Origin: Acidobacteriaceae bacterium
GTDB lineage: Bacteria; Acidobacteriota; Terriglobia; Terriglobales; Acidobacteriaceae
Reading direction: 5' to 3'
NCBI GenBank assembly: GCA_025360645.1
Contig: JANYBT010000060.1
Coordinates: 1 to 54,029, forward strand
Length of the DNA: 54,029 nt
Below the pieces are notes generated by a model, which saw nothing but the letters and a program-made list of their open reading frames with translations, was not told where the DNA came from and ran no database searches. Position numbers and translations under genes: made by a program. Shown here piece by piece: positions 1-54,029 of the stretch. Numbering within the stretch: the stretch's first letter is position 1; every line of letters begins with the position of its first letter.

Positions 1-648
1 GCGGCGTTGCAGGTAGCCGATCATCTGACCGACGGTGACGGTCTCTTCATCCACCTGCAGCATGGGGCGATTGCGGGCGCGGTCGAGGATTTGCTGAAAA
101 GTCTTGACCAGGTCGATGACATCGGCGGCCATTTCCGGTTCGGCGCCTTCGTCGTTGAGGAACTCCTTGAGCGACGGGTTGGACAGGACGGCATCTTCAA
201 TCTGCTGTTTTTGCAGAAGCATTTGCGCGGCGGATTTGAATTTCTCGTGCTCGAGCAGGCGATTCACCAACTCGGAGCGGGGGTCGTCGATGGTGCCCGG
301 CGGGGCTAGCGGGTCGCGCGGCAGCAGCATCTTGGACTTGATATGGATGAGCACCGCGGCCATGTAGATGAATTCCGCGGCGATGTTCACATCGAGTTGC
401 CGGATGCGCTCCACATAGCCCAGATACTGGGCGGTGATGGTGCCGATGGGGATGTCGTAAATGTCGATGTCCTGCTTGCGGATGAGGTCGAGCAGGAGGT
501 CGAGCGGGCCTTCATAGAGTTCGCCGAGAGCGATGGCGAAGGAAGAATCGTTTTGTTCTTTCTTGTGGGCCAACGGAGACGATGCTTCGGGAGAAGCCGG
601 GTTGGGCTGGCTGGCATCCTGGGCCCCGAGTTGTGGCGGTTGAGTCAT
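1..648 (-). CDS. scpA: Segregation and condensation protein A (3' end outside window)
   Basis: ScpA is the kleisin subunit that bridges SMC heads in the SMC-ScpAB condensin and helps chromosome segregation. The reverse strand reads 216 codons from an ATG at 648 to the window edge with no stop. After a Pro/Ser-rich leader of about 35 residues comes the typical N-terminal kleisin core (YEGPLDLLLDLIRKQDIDIYD, shortened here to its first 20: YEGPLDLLLDLIRKQDIDIY), then AAEFIYMAAVLIHIKSKMLL, both family hallmarks. The start overlaps the trpS stop as ATGA, so the two are probably translationally coupled. ScpA is normally about 240-280 residues, so only the C-terminal winged helix is missing. scpB would be expected next, beyond the edge. 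Identification is secure. Confidence 0.93.
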   Translation of the reverse strand, partial: MTQPPQLGAQDASQPNPASPEASSPLAHKKEQNDSSFAIALGELYEGPLDLLLDLIRKQDIDIYDIPIGTITAQYLGYVERIRQLDVNIAAEFIYMAAVLIHIKSKMLLPRDPLAPPGTIDDPRSELVNRLLEHEKFKSAAQMLLQKQQIEDAVLSNPSLKEFLNDEGAEPEMAADVIDLVKTFQQILDRARNRPMLQVDEETVTVGQMIGYLQRR

Positions 649-1700
649 GCTTTCGAGGGGGGCGGATCATTCTTTGGCGACTCGTAGTCGAGCGACATGC
701 CCATCGAGGCGCGAGCTTGATCCATGGTAACGCCAGCCACGATGCGAGCTTTGGCGGAACCCTGTTCCAGAATATCCCAAGCCAGTTTCGGATTCTCCTC
801 GTATTTCTTGCGGCGTTCCTGCATAGGATTGAGGATGGCGAGCAGGGCGTCGGCAGCCCAGCCTTTGCACTCAATGCATCCGATGCCCGCGGTGCGGCAG
901 CCGTGGTTGACCTTGGCCATGGTTTCGGGCGAACTGAAAATCTTGTGCAGGTCACCGATGGGGCAGAGGTCGGGATTGCCGGGATCGGTGCGGCGGACGC
1001 GGGCCGGGTCGGTCATGCTGGTCTTGAGTTTCTGGCGAACCACCGGTTCCGGGTCGGTAAGCAGGATGGCGTTGCCATAGGATTTCGACATCTTGCGGCC
1101 GTCGGTGCCGCGCAGCCTGGGGGACGGAGTCAGTAAGGCCTGGGGCTCGGGGAAAACTTCGGATGGCTTGCCATAGAAAAAATTAAAGCGGCGAGCGACT
1201 TCGCGCGTCAGTTCGACGTGGGCCACCTGGTCTTCGCCGACGGGAACGAAATCGGCCTGGTAGATCAGGATGTCGGCGGCCTGAAGCAGGGGATAACCGA
1301 GGAAACCGTAGGTGCCGAGATCCTTGCCCTGAATATTGTCGCGCTGCTCCTTATAGGTGGGCACGCGTTCGAGCCATCCCAGCGGCGTGATCATGGAGAA
1401 CAACAAGTGCAGCTCCGCATGGGCAGGGACGTGCGACTGGATGAACAGAGTGGATTGCTCGGGGTCAAGTCCGGCGGCCAGCCAATCGAGCAGGACTTCG
1501 AGGGAGTTCTCTTTCACCTTGGAAGTGTCGGCATAGTCGGTGGTGAGAGCGTGCCAATCCGCGATAAAGAAAAAACACTCGTACTGGTTTTGCATGCGCA
1601 CCCAGTTTTCGAGCGCGCCCACGTAATTGCCAACGTGGAGCTTGCCGGTAGAGCGCATTCCGCTGAGCACGCGCTTGCGATTGTGGGAGGGCACTGTCAT
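645..1700 (-). CDS. trpS: Tryptophanyl-tRNA synthetase with a putative [4Fe-4S] cysteine set
   Basis: This class Ic synthetase charges tRNA-Trp in the cytosol. The 351 residues contain the HIGH-like signature KLHVGN (about 20-25) and the KMSKS loop in GRKMSKSYGN (203-207). Near the C-terminal anticodon-binding domain lie C246, C268, C275 and C278, spaced C-x21-C-x6-C-x2-C. This is almost the C-x22-C-x6-C-x2-C arrangement described for the [4Fe-4S]-binding Thermotoga maritima enzyme, so a cluster is likely here too (inference). The ATG directly follows the stop of the site-2 protease gene with no gap, and the stop overlaps scpA by 4 nt, giving a tight M50-trpS-scpA transcription unit. Confidence 0.95.
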   Translation of the reverse strand: MTVPSHNRKRVLSGMRSTGKLHVGNYVGALENWVRMQNQYECFFFIADWHALTTDYADTSKVKENSLEVLLDWLAAGLDPEQSTLFIQSHVPAHAELHLLFSMITPLGWLERVPTYKEQRDNIQGKDLGTYGFLGYPLLQAADILIYQADFVPVGEDQVAHVELTREVARRFNFFYGKPSEVFPEPQALLTPSPRLRGTDGRKMSKSYGNAILLTDPEPVVRQKLKTSMTDPARVRRTDPGNPDLCPIGDLHKIFSSPETMAKVNHGCRTAGIGCIECKGWAADALLAILNPMQERRKKYEENPKLAWDILEQGSAKARIVAGVTMDQARASMGMSLDYESPKNDPPPSKA

Positions 1701-2363
1701 TCAGAATCCAACCACCAGGGAGTTAAAGAAGTGAATAAAGGGCTGAATGAGAGCAGTCAAAAACCTGCCGCCAAAATAGACCAAAGCGAGCAAGCCGAAG
1801 ATGCCGATTTGGTCGTAGACCCGAAGCACCGGCTCGGAAAGAAAATGGCGGATGACGTGGCTGCCGTCCAAAGGCGGAATGGGGAGCAGGTTAAACACCG
1901 CGAGCACTACATTGATGAACATCAATGCTTGCAAGAGGAGGACGACGGGTTGCATCCAGGAGCCAACCAGGGGAGCGCTGGAGGTGGAGCGTACCATGCG
2001 CCAAGCGAGCGCGACCACCGACAGCAGGCCTGCCGCCAGAAAGGCGACCAGAAAATTGCTGACTGGCCCGGCCACCGAGACCTTGATGTCATCGGCGACG
2101 GGGTTCTTGAAATTCAGAGGATTGACCGGGGTGGGTTTGGCCCAGCCCAACATGGGGAAGCCGGTGACGGCAGCAAGCAGCGGCATGATGACGGTGCCGA
2201 CGGGATCGATGTGGCGCAGAGGATTGAGGGAGATGCGGCCCAACATGCGCGCCGTAGGGTCGCCGGAGCGCGAAGCCATCCAGGCGTGCGCCGACTCATG
2301 CACGCTGATGGCGAACAGGAAGCTGATCAACTGAAACAAAATTTGGACGTGATCAAGAGTCAT
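1701..2363 (-). CDS. Site-2 protease family (M50) intramembrane metallopeptidase
   Basis: This polytopic membrane zinc protease belongs to the YwhC-like branch of the M50 family, which cleaves substrates within the membrane. The 220 residues hold the zinc site HESAH (22-26) inside the first hydrophobic helix and the second motif NLLPIPPLDG (158-167) that supplies the third ligand Asp. The size is that of the minimal family without PDZ or CBS domains. It leads the trpS-scpA run, a pairing that may just be shared transcription. Substrate unknown. The start is the ATG at 2363; no strong Shine-Dalgarno is seen. Confidence 0.9.
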   Translation of the reverse strand: MTLDHVQILFQLISFLFAISVHESAHAWMASRSGDPTARMLGRISLNPLRHIDPVGTVIMPLLAAVTGFPMLGWAKPTPVNPLNFKNPVADDIKVSVAGPVSNFLVAFLAAGLLSVVALAWRMVRSTSSAPLVGSWMQPVVLLLQALMFINVVLAVFNLLPIPPLDGSHVIRHFLSEPVLRVYDQIGIFGLLALVYFGGRFLTALIQPFIHFFNSLVVGF

Positions 2364-2544
2364 GAAAGATTCTCACGAGTTTAACAGACCTGTGCGAGGA
2401 TGCTGTGGTTGCCAGTATTTTCACGCACTTGGCGCGAGCGGAATGGATGAGACGTTTCGCGGGATGGAACGTCTAATGAGTGGGATCGAAAGTCAGGGAA
2501 CTTCCCAACCAGGCTGTACGTAAGTAAGAGTGTAGGAGACAGAG

Positions 2545-2922
2545 ATGAAGCTGCATTACGAAATGCAAGAGTCCAAAGAAGTGGTGATGGTTCGAGCAGT
2601 GGGTCGCATGGTTCGCAGCGGGGAACTGGATGCGTTTTGCGAAATCGTGACCCAGTTTGAGGGTGCACGCATCGTCGTGCTCGACCTGTCGGAAGTGGAA
2701 ATGATGGATGGCGGCGGGCTGGGGGCGCTGGTGTATCTGCGGCGCTGGGCCACCGAACACGGAGTGCAGTTGAAGCTGGCGAGCCCTTCGCACTTTGTCT
2801 ATGAGTTGCTGGAACGAACCGGACTGGCGTCGCGGTTCGACATTTCTTCGCTGGAAGAAGCTGTGACGGTGCTACTGATGGCAGGCGACCGCCCGCCCCG
2901 GGGCTACGCTCTCGCGTCGTAA
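2545..2922 (+). CDS. STAS-domain protein (anti-sigma factor antagonist-like), no phospho-serine
   Basis: STAS domains of this size usually act as anti-anti-sigma factors controlled by serine phosphorylation. The 125 residues fit one STAS fold, with the signature VVLDLSEVEMMDGGGLGALV at about 50-69. In the usual D-S-S-G-L motif the phosphorylated Ser is replaced by Gly (D-G-G-G-L). The protein is therefore either constitutively active or works differently, for instance as a scaffold (inference). A GGAGA Shine-Dalgarno lies just before the ATG. It is divergent from the M50 gene and convergent with the response regulator. No kinase partner (RsbW/SpoIIAB type) is seen nearby. Confidence 0.82.
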   Translation: MKLHYEMQESKEVVMVRAVGRMVRSGELDAFCEIVTQFEGARIVVLDLSEVEMMDGGGLGALVYLRRWATEHGVQLKLASPSHFVYELLERTGLASRFDISSLEEAVTVLLMAGDRPPRGYALAS

Positions 2923-2955
2923 TCGCTAAAAGTAATCGTCGTAAGCGCGAAAAAA

Positions 2956-2993
2956 CCGGCGCCCCACGAAAAAAACTAGTGTGGAGGCGCCGG
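2956..2993 (-). terminator. Intrinsic terminator for the response-regulator gene, probably bidirectional hairpin
   Basis: The arms CCGGCGCCCCAC (2956-2967) and GTGGAGGCGCCGG (2981-2993) pair over 12 bp with a one-base bulge around a 13-nt loop. Read on the minus strand, the hairpin is followed by six U (A-run at 2950-2955), the classic intrinsic form, so it should end transcription from 3019-4449. On the plus strand there is no U-tract, but the hairpin may also slow transcripts from the STAS gene. Confidence 0.8.
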
Positions 2994-3018
2994 ATTCGCT
3001 CGGGGGAGCGGAGAAAAA

Positions 3019-4449
3019 TCAACTTGCCGTCGCGGTGATTATTTCGGCTGGTTCGGGCGCGGAACGAATCCCATATTTGTTGAGTTTGTAGGCCAGCGCA
3101 CTGCGCGAAAGACCCATGCGGCGAGCGGCTTCGGCTTGCGCCCCCCCGGTGGTATTCAACATCTGCAAAATCAAATCCTTCTCGATACGCTCCAGGTGTT
3201 CGGTAAGGTCGAAGGGGCCACTCGCGGGTTCGGCTGCCGCGGGCTTGCCGTTGGTGGGAGGCAAGGCGATGGCGGCCATCTCAGGCATGTGGGCCACAGG
3301 GAAGTTTTCCGGGCCAATCTCTTCGCGGTTGGAGAGGATATAGGCGCGCTCGATCAGGTTGCGTAATTCGCGAATGTTGCCGGGAAAGTCATAGCGCTGC
3401 AGGCTTTCGGTGGTCTGCGGGCTCAGGCGGCGCAGCGGCAGCTTGAGTTCGGTGGCGATCTGGCGGGAGAACAACTCGCAAAGCTCGGGAATATCCTCGC
3501 GGCGTTGACGGAGGGGCGGAATCTCGATGGGAACCACCGCCAGACGATAGTAGAGATCTTCGCGGAAAGTGCCTTCGCGGACGCGGCGCTGCAGGTCGCG
3601 GTGAGTGGCGACGAGGACGCGTACATCCACGGCGCGCGGTTTGGTGGAGCCGACACGGAGGAGCTGTCCATCCACCAGGATGCGGAGCAACTTGGCTTGG
3701 GCGGCCAGAGACATTTCGCCGGCTTCATCGAGAAACAGAGTGCCTTCGTGGGCGGCTTCGAACAAGCCCTGGCGGGCGCGGTCGGCGCCGGTGAAAGCGC
3801 CTTTCTCGTGGCCGAACAATTCACTTTCCAACAGAGTTTCGGTGAAGGCGGCGCAGTTGACGGCAATAAAGGGCTTGGACGCGCGCGAGGAGTTGCGGTG
3901 AATGGCGCGGGCGACCAGTTCCTTGCCAGTGCCGGTTTCGCCGGTAATCAGAACGGTGGCGTGGGTGGGAGCGACGCGAGCAATTTTCTCCCGGACGGCA
4001 GCGATGGCGGAACTGGCTCCGAAGATCTCCGAAGCGCCTTCCAAGCGGACCACCGTACCTTTGAGCATGGCGTTTTCGCGCAGCAGACGAGTGCGTTGGG
4101 CGGCCCGAGCGGCGACCGCGCGAACGACTTCGGGCTGGAACGGCTTGGTCAGGAAATCGAAGGCGCCGAGGCGCATGCTCTCGACCGCGAGTTCGATGGA
4201 GACGACCGCGGTAAGCAGGACCACCGAGATTGTGGAGTCGGAATCGGCGGCGGCGGCCAAGACCTGCAGCCCAGCGCCGTCGGGCATCTTCTGGTCGGTA
4301 AAGATGACATCGAAGTCTTCATTCGCGATCTGGTTCTTGGCTTCTTCGACGCCCGCGGCCTCGAAAATCTCGTGCTTGTCCTGGCGCAGGTTCGAGGCCA
4401 GGATGCGACGCATGTGGGGTTCATCATCAACTATCAGGATCCTTGCCAT
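3019..4449 (-). CDS. NtrC-family sigma-54-dependent response regulator
   Basis: This cytosolic regulator opens sigma-54 promoters after phosphorylation. The 476 residues show a receiver domain with phospho-acceptor D52 (TDQKMPDG), T80 and K102, an AAA+ domain with Walker A GETGTGKE (170-177), the sigma-54 contact loop GAFTGA (217-222) and Walker B GTLFLDEAGE (236-245), then a Fis-type helix-turn-helix (about 425-462, ending RMGLSRSALAYKLNKYGI). The start codon shares one base with the stop of the upstream kinase gene (TAATG), so kinase and regulator are made together. The pair is divergent from the multiheme cytochrome genes, which are candidate targets; the sequence does not prove this. Confidence 0.95.
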   Translation of the reverse strand: MARILIVDDEPHMRRILASNLRQDKHEIFEAAGVEEAKNQIANEDFDVIFTDQKMPDGAGLQVLAAAADSDSTISVVLLTAVVSIELAVESMRLGAFDFLTKPFQPEVVRAVAARAAQRTRLLRENAMLKGTVVRLEGASEIFGASSAIAAVREKIARVAPTHATVLITGETGTGKELVARAIHRNSSRASKPFIAVNCAAFTETLLESELFGHEKGAFTGADRARQGLFEAAHEGTLFLDEAGEMSLAAQAKLLRILVDGQLLRVGSTKPRAVDVRVLVATHRDLQRRVREGTFREDLYYRLAVVPIEIPPLRQRREDIPELCELFSRQIATELKLPLRRLSPQTTESLQRYDFPGNIRELRNLIERAYILSNREEIGPENFPVAHMPEMAAIALPPTNGKPAAAEPASGPFDLTEHLERIEKDLILQMLNTTGGAQAEAARRMGLSRSALAYKLNKYGIRSAPEPAEIITATAS

Positions 4450-5738
4450 TACTTACCTCTCGGTGCCACTGGAATAGGCCTGTCCGCACTGGGCAGGAGG
4501 AAAGAAAAACAAATTTGATTGGGCTGGTTGCGGGCCAGCACCAGTTCGCTGTCGTGAGCCCGCACGATGTTGCGAGTGATCGACAGGCCGAGTCCAGTGC
4601 CCGTCGATTTGGTGGTGTAAAACGGCTCGAAGATGCGGGGGAGGTCGGCGCTGGAGATGGCGGGGCCGGAGTTTTCAATCTCGATATTGATCTTCCCGTC
4701 GGAGCGGGAGCCGCGCAGCCACACAGTTCCCCCAGCCGACGAAGCGTCAATCGCGTTCATCACCAGATTGAGCAGAGCCTGCTGGATCTGGGGCGCATCC
4801 ATCTCGGCGTGCAGATGTTCGGGAATCGCGATTTCGATGAAGACCTGCTGCGCGGTGGCCTTGGCCCGGCAGACGCTGGCGACATAGGCCAGAGTGTCGC
4901 TGACCGAGGTAGGCTCGGCTTCAGGCTTGCGGGGTCGCGCGTAACTCAAGAATTCTTCGGTCAAGATTTCCAGGCGCGAGGCCTCACGGGCGGCAATCTC
5001 ATACATTTCGTTTTGTTGTTGAGAATCCATTTCGCCTCGCGCCGCCATGGCCAACGAACTGGAGATCATGGCCACCGGATTTCTGATTTCGTGGGCAATC
5101 GCGCTGGAGAGCCGGCCGACTGCGGCCAGGGTTTCTTCCCGCAGCAGCTTTTCCCGCGTCTGCTCCAGCTCTAGCAAGTTACGGGCCAGCCGAGCCTCCT
5201 TCTCGTGCAAGTGCTTGACCAGCAACCAGACCAACACGCCGACTATGGCGAAGATCACCGAGGTCATGCCGGCCTCGACATACTCGCTGATCTCCACCGG
5301 CGGGTGTTTGGCGAAGAATTGGCTGACCATCTCGAAATTCAGGTAGCTGGCGACGCCAACCACGGCCACGACGGCAGGCAGGCCGAAGCGAAATGCGGCT
5401 TGCAGGATGGGGACTACCATCAGCACGAAATACGGGGTGTCTTCGTGATCGTCCAAATTGGTGAGCCCGTAGGCCAGCACCAGATAGAACACGATCGAGG
5501 TCCAAGTGAGCATGGCGATGGCACGGTGGGAGAGGGGATTCTCGAGCTGTTGCAACCACGCCAGCTCTGCCACGCTGATGACGCAGGCAGCGAACAGACA
5601 CAACATCAGGGGCACGGTGATGGTGCCCCAGAACGAAGAGAGGCGGTGGAGCAGCAGGAGAAAAATCAGCAGGGCCAGATTCAGAACGACAAAAATAGAT
5701 TCCTGGCGCTTGAAAGTGGGGAGATCGGTATTAGTCAT
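4449..5738 (-). CDS. Membrane sensor histidine kinase, partner of the NtrC-type regulator
   Basis: This is the sensor of a two-component system. From the ATG at 5738 it has 429 residues: about five or six membrane segments in the first 180 residues, a short coiled linker, a HisKA domain with the phospho-site in IAHEIRNPVAM (His about 216), and a HATPase_c domain with N-box NLVMNAIDAS and G-box GTGLGLSI. No PAS or large periplasmic domain is present, so the signal is probably sensed within or next to the membrane. A TTG at 5780 would add 14 residues; the ATG is preferred because neither start has a good Shine-Dalgarno and TTG is rarer. The stop overlaps the regulator start by one base. Confidence 0.93.
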   Translation of the reverse strand: MTNTDLPTFKRQESIFVVLNLALLIFLLLLHRLSSFWGTITVPLMLCLFAACVISVAELAWLQQLENPLSHRAIAMLTWTSIVFYLVLAYGLTNLDDHEDTPYFVLMVVPILQAAFRFGLPAVVAVVGVASYLNFEMVSQFFAKHPPVEISEYVEAGMTSVIFAIVGVLVWLLVKHLHEKEARLARNLLELEQTREKLLREETLAAVGRLSSAIAHEIRNPVAMISSSLAMAARGEMDSQQQNEMYEIAAREASRLEILTEEFLSYARPRKPEAEPTSVSDTLAYVASVCRAKATAQQVFIEIAIPEHLHAEMDAPQIQQALLNLVMNAIDASSAGGTVWLRGSRSDGKINIEIENSGPAISSADLPRIFEPFYTTKSTGTGLGLSITRNIVRAHDSELVLARNQPNQICFSFLLPSADRPIPVAPRGK

Positions 5739-6074
5739 GAGGTCGTGTCCGTCCAGTTTTGTGATCAAGCCGTACTCCAAGCGTAGAGTTTTCTGGACTG
5801 CAATGGTCAGATTTCTTTACTCGTGCCAGCTCACCCGTTGGATGTTAGCTCTCCAGCTCCGACTCCAGCTTGGCTTCATTCAGCTAAACCGTTTTTTGTC
5901 AGCAGGATACGGGCTAGCCATGTGGGTAATAAGGATTTCCCATAATGGGAACCAAGTTCAAATAACCAGCAGGTCTTGCCGGTCCAATATGTAGGGAGCA
6001 CTTCAAGAGCCACAGCTTACAGGTGTCGGCGTACACGACCGGCGAAGGATCCGGCCGAACGGAGAGGTGATTGC
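5739..6074. promoter_or_regulatory. Divergent intergenic region with a perfect palindrome
   Basis: This 336-bp gap separates the divergent kinase and first cytochrome genes, so it must carry promoters for both. It contains the perfect palindrome TTCCCATAATGGGAA at 5937-5951 (7-bp arms around one base), the kind of site a dimeric regulator binds. Its core also resembles a -10 element (CATAAT). A good Shine-Dalgarno, GGAGAGG, lies at about 6060-6067 before the cytochrome start. I found no convincing sigma-54 promoter: the best GG/GC pair has 9 rather than 10 bases between. Confidence 0.45.
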
Positions 6075-8036
6075 ATGAGCTTCCGCGTGCAGACGCGCGG
6101 ATTTGTGCTGGGGCTAATTTTTGCGGCGTGGTTCGTGGCGCCGACAGCCGCGCAAATTTCTCCCGGCGCGCTTTCGAGAGCCCACAAATCTTTGGACGGC
6201 GCGACCCAGTGTGCATCATGCCACAAGCTGGGCGGAGGCGAGCCGGTTTTTCGCTGTCTCGATTGCCACACGGAGATTGCCAGCCGATTGTCGGCACATC
6301 GCGGATTGCACTGGTCGTATGGAATCCAGGCGGGGTCGAGTCAGGAGTGCGCGCGCTGCCACTCGGAGCACAACGGTTCAGACTTCCCGCTGATCAAGTG
6401 GGACATCAAGAAGTTTGAGCACAAGCAGACAGGCTATGTGCTGGAAGGGAAGCACGAAGGCTTAACCTGCAACCGATGTCACACGCCGGACCACATTGGG
6501 GGAGCGGAACGCGCGGCGATCAGGATGAAGGATCCGGCGCGAACGTTTCTAGGAGTCTCGACGGCATGTATCACGTGTCACCAGGACCAGCACAACGGAC
6601 GCTTGGGGCCGAACTGCCAGCAGTGCCACAACTTCACCGACTGGAAGACGACATCCAAACAGTTCGACCATTCAAAAACGCGATATCCATTGACCGGACT
6701 GCACGCCCAGGTCGCTTGCCAAAAATGCCATACGCCCGCACCCGATGGCAAGCCGCGTTATGCGGGGCTGCCGTTTGGCAAGTGCTCAGACTGTCACGCT
6801 GACGTGCATCACGGAAGCTTCGCGCAGACCTGCCAGTCGTGCCACAACACGAGTGGGTGGAAGCGAGTATCGGTGGGCGGGCTGAACTCGAGCTTTGACC
6901 ACGCGAAGACGAAGTTTCTGCTGGTCGGCAAGCATCAGGGAGTGGACTGCTTGCAGTGTCACCAGAACGGCGACTTCAAGAAAGCGGTGGCATTCGCCAA
7001 ATGCGCTGACTGCCACAAGCCGGATCCGCATCACGGCCAGTTTGCGAAGCGTCCAGACCAAGGCGAATGCGGATCGTGCCACAACGAGCAAGGATGGAAG
7101 CCGGCGAAGTTCGGGCTGAAGGAGCACGCCGAGACCGCGTATCCGCTGGTGGACAAGCACGCCCAGGTAGAGTGCGCGCAGTGCCACATTCCAAAGGGCA
7201 AAGAGACGCTGTTCAAGATCAAATTTGCTCGCTGCCTGGATTGCCATAAGGATGAGCACGGCGGGCAATTCGCAGCAGCGCCTTACTCGAACCGCTGCGA
7301 GCAGTGTCACAACTTGAAGGGGTACAAGCCTTCGCTGTTTACCCTGGAACAACACAAGAAAACGCGATTTCTGTTGACCGACGGGCACTTGGCAGTGCCC
7401 TGCGGCGAGTGCCACAAGCCGAGGGAGAGCGCGAATTTGGGGTCGGTCGAGAGGAAGCCGCTGACGCCGTATCACTTTGATTCACTGACCTGCACTAGTT
7501 GCCACAAAGACCCGCATCAGGGAGAGTTCGCGAAGCGCACGCAGCAATTGCTGGCATCCGGCAAGCCTGCCGGATGCCAAGCCTGCCACTCCACCAAAGC
7601 GTGGAAGGAACTCTCACGATTCGACCACGCCAGCACGCAGTTTGTGCTGGTGGGAGCGCACCGGGGAGTGGCGTGCGGCGACTGCCACAAGCCGCCAAAC
7701 CTGGAAACCACGCTGCTGCATGTGAACTTCAGCGCAGCGCCGGTGAAGTGTGAAGACTGCCACGCCGATTCCCACGGCGGACAATTTGCCAACGGGGATC
7801 GGGTGACGGAATGCGCCAGTTGCCACAACAGCAACAAGTGGAAGCCATCGCTGTTTGAGCACGACAAGCGGACGAGCTTCGCACTGAAGGGAGCGCACCA
7901 GAATGTGCGTTGCGCGCAGTGCCACAGCGCGACGCGGGAGACCGAGGGCAAGCCGGTGCTGTTCTACAAGCCAACTCCGAAAGAATGCGCGGCGTGCCAT
8001 GGTGCGGACCCGAAGTTCAAAACCATTGCGCGATGA
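6075..8036 (+). CDS. Secreted multiheme c-type cytochrome with 23 CxxCH motifs
   Basis: The 653-residue protein begins with a clear signal peptide (hydrophobic FVLGLIFAAWFVAPTAAQ, cleavage near residue 27) and then carries 23 CxxCH heme-binding motifs, about one per 27 residues. It is built from degenerate repeats of the form F.H..T.F.L.G.H..V.C..CH followed by C.DCH...H.G.F and C..CH.....W. The recurrent extra His in FDH, GxH and HxG could be distal ligands for bis-His hemes (inference). Such proteins move electrons in the periplasm, across the outer membrane or on the cell surface. The ATG at 6075 is chosen because it has a GGAGAGG ribosome site and starts the signal peptide; in-frame extension upstream is not signal-like. 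It is followed by a second, larger cytochrome. Confidence 0.93.
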   Translation: MSFRVQTRGFVLGLIFAAWFVAPTAAQISPGALSRAHKSLDGATQCASCHKLGGGEPVFRCLDCHTEIASRLSAHRGLHWSYGIQAGSSQECARCHSEHNGSDFPLIKWDIKKFEHKQTGYVLEGKHEGLTCNRCHTPDHIGGAERAAIRMKDPARTFLGVSTACITCHQDQHNGRLGPNCQQCHNFTDWKTTSKQFDHSKTRYPLTGLHAQVACQKCHTPAPDGKPRYAGLPFGKCSDCHADVHHGSFAQTCQSCHNTSGWKRVSVGGLNSSFDHAKTKFLLVGKHQGVDCLQCHQNGDFKKAVAFAKCADCHKPDPHHGQFAKRPDQGECGSCHNEQGWKPAKFGLKEHAETAYPLVDKHAQVECAQCHIPKGKETLFKIKFARCLDCHKDEHGGQFAAAPYSNRCEQCHNLKGYKPSLFTLEQHKKTRFLLTDGHLAVPCGECHKPRESANLGSVERKPLTPYHFDSLTCTSCHKDPHQGEFAKRTQQLLASGKPAGCQACHSTKAWKELSRFDHASTQFVLVGAHRGVACGDCHKPPNLETTLLHVNFSAAPVKCEDCHADSHGGQFANGDRVTECASCHNSNKWKPSLFEHDKRTSFALKGAHQNVRCAQCHSATRETEGKPVLFYKPTPKECAACHGADPKFKTIAR

Positions 8037-8360
8037 TGCAAGCAGATGATGCATGCAAGGGATGGGCCTTACGAAGAGCGCTGTCCAGATTTTTCGACCT
8101 CGTAGTTCAAGTTCCTCGACCGTAAAAAATCCTCAAGGGACAGAAGAAGTTACATCTGCTGAGTGGAGTTAGGAGATGTTGCGAATTGCAACATTGCAGT
8201 TCTGCTTTTTGCGAATTGGGCAGTTGCAACAGTTCACGAGGAGAGTAAAGCATTTCATCAGGATGGAGAATGAATTGCTTTGCTGTTTACACACAGGATG
8301 GCCACGCGGCCATTGCTTAGTTCTTGAACTCGTAAAACCAATTTTTGAACGAAGGGCATT
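8037..8360 (+). promoter_or_regulatory. Gap between the two cytochrome genes with two perfect inverted repeats
   Basis: This 324-bp gap is long for an operon interior and may hold a second promoter or an RNA-level control site. It contains ATGTTGC-GAATT-GCAACAT (8176-8194, perfect 7-bp arms) and ATGGCC-ACGC-GGCCAT (8298-8313, 6-bp arms). The ten-base string TTGCGAATTG occurs twice, once inside the first repeat and again about 30 bp downstream. No convincing gene and no U-tract terminator are seen. Confidence 0.4.
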
Positions 8361-10490
8361 GTGATTTTCGGTCTGGCGGCACATTTCGCGATGGTGTGGC
8401 TGTTGCTGCCGATGCCAGGATCGCAAACGGCAAAGCCAGCGCAGAGTACGCATAGCCCTCATGGCACCCTGACCCTTCCCTGCGAGAGCTGCCACACCGA
8501 AGCAGGCTGGAAGCCGATCCGCGCCATCCCTGAGTTTGATCACAACCAGACGAAGTTCCCTCTACGCGGATTGCACGAAGGGGTACAGTGTATCCAGTGT
8601 CACGTCAAGCCGGTGTTCACCAACGTTGGCGCCAAGTGCTCGTCGTGCCATGCGGACCTGCACAAGGGCCAGTTCGGGGCGGCCTGCGAGCAGTGCCATT
8701 CGGTGAAGGGATGGAACGTCAAGATTCAACAGATCAAAGAACACCAAAATCGGTTTCCGTTAATTGGAGGGCACGCCGCGCTGGAGTGCGAAACCTGCCA
8801 CACGGGCGCGGCGACGGGACAGTTCCAGGGACTCTCCACCGCGTGTTATAGCTGCCACGCCAAGGATTACCAGAATACTTCGGGCCCCAGTCACGTGGCG
8901 ACGGGGTTCCCCACGACTTGCGAACAGTGCCACAGCCTGAATACGTGGTTTGACGCAAAGTTCGACCACAGCAAGTTCACGAATTTTGCGCTGACCGGAG
9001 TGCACACCACGCTACAGTGCACGCAGTGCCACATCGGCGGGCAGTTTAAGGGAACGCCTGCGACTTGCGTGGGTTGCCATCTGCCCGCATTCCAGGGAAC
9101 GGACAACCCAAGTCACGTGAAGTTGAACCTGCCCCAGACTTGCCAGAACTGCCATACCACTTCGGCCTGGATGCCGGCATTCTTCGATCATTCGCTGGTG
9201 GGATTCGCCCTGACCGGGGCGCATGCTCCATTGCAATGTTCGCAGTGCCACACCAATAATAATTACAACTTGACCAACACCGAGTGCGTGGCGTGTCACC
9301 TGAAGAATTTCCAGGACACCAACAATCCCAACCACGCGCAGTCGGGATTCCCGCAGACCTGCGCCACCTGCCACAACACCACTACCTGGCTGACGGTGAC
9401 GTTCAACCACAGCAGCACCGGGTTTCCGTTGACCGGCGCCCACGTGCCGCTACAATGCTCGCTCTGCCACATCAACAACAACTACAACCTGAAAACCGCG
9501 GACTGTGTGAGCTGCCATCTGCCTCAGTACCAGGGGGCAACCAACCCGAACCACGTGACGCAGAGCTTCCCCCAGACTTGCCAGAACTGCCATAGCACGG
9601 TGAACTGGCTGAACGCGACGTTCAACCACACCTCCACGGGCTTTGCGCTGACGGGGGCCCACCTGCCGCTGGCCTGCTCGCAATGCCATATCAACGGCAA
9701 TTACAACCTGACCAGCGCGGCCTGCGTGAATTGCCACTTGAAGGCATACCAGGCGACCACGGACCCCAACCACGTGGCGTCCGGCTTTCCGCAGACCTGC
9801 GAATCGTGCCACTCGACCACTTCCTGGGCGGGCGCGATCTTTAACCATGCCTCCACTGGCTTTGCCCTGACGGGCGCGCATGTGCCGCTGCAATGCGTGC
9901 AGTGCCATGTGAACAATAACTACAACCTGAAGACCGCGGCCTGCGTGGATTGCCACCTGACGCAATACAACAGCACCACCAATCCGAACCACGCGGCGGC
10001 GGGATTTCCGCAGCAATGCGAGCTGTGCCACGGCACCACGGTGTGGACGGACTCGACCTTTAACCACAACAACACGCCGTTCCCGCTGACCGGCGCGCAC
10101 ACCACGCTGGCTTGCGCCAGTTGCCACGTGAACAATAACTACACCACGCTGCCGACGGATTGCTACGGCTGCCATAAGGCCCAGTACCAGAGCACCACCA
10201 ATCCGAACCACATGGCGGCGGGCTTCCCGACCACCTGCCAGACTTGCCACTCGACGCAGACCTGGCTGGGCGCGGTGTTCAACCACACTTATTTCCCGAC
10301 GCCACACCATGGCATTAGCACTTGCACCGACTGCCACACCAATGCGAATGATTACAAAGTCTTTACTTGCACGGGGTGCCACTCGCATCCCAAGGCGGAT
10401 ACGGACAGTCACCACCAGGGAGTGAGCGGATACGTGTACAACAGCACGAACTGTTTGGCCTGCCACCCCACCGGGAATGGCGGCGGATAA
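8361..10490 (+). CDS. Repeat-built multiheme c-type cytochrome with 28 CxxCH motifs
   Basis: The 709-residue protein has 28 CxxCH motifs. After an irregular seven-heme N-terminal part come seven tandem units of about 73 residues (from about 8904), each with three CxxCH motifs and three conserved extra His in F(N/D)H, GAH or GVH, and NPNH-type positions; the last unit is degenerate. Three hemes plus three spare His per unit suggests bis-His ligation. The start must be GTG at 8361, since an in-frame stop lies at 8346. The resulting leader (IFGLAAHFAMVWLLLP) is hydrophobic but lacks the usual positive N-region, so the true N-terminus or a sequencing error deserves a check. High Asn/Thr content in the repeats suits an extracellular or surface protein. 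Function in extracellular electron transfer is inferred. Confidence 0.93.
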   Translation: MIFGLAAHFAMVWLLLPMPGSQTAKPAQSTHSPHGTLTLPCESCHTEAGWKPIRAIPEFDHNQTKFPLRGLHEGVQCIQCHVKPVFTNVGAKCSSCHADLHKGQFGAACEQCHSVKGWNVKIQQIKEHQNRFPLIGGHAALECETCHTGAATGQFQGLSTACYSCHAKDYQNTSGPSHVATGFPTTCEQCHSLNTWFDAKFDHSKFTNFALTGVHTTLQCTQCHIGGQFKGTPATCVGCHLPAFQGTDNPSHVKLNLPQTCQNCHTTSAWMPAFFDHSLVGFALTGAHAPLQCSQCHTNNNYNLTNTECVACHLKNFQDTNNPNHAQSGFPQTCATCHNTTTWLTVTFNHSSTGFPLTGAHVPLQCSLCHINNNYNLKTADCVSCHLPQYQGATNPNHVTQSFPQTCQNCHSTVNWLNATFNHTSTGFALTGAHLPLACSQCHINGNYNLTSAACVNCHLKAYQATTDPNHVASGFPQTCESCHSTTSWAGAIFNHASTGFALTGAHVPLQCVQCHVNNNYNLKTAACVDCHLTQYNSTTNPNHAAAGFPQQCELCHGTTVWTDSTFNHNNTPFPLTGAHTTLACASCHVNNNYTTLPTDCYGCHKAQYQSTTNPNHMAAGFPTTCQTCHSTQTWLGAVFNHTYFPTPHHGISTCTDCHTNANDYKVFTCTGCHSHPKADTDSHHQGVSGYVYNSTNCLACHPTGNGGG
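8904..10388 (+). repeat. Seven tandem units of about 219 bp encoding tri-heme modules
   Basis: Units start at about 8904, 9126, 9345, 9564, 9783, 10002 and 10221, so most are exactly 219 bp (73 codons). Each opens with GFPQTC-like codons and encodes three CxxCH motifs. Units 3 to 5 are the most alike, pointing to recent duplication by recombination; the last is shortened and merges into a different C-terminal tail with two or three further motifs. Confidence 0.9.
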
Positions 10491-10565
10491 GCAACGGCCA
10501 CGGAACTGCAAGCAATCGAGTGAGAACGATGCCCTCCCCCCACAGCGCTGACAGTGAGAAGAACG

Positions 10566-12398
10566 ATGAAGATAGCCCGACAATTCGGATTTGTTCTTCT
10601 CCTGTTGAGCTGTGCCGTGGCGCAAGATTCGCCGGCGCTGCGGATGCGACCTGACCCTCCAAGCATTCGCCCACAGGACGCGGCTGAAGCGACGGCGGAG
10701 GCCGCGGGGACGATCTCCGTGGTGGAAGACGCCAACCAGGATCTGCAAACGGTTTTCAAGATCAAGTATGTCGCCGCCGACGCGGTATATCTCGACGGTG
10801 GGCGCAGCGCCGGGCTGGCGGAAGGCGTGAAGCTGGTAGTGCGCGAGCCGATGACCGCGAAACCGCAAGCGGCGACCGCAGCGACCGCAGCACCGGCAGC
10901 GGAGAATGATTTGCCGGGCGTGGTGGCGGAACTCGTGGTGCTGTCGGTAGCCGAGACTTCCGCGGTGGCTCGGATTCAATCCCCCAAGCGGGCGCTGGTC
11001 GCGGGTGACATCGCTTCACTTTCTTCCGCCGACCAGGAAGCGCTGGTGCAGAAGAATGCGCTGAGCGCGACCCGAAAATATCCCATGGTGATCAGCTTTA
11101 CCGAAGGCGACACCTTGGACGACGAAGCGCGCGAAGAAGTGCCGCGCCCCCCGCTGCCCTCGGTGAACCGCGCTCGCGGACGTTTCGGCCTGGACTACTC
11201 CGGAGTCTCGAGTCCGGGGAGAGCCGGTTCCACCAGCTCCAACGTGGGGGTGGTCTTTCGCGGCGATATCACGCGCATCAATGGCACTTACTGGAACCTA
11301 AGTGGCTACTGGCGCGGCAGTATGAATACGCACTCCGGGGCCGGGACGCAGACTCTGCAAAACCTGCTCAACCGGACCTATCACCTCAGCCTGAGTTACC
11401 AGAACCCGAATTCGGCGTGGGTGGCGGGTGTGGGGCGTCTGTTTCTGCCATGGGCCAGCAGCCTCGACACCATTGACGGCGGATATTTTGGCCGTCGCGT
11501 GCACCCCGGTGTGACGCTGGGAGTGTTCGCCGGTTCCACGCCCGACCCGACTTCCTACAACTACAATCCCGACCGAAAGATTGGCGGCACCTTCGTCAAC
11601 TTTGAGGGCGGCAGCTATGACGACTTGCACTACACCAGCACTTCCGGATTCGGCATCAGCACGTTGAAGTGGCAGATTGACCGTCCCTTCGTGTTCTTTG
11701 AAAACGGAATTTTCTATAAACAAAAATTTTCCGTTTACCATTCTTTGCAGGCAGACAGCCCCAAGGGGAATGCCGCCGTGACCGCGCCTGGCGCGGGTAT
11801 TGGGCGCAGTTTCCTGACGGTGCGCTTTCAACCCGTGCCGCGGGTCGAACTCACGCTCAACCACAGTTACTTTCGCGACGTCCCCACCTTCGACCCGTCG
11901 CTGATCGGTACCGGGCTGCTCGACAAATATCTGTTCCAGGGATTCAGCGTGGGAGCGCGGGTCGAGGTGCACAAACAGATTTGGCTCTACGGCGATCTTG
12001 GCCGGAGCAGCCGCAGCGGCGACGCCAAGACTTCGCTCAACGAGCTGTTTGGAGTGACCTTGGGGCGGGTGCCGTTCATCGCAACGCGCGCAGATTTCCG
12101 CTACTCGAAATTCAACAGCTCGTTTGGAGCGGGCTCCTACTCCGCGTTGTCGCTGTCGCGCAGTTTCAACGACAACCTGCGTTTCGAGCTGCTGGCGGGC
12201 AAGCAGAGCTTCACTTCAACACTGGCGGGAACGGACTCCGCGAAGTTTGTGACCTTCAACGCCGAGTCTGCGCTGGGGCCGCACTATTTCATTCAAAGTG
12301 GAATTACGGTGAGCCGGGGTCGAGTGCAGAACTACAACCAGTGGAACACGACTATTGGCTACCGCTTCGATTCCAAAGGGAAAGCCAAGATCAAATGA
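10566..12398 (+). CDS. Outer-membrane beta-barrel (porin-like) candidate of the cytochrome cluster
   Basis: The 610-residue protein starts with a signal peptide (MKIARQFGFVLLLLSCAVAQ). An N-terminal part with a small beta domain (about residues 55-150, including VYLDGGRSAGLAEGVKLVV) is followed from about 195 by long stretches of alternating polar and hydrophobic residues rich in Tyr, Phe, Gly and Ser, as in transmembrane beta strands. No known family is recognised with certainty. Its place directly after two giant cytochromes suggests the barrel of a porin-cytochrome conduit that lets hemes cross the outer membrane (inference by analogy with Mtr/Pcc systems; no sequence relation claimed). 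An ATG at 10566 is chosen over GTG at 10554 because it starts the signal peptide. It overlaps the next gene by 4 nt (ATGA). Confidence 0.78.
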   Translation: MKIARQFGFVLLLLSCAVAQDSPALRMRPDPPSIRPQDAAEATAEAAGTISVVEDANQDLQTVFKIKYVAADAVYLDGGRSAGLAEGVKLVVREPMTAKPQAATAATAAPAAENDLPGVVAELVVLSVAETSAVARIQSPKRALVAGDIASLSSADQEALVQKNALSATRKYPMVISFTEGDTLDDEAREEVPRPPLPSVNRARGRFGLDYSGVSSPGRAGSTSSNVGVVFRGDITRINGTYWNLSGYWRGSMNTHSGAGTQTLQNLLNRTYHLSLSYQNPNSAWVAGVGRLFLPWASSLDTIDGGYFGRRVHPGVTLGVFAGSTPDPTSYNYNPDRKIGGTFVNFEGGSYDDLHYTSTSGFGISTLKWQIDRPFVFFENGIFYKQKFSVYHSLQADSPKGNAAVTAPGAGIGRSFLTVRFQPVPRVELTLNHSYFRDVPTFDPSLIGTGLLDKYLFQGFSVGARVEVHKQIWLYGDLGRSSRSGDAKTSLNELFGVTLGRVPFIATRADFRYSKFNSSFGAGSYSALSLSRSFNDNLRFELLAGKQSFTSTLAGTDSAKFVTFNAESALGPHYFIQSGITVSRGRVQNYNQWNTTIGYRFDSKGKAKIK

Positions 12399-13204
12399 AC
12401 TTGCGACTTTTATGCGGATACGGCGGACGGGGGATGGCGCTGATGCTGGCGTTGAGCCTGTTCGTCCCGTCCGCGCCAGCCAGAACGGTACCGGTCGACG
12501 ATCTGCGGGAGCGCACCAGCCAGCAGGTGGCGGCGTTTCTGGACGAATTCTCGGATGTAAAGTGCACTGAAGTCGTGACCCAGGAGAAGCTGCGCAAAGA
12601 CGGCAAAACGGAGTTGCATCAGCAGTCCACCTACGACTATCTGGTGATCATGAGCAATGCCGGGGGCGAGCTGAACTTGAACGAGTCGCGACTGGCCCTC
12701 AAAGTAGGAAGCGGGGCCAGCAAGAAGAATGTTTCGCTGCTGGTGAGCAACGGATTTGCCACCATGTTCCTGATCTTTCATCCCTACTATGCGGACGGCT
12801 TCCGCTTTACCGAGACCGGAGCAGAAGTGGTGGAGGGCCGCTCGCTGAGCAAGATCCATTTCGAGCACATCCGCGGCAGGAAGTCTCCGGTGGCGCTGGC
12901 GTTGCGCGGACGGGAGTTCGCGCTGGAGATTTCGGGCGACGCCTGGATTGACTCTGCGACCGGCAACATCGTGCGCATGACGGCCGGGGTGAACCAGGGA
13001 CTGGAAGATATCGGAATGAAATCGATGCTTTCCGATGTTCGCTTTGCAGCAGTTCCGTTCCGTGGGCAGAAAGAGGTCTATTGGTTTCCCGCGGAGGCGA
13101 GCGTCGAGGTGGAGACGCCGCGGCAACACTGGCGCAACCACCACCAGTTCACCGACTACAAGAAATTCTCAGTTAGCACGGAGGAGCACGTTTCTACCCA
13201 ATGA
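12395..13204 (+). CDS. Secreted LolA-like hypothetical protein
   Basis: The 269-residue protein has a signal peptide (MALMLALSLFVPSAPAR region) and a beta-rich body ending in WLP/WFP-A-x-x-VEVE and HWRNHHQFTDYKKFSVST, a pattern I associate with secreted acidobacterial proteins of the LolA/LppX-like fold. No catalytic or heme motif is present. Start and stop each overlap neighbours as ATGA, so it is made together with the barrel upstream and the membrane protein downstream. It may assist barrel or lipoprotein assembly in the periplasm, but this is inference. Confidence 0.72.
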   Translation: MNLRLLCGYGGRGMALMLALSLFVPSAPARTVPVDDLRERTSQQVAAFLDEFSDVKCTEVVTQEKLRKDGKTELHQQSTYDYLVIMSNAGGELNLNESRLALKVGSGASKKNVSLLVSNGFATMFLIFHPYYADGFRFTETGAEVVEGRSLSKIHFEHIRGRKSPVALALRGREFALEISGDAWIDSATGNIVRMTAGVNQGLEDIGMKSMLSDVRFAAVPFRGQKEVYWFPAEASVEVETPRQHWRNHHQFTDYKKFSVSTEEHVSTQ

Positions 13205-14142
13205 GCACGAATGCCACGGTCGCTTCCGCAGTCCTGCCAGCTCGCAGCCGGGAGAGTGGCCACCACGCTCGCCTAGTTGCGGCCTATGTGATCGCCATCG
13301 CCTTGATTCTGGGAATCTTCGGCTATGGGCTCGACTACTACACCGCAAGCTCTGCGGAGCGGCCATTCTCCCCGAAGCACGCGCTCCTGCGTCCGAGTGG
13401 ACACATCGGAATCAACCTCGGCATTCTCGGGCTAGTGATGTTCGTGGTGATTTTTCTGTACCCGCTACGCAAGCGCTGGCCGTGGCTGGCGCGGCAAGGC
13501 AGCACCAAACGCTGGCTGGATTTCCACGTCCTGCTGGGTTTGTCGGCGCCGTTTGTGATTGCGCTGCACTCGTCGTTCAAGTTCCGTGGCATCGCCGGCG
13601 TGGCCTTCTGGATCATGCTGGCGGTTTCGCTCAGCGGCGTGGTGGGGCGGTATCTCTACGGCCAGATCCCGCGCCAGTTGAATGCAGCCGAGATGTCGCG
13701 GAAAGAACTGCAAGACTTGCAACAAGACTTCACCCGCCGTTTGTCAGAAGAAAAAATGCTGCCTGAGGAGAATTTGCGGGAGGCGCTAAAACTTCCCAGC
13801 CAGGCCCAGGTGGATAAGCTCCCCGTTCTGGTGGCGCTGGTTTATATGTTCGCTCTCGACTTGGCGCGGCCGTTGCGGATCGCCCGCCTGCGCCGCCATG
13901 CTCTGACCCTGGGTGAGCGAACGGCCTCGCTGGGAGGCTTGCTTGCCAGCCAACACGCGGACCTGGAACGCGCTATTACCACGGTGCGCGAGGAAGCGGC
14001 GCTGGCCAAGCGCATCTTGTTCTTGACGCGTTCGCAGCAGGTATTTCACCTGTGGCATGTGATCCACAAGCCGTTCAGCTACACCTTTGCAGTGCTGGCG
14101 CTGGGACATGTGGTTGTGGTTTTTCTGATGGGATACTTGTGA
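13201..14142 (+). CDS. Membrane protein with two H-x13-H pairs, putative di-heme cytochrome b
   Basis: The 313 residues form about five membrane segments (about 25-44, 68-88, 107-126, 131-150 and 290-311), with a soluble, helical and charged stretch at 155-280. Two helices hold His pairs thirteen residues apart: H109/H123 and H289/H303, with H68, H283 and H286 also near membrane faces. Paired H-x12/13-H in two helices is the way NADPH oxidases and ferric reductases bind two stacked b hemes, so a role in moving electrons across the inner membrane is likely. No flavin or NAD(P) domain is fused; that part is probably the next gene, 7 nt downstream. The family is not recognised by name. Confidence 0.72.
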   Translation: MSTNATVASAVLPARSRESGHHARLVAAYVIAIALILGIFGYGLDYYTASSAERPFSPKHALLRPSGHIGINLGILGLVMFVVIFLYPLRKRWPWLARQGSTKRWLDFHVLLGLSAPFVIALHSSFKFRGIAGVAFWIMLAVSLSGVVGRYLYGQIPRQLNAAEMSRKELQDLQQDFTRRLSEEKMLPEENLREALKLPSQAQVDKLPVLVALVYMFALDLARPLRIARLRRHALTLGERTASLGGLLASQHADLERAITTVREEAALAKRILFLTRSQQVFHLWHVIHKPFSYTFAVLALGHVVVVFLMGYL

Positions 14143-14149
14143 GGCCGCA

Positions 14150-15598
14150 ATGGATACCCTGATTTCTGTCATCATTGCGGTAGTGGTTTCGCTCTTCTTC
14201 GTGCGAGGCTACCTGAAGAAGCTGACGGCGAAGGCGGCTCCTCGCGCAGCGGCAGCACCGGCGCCAGTTGCTATGCATCCCTGCCCGCGCTGTTCCCAGC
14301 CCATTCCCAAGACGTCGTCCTTCTGCTCGCATTGTGGTGCGGCGCTGGCGATGTGGACGGTGCATCGCGCCGAGATTACCACCAGCAGCGGGGACGCCAA
14401 GGGCAAGCCCAAACCGGTGATCAACGCGTCGCTCTGCGTCGGCTGCGGCGGGTGCATTGAAGTGTGTCCGGAAGTGGGCGCCATGGAACTGATTCAAGGC
14501 AAGGCGATTCTTACCCATCCGGAGTTATGCACCGGCCATGCCAAATGCGCGGAAGCCTGTCCGACGAATGCTATCGCTTATGCATACGACGGCGTGCTGC
14601 AAACCGTCAAAGTGCCGAACGTGAAGGAAGATTTCGAAACCAACGTGTCCGGTCTGTACATTGTCGGCGAATTGGGCGGCATGGGACTGATCAAGACCGC
14701 CATCAACGAAGGCAAGCTGGCGATCGACTACGTGCGACAGCGGTTGCAGGCGGAAACCGGCAAGTCCGGGGCTCCCGACGATGCGTTTGACGTGGCGATT
14801 GTCGGCGCGGGGCCGGCGGGGCTGAGTGCCTCGCTTAGCGCGCATCAGTACGATCTTCACTACATCACGCTTGAGCAGGGCGAGATTGCTTCCACCATTC
14901 GCAATTATCCTCGCCACAAGTTTCTGATGGCCGAGCCGCTAAGCATTCCGCTGTATGGCAACCTCTACATTGCCGACAGCAGTAAGGAAGCGCTGCTGGC
15001 GGTGTGGGAAACCATTGTGCAGAATACCGGCGTACGCATTCAAACCAACGAGCGCCTGGAGCGGGTGCAGCGCAATGGCAGCGGCTTCCACGTAGAGTCT
15101 AGCAAGAGGAAGTACTACGCCCGCTATGTAGTGCTGGCGCTGGGACGGCGCGGGTCGGCGCGAAAACTCAGCGTGCCCGGCGAAGAGTTGAGCAAGGTGG
15201 CCCACCGTTTGATCGAAGCCGAGACCTATGAAGACAAAAATGTTTTGGTAGTTGGCGGCGGAGATTCGGCGATCGAGGCCGCTATCGCCTTGGGCCGCGC
15301 GGGAAAAAACCGGGTCACGCTGAGCTATCGGGGCGCAGACTTCAAGCGCGCCCGGGAACGCAACCAGCATTTTCTGGAAGCCGCCGAAAAAGAAAGCAAG
15401 CTTCGCGTGGTCCGCCGCTCCAACCTGGTCGAGATCCTGCCCGCTTCCGTCGCGATCGACGTTCAGGGCGCGCGCGAAGAGATTCCCAATGACTATGTGT
15501 TCATCCTGATCGGCGGCGAATCGCCAGAGGAATTTCTGACCAAGATGGGAGTGGAGATCGTGGAGAAGTCGCTACAGCCCACGCCGACGTTCAGCTAA
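14150..15598 (+). CDS. Membrane-anchored Fe-S/FAD/NAD(P) oxidoreductase
   Basis: The 482-residue protein is a modular oxidoreductase. It has one N-terminal membrane helix (about 4-20), a zinc ribbon (C45, C48, C59, C62), a ferredoxin domain, and a thioredoxin-reductase-like FAD/NAD(P) domain with GAGPAG (218-223) and a second dinucleotide site VVGGGDSAIEAA. Cluster one is complete (CVGCGGCIEVCP). Cluster two reads CTGHAKCAEACP, so its second ligand is His130 rather than Cys. No CxxC redox pair like that of true thioredoxin reductase is seen. The enzyme could pass electrons from NAD(P)H through FAD and Fe-S to the di-heme b protein encoded 7 nt upstream (inference). It ends the cytochrome cluster. 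Confidence 0.85.
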   Translation: MDTLISVIIAVVVSLFFVRGYLKKLTAKAAPRAAAAPAPVAMHPCPRCSQPIPKTSSFCSHCGAALAMWTVHRAEITTSSGDAKGKPKPVINASLCVGCGGCIEVCPEVGAMELIQGKAILTHPELCTGHAKCAEACPTNAIAYAYDGVLQTVKVPNVKEDFETNVSGLYIVGELGGMGLIKTAINEGKLAIDYVRQRLQAETGKSGAPDDAFDVAIVGAGPAGLSASLSAHQYDLHYITLEQGEIASTIRNYPRHKFLMAEPLSIPLYGNLYIADSSKEALLAVWETIVQNTGVRIQTNERLERVQRNGSGFHVESSKRKYYARYVVLALGRRGSARKLSVPGEELSKVAHRLIEAETYEDKNVLVVGGGDSAIEAAIALGRAGKNRVTLSYRGADFKRARERNQHFLEAAEKESKLRVVRRSNLVEILPASVAIDVQGAREEIPNDYVFILIGGESPEEFLTKMGVEIVEKSLQPTPTFS

Positions 15599-15633
15599 AG
15601 TCCGCGGCCGCTGCGCACACTTGTCCCGACCCG

Positions 15634-15662
15634 TTGTAGACAACACCCCTCCGCGTTAATAC
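15634..15662 (+). promoter_or_regulatory. Putative sigma-70 promoter of the FAH-family gene
   Basis: TTGTAG (15634-15639) and TAATAC (15657-15662) are separated by 17 bp and lie 33 bp before the start codon at 15695. This suggests that the FAH gene is not simply part of the cytochrome operon. Confidence 0.42.
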
Positions 15663-15694
15663 ACTGCTACTAGCTGCAATCAGAAATCGTCCCC

Positions 15695-16696
15695 ATGAGA
15701 CTGATCACTTTCAAAGATGGCACGCGCCTTTCCCGGATCGGCGCCGTCACGCCTGACAGCCGCGTGGTGGACCTGAACACTGCCTGCGCCCTGTATTTGC
15801 GCGATGTCGAAAACGAGAGCGCTTATTACCGCCTGGCCGATTCGCTGGTTCCCGCCGATATGCGCGCCCTGTTTGAGGGCGGCGACACCAGCCTGGAGGC
15901 CGCGAAAAAGGCGTACGAGCACGCGCTGCAACTGGAGAACGAAGCGGCTGGCCCCCAAGGCGAGGGCGTAATCTATCCCTCGGAATACATCGAGATCAAG
16001 GCCCCGATTATCCCCAAGAAGTTTTTTCACACCGCCGGGAATTTCCGCGAACACCACGAAGAAGCCACCAAGGCCGGGTTCTCGCATCCGGTGATGCCGT
16101 GGATTGTGTTCTTCCAGAATGTGGACGCCATCATCGGACACGACGAGCCCGTGATCTATCCCGAGCACCTCACCCAGGAACTCGACTACGAACTCGAGCT
16201 GGCAGTAGTGCTGAAGAAGCCGGGTAAGCATTTTTCGCCGGAAGAAGCGATGAGCCATGTCGGCGGTTATGTGATCTTCAACGACATCACGGCGCGTGAC
16301 ATTCAGCGGCGCGAGATGCAGTCGGGCGTATTCAGCTTCTGCAAAGCCATTGACACGTTTTGCCCGCTGGGGCCGTGGATTGTGACCGCCGACGAAATCC
16401 CCGATCCCCACAATCTGGCAATGGAATTGCGGGTAAACGGCGAGTCGCGTCAACGTTCGCACTCTGGCAAGATGTCAGTGAAGATCCCGGAAATCTTGTC
16501 GCACTACTCGCCCATGGGGTACAGCGCGGGCGATGTGGTTTCCACCGGCACGGTTTCAGGAGTGGCGGCGTTTTCGGGCGATCCCAAAGCGTGGTATCTG
16601 AAGCCGGGCGACGTGATGGAGTGCGAGATTGAGAACATCGGCATCCTGCGAAATCCAGTCATCTCGTGGGAAGAAGCCTACGGACGGAAGAGATAA
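15695..16696 (+). CDS. Fumarylacetoacetate hydrolase family protein
   Basis: FAH-family enzymes cleave or hydrate 2-oxo acids in aromatic and sugar-acid breakdown. The 333 residues match the full-length family: an N-terminal cap (about 1-95) and the metal-binding core, with KFFHTAGNFREHHEEA, the acidic ligands in LDYELELAVVL and the FNDITARDIQRREM segment. The C-terminal part has the usual GDVVSTGTVSGV. Substrate cannot be told from sequence; acylpyruvase, 2-keto-3-deoxy sugar acid hydrolysis and homologues of HpcE are all possible. It stands next to an acyl-CoA-condensing aldolase-type enzyme but is separated from it by a long inverted repeat. Confidence 0.88.
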   Translation: MRLITFKDGTRLSRIGAVTPDSRVVDLNTACALYLRDVENESAYYRLADSLVPADMRALFEGGDTSLEAAKKAYEHALQLENEAAGPQGEGVIYPSEYIEIKAPIIPKKFFHTAGNFREHHEEATKAGFSHPVMPWIVFFQNVDAIIGHDEPVIYPEHLTQELDYELELAVVLKKPGKHFSPEEAMSHVGGYVIFNDITARDIQRREMQSGVFSFCKAIDTFCPLGPWIVTADEIPDPHNLAMELRVNGESRQRSHSGKMSVKIPEILSHYSPMGYSAGDVVSTGTVSGVAAFSGDPKAWYLKPGDVMECEIENIGILRNPVISWEEAYGRKR

Positions 16697-16698
16697 GA

Positions 16699-16828
16699 TT
16701 TGGTAATTGAGTAATTGAGTAATTGAGTAATTTGGTAATTTGGTAATTTGAAACCCGAAGCCGATTTGCTTGCGCCAGAGGATTCAGCATTCCAAATTAC
16801 TCAATTACTCAATTACTCAATTACAAAA
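16699..16828. repeat. 37-bp near-perfect inverted repeat made of 8-bp tandem units
   Basis: The left arm (16699-16735) and right arm (16792-16828) are reverse complements over 37 bp with one mismatch, enclosing a 56-nt loop. Each arm is itself a tandem run of the 8-mer GAGTAATT; after the left arm, two more GGTAATTT units follow. The right arm ends 8 bp before the ATG at 16837 and covers the place where a Shine-Dalgarno would be. It could be a cruciform, an RNA hairpin limiting translation, or a small mobile repeat. Confidence 0.85.
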
Positions 16829-16836
16829 TTCTTCCA

Positions 16837-18018
16837 ATGTCCAATGTTTGGGTAAGCTCGCTGAATGCGCGCCCTGAAGTGCGTGCCGCGTTCCCGTCCG
16901 GACCGATCCGGTTCTACGACACCACGCTGCGCGATGGCGAGCAGACGGTTGGCGTCGTCCTGTCGCCGCAACAAAAGCTGGAAATCGCCCACCAACTCGA
17001 CGGCCTCGGCGTGGGGCGCATCGAGGCGGGTTTTCCCCGTGTCTCTCCCGAAGATGCCGAAGCCATTCAACTGATGCAGAAGGCCGGCATCAAGGCCGAG
17101 CTGTGGGGATTCTCGCGCGCGGTGAAAGCCGACGTCGAGGAATTGGTGCGGCTGGGGCTGAAGTATTCAGTGATTGAAGCGCCGGTCAGCGACATCAAGC
17201 TGAAGGCCTACGGAATTTCGCACGACGAAGTGCTGCGGCGGATTCGCGATGCGGTTGAGGCTGCGAGCCGGCAGGGAATTACGGTCGCATTCTTTGCGGT
17301 GGATGGAACCCGAACCGCACTGGACTTTTTGAAGACGGTGTACCTGGCCTCACTCGAAGCGGGAGCAAAGGAAGTGGTCGTGGTGGATACCATCGGCGCC
17401 TGCGGACCCGAGGCGGCCGAATACCTGACTCGCGAAGTCTGCGGCTGGGTTGGGCCGAGCGTGCCGGTGCACTGGCACGGGCACAACGATTTTGGCATGG
17501 CGACGGCGTGCGCAGTGGCGGCAGTCCGCGGCGGCGCAACCTGGATCCAAGGCACGGTCAATGGCATGGGCGAACGCGCCGGGAATGCCGACATTGCGGA
17601 GATTGCGCTAGCGTTGCGCTGTTTGTACGGAGTGCCGGTGGAACTGAATCTGGAGCGCGCTCGCGAGGCTTCGGCTACGGTCTGCCGTGTTGCCGGCTAC
17701 ACGCTTGAAGCCTGGAAGCCGGTGGTGGGCGAGAACCTCTTTATGCGCGAGAGCGGAGCGGTGGCGAGCCAGTTCCACATTCCCGAAGCCATTGAGCCTT
17801 ACGCGGCCGAGCTGGTGAATGCGGAACGCAAGATCGTGCTAGGCAAGAAGAGCGGACTCGACAGCATCACGCTGAAGGCGGAAGAGTTGAGGCTGAGCAT
17901 CGCGCCGGAGCAACGCGGTCCCATTCTCGCCGAAGTGAAGAAACGTGCCATCGCGCGGAGGGGTCTGATTTCCGACGACGAGTTCCGGGGGATTGTGCAG
18001 CAGCACGCCAAACTCTAG
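16837..18018 (+). CDS. Homocitrate synthase / isopropylmalate synthase-like enzyme (DRE-TIM)
   Basis: These TIM-barrel enzymes condense acetyl-CoA with a 2-oxo acid. The 393 residues contain the family start RFYDTTLRDGEQ, the metal site HWHGHNDFG and the glycine loop GTVNGMGERAGN, followed by a short C-terminal domain. The length fits NifV/Lys20-type homocitrate synthases rather than LeuA (about 510 residues with a regulatory domain). No nif genes are near, so lysine, coenzyme or a citramalate-like role are possible too. The ATG at 16837 has no visible Shine-Dalgarno, and a long inverted repeat ends 8 bp upstream. Confidence 0.82.
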   Translation: MSNVWVSSLNARPEVRAAFPSGPIRFYDTTLRDGEQTVGVVLSPQQKLEIAHQLDGLGVGRIEAGFPRVSPEDAEAIQLMQKAGIKAELWGFSRAVKADVEELVRLGLKYSVIEAPVSDIKLKAYGISHDEVLRRIRDAVEAASRQGITVAFFAVDGTRTALDFLKTVYLASLEAGAKEVVVVDTIGACGPEAAEYLTREVCGWVGPSVPVHWHGHNDFGMATACAVAAVRGGATWIQGTVNGMGERAGNADIAEIALALRCLYGVPVELNLERAREASATVCRVAGYTLEAWKPVVGENLFMRESGAVASQFHIPEAIEPYAAELVNAERKIVLGKKSGLDSITLKAEELRLSIAPEQRGPILAEVKKRAIARRGLISDDEFRGIVQQHAKL

Positions 18019-18127
18019 CTGGCCTCGTTACTTTAGCGTCAACTAACCCCCGCCGGTCGGCGCCACCAAGCGGGTGCCCCATCCTCTCGCGCCTCTTGCA
18101 ATGGGTGGACGGCTTTTTCCGTGTTCG

Positions 18128-18496
18128 TTAAGGCAGATTGGCGTGAATGCCAAGAGTTTCGGCGGCCTTACGGAGTCGCTTGTCTCGAGTCCACAGAAGC
18201 GTAAACGAATTGATAAAGACAGAGGCGATCAGGTGTGCGTCGGTCAGACCGATCCCCAGGCTGTACAAACGACGAGCCTCATTCATCCGCCGCACTTCGC
18301 TCAGTCGCGCTACTTGCACCTGTGGTAAAAGGTCCAGCAGGGTCAGCGTCTTGACGCGCTCCCGCAGAGATCCAAGCGCAAGTTCCGCGATGACGAAGGG
18401 ATGGATCACAATGTTCCCTTGGTTAAGATGCTCACGCAACTCATTGTTTCCCGTACGAAAGTGCTCCATCCAAATCGACGTATCAGCGAGAATCAA
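18128..18496 (-). CDS. VapC-like PIN-domain toxin
   Basis: This is a small PIN-domain ribonuclease, the toxin of a type II pair. The 122 residues carry the acidic active site: D5 in LADTS, E38 in IAELALG, D86 in GLTDAHLIAS and D104 in WTRDKRL. The start is TTG at 18496, overlapping the antitoxin stop (TTGA), which gives translational coupling. VapC toxins cleave tRNA or rRNA; the target here is unknown. Confidence 0.88.
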   Translation of the reverse strand: MILADTSIWMEHFRTGNNELREHLNQGNIVIHPFVIAELALGSLRERVKTLTLLDLLPQVQVARLSEVRRMNEARRLYSLGIGLTDAHLIASVFINSFTLLWTRDKRLRKAAETLGIHANLP

Positions 18497-18690
18497 TTCA
18501 GCTTCGCCCGGCGGCGTGGGATGCGCCTCAATCCCGGCATGGTGCCGCCCAGAGAGGCCAATCTGCGGGCGCTTTCTCGCTCGATGAGGGCTTTAAGAGC
18601 TTCACGAATCAACGCCGTCTTCTCCGCCACCCCGGTGAACTCCTGGGCGATGCGTACGAGATCGTCATCCAGCGCAACGGTTGTTCTCAT
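18493..18690 (-). CDS. VapB-like ribbon-helix-helix antitoxin
   Basis: The 65-residue protein opens with MRTTVALDDDLVRIAQEFTG, the usual ribbon-helix-helix start of VapB-type antitoxins, followed by a helical toxin-binding part and a basic tail. It should neutralise the PIN toxin encoded just downstream and repress the shared promoter. An alternative GTG at 18705 adds five residues; the ATG is preferred because it matches the family N-terminus. Confidence 0.85.
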   Translation of the reverse strand: MRTTVALDDDLVRIAQEFTGVAEKTALIREALKALIERESARRLASLGGTMPGLRRIPRRRAKLN

Positions 18691-18774
18691 GGATTCTTTA
18701 GGCACTGATCATAGCATCGAATGATGCCAATCGTTATGCCTTCCGGTCGCGGGGGAGCCGCAAACGCCGGCTGC

Positions 18775-19377
18775 TTACTTCAGCGACAACTGCCCCGCAC
18801 CAACGTGCGCTGCCAATCGGTATTTCCCGCTGCCTTCGTGCTTGAACGACCGAAACAGTCCCCCTTTGGAGACTTGCATGGGCGCGGCTTCAAGCTGTCC
18901 CGTACTCACCGAAGCTTCCACCGTGCGGTAGTCGTTGGGGTTCCCCATCTCGATGTCTAATTGGCCAAAGCTCAGTTCCACGTCCTTATTGCCGGGAATG
19001 TCTTCCACGTTCAACTGGCCGGCCATCATGCGCAGGTAGAGGTCGCTGGTCTTGGGGATCTCAATGGTCATTTTGAACTGGTTATGGGGACAGCCGCTGA
19101 TGTCCAGCTCGGCTACCTGGTCGCGGCGCTTTAGTCTAACCGTCACGTCGGGCGTTGAGTCAGAGCCCTTCCCCGAGTAGTGCACTCGGATCTTTTCCTG
19201 GTCTGTGCCGTTGACGCGGACCTCGCCCGAACAGGAGTCAATTCTCAGGCGGCTATTAGCGGGGAAATCGGCCTCGAACTGGCCGGTGCCGCGCTCCTCG
19301 CGGGTGTCATTGTGAGACGCGAACGCAATGGTAGAGAATAGGAAAGCTACCCCGAACATGACAAGCCACGGCTTCAT
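18775..19377 (-). CDS. Secreted beta-rich hypothetical protein (DUF4097-like)
   Basis: The 200-residue protein has a signal peptide (MKPWLVMFGVAFLFSTIAFA) and a body of short beta strands with a repeating pattern (DLYLRMMAGQLNVEDIPGNK, VELSFGQLDIEMG, EASVSTGQLEA, AAHVGAGQLSLK). This resembles the solenoid of DUF4097 and related putative adhesins. The four GQL turns mark the repeat. The start is at 19377, not upstream, because GGAGGTG is placed just before it. Function unknown; it is alone between glgC and the toxin-antitoxin pair. Confidence 0.75.
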   Translation of the reverse strand: MKPWLVMFGVAFLFSTIAFASHNDTREERGTGQFEADFPANSRLRIDSCSGEVRVNGTDQEKIRVHYSGKGSDSTPDVTVRLKRRDQVAELDISGCPHNQFKMTIEIPKTSDLYLRMMAGQLNVEDIPGNKDVELSFGQLDIEMGNPNDYRTVEASVSTGQLEAAPMQVSKGGLFRSFKHEGSGKYRLAAHVGAGQLSLK

Positions 19378-19438
19378 GCACACACCTCCGGCGGATGGTT
19401 TCAATAGACCGTACGCAGCCGGAGCGACAGAAGTTCCC

Positions 19439-20692
19439 TTACTCGCTGGTGAAGTAGTCCACTTTCACCGGGTTCTCAAACAGCGAGTAGTCACGGGTGA
19501 CTACGGTAATGCCAGTATCGGTAACGAAGTAGCGTTGCCGGTCGGCTTCGATGTCGTAGCCGATTGTGGTGCCCTCGGGAATGTGGACGTCGCGGTCAAT
19601 GATGGCCTTGCGGATGCGGCAGTGCCTGCCGACATCCACGTGGCTGAACAGGATGCTAGATTCCACTTCGGAAAAAGAATTGACCCGCACATCGGGAGAG
19701 AGAACGGAATTTTTCACCGTCCCTCCGGAAACGATGCAGCCGGCGGCGACCAGTGAATCCAGGGCCTGCCCCATGCGCCCGGTCTCGGCAAACACAAACT
19801 TGGCCGGCGGATATTGCCGCTGATGGGTGCGGATGGGCCAGTCTTTGTCGTAGAGGTTAAAGACCGGCGAAACCGAGATCAGATCCATGTTGGCTTCGTA
19901 GTAAGCCTCGAGGGTTCCCACGTCGCGCCAGTACAGCGCTTCTTTCTTGTTCTCATCCTCGAAATTGAAGGCAAACACGCGATATTCGTCCAGCATCTTG
20001 GGCAGAATGTCTTTGCCGAAATCGTGGCTGGAATTGGGGTCTTCCGCATCTTTCAGCAGCACCGGGATCAGCACGTCGGTGTTGAAAATGTAGATGCCCA
20101 TGGAGCCTGACACCCGCTCAGGATCAAAAGGCGAGCGGATCTTCGTGATCTGGGGCTTCTCTTCGAATCCGATGATGCGATGGTCGCGGTCCATCTCGAC
20201 TACGCCAAAGCGCGAGCATTCGTCGGTTTCCATCAGCAGCGTGGCCACGGTCACGTCGGCATCGGCGTCTTTGTGCTGCTTCATCATGCGGCCATAGTTC
20301 ATTTTGTAGATGTGGTCGCCGGAGAGCAGCAGCACATAGCGCGGTTCTTCCGAGCCGATGGAATAGATATTCTGATAGACTGCGTCTGCCGTGCCCATGT
20401 ACCAGTTGTCGCTCACCCGCTTCATGGGCGGCAGAATCTCTACGAACTCGCCGATTTCTTTGCCCAGGATGTTCCAGCCTTCGCGGATGTGCCGGTTCAG
20501 CGACAGGGCCTTGTATTGAGTGAGGATGTACACCCGGCGCAAATCGGAGTTGATGCAGTTGGAGAGGGTGATATCAATAATTCTATAAATGCCGCCAAAG
20601 TTGACTGCCGGTTTGGCGCGGTCGCGGGTCAAGGGGTAAAGGCGCTCGCCTGCGCCTCCCGCCAGCAGAACTCCCAAAGTCTCTCTCATCAT
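19439..20692 (-). CDS. glgC: Glucose-1-phosphate adenylyltransferase
   Basis: GlgC makes ADP-glucose, the committed step of bacterial glycogen synthesis. The 417 residues include the nucleotide-binding GGAGERLYPLT...RAKPAV, the substrate motif GTADAVYQN, the catalytic-site string GFEEKP and a C-terminal left-handed beta helix (about 300-410). The length is normal. Two ATG codons in a row open the gene. No other glg genes are in view. The enzyme is usually under allosteric control by sugar phosphates. The central-carbon genes glk and zwf occur about 30 kb away. Confidence 0.95.
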   Translation of the reverse strand: MMRETLGVLLAGGAGERLYPLTRDRAKPAVNFGGIYRIIDITLSNCINSDLRRVYILTQYKALSLNRHIREGWNILGKEIGEFVEILPPMKRVSDNWYMGTADAVYQNIYSIGSEEPRYVLLLSGDHIYKMNYGRMMKQHKDADADVTVATLLMETDECSRFGVVEMDRDHRIIGFEEKPQITKIRSPFDPERVSGSMGIYIFNTDVLIPVLLKDAEDPNSSHDFGKDILPKMLDEYRVFAFNFEDENKKEALYWRDVGTLEAYYEANMDLISVSPVFNLYDKDWPIRTHQRQYPPAKFVFAETGRMGQALDSLVAAGCIVSGGTVKNSVLSPDVRVNSFSEVESSILFSHVDVGRHCRIRKAIIDRDVHIPEGTTIGYDIEADRQRYFVTDTGITVVTRDYSLFENPVKVDYFTSE

Positions 20693-20841
20693 GCACCCGG
20701 TTGGCTGAGTTGTGCGGCCACAAACGCGCCAGGGCAGGCGGCGCAGTCACGACTGCGAACTGATACTAGCACAGGCGAATGAACTGAGAGAGCGACGTGG
20801 TTCGTGACGCGAAGCCCCGGCTTGGTGCTGGCCGAGTTCGG

Positions 20842-22221
20842 CTACACGCCCGCTCCCACCGGCAACTCGGCCTTCAGCCAAGCGTCAAACCCACCCAGTA
20901 CATTGATCAGGTTATGGTGGCCGCCGCGCTCCAGCAGGCTGCACGCAATTACGCTGCGGTAACCTCCTTTGCAATGAACGGCCAACGGGGCCTGGGGATC
21001 AAGTTGCGGCAGTTTCGAGCCGAAGTCGTCCAGGGGATACCAGACTGCGTTGTCGATGTGTGCGGCGTTCCACTCGCCGGCGCGGCGGACGTCGAGCACC
21101 TGTACCCGGCCAACTTCCAGAGCGTCGTGAAGTTCCCCCACCGTCATCTGGGGCGTGTGGCTAATGGGGAAGCCCGCGGCTTGCCAGGCTTCAACGCCGC
21201 CCTCGAGATAGCCGCGAAGCTCATCGATGCCGACCCGTGCCAGCCGCATGCGGGCTTCCTCTAGCATCGCCGGGGTCGCCCCGATCAGCACGGGACGGGA
21301 CGACAATCCCAGCACCGTTCCCGCCCAACTAGCGAACTGCCCGCCCAGCGCAATGCTCACCGCGCCGGGGATGTGGCTGCGGGCGAAATCCTCCACTGGG
21401 CGCACATCGAGCAGAATCACTCCTTGCTCCAGAAGCTGGCGGGCCTCGGCGGGAAGCATGCCGTGCAGAGGCGGCAGCGCTTCCAGCGCAGCCGCACCGT
21501 TCCGGTTGATCTCGGCGTCCTGCAGGAAATATTCCGGGCGGACGGGAAGGTTGGTGGTGAGATCGCGGACGAATTCCTCTTTGCTCTGGATCTGGAGCGC
21601 GGGGTTGGTGAGCCGCTCAGTGCCGATGGTGGAAAACTTTTCTGCTCTCATGCTGCGGCCGCAGAGCGAACCAGCGCCGTGTGCGGGATAGACCAGGGTG
21701 CTATTCGGCAGGGCCATCAACTTCTGATGCAGGCTGTCATAGAGCATGGCGGCCAACTGCGGCGGGGTGTGCGTGGTGGCGAGATCGGGGCGGCCCACGT
21801 CGCCGATGAACAACGTATCGCCGGTGAGTACGGCCCACGGTGCGCTCGATTTTTCTTCGTCGGTGATCACGAAGCACATGCTTTCCGGCGTGTGCCCGGG
21901 AGTTTCGATGGCCTGGATGCGAACCCGGCCGATGCGGATTTCGTCGCCCTCGCGCAGCGCAATGTGGGGGAATGTGGCCCCGGCCGCTGCGCCCACAGCA
22001 ATGGTTGCGCCGGTCCGTTCCGCCAATTCCTTGTGGCCGGAGACGAAATCGGCGTGGAGATGAGTTTCCAGGATGTACTTCAGCTTCAGCCCGTGCTCCT
22101 GCATTGCTTGCAGATAGATGTCCACATCGCGCTGCGGGTCCACGACCGCGGCCTCTCCATTGGAGCCGATCAGGTACGAGGCGTGCGCCAGGCAAGTCAG
22201 GTAAAACTGCTCAAAGTACAT
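20842..22221 (-). CDS. Metallo-beta-lactamase fold persulfide dioxygenase-like protein with two rhodanese domains
   Basis: The 459 residues combine an ETHE1-like MBL domain (about 1-245; metal motif ETHLHADFVSGH, later His in ETPGHTPES and Asp in LTGDTLFIGD) with two rhodanese domains (about 260-350 and 365-455). Such fusions oxidise persulfides (glutathione persulfide to sulfite) and move sulfane sulfur. Only the second rhodanese domain has the active Cys (VHCKGGYRS). In the first, the loop reads VLIGATP with no Cys, so that domain is probably structural. It could detoxify sulfide; the neighbouring genes do not refine this. Confidence 0.9.
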   Translation of the reverse strand: MYFEQFYLTCLAHASYLIGSNGEAAVVDPQRDVDIYLQAMQEHGLKLKYILETHLHADFVSGHKELAERTGATIAVGAAAGATFPHIALREGDEIRIGRVRIQAIETPGHTPESMCFVITDEEKSSAPWAVLTGDTLFIGDVGRPDLATTHTPPQLAAMLYDSLHQKLMALPNSTLVYPAHGAGSLCGRSMRAEKFSTIGTERLTNPALQIQSKEEFVRDLTTNLPVRPEYFLQDAEINRNGAAALEALPPLHGMLPAEARQLLEQGVILLDVRPVEDFARSHIPGAVSIALGGQFASWAGTVLGLSSRPVLIGATPAMLEEARMRLARVGIDELRGYLEGGVEAWQAAGFPISHTPQMTVGELHDALEVGRVQVLDVRRAGEWNAAHIDNAVWYPLDDFGSKLPQLDPQAPLAVHCKGGYRSVIACSLLERGGHHNLINVLGGFDAWLKAELPVGAGV

Positions 22222-22340
22222 GGGGGTTCGCCTTCAAAAATTGGTCGGGCCATGATATCCCAAGCGGGCACGCCATGCAGTGATCTTCTATGGCTTTTCG
22301 TTATCGGTTGTTCGCGGCGAGTGCGTCTAGTGTGGGGTTG

Positions 22341-22395
22341 TGTCCAATGGACAGTTCGGCACTTGGCGTGCATCTAAAGCGTGTGTCCAAGGACA
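22341..22395 (+). promoter_or_regulatory. Pair of TGTCC-AA-GGACA operator-like palindromes
   Basis: TGTCCAATGGACA (22341-22353, perfect apart from the central base) and TGTCCAAGGACA (22384-22395, 5-bp arms) lie about 42 bp apart, near four helical turns, and end 39 bp before the VWA gene. The matching half-sites and phasing suggest a dimeric regulator. Its identity is unknown. Confidence 0.4.
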
Positions 22396-22434
22396 AAAAG
22401 TCCGTAACTGATTGAAAATGAGGCACTCCGAGGT

Positions 22435-23418
22435 ATGAAGTACACGGTACAGGCGGTAATTTTGGGCATGGGACTGGTGGCGGTAAGCCTCTGGGCGACG
22501 GCCCAGGTGCCGGCCGCCGCCTACTCTGCATCCCCCTGGATGGCCTCCGGGTTGGAAACGGATGCCGACCAGCGCGATACCATTCTCACCATCAAGAAGC
22601 GGGTGGACGAGGTCAACCTGGTTTTTATCGCGACCGACAAGCACGGCAAGTTCGTGCGCGACTTGCAGCAGGCCGATATCTCCATTCTTGACGATCATCG
22701 CCCGCCCGAAGCCATTTCCGATTTTCATCGCGTAACCGACTTGCCCATCGAGATGGGGCTGCTGGTGGATGTGAGCGGCTCGGTGCGTGCGCGTTTTGGT
22801 TTCGAGAAACAAGCGGCGGTTGATTTCCTGCAGAAAACATTGCGGCCGGGCTTCGACAAGGCGTTTGTCGAGGGCTTCAACACCCGTGCTCAACTGACCC
22901 AGGATTTCACCGACAACGTGGCGATGCTCTCGAACGGCGTTTCGCGGATGCAGGTGGGTGGCGGTACGGCGCTATACGACGCGGTGTATCGTGCTTGCCG
23001 CGACAAGTTGGCGCATGAGCATCCTGACCACCCGGTGCGCAAGGCCATCATCCTGGTGAGCGATGGCGAAGACAACCAGAGTGAAGTAACCCGCGCCCAA
23101 GCCATTGAAATGGCGCAGCGTTCCGAAGTGATTATTTACGCCATCTCCACTGACGACAGCGGCCTGGTGCTGCGCGGCGACACGGTCCTGGCGCAGATGG
23201 CGGCGGCAACCGGCGGCAAGGCTTTCTTTCCCTTCAAGATGAAGGACATCACGCGCTCGTTTGCCTCGATCGAAGACGAATTGCGCAGCCAGTATGCCGT
23301 CTCTTATCGCCCCGCCAGCTTTGACCCCGACGGCCGATACCGTTCCATTCAGATCACTTCGCTGAAGAAAGATCTGCAAGTCAGATCCCGCCAGGGATAC
23401 TTCGCTCCCAAACAGTAA
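22435..23418 (+). CDS. Secreted VWFA-domain protein of acidobacterial type
   Basis: The 327-residue protein has a signal peptide (VQAVILGMGLVAVSLWATAQ), a short beta domain and a von Willebrand A domain with a full metal-ion-dependent adhesion site: DVSGS (112-116), the Thr of GGGTALYD and SDGEDN. The C-terminal strand segment (QYAVSYRPASFDPDGRYRSI) is common to the VWFA-related proteins abundant in Acidobacteriota. VWA domains bind other proteins, so an adhesion or assembly role on the cell surface is likely; no specific partner is visible. Two operator-like palindromes lie upstream. Confidence 0.85.
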   Translation: MKYTVQAVILGMGLVAVSLWATAQVPAAAYSASPWMASGLETDADQRDTILTIKKRVDEVNLVFIATDKHGKFVRDLQQADISILDDHRPPEAISDFHRVTDLPIEMGLLVDVSGSVRARFGFEKQAAVDFLQKTLRPGFDKAFVEGFNTRAQLTQDFTDNVAMLSNGVSRMQVGGGTALYDAVYRACRDKLAHEHPDHPVRKAIILVSDGEDNQSEVTRAQAIEMAQRSEVIIYAISTDDSGLVLRGDTVLAQMAAATGGKAFFPFKMKDITRSFASIEDELRSQYAVSYRPASFDPDGRYRSIQITSLKKDLQVRSRQGYFAPKQ

Positions 23419-23676
23419 GGCCCGAAGCAGTGTCCACCAAGCCCGACTCGGCTGCCTTCGGCGGAAGGCCGAAAACGCGAACCGCAAAGAAATCCTTGCT
23501 TTGTGTGGAAAACAACCTTCTCGGGCTACCCACGCCCGCCTCGGCTTGACGCGGCCTCCGATTCAGCGGAAAATTCGGCCATCGCTCCTCGTCCGCGCCG
23601 TGGACACCCTGTCCCCCAACCCCCGGTGTCCGGCCAGGCTCCAGCGGTCAGGAAAGTTGTCTATGGGAAGTTGTCT

Positions 23677-25779
23677 ATGGAACTAGAAATCGGCCAGCGG
23701 CGTTCGCTTATTCCCGAAGTGATGGTCAGCTATTCCAGCTTCGACCGTCCTCAGGTTTTGCAGATTGTGCAGCGCCTGCGAGCCGCGGGTGTCGCCGCGT
23801 GGATTGACCAGGGCGGCATTGACGGCGCTCAGAAATGGGGCGAGGAGATCGTCAATGCCATTGACGCCTGTAAGACCGTCGTCCTGATGGTTTCGCGCTA
23901 CTCCATGGAGTCGGAGAACATCGGCAAAGAAGTGATGTTGGCATGGGAGAGCGGCAAGAAGTTCCTGCCCTTGTGCCTGGATGACACCCGAATTCCCAAG
24001 TCCATGCAGTATCAGCTTGCCGGCATTCAGCAGATCAAGTTGTACGAGGGCGACCCCGAGGTAAAATTCACCGCCGTCCTCCGCTCGCTGATGCGGTTGC
24101 AAGTTCATGTGTCGCCCTATCATGTGGCTTTGATCTATGCCGGCTCGGGAGACCCCGACGAAGCTTTCAATTGGTTAAACCGGGCGTGCGAAGAGCGTTC
24201 CGGAGGCCTGGCGCACCTGGAGACAGAGCTGCGCTTCAGTGGACTGAAAACCGACCCGCGTTTCCAGCCACTGCTCAACCGAGTGAAGACTCTGACGTTG
24301 CAGCCGGAAGACGCGGCGGCGAATCTTCCGCTGGTCTTGCCGAAAACTCAGGTCCGGAACCCGCCCACCGGGCCCATCCCCTGGTGGAAGAAATTCTTCT
24401 GGCCTGATATTTATGACGATCGCAGCGCCCGGCACGCGGCGGCTCTGGGTGTGTTCGCATCGGCTCTCTTGGTCGCATCCGCATTGCTGCTGACGCTTTC
24501 CACTTTTTTGGTCAACAACCCCGCTTTAGGATTTGGTGTCGGAGCCACCGCAACCTATGCCATCTTCATGTTCGTTCCCGTCGGCATCGGCATCCAGAAG
24601 ATGGGTCGTCCCGCCGCTATCATCGGGCTGGTGCTGTGCGCAATGGGCACGATGACCAACATGAATATGCTGACCGCCATGCAGGGCGCAGTCGCGGCCT
24701 ACTCCAACTTGCCGGGACAGCAGAACATCTACCTGGTGCCATACCTCTACGCTTGGGCGGGGTTTCTGGTATCGCTGGTAGCAGTTGTAGGACTGACCCA
24801 TGCAACGCGCGGTACCCTGGCCTATCACCAGATGGTGATGAACCGCGAAGCGCGCGACAAGCAGGATGCGATCAACGCCGAGGAGTTTGTCGCCATCAAG
24901 GCTACGGTTTTCGGTTTCATGACCCGATCCAGATCGCAGATGAACACGCTACGAGCGGCGGCCGAATCAGTCGCGGCGCGTACCACGGCTCCTTCCGCGA
25001 AAGCACCTTCCATTAAACCAGCGGTCACCTCTGTACACTCCGTGGCGGAGATTCCGGACGAGGTCGTGACCCCAGCACCCGTGATCGCTGTGTTGGCTGA
25101 GCCGCTGTTGCCGCAGACCTTGCCCAGCGTCATACCCGGGCTCAGCTTTGCTGAAGTGATCGGCGTACAAGCTCGCATGCGCTGGTTTTCCGCAGCGTCG
25201 TTTCTGCTGGCCAACCTGCTGGCTGGTCTCACTTACCTCGCGTTCCTCGCGGCCACGGGCAAGACGCAAATCCATCCCGTGTACTGGCAGGCAGTGTTCT
25301 ATGAGCGCGTCTTGCTGGCACTCGCGGCATTACTAGGTTTTCGCTTCCTCAAGAAGTTCTGGCTCGCTGCGCTGGTGGCCGCAGCGCTGGCGGCGGTGGT
25401 TGAGTTGCCGGCCTATGCCCAGCTCCCAAGCTTTCAAGCCTGGGGAGACTTGGTGTACCGCGAGCCCTTCCAGCAGTTTGTTCTGTTGCCGTTCTGCTAT
25501 GGATTTTTCTTTCTTGCCGGGTTGGCCCTGGCAGTTCCGCGAGTGAAGCCGTTGCCCCTGGGGCTGTGGCTGGGCGCAATGGCGGCCGAAGTCCTTACTC
25601 CCGTGGTGGCCAACCTGCTTCAAGTGTTTGGCTCAGGCAAGCCGCCCGATGCGCTGCTGGCGGGAACGTCAGTGGTATTCGCAGTCTTGCGAAGTCTGGT
25701 GTTTGCGGGAGTGCTGTGGGCCCTGCTGGAGTTGCTTCGCAAACTGCGCCCGGAGTGGGGGCTGGCGCAGCGGCCCTGA
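23677..25779 (+). CDS. TIR-domain polytopic membrane protein
   Basis: The 700-residue protein begins with a TIR domain (about 12-140: EVMVSYSSFDRPQVLQIV, AAWIDQGGIDG, SENIGKEVMLAWESG with a candidate catalytic Glu85). Next is a TPR-like stretch (YAGSGDPDEAFNWLNRACEE), then about four membrane segments (275-395), a cytosolic linker of about 150 residues and six or so more segments (about 555-690). Bacterial TIR domains can cleave NAD or build signalling assemblies; several antiviral systems use them. This membrane fusion could kill or signal at the membrane (inference). ATG 23677 is chosen because the TIR fold begins right after it; the upstream in-frame stretch is low-quality and Pro-rich. 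Confidence 0.85.
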   Translation: MELEIGQRRSLIPEVMVSYSSFDRPQVLQIVQRLRAAGVAAWIDQGGIDGAQKWGEEIVNAIDACKTVVLMVSRYSMESENIGKEVMLAWESGKKFLPLCLDDTRIPKSMQYQLAGIQQIKLYEGDPEVKFTAVLRSLMRLQVHVSPYHVALIYAGSGDPDEAFNWLNRACEERSGGLAHLETELRFSGLKTDPRFQPLLNRVKTLTLQPEDAAANLPLVLPKTQVRNPPTGPIPWWKKFFWPDIYDDRSARHAAALGVFASALLVASALLLTLSTFLVNNPALGFGVGATATYAIFMFVPVGIGIQKMGRPAAIIGLVLCAMGTMTNMNMLTAMQGAVAAYSNLPGQQNIYLVPYLYAWAGFLVSLVAVVGLTHATRGTLAYHQMVMNREARDKQDAINAEEFVAIKATVFGFMTRSRSQMNTLRAAAESVAARTTAPSAKAPSIKPAVTSVHSVAEIPDEVVTPAPVIAVLAEPLLPQTLPSVIPGLSFAEVIGVQARMRWFSAASFLLANLLAGLTYLAFLAATGKTQIHPVYWQAVFYERVLLALAALLGFRFLKKFWLAALVAAALAAVVELPAYAQLPSFQAWGDLVYREPFQQFVLLPFCYGFFFLAGLALAVPRVKPLPLGLWLGAMAAEVLTPVVANLLQVFGSGKPPDALLAGTSVVFAVLRSLVFAGVLWALLELLRKLRPEWGLAQRP

Positions 25780-25817
25780 AAACCGCGCCGCCCTTGGCTC
25801 GCGATGCCCCCTAGTCG

Positions 25818-26585
25818 CTATGGTGCGTCGGTGACATCTGGTGCATTTTTCTTCTTTTTCTTCTCAAACGAAGGCTGCCACACAATCCCCGCCTGGAAGC
25901 GCGCACTGCCTTCACTGCGCCCGAAGACCTTGGTCTGCAAATAGTCGGCCTGCACTCGCCAGGCCCAGGTCTTGCTGAGCTTGAAATCGGCGCCTGCGCC
26001 CGCAGCCAATCCGAGTTTGTTATCGCTCTCGCGGAAATTCGGGACTCGTCCCGTCACCGCTGCCCGTCCGCCCACCGCTCCAATGTAGGGCGTGAACTTG
26101 TCCCATTTGCGATAAGGCAGATGCACTCCGAACATGTAAGTAGTCAGCTTGGTCTTGACGTCAAACGTCGTGGGGGAGCCGGGACAGAACGGAGGACAGG
26201 GCGGAAACGGTGTGGGTGAAGCTGAAGGCAGCTTCGAGGTGCCGTAGTTGCCGCCGAACTCCGCCACCAGGCTCAGCCAGCGCAACGCGTTGACGTCGAG
26301 CGCAGCATTCCATCCGTTCAGATATCCCCGATCGGGCGCCGCAAACACATTCGAGCTCACAAACGAATATCCGCCATAGATTTCCAGGCGCGGGTAGGGT
26401 TTGGCAGGCGTGGACGTAGTCAAAGGCGGTACTTCCTGCTCCACGGTCGTCGGCTCCGGAGCCGGCGGCTGACTTTGGGTTGGCGCCGGGGCTGGAGGCG
26501 GGGTTGGCGCCGGGGGTTCGGTTTGCGCCAGGAGTGCTGGGCACATGACACACAGCACCAGCCCGGCGGCGAAAAATCGTCTCAC
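25818..26585 (-). CDS. Small outer-membrane beta-barrel protein with Pro-rich linker
   Basis: The 255 residues show a signal peptide (RRFFAAGLVLCVMCPALLAQ), a Pro/Ala/Thr-rich linker of about 45 residues, then an OmpA-like or OmpW-like eight-strand barrel (RLEIYGGYSFVSSN, LTTYMFGVHLPYRKWDKFTP, WAWRVQADYLQTKVFG, ARFQAGIVWQPSF). It ends in a Lys-rich tail after the last strand, so it lacks the usual C-terminal Phe. GTG at 26585 is the chosen start, as GGAGG lies 8 bp upstream; a TTG at 26600 would add five residues. It is downstream of a TonB-family gene and of four 11-bp repeats. Confidence 0.8.
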   Translation of the reverse strand: MRRFFAAGLVLCVMCPALLAQTEPPAPTPPPAPAPTQSQPPAPEPTTVEQEVPPLTTSTPAKPYPRLEIYGGYSFVSSNVFAAPDRGYLNGWNAALDVNALRWLSLVAEFGGNYGTSKLPSASPTPFPPCPPFCPGSPTTFDVKTKLTTYMFGVHLPYRKWDKFTPYIGAVGGRAAVTGRVPNFRESDNKLGLAAGAGADFKLSKTWAWRVQADYLQTKVFGRSEGSARFQAGIVWQPSFEKKKKKNAPDVTDAP

Positions 26586-26639
26586 GAATGCGTCCTCCAA
26601 CTGAGATGGATGAAACCCTATCCTAAAATTATCGCTCGT

Positions 26640-26683
26640 TCATTCAACGTTTATTCAACGATCATTCCCCGTTCATCCAACGA
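26640..26683 (-). promoter_or_regulatory. Four 11-bp direct repeats upstream of the beta-barrel gene
   Basis: TCATTCAACGT, TTATTCAACGA, TCATTCCCCGT and TCATCCAACGA follow one another exactly every 11 bp, close to one helical turn. They lie 55-98 bp upstream of the GTG at 26585, where activator or repressor sites would sit. The face-aligned spacing suggests cooperative binding of a monomeric regulator. Confidence 0.5.
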
Positions 26684-26720
26684 TACGGGCCTTGGCGGAT
26701 TTACGCAATTTTGCGCGCGT

Positions 26721-28352
26721 TTAGAACTGGGTGCGGCGGGGCTTGAACGGAATCGTCACCACCGCTTCCACCGCCACGGGCGTGCCACTCTTCTCCGCGG
26801 GATGGAAATGCCAACGCGCCAAGGCTGCCCGCGCGAACTCGTCGAGCCGATCATCCTCGGCACTGTTCAGCACGCGAATCTTGCCCACGCTGCCGTCGGC
26901 CCCAATCACCGCATAAAGGGTGACGGTCCCCTGCACGTTCTGCTTCATCAACTCCAGCGGATAAGCGGGATCCACTTTCTGCGTGGCGACCGGCGTAGTG
27001 AGCCCGCCCGGTTGAGCTGCCCCTGCCCCCTTCCACTCCGCGAAACGGAAAATCCAACTCCCCGAGGCGCTACCCAGGTTGGGCAAATTCATAGTCATGG
27101 AGTAAACCGGGCGGCCTCCGAAAACTTTGCGGTCGGTCTCCGTGACTTTTTCCTCGGGAATAGGCGAAGCCTCGCGCCCTGCGGCGGTCACCTTCGGCGG
27201 GACGTTCATCGCGACCGTGCGTTGCCCATCGGTCGAGTTTTGCGAGGCCGAGCCGGCAACCGTCCCCGACAGTCCCGCGCTCGCGCCTACATGCAATCCG
27301 GTCGGCAGGTGGAACGGCGAATTCGGGCCCGGCTGTCCGCTCCCATGGCCGCTTCCGGAATCTGTGCCAGTTACCGTGGGCGTCCCCGAAGCTTCCAGCT
27401 TGCCGCTGGGTCCCGCCTCGAACTCTCCGCGACGGTTGCCGTTGGGCGCTTCCAGCGGGCCGGTTAGTTCCACGGGATGAATGCCGAGGGCGACGATTCG
27501 CGCTCCCGCGGTCCCCGTGCCTGCTCCGGAAACCGTGGGCGGAGGCGGCGCCACTTGCGGGTTGCCCGGCACCATGCCGGCGACCGAGCGCCCTGCCAAC
27601 GTGTGCTGTTCGTCTATCGTCAATTGCGGCGCAGGCGCAATCACCTGAGTCGCGCCGATGTTGATGTCGCCTCGCCGGCTATGCAGCGTAGTGATTTCGG
27701 GCGGTGGCGCGATCACCGACGCTTGCGGCGCCTCCATGCGGCGAGTGTGCTCCAGCGTGTTCGCTTCGGGCGCCGGCGCAATCGGAGTCACCGCCGGCAT
27801 CGTAATCTTGGGCAGCGGACGCGCCGTCGCCTCCAGCGGAATCGCGGCTGGAGTGGGCGAAACCGCGATGATGTTTGGCAGCGGCACTTCATGTCGAATG
27901 CGCAGCTCGGGTGGCGTGACGATGGTTTGCGAACGATTATCCGCGTCGGGCGGCACTGAAATGATCTGCTGCTTCGCCCGCACCGGGTCGCCTTTCTGCG
28001 GACGCGCGTGCCGCGACCCCGTATCCAGCGGCGGCAAGTACGCGCTCACCGGGGTGTAGGTCACCGCGGAATGTTCGATCGCGTGGGGACGGACCCGGTT
28101 CTGCATCGCCCACGACCACGACAGCGCCGCGACCAGAGCCATCGCTGTCGCGTGCGCTCCCAGCGATTGCCCAAATCCCTTCCATGGCAATGGGCTGGGC
28201 ACAAACACGTCGTGCCAGAACGGAGCGTTCGGGTCGGCAGTTGGCGGCGCGCGCCGCGGGCCAAAGAACTCGCGCACATTCTGCACGAACGACTCCCGCC
28301 ACGGTTCCAGATGCGGCAGCAGACGCAGTTCGTCTTCCGGCGGCAATGGCAT
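26721..28352 (-). CDS. TonB-family energy transducer-like protein
   Basis: TonB proteins pass proton-motive energy from ExbB/ExbD to outer-membrane receptors. The 543-residue protein has a cytosolic N-terminus of about 60 residues, one membrane segment (about 62-84), a long Pro/Ala-rich periplasmic region (85-440) and a C-terminal TonB domain (about 455-540) with KVDPAYPLELMKQNVQGTVT and FARAALARWHFHPA. The cytosolic N-terminal part resembles that seen in other acidobacterial TonB-like proteins. No exbB/exbD genes are near. It is followed by a small barrel gene that could be a partner. Confidence 0.83.
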   Translation of the reverse strand: MPLPPEDELRLLPHLEPWRESFVQNVREFFGPRRAPPTADPNAPFWHDVFVPSPLPWKGFGQSLGAHATAMALVAALSWSWAMQNRVRPHAIEHSAVTYTPVSAYLPPLDTGSRHARPQKGDPVRAKQQIISVPPDADNRSQTIVTPPELRIRHEVPLPNIIAVSPTPAAIPLEATARPLPKITMPAVTPIAPAPEANTLEHTRRMEAPQASVIAPPPEITTLHSRRGDINIGATQVIAPAPQLTIDEQHTLAGRSVAGMVPGNPQVAPPPPTVSGAGTGTAGARIVALGIHPVELTGPLEAPNGNRRGEFEAGPSGKLEASGTPTVTGTDSGSGHGSGQPGPNSPFHLPTGLHVGASAGLSGTVAGSASQNSTDGQRTVAMNVPPKVTAAGREASPIPEEKVTETDRKVFGGRPVYSMTMNLPNLGSASGSWIFRFAEWKGAGAAQPGGLTTPVATQKVDPAYPLELMKQNVQGTVTLYAVIGADGSVGKIRVLNSAEDDRLDEFARAALARWHFHPAEKSGTPVAVEAVVTIPFKPRRTQF

Positions 28353-28470
28353 GAAGAAAGTGAGTCCCCAGCATTCAAGCTAAATGAAATCCGGGAAGTG
28401 CGCCAAGGAAGTGCCCCAAGCCGGTGCGAGTCGCCCCGGGCGTAGTAACATGACGCTTCAGGAGCTAACC

Positions 28471-28986
28471 ATGCAGCCAAATAAACTCACGCGGATGCGG
28501 TCGTCGCTGGCCGTCGCGATGTTGGCCTTGATGCTCGGCCTGCTTGCCTCGGCGCAGACCCCCAAGCCCACCGCTCCCGCGAGTCCCGGCCAAGAATACT
28601 CCGGCATGTATTCCTTCCTGCGCGAAGGCGAGTTCGTGCAAATCACTGTGGAAGCGGCGGGCAAAGTCACCGGCTTCGTCTCCCGCTACGGCGACTTGGA
28701 GAGCGACCGCGGCGCCTTCCTCGACCACTTCTTCAAGACCGGCAAGCTCGACGGCAACCAACTCACCTTCTCGACCGACGTGGTGCATGGTGTGTGGTTC
28801 GACTTCAAGGGCGTCGTCACCCGCGGCGAAGGCAAGACCCTGGCCGACGAGGGTTATTACGTAGCGCAAGGCACCCTGACCGAAAACAAGAAGGACGACG
28901 CGAACAAGACGTCCGCCAAATCGAAAGAAGTGACCCTGAAGTTGTTTCCGCAAGATGCTACCCCGAAGGTGGAGAAGCGGCAGTAG
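28471..28986 (+). CDS. Secreted hypothetical protein
   Basis: The 171-residue protein has a signal peptide (SLAVAMLALMLGLLASAQ) and one small soluble domain with beta-strand features (YSGMYSFLREGEFVQITVEA, VTGFVSRYGD, LTFSTDVVHGVWFDFKG) and a charged C-terminal tail. Function is not recognised. The start is ATG 28471, with GGAG 8 bp upstream; ATG 28450 is less likely. It is divergent from the TonB-like gene, 118 bp away, so the two may share a control region. Confidence 0.75.
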   Translation: MQPNKLTRMRSSLAVAMLALMLGLLASAQTPKPTAPASPGQEYSGMYSFLREGEFVQITVEAAGKVTGFVSRYGDLESDRGAFLDHFFKTGKLDGNQLTFSTDVVHGVWFDFKGVVTRGEGKTLADEGYYVAQGTLTENKKDDANKTSAKSKEVTLKLFPQDATPKVEKRQ

Positions 28987-29384
28987 GAGTTCGCCAGAAG
29001 ATGAAGGACGCGATCCCCGAGGCTGCGAAATCGCATCGAGCTTCCATGAGGTTAGACTTTGGATCGGTGTAGATCGAACGTTGGCTCCATTCAGAGAAAC
29101 AGTAAAAACCTGAACTTCCCTGCCTTAGACCCTCCACCGACCCGCTGACACTGTTCGTCTTCGCTAGTCTAACCCCCCCGCACTCTTGAGAAAGTGTGGT
29201 GGTTCCGTTCCGAACTGCACTTCGCAGATTAGCACGGAACCGGCATGGCCCGGCGATCCGGCGCCTGCTGTTGGATGAGCCCAAACAACAAAGGTTGCTC
29301 CCATGTCGGGGTCACAGGAAAATTTGTATGAGGATGACCTGCGCGATACCGCAGTTAGGCGTGCCACAGCTGGCGAGCCGATCC
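28987..29384. other. Gene-free stretch between convergent genes
   Basis: This 398-bp region lies between convergent genes. No convincing coding sequence, strong terminator, repeat or RNA gene is seen. A reading frame on the minus strand (28958-29284) has composition unlike the neighbours and no ribosome site, and was not accepted. Confidence 0.5.
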
Positions 29385-29690
29385 CTACACTTTTTCGGTA
29401 TCGAAAATCGCAATCGTAACGCCTGCCTGTGCGAAGTTGGCGAGATCTCCCGCGGTCGCCTGGCCTTCCTGAGATGCCAGTGCCGCCTCGATATCGGCCA
29501 CCGTCGCGAACTCCAATTCCGCGATCAGATACGGCGCGGTTCCGGCGATGACGCGCGGCGGCTGCGCGCTAATGGTGTAGGAAAGAAGCCCAGGTAGTTT
29601 CTTGGCCAGGGGAATGTGAGTGTTCCGGTAGTAGGAATCGAAAGCCCTGGAATCGGCCGGGGCGGCGTAGAGCACAAGGACTTTGGACAT
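29385..29690 (-). CDS. EthD-family protein
   Basis: EthD-type proteins are small dimeric alpha/beta-barrel (ferredoxin-like fold) proteins found in ring-oxidation and other redox pathways. The 101 residues match the family closely: VLVLYAAPADSRAFDSYYRN with the conserved HIPLAKKLPGL motif and a C-terminal GQATAGDLANFA. No oxygenase or degradation gene lies nearby, so the substrate is unknown. It precedes or follows a ferritin-like gene on the same strand with a 62-bp gap, but the two are not clearly linked. Confidence 0.85.
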   Translation of the reverse strand: MSKVLVLYAAPADSRAFDSYYRNTHIPLAKKLPGLLSYTISAQPPRVIAGTAPYLIAELEFATVADIEAALASQEGQATAGDLANFAQAGVTIAIFDTEKV

Positions 29691-29752
29691 GCACCATTTT
29701 AGCTCCCGCCGTGCACGCGCGCGTCCATAGTCCCGCGTCCATAGTCCCGCCC

Positions 29753-30277
29753 CTACCCCTTCTTCGGCCCACCCTGCATCTGCCGCGCCTCTGCCAGTTT
29801 GTGGTCGAGCCAGCTCGAATGGTTGCTCTCGAATTCCACAAACTCCCGATACAAATCCCGCAACTCAGTTTCCACTGAAGTTTCCGCCAGGCGCTTGTAA
29901 AACAGCAGGGCATTGTTCTCGGCAGTGGCGGCGATTTCCAGAGCCAGCTCGCGTGGCGAACGGCCCCCGGTTTCCGTCTCAAACAAATCTCCGCCTTCCA
30001 GCCGCGGTACTTCAATGAAGTCCGCCACATCCTCTTCCGTCATGCTGCACGGGCTGGTTCCGTAGCGCTCGAAATAGCGCGCCTGCAGCAGCGTCCCGTG
30101 CGAGCGTTCCTCCGCCGCCATGTCCCAGAACGCGGTCGCCACTTCCAACGACTCCGTGTCGTGGAATCCAGAGAATAATTCCGCGAAGCGGTGATACACC
30201 TCGGCGTTGCGTTCCTCAACAAAGATGGCTACATGCAGAGCTTCCTGCGCAGTGAGAGATGCGAAGTCGCGTTTCAT
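29753..30277 (-). CDS. Ferritin-like/rubrerythrin-type diiron protein
   Basis: The 174 residues are mainly helical and show the Glu/His pattern of a ferritin-like four-helix bundle: EERNAEVYHRFAELF, MAAEERSHGTLL, ATAENNALLFYKRLAE and YREFVEFESNHSSWLDH. These four segments supply the usual E, ExxH, E, ExxH ligands of a di-iron site. Family members detoxify peroxide or store iron. There is no C-terminal rubredoxin. ATG 30277 is chosen because AAGGCGG precedes it; a GTG at 30319 would add 14 residues. Confidence 0.82.
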   Translation of the reverse strand: MKRDFASLTAQEALHVAIFVEERNAEVYHRFAELFSGFHDTESLEVATAFWDMAAEERSHGTLLQARYFERYGTSPCSMTEEDVADFIEVPRLEGGDLFETETGGRSPRELALEIAATAENNALLFYKRLAETSVETELRDLYREFVEFESNHSSWLDHKLAEARQMQGGPKKG

Positions 30278-30452
30278 AAACCGCCTTAAGTGCTTTGAGA
30301 ATAAGCCTATCAGCGCCACAAGGCACTACAAATCCACGCAAACTTCGCCCTCGATTCCCAAAATGGAATCCGCCCGTTGCGGGGATAATCTTACAAACTC
30401 GCGTCGGATCCCGAACCACCGTTAAACTCGGCTCGCCCACCGCCCGCAGAAA

Positions 30453-30474
30453 GGCCCGGCGTCGCCACCGGGCC
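30453..30474 (-). terminator. Intrinsic terminator downstream of the 30600-31337 gene
   Basis: GGCCCGG (30453-30459) and CCGGGCC (30468-30474) form a perfect 7-bp stem with an 8-nt loop. On the minus strand the stem is followed by UUUCU, suiting an intrinsic terminator about 125 bp past the stop of the preceding minus-strand gene. Confidence 0.6.
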
Positions 30475-30569
30475 TCTTCCGCCATACCCATTTTTGGACC
30501 ATTTTGGGACAGTCCTCGTAACTCGCTCCCCATCAACCACTTATCTTGAATACGAAAGTCATATTCATA

Positions 30570-30585
30570 CGTTCCACGTGGAACA
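30570..30585. promoter_or_regulatory. parS-like palindrome (candidate ParB site)
   Basis: GTTCCACGTGGAAC (30571-30584) is a perfect 14-bp palindrome, followed by A at 30585. It matches the chromosomal parS consensus: TGTTTCACGTGAAACA in Bacillus and TGTTCCACGTGGAACA-like sites in pseudomonads. It lies in a 322-bp non-coding gap just past a gene end. Chance occurrence of a perfect 14-mer match in 54 kb is unlikely, but only one copy is present here. Confidence 0.55.
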
Positions 30586-30599
30586 CTCTCGTTACCAAA

Positions 30600-31337
30600 T
30601 CATTTCTTCTCCCGCCGCCCCCGGCCGCGATCCTCGTCGTCGCGGTCGCCATCGAAGTCCATCACTGCACCCTTCACTTTCACCGTCGGATCCTTGCCGT
30701 AGGGAAATACCAGATTGTAGTTCGGGTTCGGGTTTCCGCCCACCGTCTGATTGGGATCGTAGGCCGTCACTCCCACATTGAAACTAAAGTACTGGTCCAT
30801 CGCCTGGCTGTGGATCTTGCCCAGGCAATACACCCAGGTCTTCTGCAGTGGGTTAGGAGAATTAGTTTCGGTCGTGAACCCCAAGTCCCAGCTCATCCCC
30901 GAGGAACTGACGGTGTCCACCACCGCCCGCGGAAAGTTGCGGCCGCTCTGCACCATTATCAACGGCGATTGCACCACATTCTGCTGCGCGGCCAGGTTTC
31001 CCGAACCATTCCCAAACACAATGCCTACCCGCACCCGTAGCAGATCCTGGTTGTTCGGGTCGTCCGTGGGCAGGCGAAAAACCCGCAGCAGGATATAGTC
31101 GCCGAGATTGAAAGTGAAGGCCGCGGTATCCGAGGCGACCGGGTTGCCCCACTGCGCCTGATCCAGACTGGCCATTTGCATCACCGTATCCTGCACCGGC
31201 GGCGCAGTCCCGGTGTTGGTGTACCAGGCGCAAGACTGCAACAACCCTGGCGCCCCACTGCTATAAGTCACAAAGCTGCCGTTGCTCGAATAGGTGGAGA
31301 GCGTGGAATAACCCAGGTTCAACAGATAGATAGCCAT
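30600..31337 (-). CDS. Hypothetical protein with acidic/basic C-terminal tail
   Basis: The 245 residues have no signal peptide or membrane segment. The body is rich in Ser, Thr, Asn, Gly and aromatic residues (YLLNLGYSTLSTYSSNGSFV, FTFNLGDYILLRVFRLPTDD, QYFSFNVGVTAYDPNQTV), which suggests a beta sandwich, perhaps like PixA/AidA-type inclusion-body proteins, but this is only a fold-level impression. The tail is charged (DFDGDRDDEDRGRGRREKK). The start is ATG 31337, with a strong AGGAGG 6 bp upstream. The strong ribosome site and terminator hint at high expression. Function unknown. Confidence 0.78.
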   Translation of the reverse strand: MAIYLLNLGYSTLSTYSSNGSFVTYSSGAPGLLQSCAWYTNTGTAPPVQDTVMQMASLDQAQWGNPVASDTAAFTFNLGDYILLRVFRLPTDDPNNQDLLRVRVGIVFGNGSGNLAAQQNVVQSPLIMVQSGRNFPRAVVDTVSSSGMSWDLGFTTETNSPNPLQKTWVYCLGKIHSQAMDQYFSFNVGVTAYDPNQTVGGNPNPNYNLVFPYGKDPTVKVKGAVMDFDGDRDDEDRGRGRREKK

Positions 31338-31395
31338 GGCGCCTCCTAGCGAAACAGATGCCCTTGATACACCCTGCACAAACTCAAGTCAAGCC

Positions 31396-33669
31396 TTATC
31401 GTACCGTGCCCTTATCGCTTTTCGGGACGGCGTCCAGCACTTCCAGGTGGTAGCGCGGATCGGCGCGTAACCCCACCAGTTCCGGTTCGTTCTTCAAATC
31501 AGCCACGCTTTGCCCCGCCTTCACCGCCGTCGCCAGCGCCTCCAGAGCGCGTTTGCGGTCGCCGCAAATCTCATACACGATCCCCATGGTGAACCACACC
31601 GCGGCCTCCTTCTCAGGCGCTTGTTCCACCGGCTTCAAGGTCTCCAGAGCAGCCGTTTTGTCTCCCGACTTGGCCAGGTACATGGCCACGTTGGCGCGCA
31701 GGTCCATCTGTTGCGGATACTTGACGATCTCATCCTTGCCCAGGCGAATGGCGTTCACATAGGCCTTTTTGGCTTTGGCGGCGTTCCCCGGAGTCCAGCG
31801 ATACGCGTCCCCAAGATTGCCCCAGTTCTGGTAGTCGTTGGCCCCCAGCTGCACGGTTTTCTCGAAGGCAGGCACGGCGTCCTGATAGCGCCCCTGGTAG
31901 AAGCGCACCGTGCCCAGATTGCTGTAGGTGTCGGCATCGGGACGGATCTCCAGCGCCTGTTGCAGCGCCGCGGCTGCATCGTCATCCCGCTCCAGCAGGT
32001 GATAGGTGCCCCCAATGCTCTGCAGCGCGAACACGTTGTCGGGCTCCAGCTTCAGCGCCTGCTGCCAATGCGCCACAGCTTCGGCATACTTAGCGGCCTG
32101 GAACGCGTTCAGTCCGGCTTCCATCTGCGGACGCCAGTCGTTGGGAGCAATCTCAATGGCTTTGGCCAGCTCGGCCCGCGCCTCCTCCCCCTTGCTCGCC
32201 TTGTCCAGCAGAGCGGCCAGCGCGATGTGCCCTTCGGCGCTCTTGGGATCGAGCTCAATGGCACGGCGAAACCCCTGTTCCGCCGAGGGCAGACGGCCCT
32301 CCTGCATTTCCACTTCTCCCACCGCAAGGTGGGCCGCCGCCAGATTCGGTTCCAGCTCCAGCGCCTTGTGCGCATACTCTGACGCCAATTTCAGCCACTG
32401 CGAATCGGGCGTCGTCCGGTTCCTAACGTAATACGCATGTCCCAGCGCTGCGTAGGACGCCGCCGAATTCGGATCCAGTTGCACTGCCCGCTCCAGCCGT
32501 TGGATGGCCCGCTCCACGCTGCCGGTGCGGTCGTAGTGATACAAGTCTTCGCGCGCCTGCTTGTACAGAGCAAAGGCATTGTCGTTACTCCCAGCGCCTT
32601 CACTCACCGCGCTGCTCCCGCCAGCGGAGTTCGGCGCCGGGTGCTTCCAGTATTTCCATCCCACCGCAGCCGCGCTCACCAAGACAATCAACACGCCCGC
32701 AGCCAACCACGTTGTCCGGCGGTCGTGCCGCTTCGCAGCCGTAATCTTTCCTGGCCTCGCCATCTCCAGCGTAGGGCTTTCCAGAGCCCATCCCATCGGT
32801 CCAGATTCCGATCCGAAGCCTAAGCCACGCAATGCTCTTGCAACTTCCGCTGCAGTCTGGATGCGCGCCCCCGGTTCTTTCTCCAGCATCTTCGCCACCA
32901 TAGAGACCAGCGGCTTGGGGAGTCCCTCGCGCAACTCGCCCAAGTCAGGGGCCGGCACAAAGTGCAGCCGGTGCAGCATCGATACTACGTTGGGCCCTTC
33001 AAACGGCGTCTTGCCGCTGAGGAACTGAAACAACACAATGCCCAAAGAGAAAATGTCGGAGCGCGTATCCACCACTTCGCCCCGGGCCTGCTCCGGCGAC
33101 ATGTAGGCCATGGTGCCGGTCACCACTCCCTCGTTGGTCAGAAAGGACTGCGCCAGCGTTGCCTGCTCTTGTTCGCTGCCGCCGCCGGTCAATGCGTTGG
33201 CGTCGAACTTCGCCAGCCCAAAATCCAACACCTTGATCAGGCCGTCCTCCGTCAGCATGATGTTGCCCGGCTTCAGGTCGCGGTGCACAATGCCCGCGGT
33301 ATGGGCCTTGGCCAGAGCGTCGGCGATTTGGATGGCGTATCGCACCGCCTCCTCGGTGCTCAGGCGGCGTTCCAGCAAATGTCGCGAGAGCGCCTTGCCG
33401 CGGACAAACTCCATGGCAATGAACTCGGTGTCGCCATCGCTGTTGATCTCGTAAATGGTGACGATATTGGGATGATTGAGCGCGGACGCCGCCATCGCTT
33501 CGCGGCGAAAGCGCTGCAATGCATTTGGGCTGAGCGGACGGCTGGTCAGCAGGATCTTAATCGCCACTTCGCGGCCCAGGCGGCTATCGCGGGCGCGGTA
33601 TACCTCGCCCATTCCACCCTCGCCGATCTTGGCGGTGATGGTGTAGTGCGAGATCTTCCGGCCGACCAT
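31396..33669 (-). CDS. Ser/Thr protein kinase with membrane anchor and TPR domain
   Basis: This Hanks-type receptor kinase has 757 residues from ATG 33669. The kinase domain (about 6-270) has the glycine loop IGEGGMGEVY (16-24), catalytic Lys38, HRDLKPGN (128-135) and DFG (148-150). A membrane helix follows (about 322-342), then about nine tetratricopeptide repeats to residue 740, on the other side of the membrane. The N-terminus MVGRKISHYTI fits related kinases, so the ATG is preferred over GTG 33687. Acidobacteria have many such kinases. No cognate phosphatase or substrate is seen nearby. Confidence 0.93.
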   Translation of the reverse strand: MVGRKISHYTITAKIGEGGMGEVYRARDSRLGREVAIKILLTSRPLSPNALQRFRREAMAASALNHPNIVTIYEINSDGDTEFIAMEFVRGKALSRHLLERRLSTEEAVRYAIQIADALAKAHTAGIVHRDLKPGNIMLTEDGLIKVLDFGLAKFDANALTGGGSEQEQATLAQSFLTNEGVVTGTMAYMSPEQARGEVVDTRSDIFSLGIVLFQFLSGKTPFEGPNVVSMLHRLHFVPAPDLGELREGLPKPLVSMVAKMLEKEPGARIQTAAEVARALRGLGFGSESGPMGWALESPTLEMARPGKITAAKRHDRRTTWLAAGVLIVLVSAAAVGWKYWKHPAPNSAGGSSAVSEGAGSNDNAFALYKQAREDLYHYDRTGSVERAIQRLERAVQLDPNSAASYAALGHAYYVRNRTTPDSQWLKLASEYAHKALELEPNLAAAHLAVGEVEMQEGRLPSAEQGFRRAIELDPKSAEGHIALAALLDKASKGEEARAELAKAIEIAPNDWRPQMEAGLNAFQAAKYAEAVAHWQQALKLEPDNVFALQSIGGTYHLLERDDDAAAALQQALEIRPDADTYSNLGTVRFYQGRYQDAVPAFEKTVQLGANDYQNWGNLGDAYRWTPGNAAKAKKAYVNAIRLGKDEIVKYPQQMDLRANVAMYLAKSGDKTAALETLKPVEQAPEKEAAVWFTMGIVYEICGDRKRALEALATAVKAGQSVADLKNEPELVGLRADPRYHLEVLDAVPKSDKGTVR

Positions 33670-33758
33670 GCGCGGAGTTGCATCCACGCCGCGATTTTAC
33701 ACTGTTAGCCGCAACGTTAGGCTCAGCCTGCCCCGCGGTGCGGCGCGTCTGCGCCCAA

Positions 33759-34193
33759 TCAGGGACGCTCAGGCGTCTTGACGCGAAGCGCGATGACCGG
33801 GGACAGTCGCTGGAAATCCTTTAAGTTCCAGGTGTAAATGGCCCGCGCCTTGGCTTTCAGCGCACAGTGGCCAAGAATCGCATCATCAATCGCACCGCTG
33901 CAGAGGCCCGCTGCGGCAGAAGCCTCCATCACTTGAAAGTATTCCCGGTCATCGAGAGCGATCAGGGTGAGCCGGTCGCGGATATCGCCGAGGAAGAGCA
34001 GCGCCTCGTTGCCGCTGACCCGCCGCGGAGCAGGCATTCCGGTGAGCGTGGCATACACTTCGGCCAGACTGAGAGCGCTGCAGCAGACGTCGTTTTTGGG
34101 GAAGCGCAGAAACACACCGATGCTCGCCGCATGATGCTCGTGATCGGCATAAAACGTGGCCACCAGCACCGAGCTGTCGAGAAATGCCTTCAC
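33759..34193 (-). CDS. PIN-domain toxin (VapC-like), partner of an AbrB-type antitoxin
   Basis: The 144-residue PIN-domain protein has acidic residues D6 in FLDSSVL, E45 in LSLAEVYA, D103/D104 in GAIDDAILGH and D126 in WNLKDFQRL, typical of a VapC-type ribonuclease. The start is GTG 34193, overlapping the antitoxin stop by 4 nt (GTGA). It is probably co-regulated with the antitoxin through an upstream palindrome. Confidence 0.87.
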   Translation of the reverse strand: MKAFLDSSVLVATFYADHEHHAASIGVFLRFPKNDVCCSALSLAEVYATLTGMPAPRRVSGNEALLFLGDIRDRLTLIALDDREYFQVMEASAAAGLCSGAIDDAILGHCALKAKARAIYTWNLKDFQRLSPVIALRVKTPERP

Positions 34194-34465
34194 TGTCTCT
34201 CCCCGGCGATCTGGCGGTGGCGCTGCGTCCGGATGTGGCGGAGGGTTTCGGTTGTATCTGCAGCGCGCAGGGGCTTGCCGATGCGGAATACCCAGATCCC
34301 ACGCTCCTTTTGCAGGGGAGTGGCGCCGCGCCGAGGTCGCAGGGTCACTTCCTCACCCTTGACCGTGAGGTCCAGACTGTCGCCGGGAGCCAGGCCCAGT
34401 TCGTCTCGCAGAGTCTTGGGAAGAACCAGACGGCCCGCCCGATCGATCGTGACTTCAGTTCGCAT
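34190..34465 (-). CDS. AbrB/MazE-type antitoxin
   Basis: The 91 residues start with a SpoVT/AbrB swapped-hairpin DNA-binding domain (VTIDRAGRLVLPKTLRDELG, LAPGDSLDLTVKGEEVTLRP), then a helical C-terminal part that would hold the PIN toxin. It should autoregulate the operon. A perfect palindrome lies 5 bp before its start codon. Confidence 0.88.
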   Translation of the reverse strand: MRTEVTIDRAGRLVLPKTLRDELGLAPGDSLDLTVKGEEVTLRPRRGATPLQKERGIWVFRIGKPLRAADTTETLRHIRTQRHRQIAGERQ

Positions 34466-34469
34466 AATG

Positions 34470-34483
34470 CCATAATATTATGG
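34470..34483 (-). promoter_or_regulatory. Palindromic operator of the AbrB/PIN toxin-antitoxin operon
   Basis: CCATAATATTATGG is a perfect 14-bp palindrome directly upstream of the antitoxin ATG at 34465. It contains -10-like strings (TAATAT) and leaves no room for a normal Shine-Dalgarno, so the mRNA may be nearly leaderless. AbrB-type antitoxins bind such dyads. Confidence 0.55.
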
Positions 34484-34661
34484 TATTTACCACTTGTAAA
34501 ATGGCAATCATAGTCAACCCACCCGCGTCGGCATGTTCGTCCAATGGGTTGCCGTCCCGCGTGCTCTCTCCACTCTCACCATGACGCGGCCCGGTCTGTG
34601 ATACCTTGGGTTTCTTCTGCCACTCGACCGCATCCCGACCGCATCTCGACTTGGAGACATC

Positions 34662-36935
34662 ATGCGCCGCATCGCCGCTATCTTGTTGCTGTTCCCGTTG
34701 ATTCTGCCGGCTTCGTTGTTTGCCGCCGAGGACGCCGTTTTGCCGGGATACTCCACCGCTGCCAGCCGCACCCAGCGCGACTGGGAAACCAGGTTCCGCG
34801 CCCTTCCCAGCCCTGACAACCAGCGCGAATATATGCGGCATCTCTCCGCCCGTCCCCATCACGTGGGCTCGGCTTACGACAAAGATAATGCCGAGTGGAT
34901 CCTCGCCAACTTCAAGCAGTGGGGCCTCGACGCTCACATCGAGACCTTCGACGTGCTGTTCCCCACTCCCAAAACGCGCATGGTTGAGATGCTGGAGCCG
35001 ACCCGGTTCACCGCCAAGCTCGACGAGCCGGTGGTGGCCGCCGATCCCACTTCCTCGCAGAAATCTGAGCAGATTCCCACCTACAACGCCTACTCCATTG
35101 ATGGCGACGTCACCGGCCCCTTGGTCTTCGTCAATTACGGCTTGCCCGAGGACTACGAACGCCTGGAGCGCCTCGGCATCTCGGTCAAGGGAGCGATTGT
35201 CATTGCCAAGTACTGGCATTCCTGGCGCGGGATCAAGCCGAAAGTTGCCGCCGAGCATGGCGCTATCGGCTGCCTGATCTATACCGACCCGCACGACGAC
35301 GGCTACTTTGTCGACGACGTGTTTCCCGACGGTCCCATGCGCAACGCCAATGGCGTGCAGCGGGGAAGCGTCATGGATTTTGCTTCCTCGAGTCCGGGCG
35401 ACCCGCTCACTCCTGGCATTGGCGCAGTTCCCGGCGCCAAGCGCCTCGACCGCAAAGACGCCAAGAGCATTACCAAGATTCCCGTGCTGCCGATTTCCTA
35501 TGGCGACGCTCAACCTCTGCTCGCCGCGCTCAAGGGCCCGGTGGCTCCCGAAGATTGGCGTGGCGCTCTGCCCATCACCTATCACATCGGGCCCGGCCCC
35601 GCGAAGGTGCATCTGAAGGTCGAATCCAATTGGGATATCAAGCCGGTACGCGACATCATTGCGCGCATTCCGGGAACCGACGCTGCCGACCAGTGGATCA
35701 TTCGCGGCAATCACCATGATGCCTGGGTCAACGGAGCGGAGGACCCCATCTCAGGGCAGGTGGCGCTGCTGGAAGAGGCGCGCGCTCTGGGCGAACTGCT
35801 CAAGCAAGGCTGGAAGCCCCGCCGCACCATCATCTACTGCGCCTGGGATGGCGAAGAGCCGATGCTGCTGGGTTCCACCGAGTGGGTGGAGACCCACGCG
35901 GAAGAGCTGCGCCAACACGCCGCGGTGTACATCAATACCGATGGCAACGGACGTGGACCTTTGGCGATGGGCGGCTCTCATACGCTGGAACAGTTCATGA
36001 ACGGCGTGGCGCGCGACATCTCCGATCCTGAAACCAAACTTAGTGTGTGGAAGCGCCGCCAGTTGTCTGACCTTGCGGAGGCTGCCCCGGATGACCGCGA
36101 CGAACTCCGCCACCGCGCCGACTTGCGCCTCACTCCTCTGGGCTCGGGCACGGACTTCACTGCGTTCCTGGACCACCTCGGCATTGCCACTCTCGATCTG
36201 GGATATGGCGGCGAAGACCCGGGCGGAATTTACCACTCCATCTACGACGATTTCTATTGGTATACGCATTTCTCCGACTCTGATTTTGTGTACGGTCGCG
36301 CCCTTTCGCAGACGGTGGGGACGGCGGTGATGCGCCTGGCTGACGCTGATGTGCTGCCATTGGACTTCAACGGATTGGCCGACACCGTGCATCAATATTC
36401 CAAGCAACTGCAGAAGCTATTGAACGACAGGCAGGCGGAAGTCAAGGAGCGCAACCAACAGATCGAAGACGGAGTATTCCAGGCGACCTTCGATCCCAGG
36501 CGTCCCACTGTCGCTCCGAAAAAAGAGGACGTCCCGCCGCATCTGAATTTCGCTCCGTTCGACAACGCGGCGGACGCGCTCACTCGAAGCGCCGACCGCT
36601 ATGGCAAAGCGCTGGCGAAGGCGCAAGCCCGCTTCGGGGACGCTGCCGCGGTGGCTGCGCAAACCGAGGTCAATCGCATGCTGATCTCCAGCGAGCGCCG
36701 GCTCACCGACCCCGAGGGCCTGCCTCGCCGTCCCTGGTACAAGCACATGCTCTACGCGCCCGGCGTATACACCGGCTATGGCCCCAAGACCGTGCCCTCA
36801 GTGCGGGAGGCTATCGAACTGAAGCATTATGCCGAGGCCAATTCTGAAATTGTGCGCGTCGCCAAAGTGTTGCACCAGGAAGCCGAGTTGGTGGATCAAG
36901 CCGCCGCAGCGCTGGAGAAGATGGCGGCGCAGTAG
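34662..36935 (+). CDS. Secreted M28 family metallopeptidase (glutamate carboxypeptidase II-like)
   Basis: This 757-residue zinc exopeptidase has a signal peptide (RRIAAILLLFPLILPASLFA), a protease-associated insert (about 115-300), the M28 catalytic core and a C-terminal helical dimerisation domain. The ligands are visible: His and Asp in GNHHDAW, catalytic Glu and ligand Glu in WDGEEP, Asp in INTDGNG and His in YHSIYDD. The layout matches the human GCPII/NAALADase branch, which cleaves C-terminal Glu or other residues from small peptides. It is likely periplasmic or secreted, for peptide nutrition. A GGAGA site precedes the ATG. It stands alone. Confidence 0.93.
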   Translation: MRRIAAILLLFPLILPASLFAAEDAVLPGYSTAASRTQRDWETRFRALPSPDNQREYMRHLSARPHHVGSAYDKDNAEWILANFKQWGLDAHIETFDVLFPTPKTRMVEMLEPTRFTAKLDEPVVAADPTSSQKSEQIPTYNAYSIDGDVTGPLVFVNYGLPEDYERLERLGISVKGAIVIAKYWHSWRGIKPKVAAEHGAIGCLIYTDPHDDGYFVDDVFPDGPMRNANGVQRGSVMDFASSSPGDPLTPGIGAVPGAKRLDRKDAKSITKIPVLPISYGDAQPLLAALKGPVAPEDWRGALPITYHIGPGPAKVHLKVESNWDIKPVRDIIARIPGTDAADQWIIRGNHHDAWVNGAEDPISGQVALLEEARALGELLKQGWKPRRTIIYCAWDGEEPMLLGSTEWVETHAEELRQHAAVYINTDGNGRGPLAMGGSHTLEQFMNGVARDISDPETKLSVWKRRQLSDLAEAAPDDRDELRHRADLRLTPLGSGTDFTAFLDHLGIATLDLGYGGEDPGGIYHSIYDDFYWYTHFSDSDFVYGRALSQTVGTAVMRLADADVLPLDFNGLADTVHQYSKQLQKLLNDRQAEVKERNQQIEDGVFQATFDPRRPTVAPKKEDVPPHLNFAPFDNAADALTRSADRYGKALAKAQARFGDAAAVAAQTEVNRMLISSERRLTDPEGLPRRPWYKHMLYAPGVYTGYGPKTVPSVREAIELKHYAEANSEIVRVAKVLHQEAELVDQAAAALEKMAAQ

Positions 36936-37482
36936 CGGGACCCGGCTCGTGCGGGGACTCTGCCAGCTTGTGGTCTCCGCTTGCTCGTGACGCGCTGCGA
37001 ACTGGATACCGTATCACTAGCGAAGGGCTTCGGTAGTGTCTCAATTTAAAATAGGGGCCAGAAGTTCATCGAACGACTTTAGTGTTATGTCATTTACGCA
37101 CTACCAGGGGTAATTTCCGCTCTTCCCCCCAGGTATCACAGATCACGCGTGACAAGGCGTGCTATCGTTGTGCGTAAACGTTTGGTGCGCCTCGTGCAGC
37201 CAAACTTTGGTTGCGGCATCTCACGAAACCAGCGCAGGACGATCAAAGGGGATGTCATGGACGTTAGCGTGAGAGCCTTTCGGACCGCGCAGGTGATGTT
37301 GGGGCGGGGGAATCGCCGACCGCGAATGCGCGGAGGCTGCGGCCCAAAAAGGTGGGCTGCGCTTTGGTCCATCCCGTGCTAAAGCGATTAGCGCCGAGCG
37401 TCGGCTTGCGATCGCAATAAAAGCAAATACGGCCCGCTGGCGTAAGAGCTAACAGCGCGGCCAGACCAGGAGGAACCGAATC
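36936..37482. other. Gene-free stretch before the HicB-like gene
   Basis: This 547-bp interval has no convincing coding sequence. A 19-nt near-perfect dyad (GCAGCCAAACTTTGGTTGC, about 37187-37216 region) could form a small hairpin. A strong AGGAGGA ribosome site for the next gene lies at its end. The lower coding density here and around the TA-like genes may mark a small accessory insertion. Confidence 0.4.
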
Positions 37483-37875
37483 GTGAATCCTACTGAAGTT
37501 GTCTCCCAGGCTTCCGCCGTGAAGAGCCATGCCAAGTCGGCGCCTATTCAGGTGCGTTGTTTTGTCTATTCCGTAGGCGACAAGTGCTATCGGGCAGAGT
37601 GTATTGATCTGGATATAGTCGCTGAGGGAGCTACGAAAAAAGAAGTGCGGCGCGGATTAGAAGATGCCGTGATGGGATACTTGAGCGTCGTTTGTGATGG
37701 CGAATCGCTACGCGATGCCGATGAGAAAGCTTTCCGCAAACTTATTTTGCGGCCATCTCCGCTTTCCCACCGGCTCCACTATTATCTAGGGAAGATCGGG
37801 CAATCTGCCATTCGTTCGCGTCAAAGCGATGTCCGAACCCGTTTTTTCACGGTTCCGGCGCCATGCGGCATCTAG
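37483..37875 (+). CDS. HicB-like antitoxin-family protein
   Basis: The 130 residues contain the partial-RNase-H-like HicB core: CYRAECIDLDIVAEGATKKE and VRRGLEDAVMGYLSVV. The C-terminal part lacks a clear ribbon-helix-helix, so DNA binding is uncertain. The start is GTG 37483, with AGGAGGA 8 bp upstream. A HicA-like gene lies 126 bp downstream. In most hic loci hicA comes first, so the order is reversed and the gap unusually large. Confidence 0.72.
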   Translation: MNPTEVVSQASAVKSHAKSAPIQVRCFVYSVGDKCYRAECIDLDIVAEGATKKEVRRGLEDAVMGYLSVVCDGESLRDADEKAFRKLILRPSPLSHRLHYYLGKIGQSAIRSRQSDVRTRFFTVPAPCGI

Positions 37876-38001
37876 CAACAGATAACTTGCGGGTATAAAT
37901 AGTCGGCCTTGCTCGGGGACACTCTTTTCCTGCTGAAAAGCAAACGCAGCTCCCTGTAATGGGATGGTCCTGTTTTTGGCACGGGCAAGAAACTACCAAA
38001 A

Positions 38002-38280
38002 TTGAAACCGCGACAAGTCAAAGCCAACCTCACGGCTTTGGGCTTCCATTGGAAGCGGACAGACGGCTCGCATGAACAATGGGAGAGGGCAGCAGACGGA
38101 ATCCGTAAACGAGCAATTGTTACAATTGATGTTGGGAAGTCCGAATTTGGCGACTTCCTCATGAAAAGTATGATCCGTCAGTCTGGGTTTACTCGGGATG
38201 AGTTTTGCACTGGAGTTTCCGACAGACCTTCTTCCGGTCCAGCCGCGCCGGCAGATCCCGCAACAGAAAAATCAAATTGA
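38002..38280 (+). CDS. HicA-like mRNA interferase candidate
   Basis: The 92-residue frame has the HicA/YcfA double-stranded-RNA-binding fold marks: KPRQVKANLTALGFHWKRTD, GSHEQWE with the catalytic His, and FLMKSMIRQSGFTRDEF. Only a TTG (38002) can start it; an in-frame stop lies at 37957. The codons just before (KLPKLKPRQV) already look like the normal HicA N-terminus, so the true start may have been lost by mutation. The last 20 residues go beyond the usual length. It could be functional from TTG or a decaying gene. Confidence 0.6.
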   Translation: MKPRQVKANLTALGFHWKRTDGSHEQWERAADGIRKRAIVTIDVGKSEFGDFLMKSMIRQSGFTRDEFCTGVSDRPSSGPAAPADPATEKSN

Positions 38281-38334
38281 AACTGCTTATCTCCGCGTGA
38301 ACCCTCCTCCCGAACGTGCTACTCTAAACAGTTT

Positions 38335-39375
38335 ATGTCTGCCCCCAATTCCCGCTTTGTACGTGCTTGCAAATCGTTGCCAGTGGATCGCACGCCGGTA
38401 TGGTTCATGCGCCAGGCCGGACGCTATATGGCTGAGTACCGCGCGGTTCGCAAGAACCATTCCCTGATTGAAATCTGCAAGAAGCCGCAACTCGCTGCTG
38501 AGGTCACCATCACTGCGGCGGAATACTTGAAGGTGGACGCGGCCATCATCTTCGCCGACCTGCTGCTTCCCCTCGAGGTGATGGGACTTCCTTTTCGCTT
38601 TGAAGCCGGCGAAGGCCCGGTCATTGAGGCGCCATTGCGCAGCGCCGCCGACATCTCGCGTCTCCGCACGGACCGCGCTGCCGACCTGGGCTATGTCGCC
38701 GAGGCGGTGCGCAAGGTCGCCGCGCATTTCGGCGAGAGCCTGCCCGTGATCGGTTTCTGCGGCGCGCCTTTTACTTTGGCCAGCTACATGATCGAGGGCG
38801 GAAGCTCCCGCAACTACATCCACACCAAGAAAATGATGTACTCCTCGCCTGCCGCGTGGGACGAGTTGATGCGCAAGATCACTGTGGTCGTGGCCGAGTA
38901 TGCCGCCGAACAAGTGCGCGCCGGTGCCGACGTGCTGCAGATTTTCGACAGCTGGGTGGGCTGCCTCAGCGTCGAAGACTATGAACGCTATGTGCTCCCC
39001 CACGTCACCGCACTGGTGCATACCCTGAAGCAGACCGGCGCGCCGATCATCTACTTCGGTACGGATAGCTCCACTCTACTGCCTTCGATGCAGCGCACCG
39101 GGGCCGACGTGGTGGGTCTGGACTGGCGCATCCCGCTCGACGAAGGTTGGCGGCGGATGGATTACAAAGTCGCGGTGCAGGGAAACCTCGACCCCGTGCT
39201 CCTGTTCGCCGGTTGGGAAGAAGTAAAATCCCGCGCCGCGGATATTTTGCAACAAGCCGCCGGACGTCCCGGCCACATCTTCAACCTGGGCCACGGAATT
39301 CTGCCAGAAACGCCGGTGGACAACGTGAAGTCGCTGGCCGCATTCGTACAGCAATACGAATTCAAGAAATCATGA
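38335..39375 (+). CDS. hemE: Uroporphyrinogen decarboxylase
   Basis: HemE removes four carboxyl groups from uroporphyrinogen III to give coproporphyrinogen III, in the cytosol. The 346 residues match the family in length and motifs: RTPVWFMRQAGRYMAEYRAV near the N-terminus (substrate-binding Arg residues), GFCGAPFTLASYMIEGGSS and FDSWVGCLS. It starts a run hemE-hemH-hemG with short gaps (15 and 2 nt), the last steps of heme b synthesis. The link to the heme-rich cytochromes at 6-10.5 kb is metabolic, not positional. Confidence 0.97.
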   Translation: MSAPNSRFVRACKSLPVDRTPVWFMRQAGRYMAEYRAVRKNHSLIEICKKPQLAAEVTITAAEYLKVDAAIIFADLLLPLEVMGLPFRFEAGEGPVIEAPLRSAADISRLRTDRAADLGYVAEAVRKVAAHFGESLPVIGFCGAPFTLASYMIEGGSSRNYIHTKKMMYSSPAAWDELMRKITVVVAEYAAEQVRAGADVLQIFDSWVGCLSVEDYERYVLPHVTALVHTLKQTGAPIIYFGTDSSTLLPSMQRTGADVVGLDWRIPLDEGWRRMDYKVAVQGNLDPVLLFAGWEEVKSRAADILQQAAGRPGHIFNLGHGILPETPVDNVKSLAAFVQQYEFKKS

Positions 39376-39390
39376 GCGGGGACTGCTCCC

Positions 39391-40335
39391 ATGGGAACCA
39401 GCGGTAAGGCGCCCGGGAGCTTCCCGGACGGCCAGAGCGACACGGCGGTGTTATTGCTGGCGCACGGCAGCCCTGACAAGGCGGAAGACATTCCCGATTT
39501 CCTGCGCGCCATCACCGGCGGGCGGTCGCTGCCCCAGCAGGTGGTCGATGAAGTCACTCACCGCTACTCCCTGATCGGTTTCTCTGCGCTCACCAAGTGG
39601 ACGCTGCAACAGCGCGACCAACTCGCCGCTCTGCTTCAACTGCCGGTATACGCCGGGATGCGCAACTGGAAGCCTTCGATTGCCGATGCGGTGAAGGCCA
39701 TCACCGCCCGGTCCTGCTCCCGCGCCATCGCTATCTGCATGGCCCCTCAAAATTCGCGCACCAGCGTTGGGCTCTATCGCGACGCGGTCTCCCGTACTGT
39801 GCCGCCATTCACAGTCGATTTCGTGGACGAATGGCACGATCAGCCGCTGTTGGTGAAGGCTTTTGCCGAGAAGTTGAGCGCAGGATTGAAGCAGGCTCGC
39901 GACCAGGCCGGACGCGCGGTTCCAGTCATTTTCACCGCCCATAGCGTTCCCGCCCGCACCATTAGCGACGGCGATCATTACGAAGTCCAAGCGCGGGAGA
40001 CGGCCAGGCTGGTGGGGCGTGAAGCTGGTCTTGCTAGCGCTGAGTGCAGTTTTGCGTTCCAGAGCCAGGGCATGTCGGGAGGCCCGTGGATTGGGCCTAC
40101 GGTGGAGGAAACCATCGTCGCGCTGAAAGCGAAGGGCCACGCGGGAGTCTTCGTGCAACCCATCGGCTTCCTCTGCGACCACGTCGAAATTCTTTACGAC
40201 ATTGACGTGATGTTCAAGCAGTTCGCCCAGAAACAAGGCATGTCCCTGTGGCGTGCCGAGTCGCTGAACGGTTCGCCCCTGCTCACTGCGGCGATTGCCG
40301 ATATAGTAAAGCCACGGCTGGTTCAAACTCCGTAA
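39391..40335 (+). CDS. hemH: Ferrochelatase
   Basis: HemH inserts ferrous iron into protoporphyrin IX. The 314 residues show the catalytic His in FTAHSVPART, the acidic metal path SQGMSGGPWIGPTVEE, and QPIGFLCDHVEILYDIDV near the C-terminus, all diagnostic. The N-terminal GxP loop is reduced (LLAHGSPDKAEDIPDFL) and the usual IGG-S-P-L reads IGFSALT, so the enzyme is a divergent member. It sits 15 nt after hemE and 2 nt before hemG. Confidence 0.94.
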   Translation: MGTSGKAPGSFPDGQSDTAVLLLAHGSPDKAEDIPDFLRAITGGRSLPQQVVDEVTHRYSLIGFSALTKWTLQQRDQLAALLQLPVYAGMRNWKPSIADAVKAITARSCSRAIAICMAPQNSRTSVGLYRDAVSRTVPPFTVDFVDEWHDQPLLVKAFAEKLSAGLKQARDQAGRAVPVIFTAHSVPARTISDGDHYEVQARETARLVGREAGLASAECSFAFQSQGMSGGPWIGPTVEETIVALKAKGHAGVFVQPIGFLCDHVEILYDIDVMFKQFAQKQGMSLWRAESLNGSPLLTAAIADIVKPRLVQTP

Positions 40336-40337
40336 GC

Positions 40338-41777
40338 ATGAAACGCATCGCAATTATCGGCGGCGGAATCTCTGGGCTGGCGGCGGCCTACGAGCTCGAA
40401 GTAAAACGGGCCGCTGGCTTGCCGGTCGAATACGTCTTGTACGAATCGAGTTCGCGGCTCGGCGGCGTGATGGTCACGGACCATATGGACGACTGCCTGG
40501 TGGAAGCCGGCCCCGATTCGTTTCTGACGGAGAAACCGTGGGCGTCCGACCTCTGCCGCAGAGTCGGCCTCGGCGATCAACTGATCGGCTCCAACGACCC
40601 GCAGCGCAAGACCTACATCCTGGTCAACGGACGTCTCATCGTCATGCCCGATGGCCTGATGTTCATGGTGCCCACCAAGATTCTGCCCACGGTGCTCTCC
40701 CCATTATTCTCGGTGCGCACCAAGCTGCGCATGGCCGCAGAATGGTTTCATCCGCCGCACCAAGCTCAGGGCGATGAGACTGTTGCATCCATGGTGGAAC
40801 GCCACTACGGCTCAGAAATGGTGGAGCGGCTGGCCGACCCCTTGCTCTCCGGCGTGTACGGAGGCGAGGCCGATCAACTCAGCGTGCGCGCGGTCCTCGC
40901 CCGTTTTGCGGATATGGAAGCTAAGCACGGCAGCCTGGGTCGCGCCATGCTCGCCTCGCGCCGGAAAATGGCGAAGGCGAGAAAAGGCCCGGCCCCGCCT
41001 CTATTCACCTCGTTGAAAAATGGCATGCAGCAGATGGTGGACGCCGTAGTGGCGAAGCTCAACCCGGCGTGTGTGCGCACCGCAGCATCGGTGGACGCCG
41101 TGCTGCGCGAGAACGACGGTTGGCATGTGGTTACCGACGCTGGCTCCCAACGCTTCGACAGCGTGATCGTGGCCACTCCCGCCCCGTCGGCCGCCAACTT
41201 GTTGCGCGGAACCAGCAACGATCTTGCCGCCCTGCTCCGCACCATCCACTACAGTTCTTCGGTCACGGTCACACTGGGCTACGACAAAGCGGTTCGCGAT
41301 TCGCTGCCGCCCGGCTTTGGCTTCCTGATTCCGCGCAGCGAAGGCAAACGCATGTTGGCCGCCACCTTCGTGCACAACAAATTTCCCCATCGTGCGCCGG
41401 AGGACCGCGCCCTCATTCGTTGCTTCCTGGGCGGCGCGCGCGATGAACAAATCCTCGACCTCGACGAAAACCAGATTCTGCAGATCGTCCGCAGCGAATT
41501 GCGGCAGATCATCGGACTTTCTGCCGAACCGCGCTTTGCCCGAGTTTATAAGTGGAGGGCCGCCATGGCCCAGTACAGCGTTGGACATCTGGAGCGCCTG
41601 GAACGGATCGAGCGACTGCGTCAGCAGTTGCCGGGCCTCGCGTTTGCGGGCAACGGCTTCCGCGGAATTGGAGTGCCGGATTGCGTGAAGTCAGGCCGGG
41701 ACGCGGCGGACGATCAATTGCGCGCCCTGGGCTTATTGAAAGATGAACCCATTCCGGCGCTAGCTCCGCACCGATAA
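40338..41777 (+). CDS. hemG: Protoporphyrinogen oxidase (HemY/HemG type)
   Basis: This FAD enzyme oxidises protoporphyrinogen IX to protoporphyrin IX. The 479 residues start with the dinucleotide site RIAIIGGGISGLAAAYEL, followed by GVMVTDHMDDCLVEAGPDSF, and end with the FAD-contacting LAFAGNGFRGIGVPDCVKSG, the HemY-type pattern (oxygen-dependent class). ATG 40338 comes 2 nt after hemH. Its last 18 nt overlap the convergent aminotransferase gene. Confidence 0.95.
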   Translation: MKRIAIIGGGISGLAAAYELEVKRAAGLPVEYVLYESSSRLGGVMVTDHMDDCLVEAGPDSFLTEKPWASDLCRRVGLGDQLIGSNDPQRKTYILVNGRLIVMPDGLMFMVPTKILPTVLSPLFSVRTKLRMAAEWFHPPHQAQGDETVASMVERHYGSEMVERLADPLLSGVYGGEADQLSVRAVLARFADMEAKHGSLGRAMLASRRKMAKARKGPAPPLFTSLKNGMQQMVDAVVAKLNPACVRTAASVDAVLRENDGWHVVTDAGSQRFDSVIVATPAPSAANLLRGTSNDLAALLRTIHYSSSVTVTLGYDKAVRDSLPPGFGFLIPRSEGKRMLAATFVHNKFPHRAPEDRALIRCFLGGARDEQILDLDENQILQIVRSELRQIIGLSAEPRFARVYKWRAAMAQYSVGHLERLERIERLRQQLPGLAFAGNGFRGIGVPDCVKSGRDAADDQLRALGLLKDEPIPALAPHR

Positions 41778-43142
41778 CGCCGCTTCTTCGATCGCGCCGC
41801 CGAGCTGCTCACAAGCCCAGAAAATTTGTTCGCTTGTAATTATCGCTGGCGGGGCGATCAGCAGATGATCTCCAGCCACGCCATCGACGCATCCCTGCAT
41901 GGGATAAACCAGCAGCCCGCGCTGATGAGCAGCCTGCGCTACTCGGCTGGAGAAAGTCAGCTCGGGCGCAAACCACTGTTTGGTCTTGCGGTCCGCTACA
42001 AACTCCACTCCCCACAGCAGCCCCAGGCCGCGCACATCGCCCACCACGTCGAGGCTGAGCAATTGCTTTAGACCCTGTTCGAGTTGAGCGGCTGCCGTCC
42101 CGGGCTGCGACGAGTCCGCGGCCCGTATCAACTCTTCTGACCGGATCTTTCGCAACACTGCCTGCCCTGCCGCCACCGAAATGGGATGCGCATTGTAGGT
42201 AAGGCCGTGCAGAAATGCGCCCGAACCGGCAGCAATGGTCTCGACGACTTGGCGCGTTGCCAGCACAGCCCCCAGCGGCGCATATCCGCTGGAAATCCCC
42301 TTCGCCGTCACCAGAAGGTCAGGCGCCATGCCCCAGTGTTCGACTGCGAAGTTGCGCCCGGTGCGCCCCGTGCCGGTCATCACCTCATCGGCAATCAGCA
42401 ACACGTCCCGGCGCCTGCAAATCTCGGCAATGCTCTGCAAATATCCCGGCGGCGGGGTCACCGCACCCAACGTCGCACCGCTCATCGGCTCGCAGATGAA
42501 GGCCGACACCTCGCCGCCGGCAGCATCAATGGCGCGGTCCAGTTCCGCAGCGTAGTCCTGTCCGCAATTTCGGCAGCCGTCGGTGCAATCGTAGTGGCAG
42601 CGATAGCAGTAGGGCATGCCGATGTGCTCGAACTCGCGCACCATGGGCAAATACATCTCGCGCCGCCGCAAGTTGCCGGAAACCGCGAGCGCGCCCAGCG
42701 TAGACCCGTGGTAACTCTGCTGGCGGCTGATGACGCGATAGCGTTCCGGATGTCCCGCCTCCACCTGATATTGCCGCGCCAGCTTGAGCGCCGTTTCCAC
42801 GCTCTCCGATCCGCCGCAGGTGAAGTACACCGCGCCGCCGCGAAAGTGTTCGCCCGCGAACTCCAGCAACCCCTGCGCGAATTTTTCCGCCACCGGGGTG
42901 GTGAACTGGCTGGTGTGGACGAACTCAAGCTGCCGGGCTTGTTCCGCCATGGCGGCAGCGATCTCCGCCACTCCATGCCCGATGAAGTTCACTGCCGCCG
43001 AGCCGGAAAAATCGAGGTAGCGCTTGCCTTCCACGTCCCAAACGAACACGCCCTCGCCCCGCACCGCCACGGGAAACGGCTTGCGGAACGACCGCCGCAG
43101 AACCGGCGTTAGATATTCGGGATGGGGGGAAGGGTGAGACAC
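41760..43142 (-). CDS. Class III PLP-dependent aminotransferase
   Basis: This cytosolic aminotransferase has 460 residues with the class III marks: GSESVETALKLAR, SYHGSTLGALAVSG, FICEPMSGATLG, ADEVMTGTGRTG and the PLP Lys in LLVTAKGISSGY. A Cys-rich insert, CYRCHYDCTDGCRNCG (about 178-193), could bind zinc; related enzymes have CYRCP-type loops here. Its CxxCH string is not a heme site because the protein is cytosolic. Substrate unknown (omega-amino acid or beta-alanine-pyruvate type are possible). The start is GTG 43142. It overlaps hemG by 18 nt tail to tail. Confidence 0.9.
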   Translation of the reverse strand: MSHPSPHPEYLTPVLRRSFRKPFPVAVRGEGVFVWDVEGKRYLDFSGSAAVNFIGHGVAEIAAAMAEQARQLEFVHTSQFTTPVAEKFAQGLLEFAGEHFRGGAVYFTCGGSESVETALKLARQYQVEAGHPERYRVISRQQSYHGSTLGALAVSGNLRRREMYLPMVREFEHIGMPYCYRCHYDCTDGCRNCGQDYAAELDRAIDAAGGEVSAFICEPMSGATLGAVTPPPGYLQSIAEICRRRDVLLIADEVMTGTGRTGRNFAVEHWGMAPDLLVTAKGISSGYAPLGAVLATRQVVETIAAGSGAFLHGLTYNAHPISVAAGQAVLRKIRSEELIRAADSSQPGTAAAQLEQGLKQLLSLDVVGDVRGLGLLWGVEFVADRKTKQWFAPELTFSSRVAQAAHQRGLLVYPMQGCVDGVAGDHLLIAPPAIITSEQIFWACEQLGGAIEEAALSVRS

Positions 43143-43154
43143 GGTCGCAACAGG

Positions 43155-43487
43155 CTAGGTCAGGTCCACAACGCGTGCGCCCGGCGCGTTCTTTTTGACC
43201 GACGCGATGCCGTTGTTCCGTCCGGAAACTGACTTGTACATCTCGCTCATGCCAATCACCAAAGTGTTGGCCGCGATGAGCGTGAAATAGGTCTGGCCGT
43301 TCTTGGCCACCTTGCGCTCGTACCGCTTGTCATTGGCGGCGTTCGCTTTCACTGAGACGATGCCCTTCTCCGCGCTGCCTTTCTCGTGGTAGGTCTCGCT
43401 GGTGAGGATGACTTCGCCATTTGCCGCTTTCAGGTTGAACAGGTACTGCCCATTCCTGCTTTTCTTCAGCTCAAACTTCGCCGCCAT
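43155..43487 (-). CDS. YegP-like DUF1508 protein
   Basis: The 110 residues hold two DUF1508 repeats, FELKKSRNGQYLFNLKAANG at the start and YERKVAKNGQTYFTLIAANT in the middle, each ending in a YKS/YHE-type strand. E. coli YegP is the standard relative. Function is unknown; some relatives are stress-linked. GGGAGG precedes the ATG. It lies 12 nt upstream of the aminotransferase start and is probably cotranscribed. Confidence 0.92.
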   Translation of the reverse strand: MAAKFELKKSRNGQYLFNLKAANGEVILTSETYHEKGSAEKGIVSVKANAANDKRYERKVAKNGQTYFTLIAANTLVIGMSEMYKSVSGRNNGIASVKKNAPGARVVDLT

Positions 43488-43671
43488 GTACGTTCCTCCC
43501 TCGCTGAACCAAAATGTCGGATGGATGCGTCGCGTAGATTGTCGCCGCAGGTCGCGCGGAATGCAACAGCTCAGTCAGCCGGGCGAAGCGAAGGTTTAGC
43601 TTCTGGTATGCGTCGCCACACACTGTTGTCCGCTACCCCGAGCGAGGGTAGGCTCTCGCCGGCACGACTGC

Positions 43672-44277
43672 TTAATTCCGCCCCACGACCGGCGGCACAA
43701 TTATCTTTGGCTCGGTAGCGCTTGCCCCCGGTGCGGTCATGGATGTTGGGCCCATGGCTGGCGCGGTCACGGCTGGTGCGGTCATGGATGGTGCGGTCAT
43801 GGCGGGTGCGCTCATGGTTTCGTCCCCCGCAACTTTCGCCGCCGCTTTGCGAATGTCGATCCCACCCTTGAAGAACGCTCCATCTTCAATCGCGATGCGC
43901 GCCGCCACCACGTCACCAGTCAACGAACCTTCGCTGCGGATCTCCACCCGATCGCTGGCGGCCAGATTGCCGCGCACCTTGCCGAGGATCACCACCTCGC
44001 GAGCATTGATGTTCGCGGTCACCGACCCGTTCCGCCCAATGGTGACGCGGTTTCCCGGCAGGTTGATGGTGCCCTCCACCCGCCCGTCAATGTAGAGCGA
44101 TTCCGACCCGCTCACTTCGCCTTTCAATACCAGCGACTTTCCAATGGTCGCTTGTTCGGAGGCGCCGACTCCTGCGGGACGCATCGGTTCCGGCGCTGTG
44201 GGCGGCGGGTTGAAATTGGGTCGGTCCGGTTCGGTAGCTCGGGGAGGAATGCTCGTCTGAAGGGGATTCTTCCACAT
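43672..44277 (-). CDS. Bactofilin-family cytoskeletal protein with repeated C-terminal tail
   Basis: Bactofilins polymerise into filaments that place cell-wall or polar proteins. The 201 residues have a disordered Pro-rich N-terminus, a bactofilin beta-helix (about 42-145: ATIGKSLVLKGEVSGSESLY, INLPGNRVTIGRNGSVTANI) and a C-terminal tail of short Met-x-Ala-Pro repeats (APAMTAPSMTAPAVTAPA). The tail is unusual and matches a DNA repeat of GCGGTCATGG-like units. No cell-wall hydrolase gene is adjacent. Confidence 0.88.
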   Translation of the reverse strand: MWKNPLQTSIPPRATEPDRPNFNPPPTAPEPMRPAGVGASEQATIGKSLVLKGEVSGSESLYIDGRVEGTINLPGNRVTIGRNGSVTANINAREVVILGKVRGNLAASDRVEIRSEGSLTGDVVAARIAIEDGAFFKGGIDIRKAAAKVAGDETMSAPAMTAPSMTAPAVTAPAMGPTSMTAPGASATEPKIIVPPVVGRN

Positions 44278-44527
44278 GGGGTACTTCCTTTCCTGGTCAA
44301 AGCGTTTCGTCTTGCACCTAAGCAGCCATTGGGAATTCTAACTCTGTCATCCCCTCTCTGTATCGCGAACCGCCCATCTTTCGCTGTGGAAACGTGACTG
44401 CGCTGGTTCCCGGCGCCCGTCTGGTTCGGGCGCTTTCCGCCGCCATTGCGTAAAAACTCCCGCGCGGCGAGCAAAATCTGCGTTCGCGATAGTATGAGTG
44501 TGGACGGTTTCTAAGGAGGCTACCCCT

Positions 44528-45106
44528 ATGCCTGAGACTGCACTTGCGGGATTCCCCGACGCCAGCGAATACGTTCCTTATTTCGGCCGCTATGTCTCCC
44601 TCATCCAGAGTGACGACCAGAGTGACGACCAGGGTAACGACATGCGCGACGACATCATTTCTGTGCTGGAGCGCCAAATTCCGCACACCGTCGCCTTGCT
44701 GTCGAAGCTGCCCGAGACGGCGGGCGATTTTCGTTATGCTCCGGGCAAGTGGAGTCTGAAGGAAGTGGTGGGTCACCTGGCCGATACGGAGCGCGTCATG
44801 GCTTACCGGGCCCTGCGTATCTCCCGCGGCGACCAGACTCCCATGGAAGGTTTCGAGCAAGACGACTATGTCCGCGACGGCCCCTTCGCTCACTGCCGTT
44901 TGCAGGACTTGGTGGAAGAGTATGCACAAGTCCGCCGCGCCAGCGTCCTGCTGTTCCGTCCCCTGCAAGCTCACGAATGGCTGCGCCGCGGCACTGCCAG
45001 CGGCAACGGCTTCACCGTGCGCGCTCTGGCCTATCTCATGGCCGGACACGAACTGCACCACCGCCGCGTAATCGAGGAAAACTATCTGAAGAATATGCCC
45101 GCCTAG
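44528..45106 (+). CDS. DinB-family protein
   Basis: DinB/YfiT-like four-helix proteins bind a metal by three His and often act as thiol transferases. The 192 residues contain H in GKWSLKEVVGHLADTERVM and the pair in MAGHELHHRRVIEENYL, the usual metal ligands. The start is ATG 44528 with AAGGAGG 9 bp upstream. An SDDQ-SDDQ repeat near residue 27 comes from a DNA duplication of GAGTGACGACCA. The gene ends 5 nt before RNase R and is probably cotranscribed with it. Confidence 0.9.
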   Translation: MPETALAGFPDASEYVPYFGRYVSLIQSDDQSDDQGNDMRDDIISVLERQIPHTVALLSKLPETAGDFRYAPGKWSLKEVVGHLADTERVMAYRALRISRGDQTPMEGFEQDDYVRDGPFAHCRLQDLVEEYAQVRRASVLLFRPLQAHEWLRRGTASGNGFTVRALAYLMAGHELHHRRVIEENYLKNMPA

Positions 45107-45111
45107 TTGCC

Positions 45112-47691
45112 ATGCCTCTTTCCGACTCCTCCATCTTGCACCACATCGAGCGTCAGCCCCACCATACTGCGGGCTTCAAGCAGTTGGTGCGGGAGTTGGG
45201 CCTGCGCGGAGACCAGCGCCGCGAGTTGGCCGAAAAACTTCGCCATCTGACCGCCAAGGGCGCACTCATCGAAGTTGAGAGCGACCGCTTCGCCCTTCCT
45301 CAGGCTGACGCTGCCGCTTCCAAAAACGCCCTGGTCGGCCGCCTAAACATGCATCGCGACGGTTTCGGTTTTGTTATCCCTGACGCGGCTACACTGGCAG
45401 CGCCGCTGAAAGCGAAACTCGCGGGCGACATCTTCATCCCGCCGCCCTTTATCGGCTCCGCCATGCATGGCGACCGCGTGCTGGTGGAAATTTCCGCCAT
45501 TCGTCCCGATGGCCGAGCCGAGGGACGCATCATTCGCTCGGTGGTTCGCGTTCACACTACGGTGGTCGGCATCTTCCACTACAGTTCGCGGCGCAACTAC
45601 GTCACCCCGATGGATGCGAAAATTTCGCAGGAGATCGTGATTCCGGCGGGCCTGGAATATCCTGAACCCGCCCCCGCCATCACCACCAATGTCACTCCCG
45701 GTGCCGCCCATCCGCCGTCCCAGCCTCGCGATCGCGTTCTGGGCGATGAAGCCGCTCGCCCGCAAGACTGGCGCGACCTGGAGGGCCTGGTCGTGGAGGT
45801 GGAAATCACCGACTGGCCCACCGCCACGCAAAACCCGCGCGGCCGCGTCGTCGAAATCCTGGGCAAGCAGGACGACTTTGGCGTGGACGTTGAAGTCATC
45901 ATCCGCAAGTTTCATCTGCCCCACCGCTTTCCTCCCGAGGTGGTGGAAGACGCCCAGCGCCAATCGCCTTCCATCTCCTCCCAGGAACTTTTGCGCCGCC
46001 GTGACTTCCGCGACCTGCCCATCGTCACCATTGACGGCGAAACTGCTCGCGACTTCGACGATGCCGTGCTGGTGCAGCAACTCCCCGGCGGCAACTACCA
46101 GCTGCAGGTCCACATTGCGGACGTGGCGCACTACGTGACCCAGGATTCCGCGCTCGACCAGGAAGCCCGCCTGCGCGGTACCAGCGTCTATTTTCCCGAT
46201 CGCGCCGTTCCGATGCTTCCGCTCGAGCTATCCACCGACTTGTGCAGCCTGCGGCCCCAGGTCGAACGCCTGGTGCTGTCGTGCGTGATGGAAATTGACC
46301 ACCAGGGCGCGGTGGTTGCTTGCGAACTGAGCGAGGGCGTCATCCGCTCCGCCGAGCGCATGACCTACACCGCCGTCCACGCCATTCTGGAGGGCGATAC
46401 CGCGGCCCGCGAACGCTATGCCGCGCTCGTTCCGGAATTTGAGCGGATGCGCGACCTGGCCATGATTCTGAATCGCAAACGCCAGAAGCGCGGCTCCATT
46501 GATTTCGACTTGCCCGAGCCGGTCATCGAATTCGACGAGTTCGGGCTCATGCGCAGCATCACTCGCTCGGAGCGCAGCATCGCCAATCGCATCATCGAAG
46601 AATTCATGCTGGCGGCCAATGAGAGCGTGGCCCAGTACCTGGAACACAAGCGCATCGCGTCGCTCTACCGCATTCACGAGAAGCCCGACGCCAAGCGGGT
46701 GTATGACTTCGAAGTTCTGGCCGCAACTTTCGGATATTCGCTGGGGGTGGGAGCCTTGCCCATCTATCGCGTCCAACTCAAGAACGATCGCCGCTCCAGC
46801 CACGGTACCGGGCGCAACGTTCGCGAGATCGAAGTGCCCAAAGAAGTTCACATCACCCCGCGGATGTATCAGAAGCTGACCGCGAAGATCGCCGGCAAGC
46901 CGGAAGAACGCATTCTCAGCTTCCTGATGCTGCGCTCGCTCAAGCAGGCGCGTTACTCCGAGGAGAACGTCGGACATTTCGCGCTGGCCGCCGCAACCTA
47001 TACCCATTTCACTTCGCCCATCCGCCGCTATCCCGATCTGATCGTGCATCGCATCTTGAAGAATGTGCTGCGCGACTCCGCCGAAAAACAAGAGGGCGCG
47101 GTGCCGGTGGGAGTTTCGGCGCTCGACCATAGCGCGGATGTCTCGCCAGCCGTTGAGCGGCCACCCTCCCCTTGGTCGAAACGCCGCGACCATGCCGCCC
47201 ACCAGGACGCTCTCGCTCCCAGCGCCGGGCCCATCGCGCTCGACGACCTCCACGACATCGCCGAAGAGTCCAGCATCTCCGAGCGTCGCGCCGACGATGC
47301 CGAGCGCGACCTCATGGAATGGAAGAAGGTCAAGTTCATGCAAGAGCGTCTGGGCGAGGACTTTGACGGCCTGATCGTAAGCGTCACCAAGTTCGGCCTG
47401 TTCGTGGAGCTCACCGACCTGTTCGTCGAAGGTCTGGTTCCACTCGGTACGCTGATTGACGACCGCTACACCTACCACGAAAATACGCGGCAGCTCATCG
47501 GCCAGCGTTCCCGCAAGACCTACAACATGGGAGACCGAGTGCGGGTGCTGGTGGATCGCATTGACCCGGTGGAGAAGAAAATCCAGTTCGCCATTCTGAC
47601 CGATGCCAAAGCACCCGCAGCGCAAGGCTCGCCCAGGAAGAAGATAAAGAAAGAGAAGAATGAAAAAAGGGAAAAGAAACGACGACGGTAA
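45112..47691 (+). CDS. rnr: Ribonuclease R
   Basis: RNase R is a 3'-to-5' exoribonuclease that degrades structured RNA. The 859 residues show an N-terminal helix-turn-helix-like domain, cold-shock OB folds, the RNB catalytic core (TIDGETARDFDDAVLV with the active-site Asp cluster, YFPDRAVPMLP, ATYTHFTSPIRRYPDLIVHR) and an S1 domain (DFDGLIVSVTKFGLFVELTD) with a Lys/Arg-rich tail. Two insertions are seen: about 35 residues before the catalytic domain (Pro/Ala-rich, about 185-220) and about 55 residues after the HRILKNVLRD helix. ATG 45112 is chosen; the upstream in-frame stretch is out of family and overlaps dinB. Confidence 0.95.
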   Translation: MPLSDSSILHHIERQPHHTAGFKQLVRELGLRGDQRRELAEKLRHLTAKGALIEVESDRFALPQADAAASKNALVGRLNMHRDGFGFVIPDAATLAAPLKAKLAGDIFIPPPFIGSAMHGDRVLVEISAIRPDGRAEGRIIRSVVRVHTTVVGIFHYSSRRNYVTPMDAKISQEIVIPAGLEYPEPAPAITTNVTPGAAHPPSQPRDRVLGDEAARPQDWRDLEGLVVEVEITDWPTATQNPRGRVVEILGKQDDFGVDVEVIIRKFHLPHRFPPEVVEDAQRQSPSISSQELLRRRDFRDLPIVTIDGETARDFDDAVLVQQLPGGNYQLQVHIADVAHYVTQDSALDQEARLRGTSVYFPDRAVPMLPLELSTDLCSLRPQVERLVLSCVMEIDHQGAVVACELSEGVIRSAERMTYTAVHAILEGDTAARERYAALVPEFERMRDLAMILNRKRQKRGSIDFDLPEPVIEFDEFGLMRSITRSERSIANRIIEEFMLAANESVAQYLEHKRIASLYRIHEKPDAKRVYDFEVLAATFGYSLGVGALPIYRVQLKNDRRSSHGTGRNVREIEVPKEVHITPRMYQKLTAKIAGKPEERILSFLMLRSLKQARYSEENVGHFALAAATYTHFTSPIRRYPDLIVHRILKNVLRDSAEKQEGAVPVGVSALDHSADVSPAVERPPSPWSKRRDHAAHQDALAPSAGPIALDDLHDIAEESSISERRADDAERDLMEWKKVKFMQERLGEDFDGLIVSVTKFGLFVELTDLFVEGLVPLGTLIDDRYTYHENTRQLIGQRSRKTYNMGDRVRVLVDRIDPVEKKIQFAILTDAKAPAAQGSPRKKIKKEKNEKREKKRRR

Positions 47692-48465
47692 GGTTGATTC
47701 GGAACTGGCCGGAGTGCCCCACGGCCGGACCAGATCGGAGGTTCGATTTGTCGGTTTTGCACCAATTATAGGGCATTTTATGAATTCGGAGAGCCAGCAA
47801 TCAATGGATTCAATGACTTAGCCGTTGTTATTGTGATTTGGGGTGGGCTCGGGCGGGCTGGGTGGGGATGGAATTGGGCGCACTCGGCGGTTGGGAACCG
47901 GGAATGGCAGTGGCGGCGTCACCTACAATGCCATTTGCTGAGGCTGTAGGGTACCAAGGCGCGCGAGTAGGGGGTCGGGTGGCACCTTTGGGTCATCCGC
48001 GAGGAGAGCGGGGCTTAAAAGGGCTTAAAACGACGAACCCGGACTCTTTTAGTCGCATATTACTAATCAGGCAATAGCCTAGTGATATTATTTCTGGACC
48101 TGAGGAGCCGCGCTGCCGGGACGGAGCGGCAAGGAAAAGTGTAGCTTCAAACGAAGCGGACTCGCGGTCGAAAATCCCTTCGGCGGATGCGGAGCGGAAT
48201 TTAGCGATCACGATTGCGAACCTTGTTGCGGGATTTTGTTGCAAACGGTCCGTTGTTGCGAACGTGGCTGCGAACGGCCCATTGCTTCGATCATGTTGCG
48301 GAGATTCCTGGGGGTCCTCGCGAGGCTTCGGCGCAAACGCCTCGGCTTTACATCTCCAGAAAGTAGCGTCCGCCGTCACAAGCCGCGCGGAAGATTCGCC
48401 GGTAGTGTAGAATTTGGAAGTCAACCCCATCGCTGCTGGATTCGGAGGCAGCGGTTTCTTCCTGT
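47692..48465. other. Gene-free stretch between rnr and tRNA-Pro, G-rich element inside
   Basis: No convincing gene is found in this 774-bp interval. At 47840-47867 the plus strand has five or more G runs (GGGGTGGGCTCGGGCGGGCT and on), a strong G-quadruplex pattern. Further on (48200-48300), degenerate TTGCGAAC-like strings recur several times. A minus-strand frame at 47993-48493 overlaps the tRNA and is rejected as coding. Confidence 0.5.
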
Positions 48466-48542
48466 CGGGACGTGGCTCAGCCTGGTAGAGCACTCGCTTG
48501 GGGTGCGAGGGGTCGGCAGTTCAAATCTGCCCGTCCCGACCA
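48466..48542 (+). tRNA. tRNA-Pro (anticodon GGG)
   Basis: The 77-nt sequence folds into a full cloverleaf. The acceptor stem CGGGACG pairs with CGTCCCG, followed by discriminator A and an encoded CCA (48540-48542). The anticodon stem CTCGC/GCGAG encloses the loop TTGGGGT, giving anticodon GGG. The T arm has GTTCAAAT. The gene is plus-strand and reads proline codons CCC and CCU. Confidence 0.96.
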
Positions 48543-48612
48543 ATTTCTTTTCTCCCCTCTCCCTTGGAAATCGTCAACTGCATTGCAGGTCGCGGCGAAA
48601 CCCGAAGGCGTA

Positions 48613-48687
48613 CACCACAGGGGACACAAGGTACGGCGAAGGCTTGCACCACAGGGGACACAGGGTTTCACAGGGTACGGCAAAGGC
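48613..48687. repeat. Two direct copies of a CACCACAGGGGACAC-containing repeat
   Basis: CACCACAGGGGACACAAGGT (48613 onward, followed by ACGGCGAAGGC) recurs as CACCACAGGGGACACAGGGT (48647 onward, then TTTCACAGGGTACGGCAAAGGC). The second copy has an extra 11 nt. It lies just past the tRNA, in non-coding DNA. It may be a dispersed intergenic repeat family; no open frame is affected. Confidence 0.7.
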
Positions 48688-48734
48688 TTTGACCTTGGCG
48701 GATGTCGAGCAACCTGCCTTGTCTTCTATCTCTT

Positions 48735-50453
48735 CTACGAGGGCTTCGACCCCAACTTTCGTACCGCTTCGCGCAACCGGCCGTGCTGCTGCATGAGATG
48801 CAGGTACTGCATTTCGTCCGGCGCAGCTTTGGCACGAATGATCTGCAGTAATTCATCGCGCTCCGCCTGGCTCCAATGCTTGACGCCGCCTGCACTTTCC
48901 AGCATCACCGCGAAGTCGTCGAGTGCAGCGCGCTCCCATTCATTCAATTTGGATGGGTTCACGGCCAGCCCTCTCGCCAACGACGCGCCGTCCGCAGCTT
49001 TCATGCGCTCAGCGTCGCCACCGAACTTGCGGGCCATGCGCCGGTTCACCTTCAGCCCGAGGTTGCGCGTGGAAAATTTATTCCAGGCGCCTGGCTCACT
49101 CCCGGGCAATTCGTAGAAGAGATGTCCCGACGCCAGACGCCGCAAGGTGCGGGCAGGAGTCCGATACTTGGCATCGTGCGCTATTTTCTTTTCCTCGCGC
49201 GTCACCAACCGCAGCAACTCTTCGCGTCCCGGGCCGAACCCCAGCTTACGGTAAAACCAGTACGCGCCGGAATCAATCGCCTCGTCATTGCCATGCCCGA
49301 GTTGGTATGGGTACATGGAGATGCAGGTGGATCCCATCAAGTGACAGAGCGAGCGCAGCACCTGCGCATAAATCCACGCCACCTCGCCGCCGCGAAAAGT
49401 GTAGAAAGTATTGAAGCCAACTTCGACCCACTCAAATAACCCGATGGCCTCGATGTAGTTGATTGGAACGCCATTCTTCAGCGTCAGCCCGGCCACATAG
49501 GCGCGCAAGGGCAAGCGTCGCTGGGGCGGCAGGTTCCACAAATAGATGGAAACTCCGCGCCCTGCGTCCACCCGCACCACGGAGCGTGCATCGCCCAGCG
49601 TGGTGCCATACAACTCGCGGTAGCGCACCAGCATAACCTCGCGGATCAGGTCCATCGTGGCCGCGCCATTCGCCGGGGAAAGCCGATGCAACTCAGGCGG
49701 CCGTCGCGCCAGTTCCGTGGCCAGCGATACTTCAGACCGCGCGAGCAGTGGCTCCTGATGAAAAAACGGCGACCGCACCCGTTGCACGTTGCGGGTGCGC
49801 GACACTCGCGAATTCTCCATCTTCCAGCGCAGCGGCAGCCGCAGCGAGTCGTACATCCGCGCCCGGTCCAGGTCGGTGCCTGGCCAAGCTTCGATCTGCC
49901 AGACCAACCACGCGAGCGCCTTGCTGGGGCCGCCGCCCGCAGTCTCCAGCCATTGGCGCCACGGGACGTCGGCTTCCACCCAACCGTCATCGGCCTGCAA
50001 CGGCATGAGACGCGGCCACACCGCCGCCATCGCCCGCTCTTCGGCATAATCCTCCCAGGCGATTTCCACTTTGCCCGGCAAGTGAGAGACCAGCCAGCGC
50101 GCCAGGTCGAAGCTGAGCGTGTCTTGCATGGTGATGCCAGCGATGCCGGAAACTTCCAGCGGGTCGAATTCGTCCATGTCCGCGCCGGCCTGACGCAACG
50201 CATCCACTCGCTGCGAAAGCCCGCTGAGCATGCTGTCAGTCGCCTTCATCACCGCCGGACTCTGGGGAAAGGCGCGCAGAAACATCAGCGTTTCGTGGAA
50301 GCGGAGCAAGCAGGGGACATCCGAAAAGCGACGCCGGCCGAGCGCCGCGAGCAACTTCAAGATCCGCGCCGCGGCTCCGGGCCCGAAGCGATAGCGGCCA
50401 TCTTCCAGCTTGAGGAGCAACGACTCGAGAGATGTCGAGGATGGCGTGGCCAT
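48735..50453 (-). CDS. Hypothetical protein with GNAT-like core
   Basis: The 572 residues have no signal peptide, membrane segment or repeat and no family I recognise. The middle (about 300-420) has a stretch that looks GNAT-like: YVAGLTLKNGVPINYIEAIG, FNTFYTFRGGEVAWIYAQVL, then SGAYWFYRKLGFGPGREELL, resembling the last strands of acetyltransferase folds. The N-terminal half is helical. It is followed by the glk-zwf pair only after a gap, so it may be a separate unit. The call is a weak fold impression, not a function. Confidence 0.75.
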   Translation of the reverse strand: MATPSSTSLESLLLKLEDGRYRFGPGAAARILKLLAALGRRRFSDVPCLLRFHETLMFLRAFPQSPAVMKATDSMLSGLSQRVDALRQAGADMDEFDPLEVSGIAGITMQDTLSFDLARWLVSHLPGKVEIAWEDYAEERAMAAVWPRLMPLQADDGWVEADVPWRQWLETAGGGPSKALAWLVWQIEAWPGTDLDRARMYDSLRLPLRWKMENSRVSRTRNVQRVRSPFFHQEPLLARSEVSLATELARRPPELHRLSPANGAATMDLIREVMLVRYRELYGTTLGDARSVVRVDAGRGVSIYLWNLPPQRRLPLRAYVAGLTLKNGVPINYIEAIGLFEWVEVGFNTFYTFRGGEVAWIYAQVLRSLCHLMGSTCISMYPYQLGHGNDEAIDSGAYWFYRKLGFGPGREELLRLVTREEKKIAHDAKYRTPARTLRRLASGHLFYELPGSEPGAWNKFSTRNLGLKVNRRMARKFGGDAERMKAADGASLARGLAVNPSKLNEWERAALDDFAVMLESAGGVKHWSQAERDELLQIIRAKAAPDEMQYLHLMQQHGRLREAVRKLGSKPS

Positions 50454-50535
50454 TGCGATTCCGGATAAGCCTACCGCATCCTACGGTTCTGCTGAAACTC
50501 CGCGGCGAGTGGTCGTGCCGATGGGGCGATCCGCA

Positions 50536-51537
50536 TTACGCGTTCTTGCCGCCGAACGCCTTGTGCACCAGCGTGTAACGCGCAGCGCCCATCATGCCGG
50601 CATCGTCGTTCAGCACAATCTTGACCGGCATGTCCTTCAACAGCGGCGTCATCCGACCCTTGTCCAAAAACGATTGCATGAAGATCGGGTCCTGCATCCA
50701 GGACACATTTTTGGCTGCGATGCTGCCCCCGATAAAGATGCCGCCAGTGGACATGAATTTCAGCGCGCAATTTCCGGTTTCAGCGCCGTAAATGCTGGCG
50801 AACAAAGACATGGTCTGAGCGCAGATGTCCGCCTTGCCGTCCTTCGCCAGTTGCGAGATCAGAGCCGCCGGGTCGGGGGCGTGCTTCATCTGCTCACGCA
50901 GCGAATCGGGTTCGTCCGCTTTCTTGCTGTCGCGCAGGAAATCATAAATGTTCTTGATGCCTGGGCCAGAGAGAATGCGCTCGCAACTGATACGGCCGTA
51001 TTTCTTCTGCAGGTATGCGAGTAAATCCATTTCCGTCGGGTTGCGGGGTGCGAAATCGCCGTGCCCACCTTCGCAGGCGAAAGGATGATGACGAAAGCCA
51101 TCCCAGAACAGTCCAGCCATGCCCAGGCCGGTGCGGGCGGAAATGATGGCGCGATTGCCTTCCGCATCTTCGATGCCCTCGCTCAGGGTGATGAAGTCCT
51201 TGGAGTCGAGCGCGTCGATTCCATAGGCATACGCTTCCAGATCGTTGAGCAGTCCCACCGAGTCGAGTTTGAGTTGCTGGGCGAGTTCGCGGCAATCAAT
51301 CACCCAAGGCAGGTTGGAAATCTTGCTGCGGCCGCCCCGCACCGGGCCAGCTACGCCGAAGCAGGCCCGGTGCACGGGGATGCCTTCGCTCTTGATGAAG
51401 TCTGCGATGATCTCCTGCAGCCCGCTATGTTCCTGGCTGAGGTAGTTTTTTTCCACCACGCGGGAAAGCCTGCTGCCCTCGGTTTCAAAGGCGGCCAGTC
51501 GAGTGCGGGTTGCGCCGATCTCTCCTGCCAGAATCAT
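50536..51537 (-). CDS. glk: Glucokinase
   Basis: Glk phosphorylates glucose to glucose-6-phosphate. The 333 residues follow the E. coli Glk-type family: [18 protein letters not shown] at the start (the phosphate-binding loop, which usually reads GDIGGT), [12 protein letters not shown] with the catalytic Asp, [11 protein letters not shown] and [12 protein letters not shown]. The D-to-E and G-to-A changes in the first loop are unusual. The ATG at 51537 overlaps the zwf stop as ATGA, so glucose-6-phosphate is made and used by coupled genes. In-frame upstream codons are inside zwf and are not used. Confidence 0.92.
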
Positions 51538-53069
51538 GGCTCGATGTTCCTCCATTTGCGGCCGTCGATGGCCAGCAATTCGTCTGCTTCTTTGGGTCCC
51601 CATGTGCCTGCGGCGTAATTGGGAAAGCGGCGCGGCGGCAAGGCTCGCCACACGTCCAGCACCGGATCTACGATGCTCCAACCGGCCTCCACCATGTCGG
51701 CGCGTTGAAACAAGGTGGCGTCTCCAATCATGCAGTCATAGAGCAGGACTTCGTACCCAGTGTAGGCCTCCGCTCCAAAATATTTCGAATATTGGAAACT
51801 CATGTCCACCGAGCCCACGCGCAAAACCGGGCCGGGAATTTTCGCGCCAAAGCTTAGCGAGATGCCCTCGACCGGCTGAATCTGGATGACCAGCGTGTTG
51901 GTGTTGGGCTTGTGGAACAGCGCGTTGCGGAACAGTTGGAAGGGAGTCTCCTTGAACTGGATGGCAATTTCGGTGTGGCGCTGCGCCAGTCGCTTGCCGG
52001 TCCGTAAGTAGAAGGGAACGCCCGCCCACCGCCAGTTATCGATATTGAGCTTGAGCGCGACAAAGGTTTCTGTCCTGGACTCGGGAGCGACTCCCGGCTC
52101 CTTGCGATAGCCGGGGACCTGGACCGTTCCCTCGGTGCCCTCCCCATATTGACCACGCACGCTGCGCTGCAACACTTCTTCGGAATCGAGAGGCTGGACG
52201 GCGCGCAAGACTTTGGCCTGCTCGTTGCGCACGGAGTCAGCCCGGAACGATGCCGGAGACTCCATGGTGGTCAGGCTCAGGAGCTGCATGATGTGGTTGG
52301 GAACCATGTCGCGGAGGGTCCCCGCCGTGTCGAAGTATCCGCCGCGCTGTTCGACGCCGACGGTTTCGCCATTCGTGATCTGGACATTGTCAACGTAGCG
52401 GCGGTTCCAGATGGGCTCAAAAATGGCGTTGTCGAAACGGAACACCATGATGTTCTGCACCGTCTCTTTGCCCAGGTAGTGATCGATGCGAAAAATCTGA
52501 TTCTCCTGCAATACCGCCTTGATGTCGCGGTTCAGGGACTTGGCGGATTCCAGGTCGTGGCCGAAGGGTTTCTCAATGACCACGCGCCGCCAGTGAGCGT
52601 CGTCCTGCTGGGAGAGGCCGGCTTTTCCCAACTGCTGCACGATGGGCGCGAAGAATTTCGGAGCGGTGGCCAGGTAGAACAAGTAGTTGCCCTGTGTGTG
52701 GTGGTCGCGATCGATATCGAGAAGCCGTTGGGTGATGCGCGCAAAGGTCTGGGGATCCGCAAAGTCCCCGCGCTCGTAGTAGAGCCGTTCGGTGAACCAC
52801 TGGTAGACGTCGGTGCCGCGATCTTCGTCGCGAAGAAATTCGGTAAGTTGAGTGCGGAATTGCTCGGGGCTGAGGTCGTCCACGGAAATGCCCAGGATAG
52901 CGAAGTCTTTAGGCAGCAATTTGGCTTTGGCAAGGTTGAAAATGGATGGGGCGAGTTTGCGTTTGGTGAGATCGCCGGCGGCCCCAAAAAGCACCAGGAC
53001 AGAGGGTCCGGCAGGCGTGCCACCCTGATAAAACTCGCGTTCAGCCGTCACTGCCGCTGCGGTTGCCAT
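51534..53069 (-). CDS. zwf: Glucose-6-phosphate 1-dehydrogenase
   Basis: Zwf starts the oxidative pentose phosphate pathway and makes NADPH. The 511 residues include the dinucleotide motif [20 protein letters not shown], the active site [14 protein letters not shown] and [11 protein letters not shown]. The length is standard. ATG 53069 is chosen because AGGCGG lies upstream. It overlaps glk by 4 nt. Divergent from a lysozyme-like gene, so the 233-bp gap likely carries promoters for both. Confidence 0.97.
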
Positions 53070-53252
53070 GCGCCGCCTGTCTGATGAATGGTGTGGAAAT
53101 GAGCCTCGGACTGGCGACATTGTAGCGCAGGGAAGAGGGGGATTCCTAACCGGAGGGAGCTACGGAGAGAGCAATCTGAACAACGCGGGCCATTGCACGC
53201 TGGGGGTTGGCACGCGGGGGTACTCTGAGGCTGGTGGGCTCTGTACAAGCGC

Positions 53253-53281
53253 TTGATCACGAAATCGCAATGCTTTATATT
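53253..53281 (+). promoter_or_regulatory. Putative sigma-70 promoter of the lysozyme-like gene
   Basis: TTGATC (53253-53258) and TATATT (53276-53281) are exactly 17 bp apart and lie 22 bp before the ATG at 53303. This leaves little room for a leader, so the mRNA is probably short-leadered. Confidence 0.5.
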
Positions 53282-53302
53282 GACTGCGGAAACGACTAAA
53301 GT

Positions 53303-54029
53303 ATGGCCATCTCTGCCTTCAAGATATCGTGCGTCATGAGTCTCGTATCTCTCACAGCGGTAACCACAGTTGCGCTTGGGCAAGCGACCAAACCTGCCCC
53401 GCCCACGCCTATCGATGCGAAGAAGGTTGAGCTTGGCGGGAATCCCTGGAATCCGCAATGGGACCAGATCATTGAGACTGCGCTGCCTGCCGCAATGCTT
53501 TCTTCGCAGGTCCCGCGCGACATCCGTCGATTCTGCCCACGCTTTTCCCAGATGGACGAAACCAACAAACGGGTATTTTGGGCGTACTTCTTTCAGGCAC
53601 TTGCGGGGGCTGAAGCGGGCCTCAATCCGATTACAAGTGTCGGTCCCGCGAAGCTGGAAGTGGGGAAACGCGATGGCATGCCGCTGCGACGGGAAGGATT
53701 GTTGCAGCTTGCCTATGCCGACCAGAAGCGATACGGCTGTGATTTTAATTGGCAGGCGGATCGGGTCTTGAAAGCAAACGATCCGGCCAGGACCATTCTT
53801 CAGCCCAAGAATAATCTCGAATGTGGAGTCAAGATTCTATTCAACCAGATCATCGTGCAGCATAAACCGCTGCTGGCCCGGACTGGATACTGGTCCACGC
53901 TGCGGGCGGGCAATCCGAGCTATCGCGTATTCGCCAAGCAGATGACAAATCCTCCAGCGGCGTGCGGCCTGCCTACCAAGTCGCCCATCGACAAGTCGGC
54001 CACGACGAAGACCGTGCAGGACGAGGCGA
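53303..54029 (+). CDS. Secreted lysozyme/lytic-transglycosylase-like protein (3' end outside window)
   Basis: The reading frame is open for 242 codons to the edge. A signal-like leader (about 1-32, SLVSLTAVTTVALG) is followed by a domain with FFQALAGAEAGLNPITSV (candidate catalytic Glu), GLLQLAYADQKRYG and NLECGVKILFNQI, which resembles the E...S/GLxQ...A pattern of SLT lytic transglycosylases and goose-type lysozymes. If so it would cut peptidoglycan or chitin. The call rests on pattern only, since the C-terminus is missing. Confidence 0.68.
   Translation, partial: MAISAFKISCVMSLVSLTAVTTVALGQATKPAPPTPIDAKKVELGGNPWNPQWDQIIETALPAAMLSSQVPRDIRRFCPRFSQMDETNKRVFWAYFFQALAGAEAGLNPITSVGPAKLEVGKRDGMPLRREGLLQLAYADQKRYGCDFNWQADRVLKANDPARTILQPKNNLECGVKILFNQIIVQHKPLLARTGYWSTLRAGNPSYRVFAKQMTNPPAACGLPTKSPIDKSATTKTVQDEA

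Follow-up and report, generated by a model that had tools for sequence, protein, structure and literature searches.

A putative PCC3-like electron conduit with its own pyridine-nucleotide entry in Acidobacteriota

Six co-directional genes at positions 6075 to 15598 of the forward strand of an Acidobacteriaceae contig (JANYBT010000060.1; the whole 54,029-nt stretch analysed is referred to as the window) encode two multiheme cytochromes (CytA and CytB), a barrel, a fourth protein, a membrane protein (MemB) and an FAD protein (Table 1). We judge it probable, at about 60%, that they form a PCC3-type electron conduit across the cell envelope which possesses its own pyridine-nucleotide entry and probably exports electrons. 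The gene set is not a chance assembly, since its six-gene order, sought in other Acidobacteriota as the earlier note had proposed, recurs in 34 of the 80 named loci with all six genes on the same strand (and is conserved in Terriglobia), and since all 23 CxxCH motifs of CytA are invariant in 27/27 aligned sequences.

In the proposed mechanism, NADPH (or NADH) would reduce the FAD of an anchored cytoplasmic protein, whose Fe-S clusters would pass electrons to two b hemes of MemB and so across the inner membrane. CytA would bridge the periplasm as far as the 22-strand barrel, and CytB, the length of which is species-dependent, would carry or store the electrons either at the outer membrane or outside it. 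With electrons moving outwards, the cell could discharge reducing power into Fe(III), humics or partner cells where soil oxygen is low, the quinone pool being bypassed. The same route, from NAD(P)H through FAD/Fe-S, heme b and periplasmic hemes to the barrel, or its reverse, had been suggested in the earlier note; it draws partial support from conserved gene sets in two phyla, in-place changes of the FAD subunit, 8-heme/FAD fusions in other Acidobacteriota and two further kinds of NAD(P)H-type module found next to MemB in relatives. From sequence throughout, we infer this route together with the heme loading, localisation, surface exposure, NAD(P)H use, cofactor preference, direction and acceptor of the conduit. 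To our knowledge, characterised extracellular electron pathways draw on quinol. A NAD(P)H-fed conduit, if real, would allow soil bacteria to discharge or acquire electrons at the potential of the nucleotide, a matter of redox balance and not of a proton gradient. The rival readings weighed below are not mutually exclusive.

Table 1. Features of the putative conduit locus and of the neighbouring regulatory genes in the window.
Feature	Positions	Strand	Description
NtrC-type response regulator	3019..4449	-	Pfam Sigma54_activat E=1e-71, Response_reg, HTH_8 (Fis HTH)
Histidine kinase	4449..5780	-	HATPase_c, HisKA; partner of the adjacent regulator; oriented divergently from the conduit genes
CytA	6075..8036	+	23-heme cytochrome; 23 CxxCH; N-terminal hydrophobic signal-like stretch
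TGG-N8-TTGCW	8264..8279	+	Sigma-54-type -24/-12 promoter-like site, 97 nt upstream of CytB
CytB	8361..10490	+	28-heme cytochrome; 28 CxxCH; ~73-aa triheme modules
Barrel	10554..12398	+	Predicted 22-strand outer-membrane beta-barrel; small N-terminal domain; no recognised plug
Fourth gene	12395..13204	+	Putatively secreted; no recognised fold
MemB	13201..14142	+	Five helices; two W-x3-H-x13-H motifs and SGVVG; proposed diheme cytochrome b
FAD	14150..15598	+	Membrane-anchored; zinc ribbon, two Fe-S motifs, YpdA-type FAD-NAD(P) oxidoreductase

Cytochromes, barrel and fourth protein

The 23 and 28 CxxCH motifs previously counted in CytA and CytB were confirmed. The coordinates likewise bear out the earlier statement that the last four genes are joined by ATGA overlaps or a 7-nt gap: the barrel gene and fourth gene share an ATGA (12395-12398), the start codon of MemB (13201) falls within the 3' end of the fourth gene, and 7 nt separate MemB from FAD.

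Exactly 23 further (distal) histidines of CytA are invariant in the 27/27 sequences, together with no invariant methionine, and we propose from this pattern that CytA may be an all-bis-histidine wire spanning the periplasm. Twenty-three hemes were counted in 41/51 CytA pieces; outside Terriglobia the counts deviate (20, 24, 24 and larger proteins).

The heme spacing of CytB repeats as 32/16/25 aa in tandem triheme modules, and the gene has a 219-bp tandem period. Across 29 full copies the heme count ranges from 19 to 79, varying mostly by threes, and equals 1 mod 3 in 24 of them. The TIGR04257 triheme-domain model scores 28.2 on CytB against a cut-off of 40. Reading by eye revealed neither a lipobox nor a surface signal, so an outside location of CytB is without support, and we propose for it a role as either an outer wire or an electron store.

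Tandem triheme modules are also described in Geobacter, where GSU1996 comprises four triheme domains and GSU2210 carries 27 hemes (PMC10138318). The available part of that source describes these proteins as periplasmic and most likely capacitors, and not as members of a barrel/NAD(P)H operon. By analogy, CytA and CytB might both be capacitors of a periplasmic electron store and the barrel an ordinary pore, a reading with which the missing surface signal of CytB would agree. Against it stands the retention of the barrel gene beside MemB in 77/80 loci and in the Bacteroidota set from Emticicia, and we consider such a store quite improbable.

The barrel candidate of the earlier note was upheld by an AlphaFold2 model, in which 22 strands are predicted (pLDDT 75.4) and which matches known barrels structurally (best VIA Z 17.6). 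Siderophore (TonB-type) receptors top its VIA list, some of their alignments starting at model residues 163-205, ahead of the first strand; no MtrB structure is among the VIA matches listed. A TonB-type transporter identity is unsupported by the model, which has just a domain of ~90 residues at the N-terminus and a linker before the strands, though this region may still harbour a plug. The fourth protein, previously labelled LolA-like, loses that label: 0/26 family members match the LolA-type Pfam model. Its secretion signal is a by-eye reading, with no 19-residue stretch above the hydropathy threshold. The gene is present in 76/80 loci and has no counterpart in the Emticicia set. Querying the PDB with profiles of MemB, the barrel and the fourth protein returned nothing useful.

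MemB and the adjacent FAD protein

The two H-x13-H pairs noticed earlier in the membrane protein correspond to H109-x13-H123 and H289-x13-H303 of MemB. These four histidines, as well as W285 and H286, are invariant in alignments of 25/25 and 55/55 sequences, and W105 is nearly invariant in both. Within SGVVG, S145, G146 and G149 are invariant. A structure model of MemB (pLDDT 87.7) gave no Foldseek match at E <= 0.001; its VIA matches to cytochromes b are weak (b561: Z 6.6, 131 aligned, 3.9 A), and the ferric-reductase model PF01794 scores 18.4 against a cut-off of 28. On the strength of the conserved motifs we propose that MemB is a transmembrane diheme cytochrome b. Two H-x13-H helices beside an FAD/NAD(P)H unit recall the NOX and ferric reductases; here, however, the FAD unit is a separate protein that matches pyridine-nucleotide-disulphide oxidoreductase models.

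The FAD protein contains one N-terminal hydrophobic stretch, a zinc ribbon, a ferredoxin-like domain and Pyr_redox_3 (E=1e-43), in keeping with its earlier description as an anchored Fe-S/FAD/NAD(P) oxidoreductase. GxGxxG, GGGDSA and R394 are invariant. Its top NCBIfam match is YpdA (TIGR04018), and its top PDB matches are thioredoxin reductase and Bdr, which might suggest a thiol-disulfide reductase of the bacillithiol type with no tie to hemes. However, the YpdA score of 177.6 bits falls below the cut-off of 339.9, the Fe-S motifs are conserved, and the FAD domain contains no conserved cysteine (17 sequences), on which ground this identity was rejected as very improbable. What we take to be the active-cysteine position of YpdA holds A or G in the FAD family.

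A further reading follows PCC3 as published, in which MemB would pass electrons to or from quinone and the adjacent FAD gene would serve some other purpose. He et al. 2017 (PMC5566968), in the part of that paper available, suggest a quinone-active inner-membrane protein (IMP) for PCC3 and mention no subunit for NAD(P)H. The nearby FAD gene was, moreover, not found in 5/80 loci despite 6.8-10 kb of sequence after MemB, nor in 7/25 wider-phylum loci, some of whose regions end early. Conversely, FAD is present at the MemB locus in 71/80 (4 of the 9 loci without it end within 760 nt) and in the Bacteroidota set, and its subtype has changed in place. On the FAD tree the zinc-ribbon subtype forms one side of a single branch, whilst on a quick MemB tree it changes 9 times, at least 5 of them over starred branches; the quick tree suggests that the FAD subunit has exchanged one subtype for the other on at least five occasions, always beside MemB. 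Relatives also carry fusions: in three other Acidobacteriota loci (L059, L061, L066) an 8-heme stretch and FAD/Fe-S domains lie in one protein. The quinone reading is unlikely in our estimation.

Two further NAD(P)H-type modules accompany MemB relatives. In locus L064, a module of NuoE/F-like and NuoG-like proteins adjoins a MemB relative and a multiheme protein, and a Variovorax plasmid encodes FAD_binding_6, NAD_binding_1 and Fer2 in the same company.

Relation to described conduits

According to the portions available of two sources (PMC5566968; PMC10734462, on Gallionellaceae), PCC3 combines a porin, a periplasmic cytochrome of very large size (21 hemes at the median, or 21/24/27) and a longer, variable second cytochrome (median 34 and up to 85, or 10-35 hemes), with a low residue-to-heme ratio of 22-39. 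Its IMP is described as ~300 aa with five helices, of which the third and fifth bear WX3HX13H and the fourth SGXXG (PMC5566968). Compared with these descriptions, W105/H109/H123, S145-G146-G149 and W285/H289/H303 of MemB fit the published motifs, a near-constant 23-heme CytA is paired with a variable CytB, a barrel gene is adjacent in 77/80 loci, and the ratios of 653/23 (~28, CytA) and 709/28 (~25, CytB) fall within range. The present set differs, again by those descriptions, in its NAD(P)H-type FAD/Fe-S gene and extra fourth gene, in a predicted barrel of 22 strands versus porins of up to 42 predicted strands, and in its hosts, Acidobacteriota and a Bacteroidota plasmid versus Alpha-, Beta- and Gammaproteobacteria (PMC5566968). 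Searches of plasmids recognised no set as proteobacterial PCC3. The earlier note knew of no described system of this composition; that claim fails where the barrel, both large cytochromes and MemB are concerned, all of which fit the published description of PCC3, and stands for their union with an NAD(P)H module. Neither that union nor PCC3 in Acidobacteriota was found in the literature searched, outside which lay preprints and most subscription journals. Our best reading of the sequence is a conduit that resembles the little-studied PCC3 type, the likeness being judged by published description, and has an NAD(P)H entry of its own.

Other systems resemble the set in part. MtrCAB, MtoAB and PioAB likewise place a barrel and multiheme cytochromes across the outer membrane; membership was rejected, as CytA reaches only 59 bits of the 192.2 set as cut-off by the DmsE/MtrA model (NCBIfam) and the barrel matches no NCBIfam family at E <= 1, the MtrB/PioB families included. 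In PCC4, as far as the available text goes, a five-helix IMP with the same motifs occurs with other redox proteins, a porin and periplasmic cytochromes of 4, 5 and 10 hemes, an extracellular cytochrome being absent (PMC5566968). Distant MemB loci with FAD/cNMP/Fe-S proteins and decahemes (L056-L058, L065 and Sphingobium L163) are probably akin to it. Likely porin-cytochrome complexes of the MtrB and ExtB/E types were reported earlier for an acidobacterium, Holophaga S7 (PMC7399161); unlike the present set, giant cytochromes, an IMP and an FAD gene go unmentioned in the accessible part of that report. Verrucomicrobia from humic bog genomes possess a barrel with adjacent multiheme genes and an eight-heme periplasmic cytochrome (PMC5615132); the role proposed is the same as here, whereas the available text describes no MemB or FAD gene.

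Distribution, direction of flow and regulation

Other Acidobacteriota families carry a core of five of these genes in altered arrangement. In the Bacteroidota, the Emticicia plasmid pEMTOL02 carries MemB-FAD-CytA(23h)-CytB(40h)-barrel beside ccsA. Within the Acidobacteriaceae themselves the spread is patchy, a strong MemB being present in 6/26 sampled genomes. Many carriers are Terriglobia assemblies, and several record names cite palsa, fen or bog, environments in which Acidobacteriota are abundant and electron exchange is little explained. Two carriers are named strains, Occallatibacter savannae AB23 and Emticicia oligotrophica DSM 17448, which makes this conduit type testable. Furthermore, near-constant CytA and modular CytB offer a natural series relating heme-chain length to conduction distance. 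We tentatively suggest, as an idea that may well prove wrong, a wire leading from NAD(P)H to the outside, complete in itself and independent of the quinone pool, that is carried on a plasmid and in at least two phyla; CytA would be fixed at 23 hemes because the width of the periplasm is fixed, and CytB would be resized by whole triheme modules to tune the delivery distance.

Electrons might instead flow inwards: donated by Fe(II), other cells or reduced humics, they would pass through the barrel and cytochromes to NAD(P)+ at the FAD, driven by the membrane potential. We take Emticicia to be an aerobe from oxic water, which counts for this direction. PCC3 has also been proposed in print for Fe(II) oxidation, in the part of that literature available; the two points together keep inward flow under consideration. 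The genome under study encodes four heme-copper oxidases, which could power uptake, and other multiheme loci. Against inward flow, the same genome gave no RuBisCO match where positive controls matched, making autotrophic iron oxidation via that cycle unlikely, and palsa, fen and bog sites figure in the names of several related records. Electron transfer from Fe(II) to NAD(P)+ is, additionally, steeply uphill. Inward flow is on balance not very likely, and outward flow is the likelier direction.

Upstream of the conduit, a histidine kinase and an NtrC-type regulator are encoded divergently. The promoter-like pattern TGG-N8-TTGCW occurs in 21/40 CytA-CytB spacers of relatives versus 0.5 expected, a relaxed pattern picked after viewing a 7-row alignment of which 6 rows are within the 40 spacers (15/34 without them), and ahead of the barrel gene in 0/64. 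The strict TGGCAC-N5-TTGCW, with one mismatch, gave 3 matches in the window versus 2.4 expected, none of them in the spacers before CytA and CytB. Control of the conduit operon by a sigma-54-type system is our best reading of these sites. A relative of the kinase scoring above 240 bits is present in 5/80 loci.

Organisation and conservation of the operon

The earlier note had proposed that six consecutive plus-strand genes (6075-15598) encode an electron conduit from NAD(P)H to the cell surface, and its gene sizes and motifs were borne out. The last four genes are translationally coupled or close to it, while CytA and CytB, the 23- and 28-heme cytochromes, are separated by about 325 nt. Upstream of the conduit genes lie those of a divergently transcribed histidine kinase and of a response regulator of the sigma-54-activating type. 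We consider the operon to be a conserved, probably regulated conduit resembling PCC3 (a published porin-cytochrome conduit type), with a linked entry unit of NAD(P)H type.

Coordinates of the features discussed (window unless a locus is named)
Feature	Position	Remark
CytA	6075-8036	23 hemes
Near-repeats of TTGCGAATTG / GTTGCAAC	8150-8260	upstream of sigma-54-like site
CytB	8361-10490	28 hemes
Barrel	10554-12398	
Barrel/fourth gene overlap	12395-12398	ATGA
Fourth protein	12395-13204	putatively secreted
Fourth gene/MemB overlap	13201-13204	
MemB	13201-14142	membrane protein
FAD	14150-15598	start preceded by 7-nt gap
TIR-domain protein	23503-25779	758 aa
L143	1468-7404	CytB relative
L064	5904-12285	gene row with MemB relative
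L162	6782-10468	Variovorax WDL1 plasmid 3
L157	4261-14122	own genome, contig C19
L158	6220-9879	own genome, contig C128

Among 247 sampled Acidobacteriota genomes, a MemB relative was found in 45 at E <= 0.001 and in 26, the window's own included, at E < 1e-30. Only 6 of the 26 genomes sampled from the window's own family gave a strong match and one a weak match, and the distribution is therefore patchy. At the 25 other strong loci of the wider phylum, several of which are cut by contig ends, the CytA profile matched a multiheme protein in 22; FAD was found in 18 (leaving out a 46-bit match at L039), while 15 have the barrel and 8 the fourth protein.

The second sample comprised the best 80 of 195 relatives from a named collection, the majority from records labelled Terriglobia, Acidobacteria(ceae) or Bryobacterales. 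Record names include palsa, fen, bog and groundwater, and Ca. Sulfotelmatobacter, Ca. Sulfopaludibacter and the strain Occallatibacter savannae AB23 are represented. The barrel was present in 77 of these loci, the fourth protein in 76 and FAD in 71; 62 of the FAD genes lie downstream of MemB within 300 nt on the same strand and 6 lie on the opposite strand. Four of the nine loci without FAD end at most 760 nt from MemB (one, L144, with a 74-bit FAD fragment) and five do not. No multiheme gene was seen in 15 loci, all with less than 4.1 kb upstream. The plain one-strand order of the six genes occurs in 34 of the 80 loci, disregarding smaller genes in between. Gene order varies among the wider-phylum loci outside close families.

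Plasmid pEMTOL02 of Emticicia oligotrophica DSM 17448 (L159; Bacteroidota) encodes, consecutively, ccsA, MemB, FAD, two multiheme proteins (23 and then 40 hemes), a relative of the barrel and a GW-domain protein; the fourth protein had no match in this set. Profile E-values, for a 16-protein set only, were 6e-82 (MemB), 3e-152 (FAD), 6e-192 (CytA) and 1e-22 (barrel). Thus, the core comprises five genes. Its presence on a plasmid with a cytochrome c biogenesis gene suggests transfer between lineages.

In the window, the motif TGG-N8-TTGCW, whose spacing is the -24/-12 spacing typical of sigma-54 promoters, is found 97 nt ahead of CytB. It occurs in 21 of 40 relatives' CytA-CytB spacers versus 0.5 expected by single-base shuffling, or in 15 of 34 without the six relatives that, with the window, made up the seven spacers viewed before the motif was chosen. 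Eight of 43 stretches ahead of CytA also match, the window's own having none, and none of 64 ahead of the barrel does, the expectation being 0.5 in each case. They concentrate in the window's nearer relatives, and a sigma-54 gene is present in its genome. The near-repeats upstream are possible regulator sites.

Cytochromes and barrel

An alignment of 27 CytA sequences keeps all 23 CxxCH motifs in every one, together with exactly 23 further invariant histidines; no methionine is invariant. This is the pattern expected of 23 bis-histidine hemes. The 80 loci yielded 51 CytA pieces, 41 of them with 23 motifs, and split copies in L103 and L113 sum to 23. Two full-length copies deviate, L088 with 20 and L124 with 21; contig ends truncate the remaining four pieces. 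Across the 25 wider-phylum loci, a 23-heme protein was found in one frame in 13 and in two pieces in one; exceptions were L051 (20 hemes), L042 and L055 (24), and the best CytA match carries 32 to 51 hemes in L040, L046 and L052.

CytB is a run of triheme modules of about 73 residues (spacing 32/16/25), apparent in the DNA as a 219-bp period. Counts in 29 full-length relatives range from 19 to 79, where single values may be distorted by metagenome assembly of tandem repeats; two named strains have 34 (L116) and 40 (Emticicia). The count equals 1 modulo 3 in 24 of the 29 (binomial p 6e-8, kinship ignored) and in 41 of 54 when partial pieces are included. Our inference is that CytA must bridge a set distance and that CytB is under no such constraint. 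The CytB relative of L143 holds 79 CxxCH in one open frame; the PCC3 paper (PMC5566968) gives a maximum of 85.

The proposal of a beta-barrel agrees with an AlphaFold2 model from 48 sequences, which gives 22 strands from 206 to 606 (pLDDT 75.4, pTM 0.61) after a small N-terminal domain; nothing of the size of a plug was recognised in this predicted model. Its best structural matches are outer-membrane barrels, and siderophore receptors lead in a second comparison (Z 17.6, 5.1 A over 347 residues). The one close relative scanned (L071) has an AMIN domain in addition; there is none in the window copy.

MemB and its flavoprotein partners

MemB is predicted to be built of helices, five of them long and of membrane type (pLDDT 87.7), and H109, H123, H289 and H303 are invariant. 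Structure searches gave it no clear place: Foldseek returned no match at E <= 0.001, and comparison with b561 and b6f cytochromes gave only Z 6.1-6.6, among unrelated rows, some of which score higher. In FAD, the first Fe-S motif has four invariant cysteines and the second only three (C127, C133, C137); GxGxxG, GGGDSA and R394 are invariant, no cysteine is conserved in the FAD domain, and 8 of 17 sequences possess a zinc ribbon.

The zinc-ribbon subtype forms one side of one branch in a tree of 79 FAD proteins with the ribbon left out. On the MemB tree it needs 9 changes, at least 5 forced by starred branches, both being quick trees with weaker stars; none of 500 shuffles needs so few, which shows that the label nevertheless clusters. 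The changes would be explained either by exchange of the subunit at the locus or by two old adjacent copies having been lost differentially, and L102, with two FAD-type genes after MemB (702 and 414 bits), is a possible intermediate of exchange. In either case one of the two remains next to MemB, an argument that they function together.

More distant MemB relatives are found with the same kinds of partner. At L056-L058 and L065, a YpdA-like FAD protein is followed by MemB and a decaheme protein; domain scans of L056 and L057 placed cNMP and Fe-S domains in the FAD protein and FHA domains in the decaheme protein. Sphingobium L163 has the same set, FHA not being scored there. At L059, L061 and L066, a single protein combines an 8-heme stretch with FHA, Fe-S (4Fe-4S) and FAD domains; it adjoins a protein joining a MemB relative to further domains. 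L064 encodes in a row a NuoE/F-like protein, a NuoG-like/cNMP protein, a MemB relative and a decaheme protein, possibly an NADH-linked variant. At L162, on the Variovorax plasmid, an NAD(P)H-type flavin/2Fe-2S reductase with FAD_binding_6, NAD_binding_1 and Fer2 domains is next to a MemB relative and a 7-heme protein; copper-resistance genes adjoin this trio. On a Bradyrhizobium plasmid, the flavoprotein of this set is a shorter piece beside a transposase. The arrangement that recurs has a nucleotide-type flavin unit, of one of three unrelated kinds, to one side and multiheme cytochromes to the opposite side.

Known conduits, electron direction and genome context

As described by He et al. (PMC5566968), PCC3 comprises a porin, periplasmic cytochromes (median 21 hemes), extracellular ones (median 34) and an inner-membrane protein of five helices with two WX3HX13H motifs and SGXXG; its hosts are Alpha-, Beta- and Gammaproteobacteria, and a quinone link is proposed. 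Hoover et al. (PMC10734462) give counts of 21/24/27 and of 10-35 hemes; the periplasmic cytochrome, they suggest, can span the periplasm. The window set shares these features at the level of published description and adds the FAD subunit to those described there. An Acidobacteria genome was reported in 2020 to contain likely porin-cytochrome clusters belonging to other types (PMC7399161), and Verrucomicrobia clusters from a humic bog (PMC5615132) are a parallel case.

By analogy, conduit function is likely. Outward electron flow is tentatively favoured, because all-bis-histidine hemes tend toward low potential, RuBisCO had no match in the own genome (positive controls were detected) and outward NAD(P)H oxidation would be downhill.

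That genome also contains four heme-copper oxidase matches and, read by eye, an alternative complex III on contig C59. L157 is a candidate second conduit: besides three multiheme proteins (16, 4 and 11 hemes), it encodes a SurA-like PPIase and a possible barrel of about 630 aa that has no family match. L158, where all matches fall under family cut-offs, encodes an 11-heme protein with a cytochrome-b-like C-terminal part, CbcL-like by architecture, adjoining a 6-heme NrfH-like membrane protein. This content fits, without proving, a heterotroph with several electron outlets. Elsewhere in the window, a 758-aa protein carries a TIR domain.
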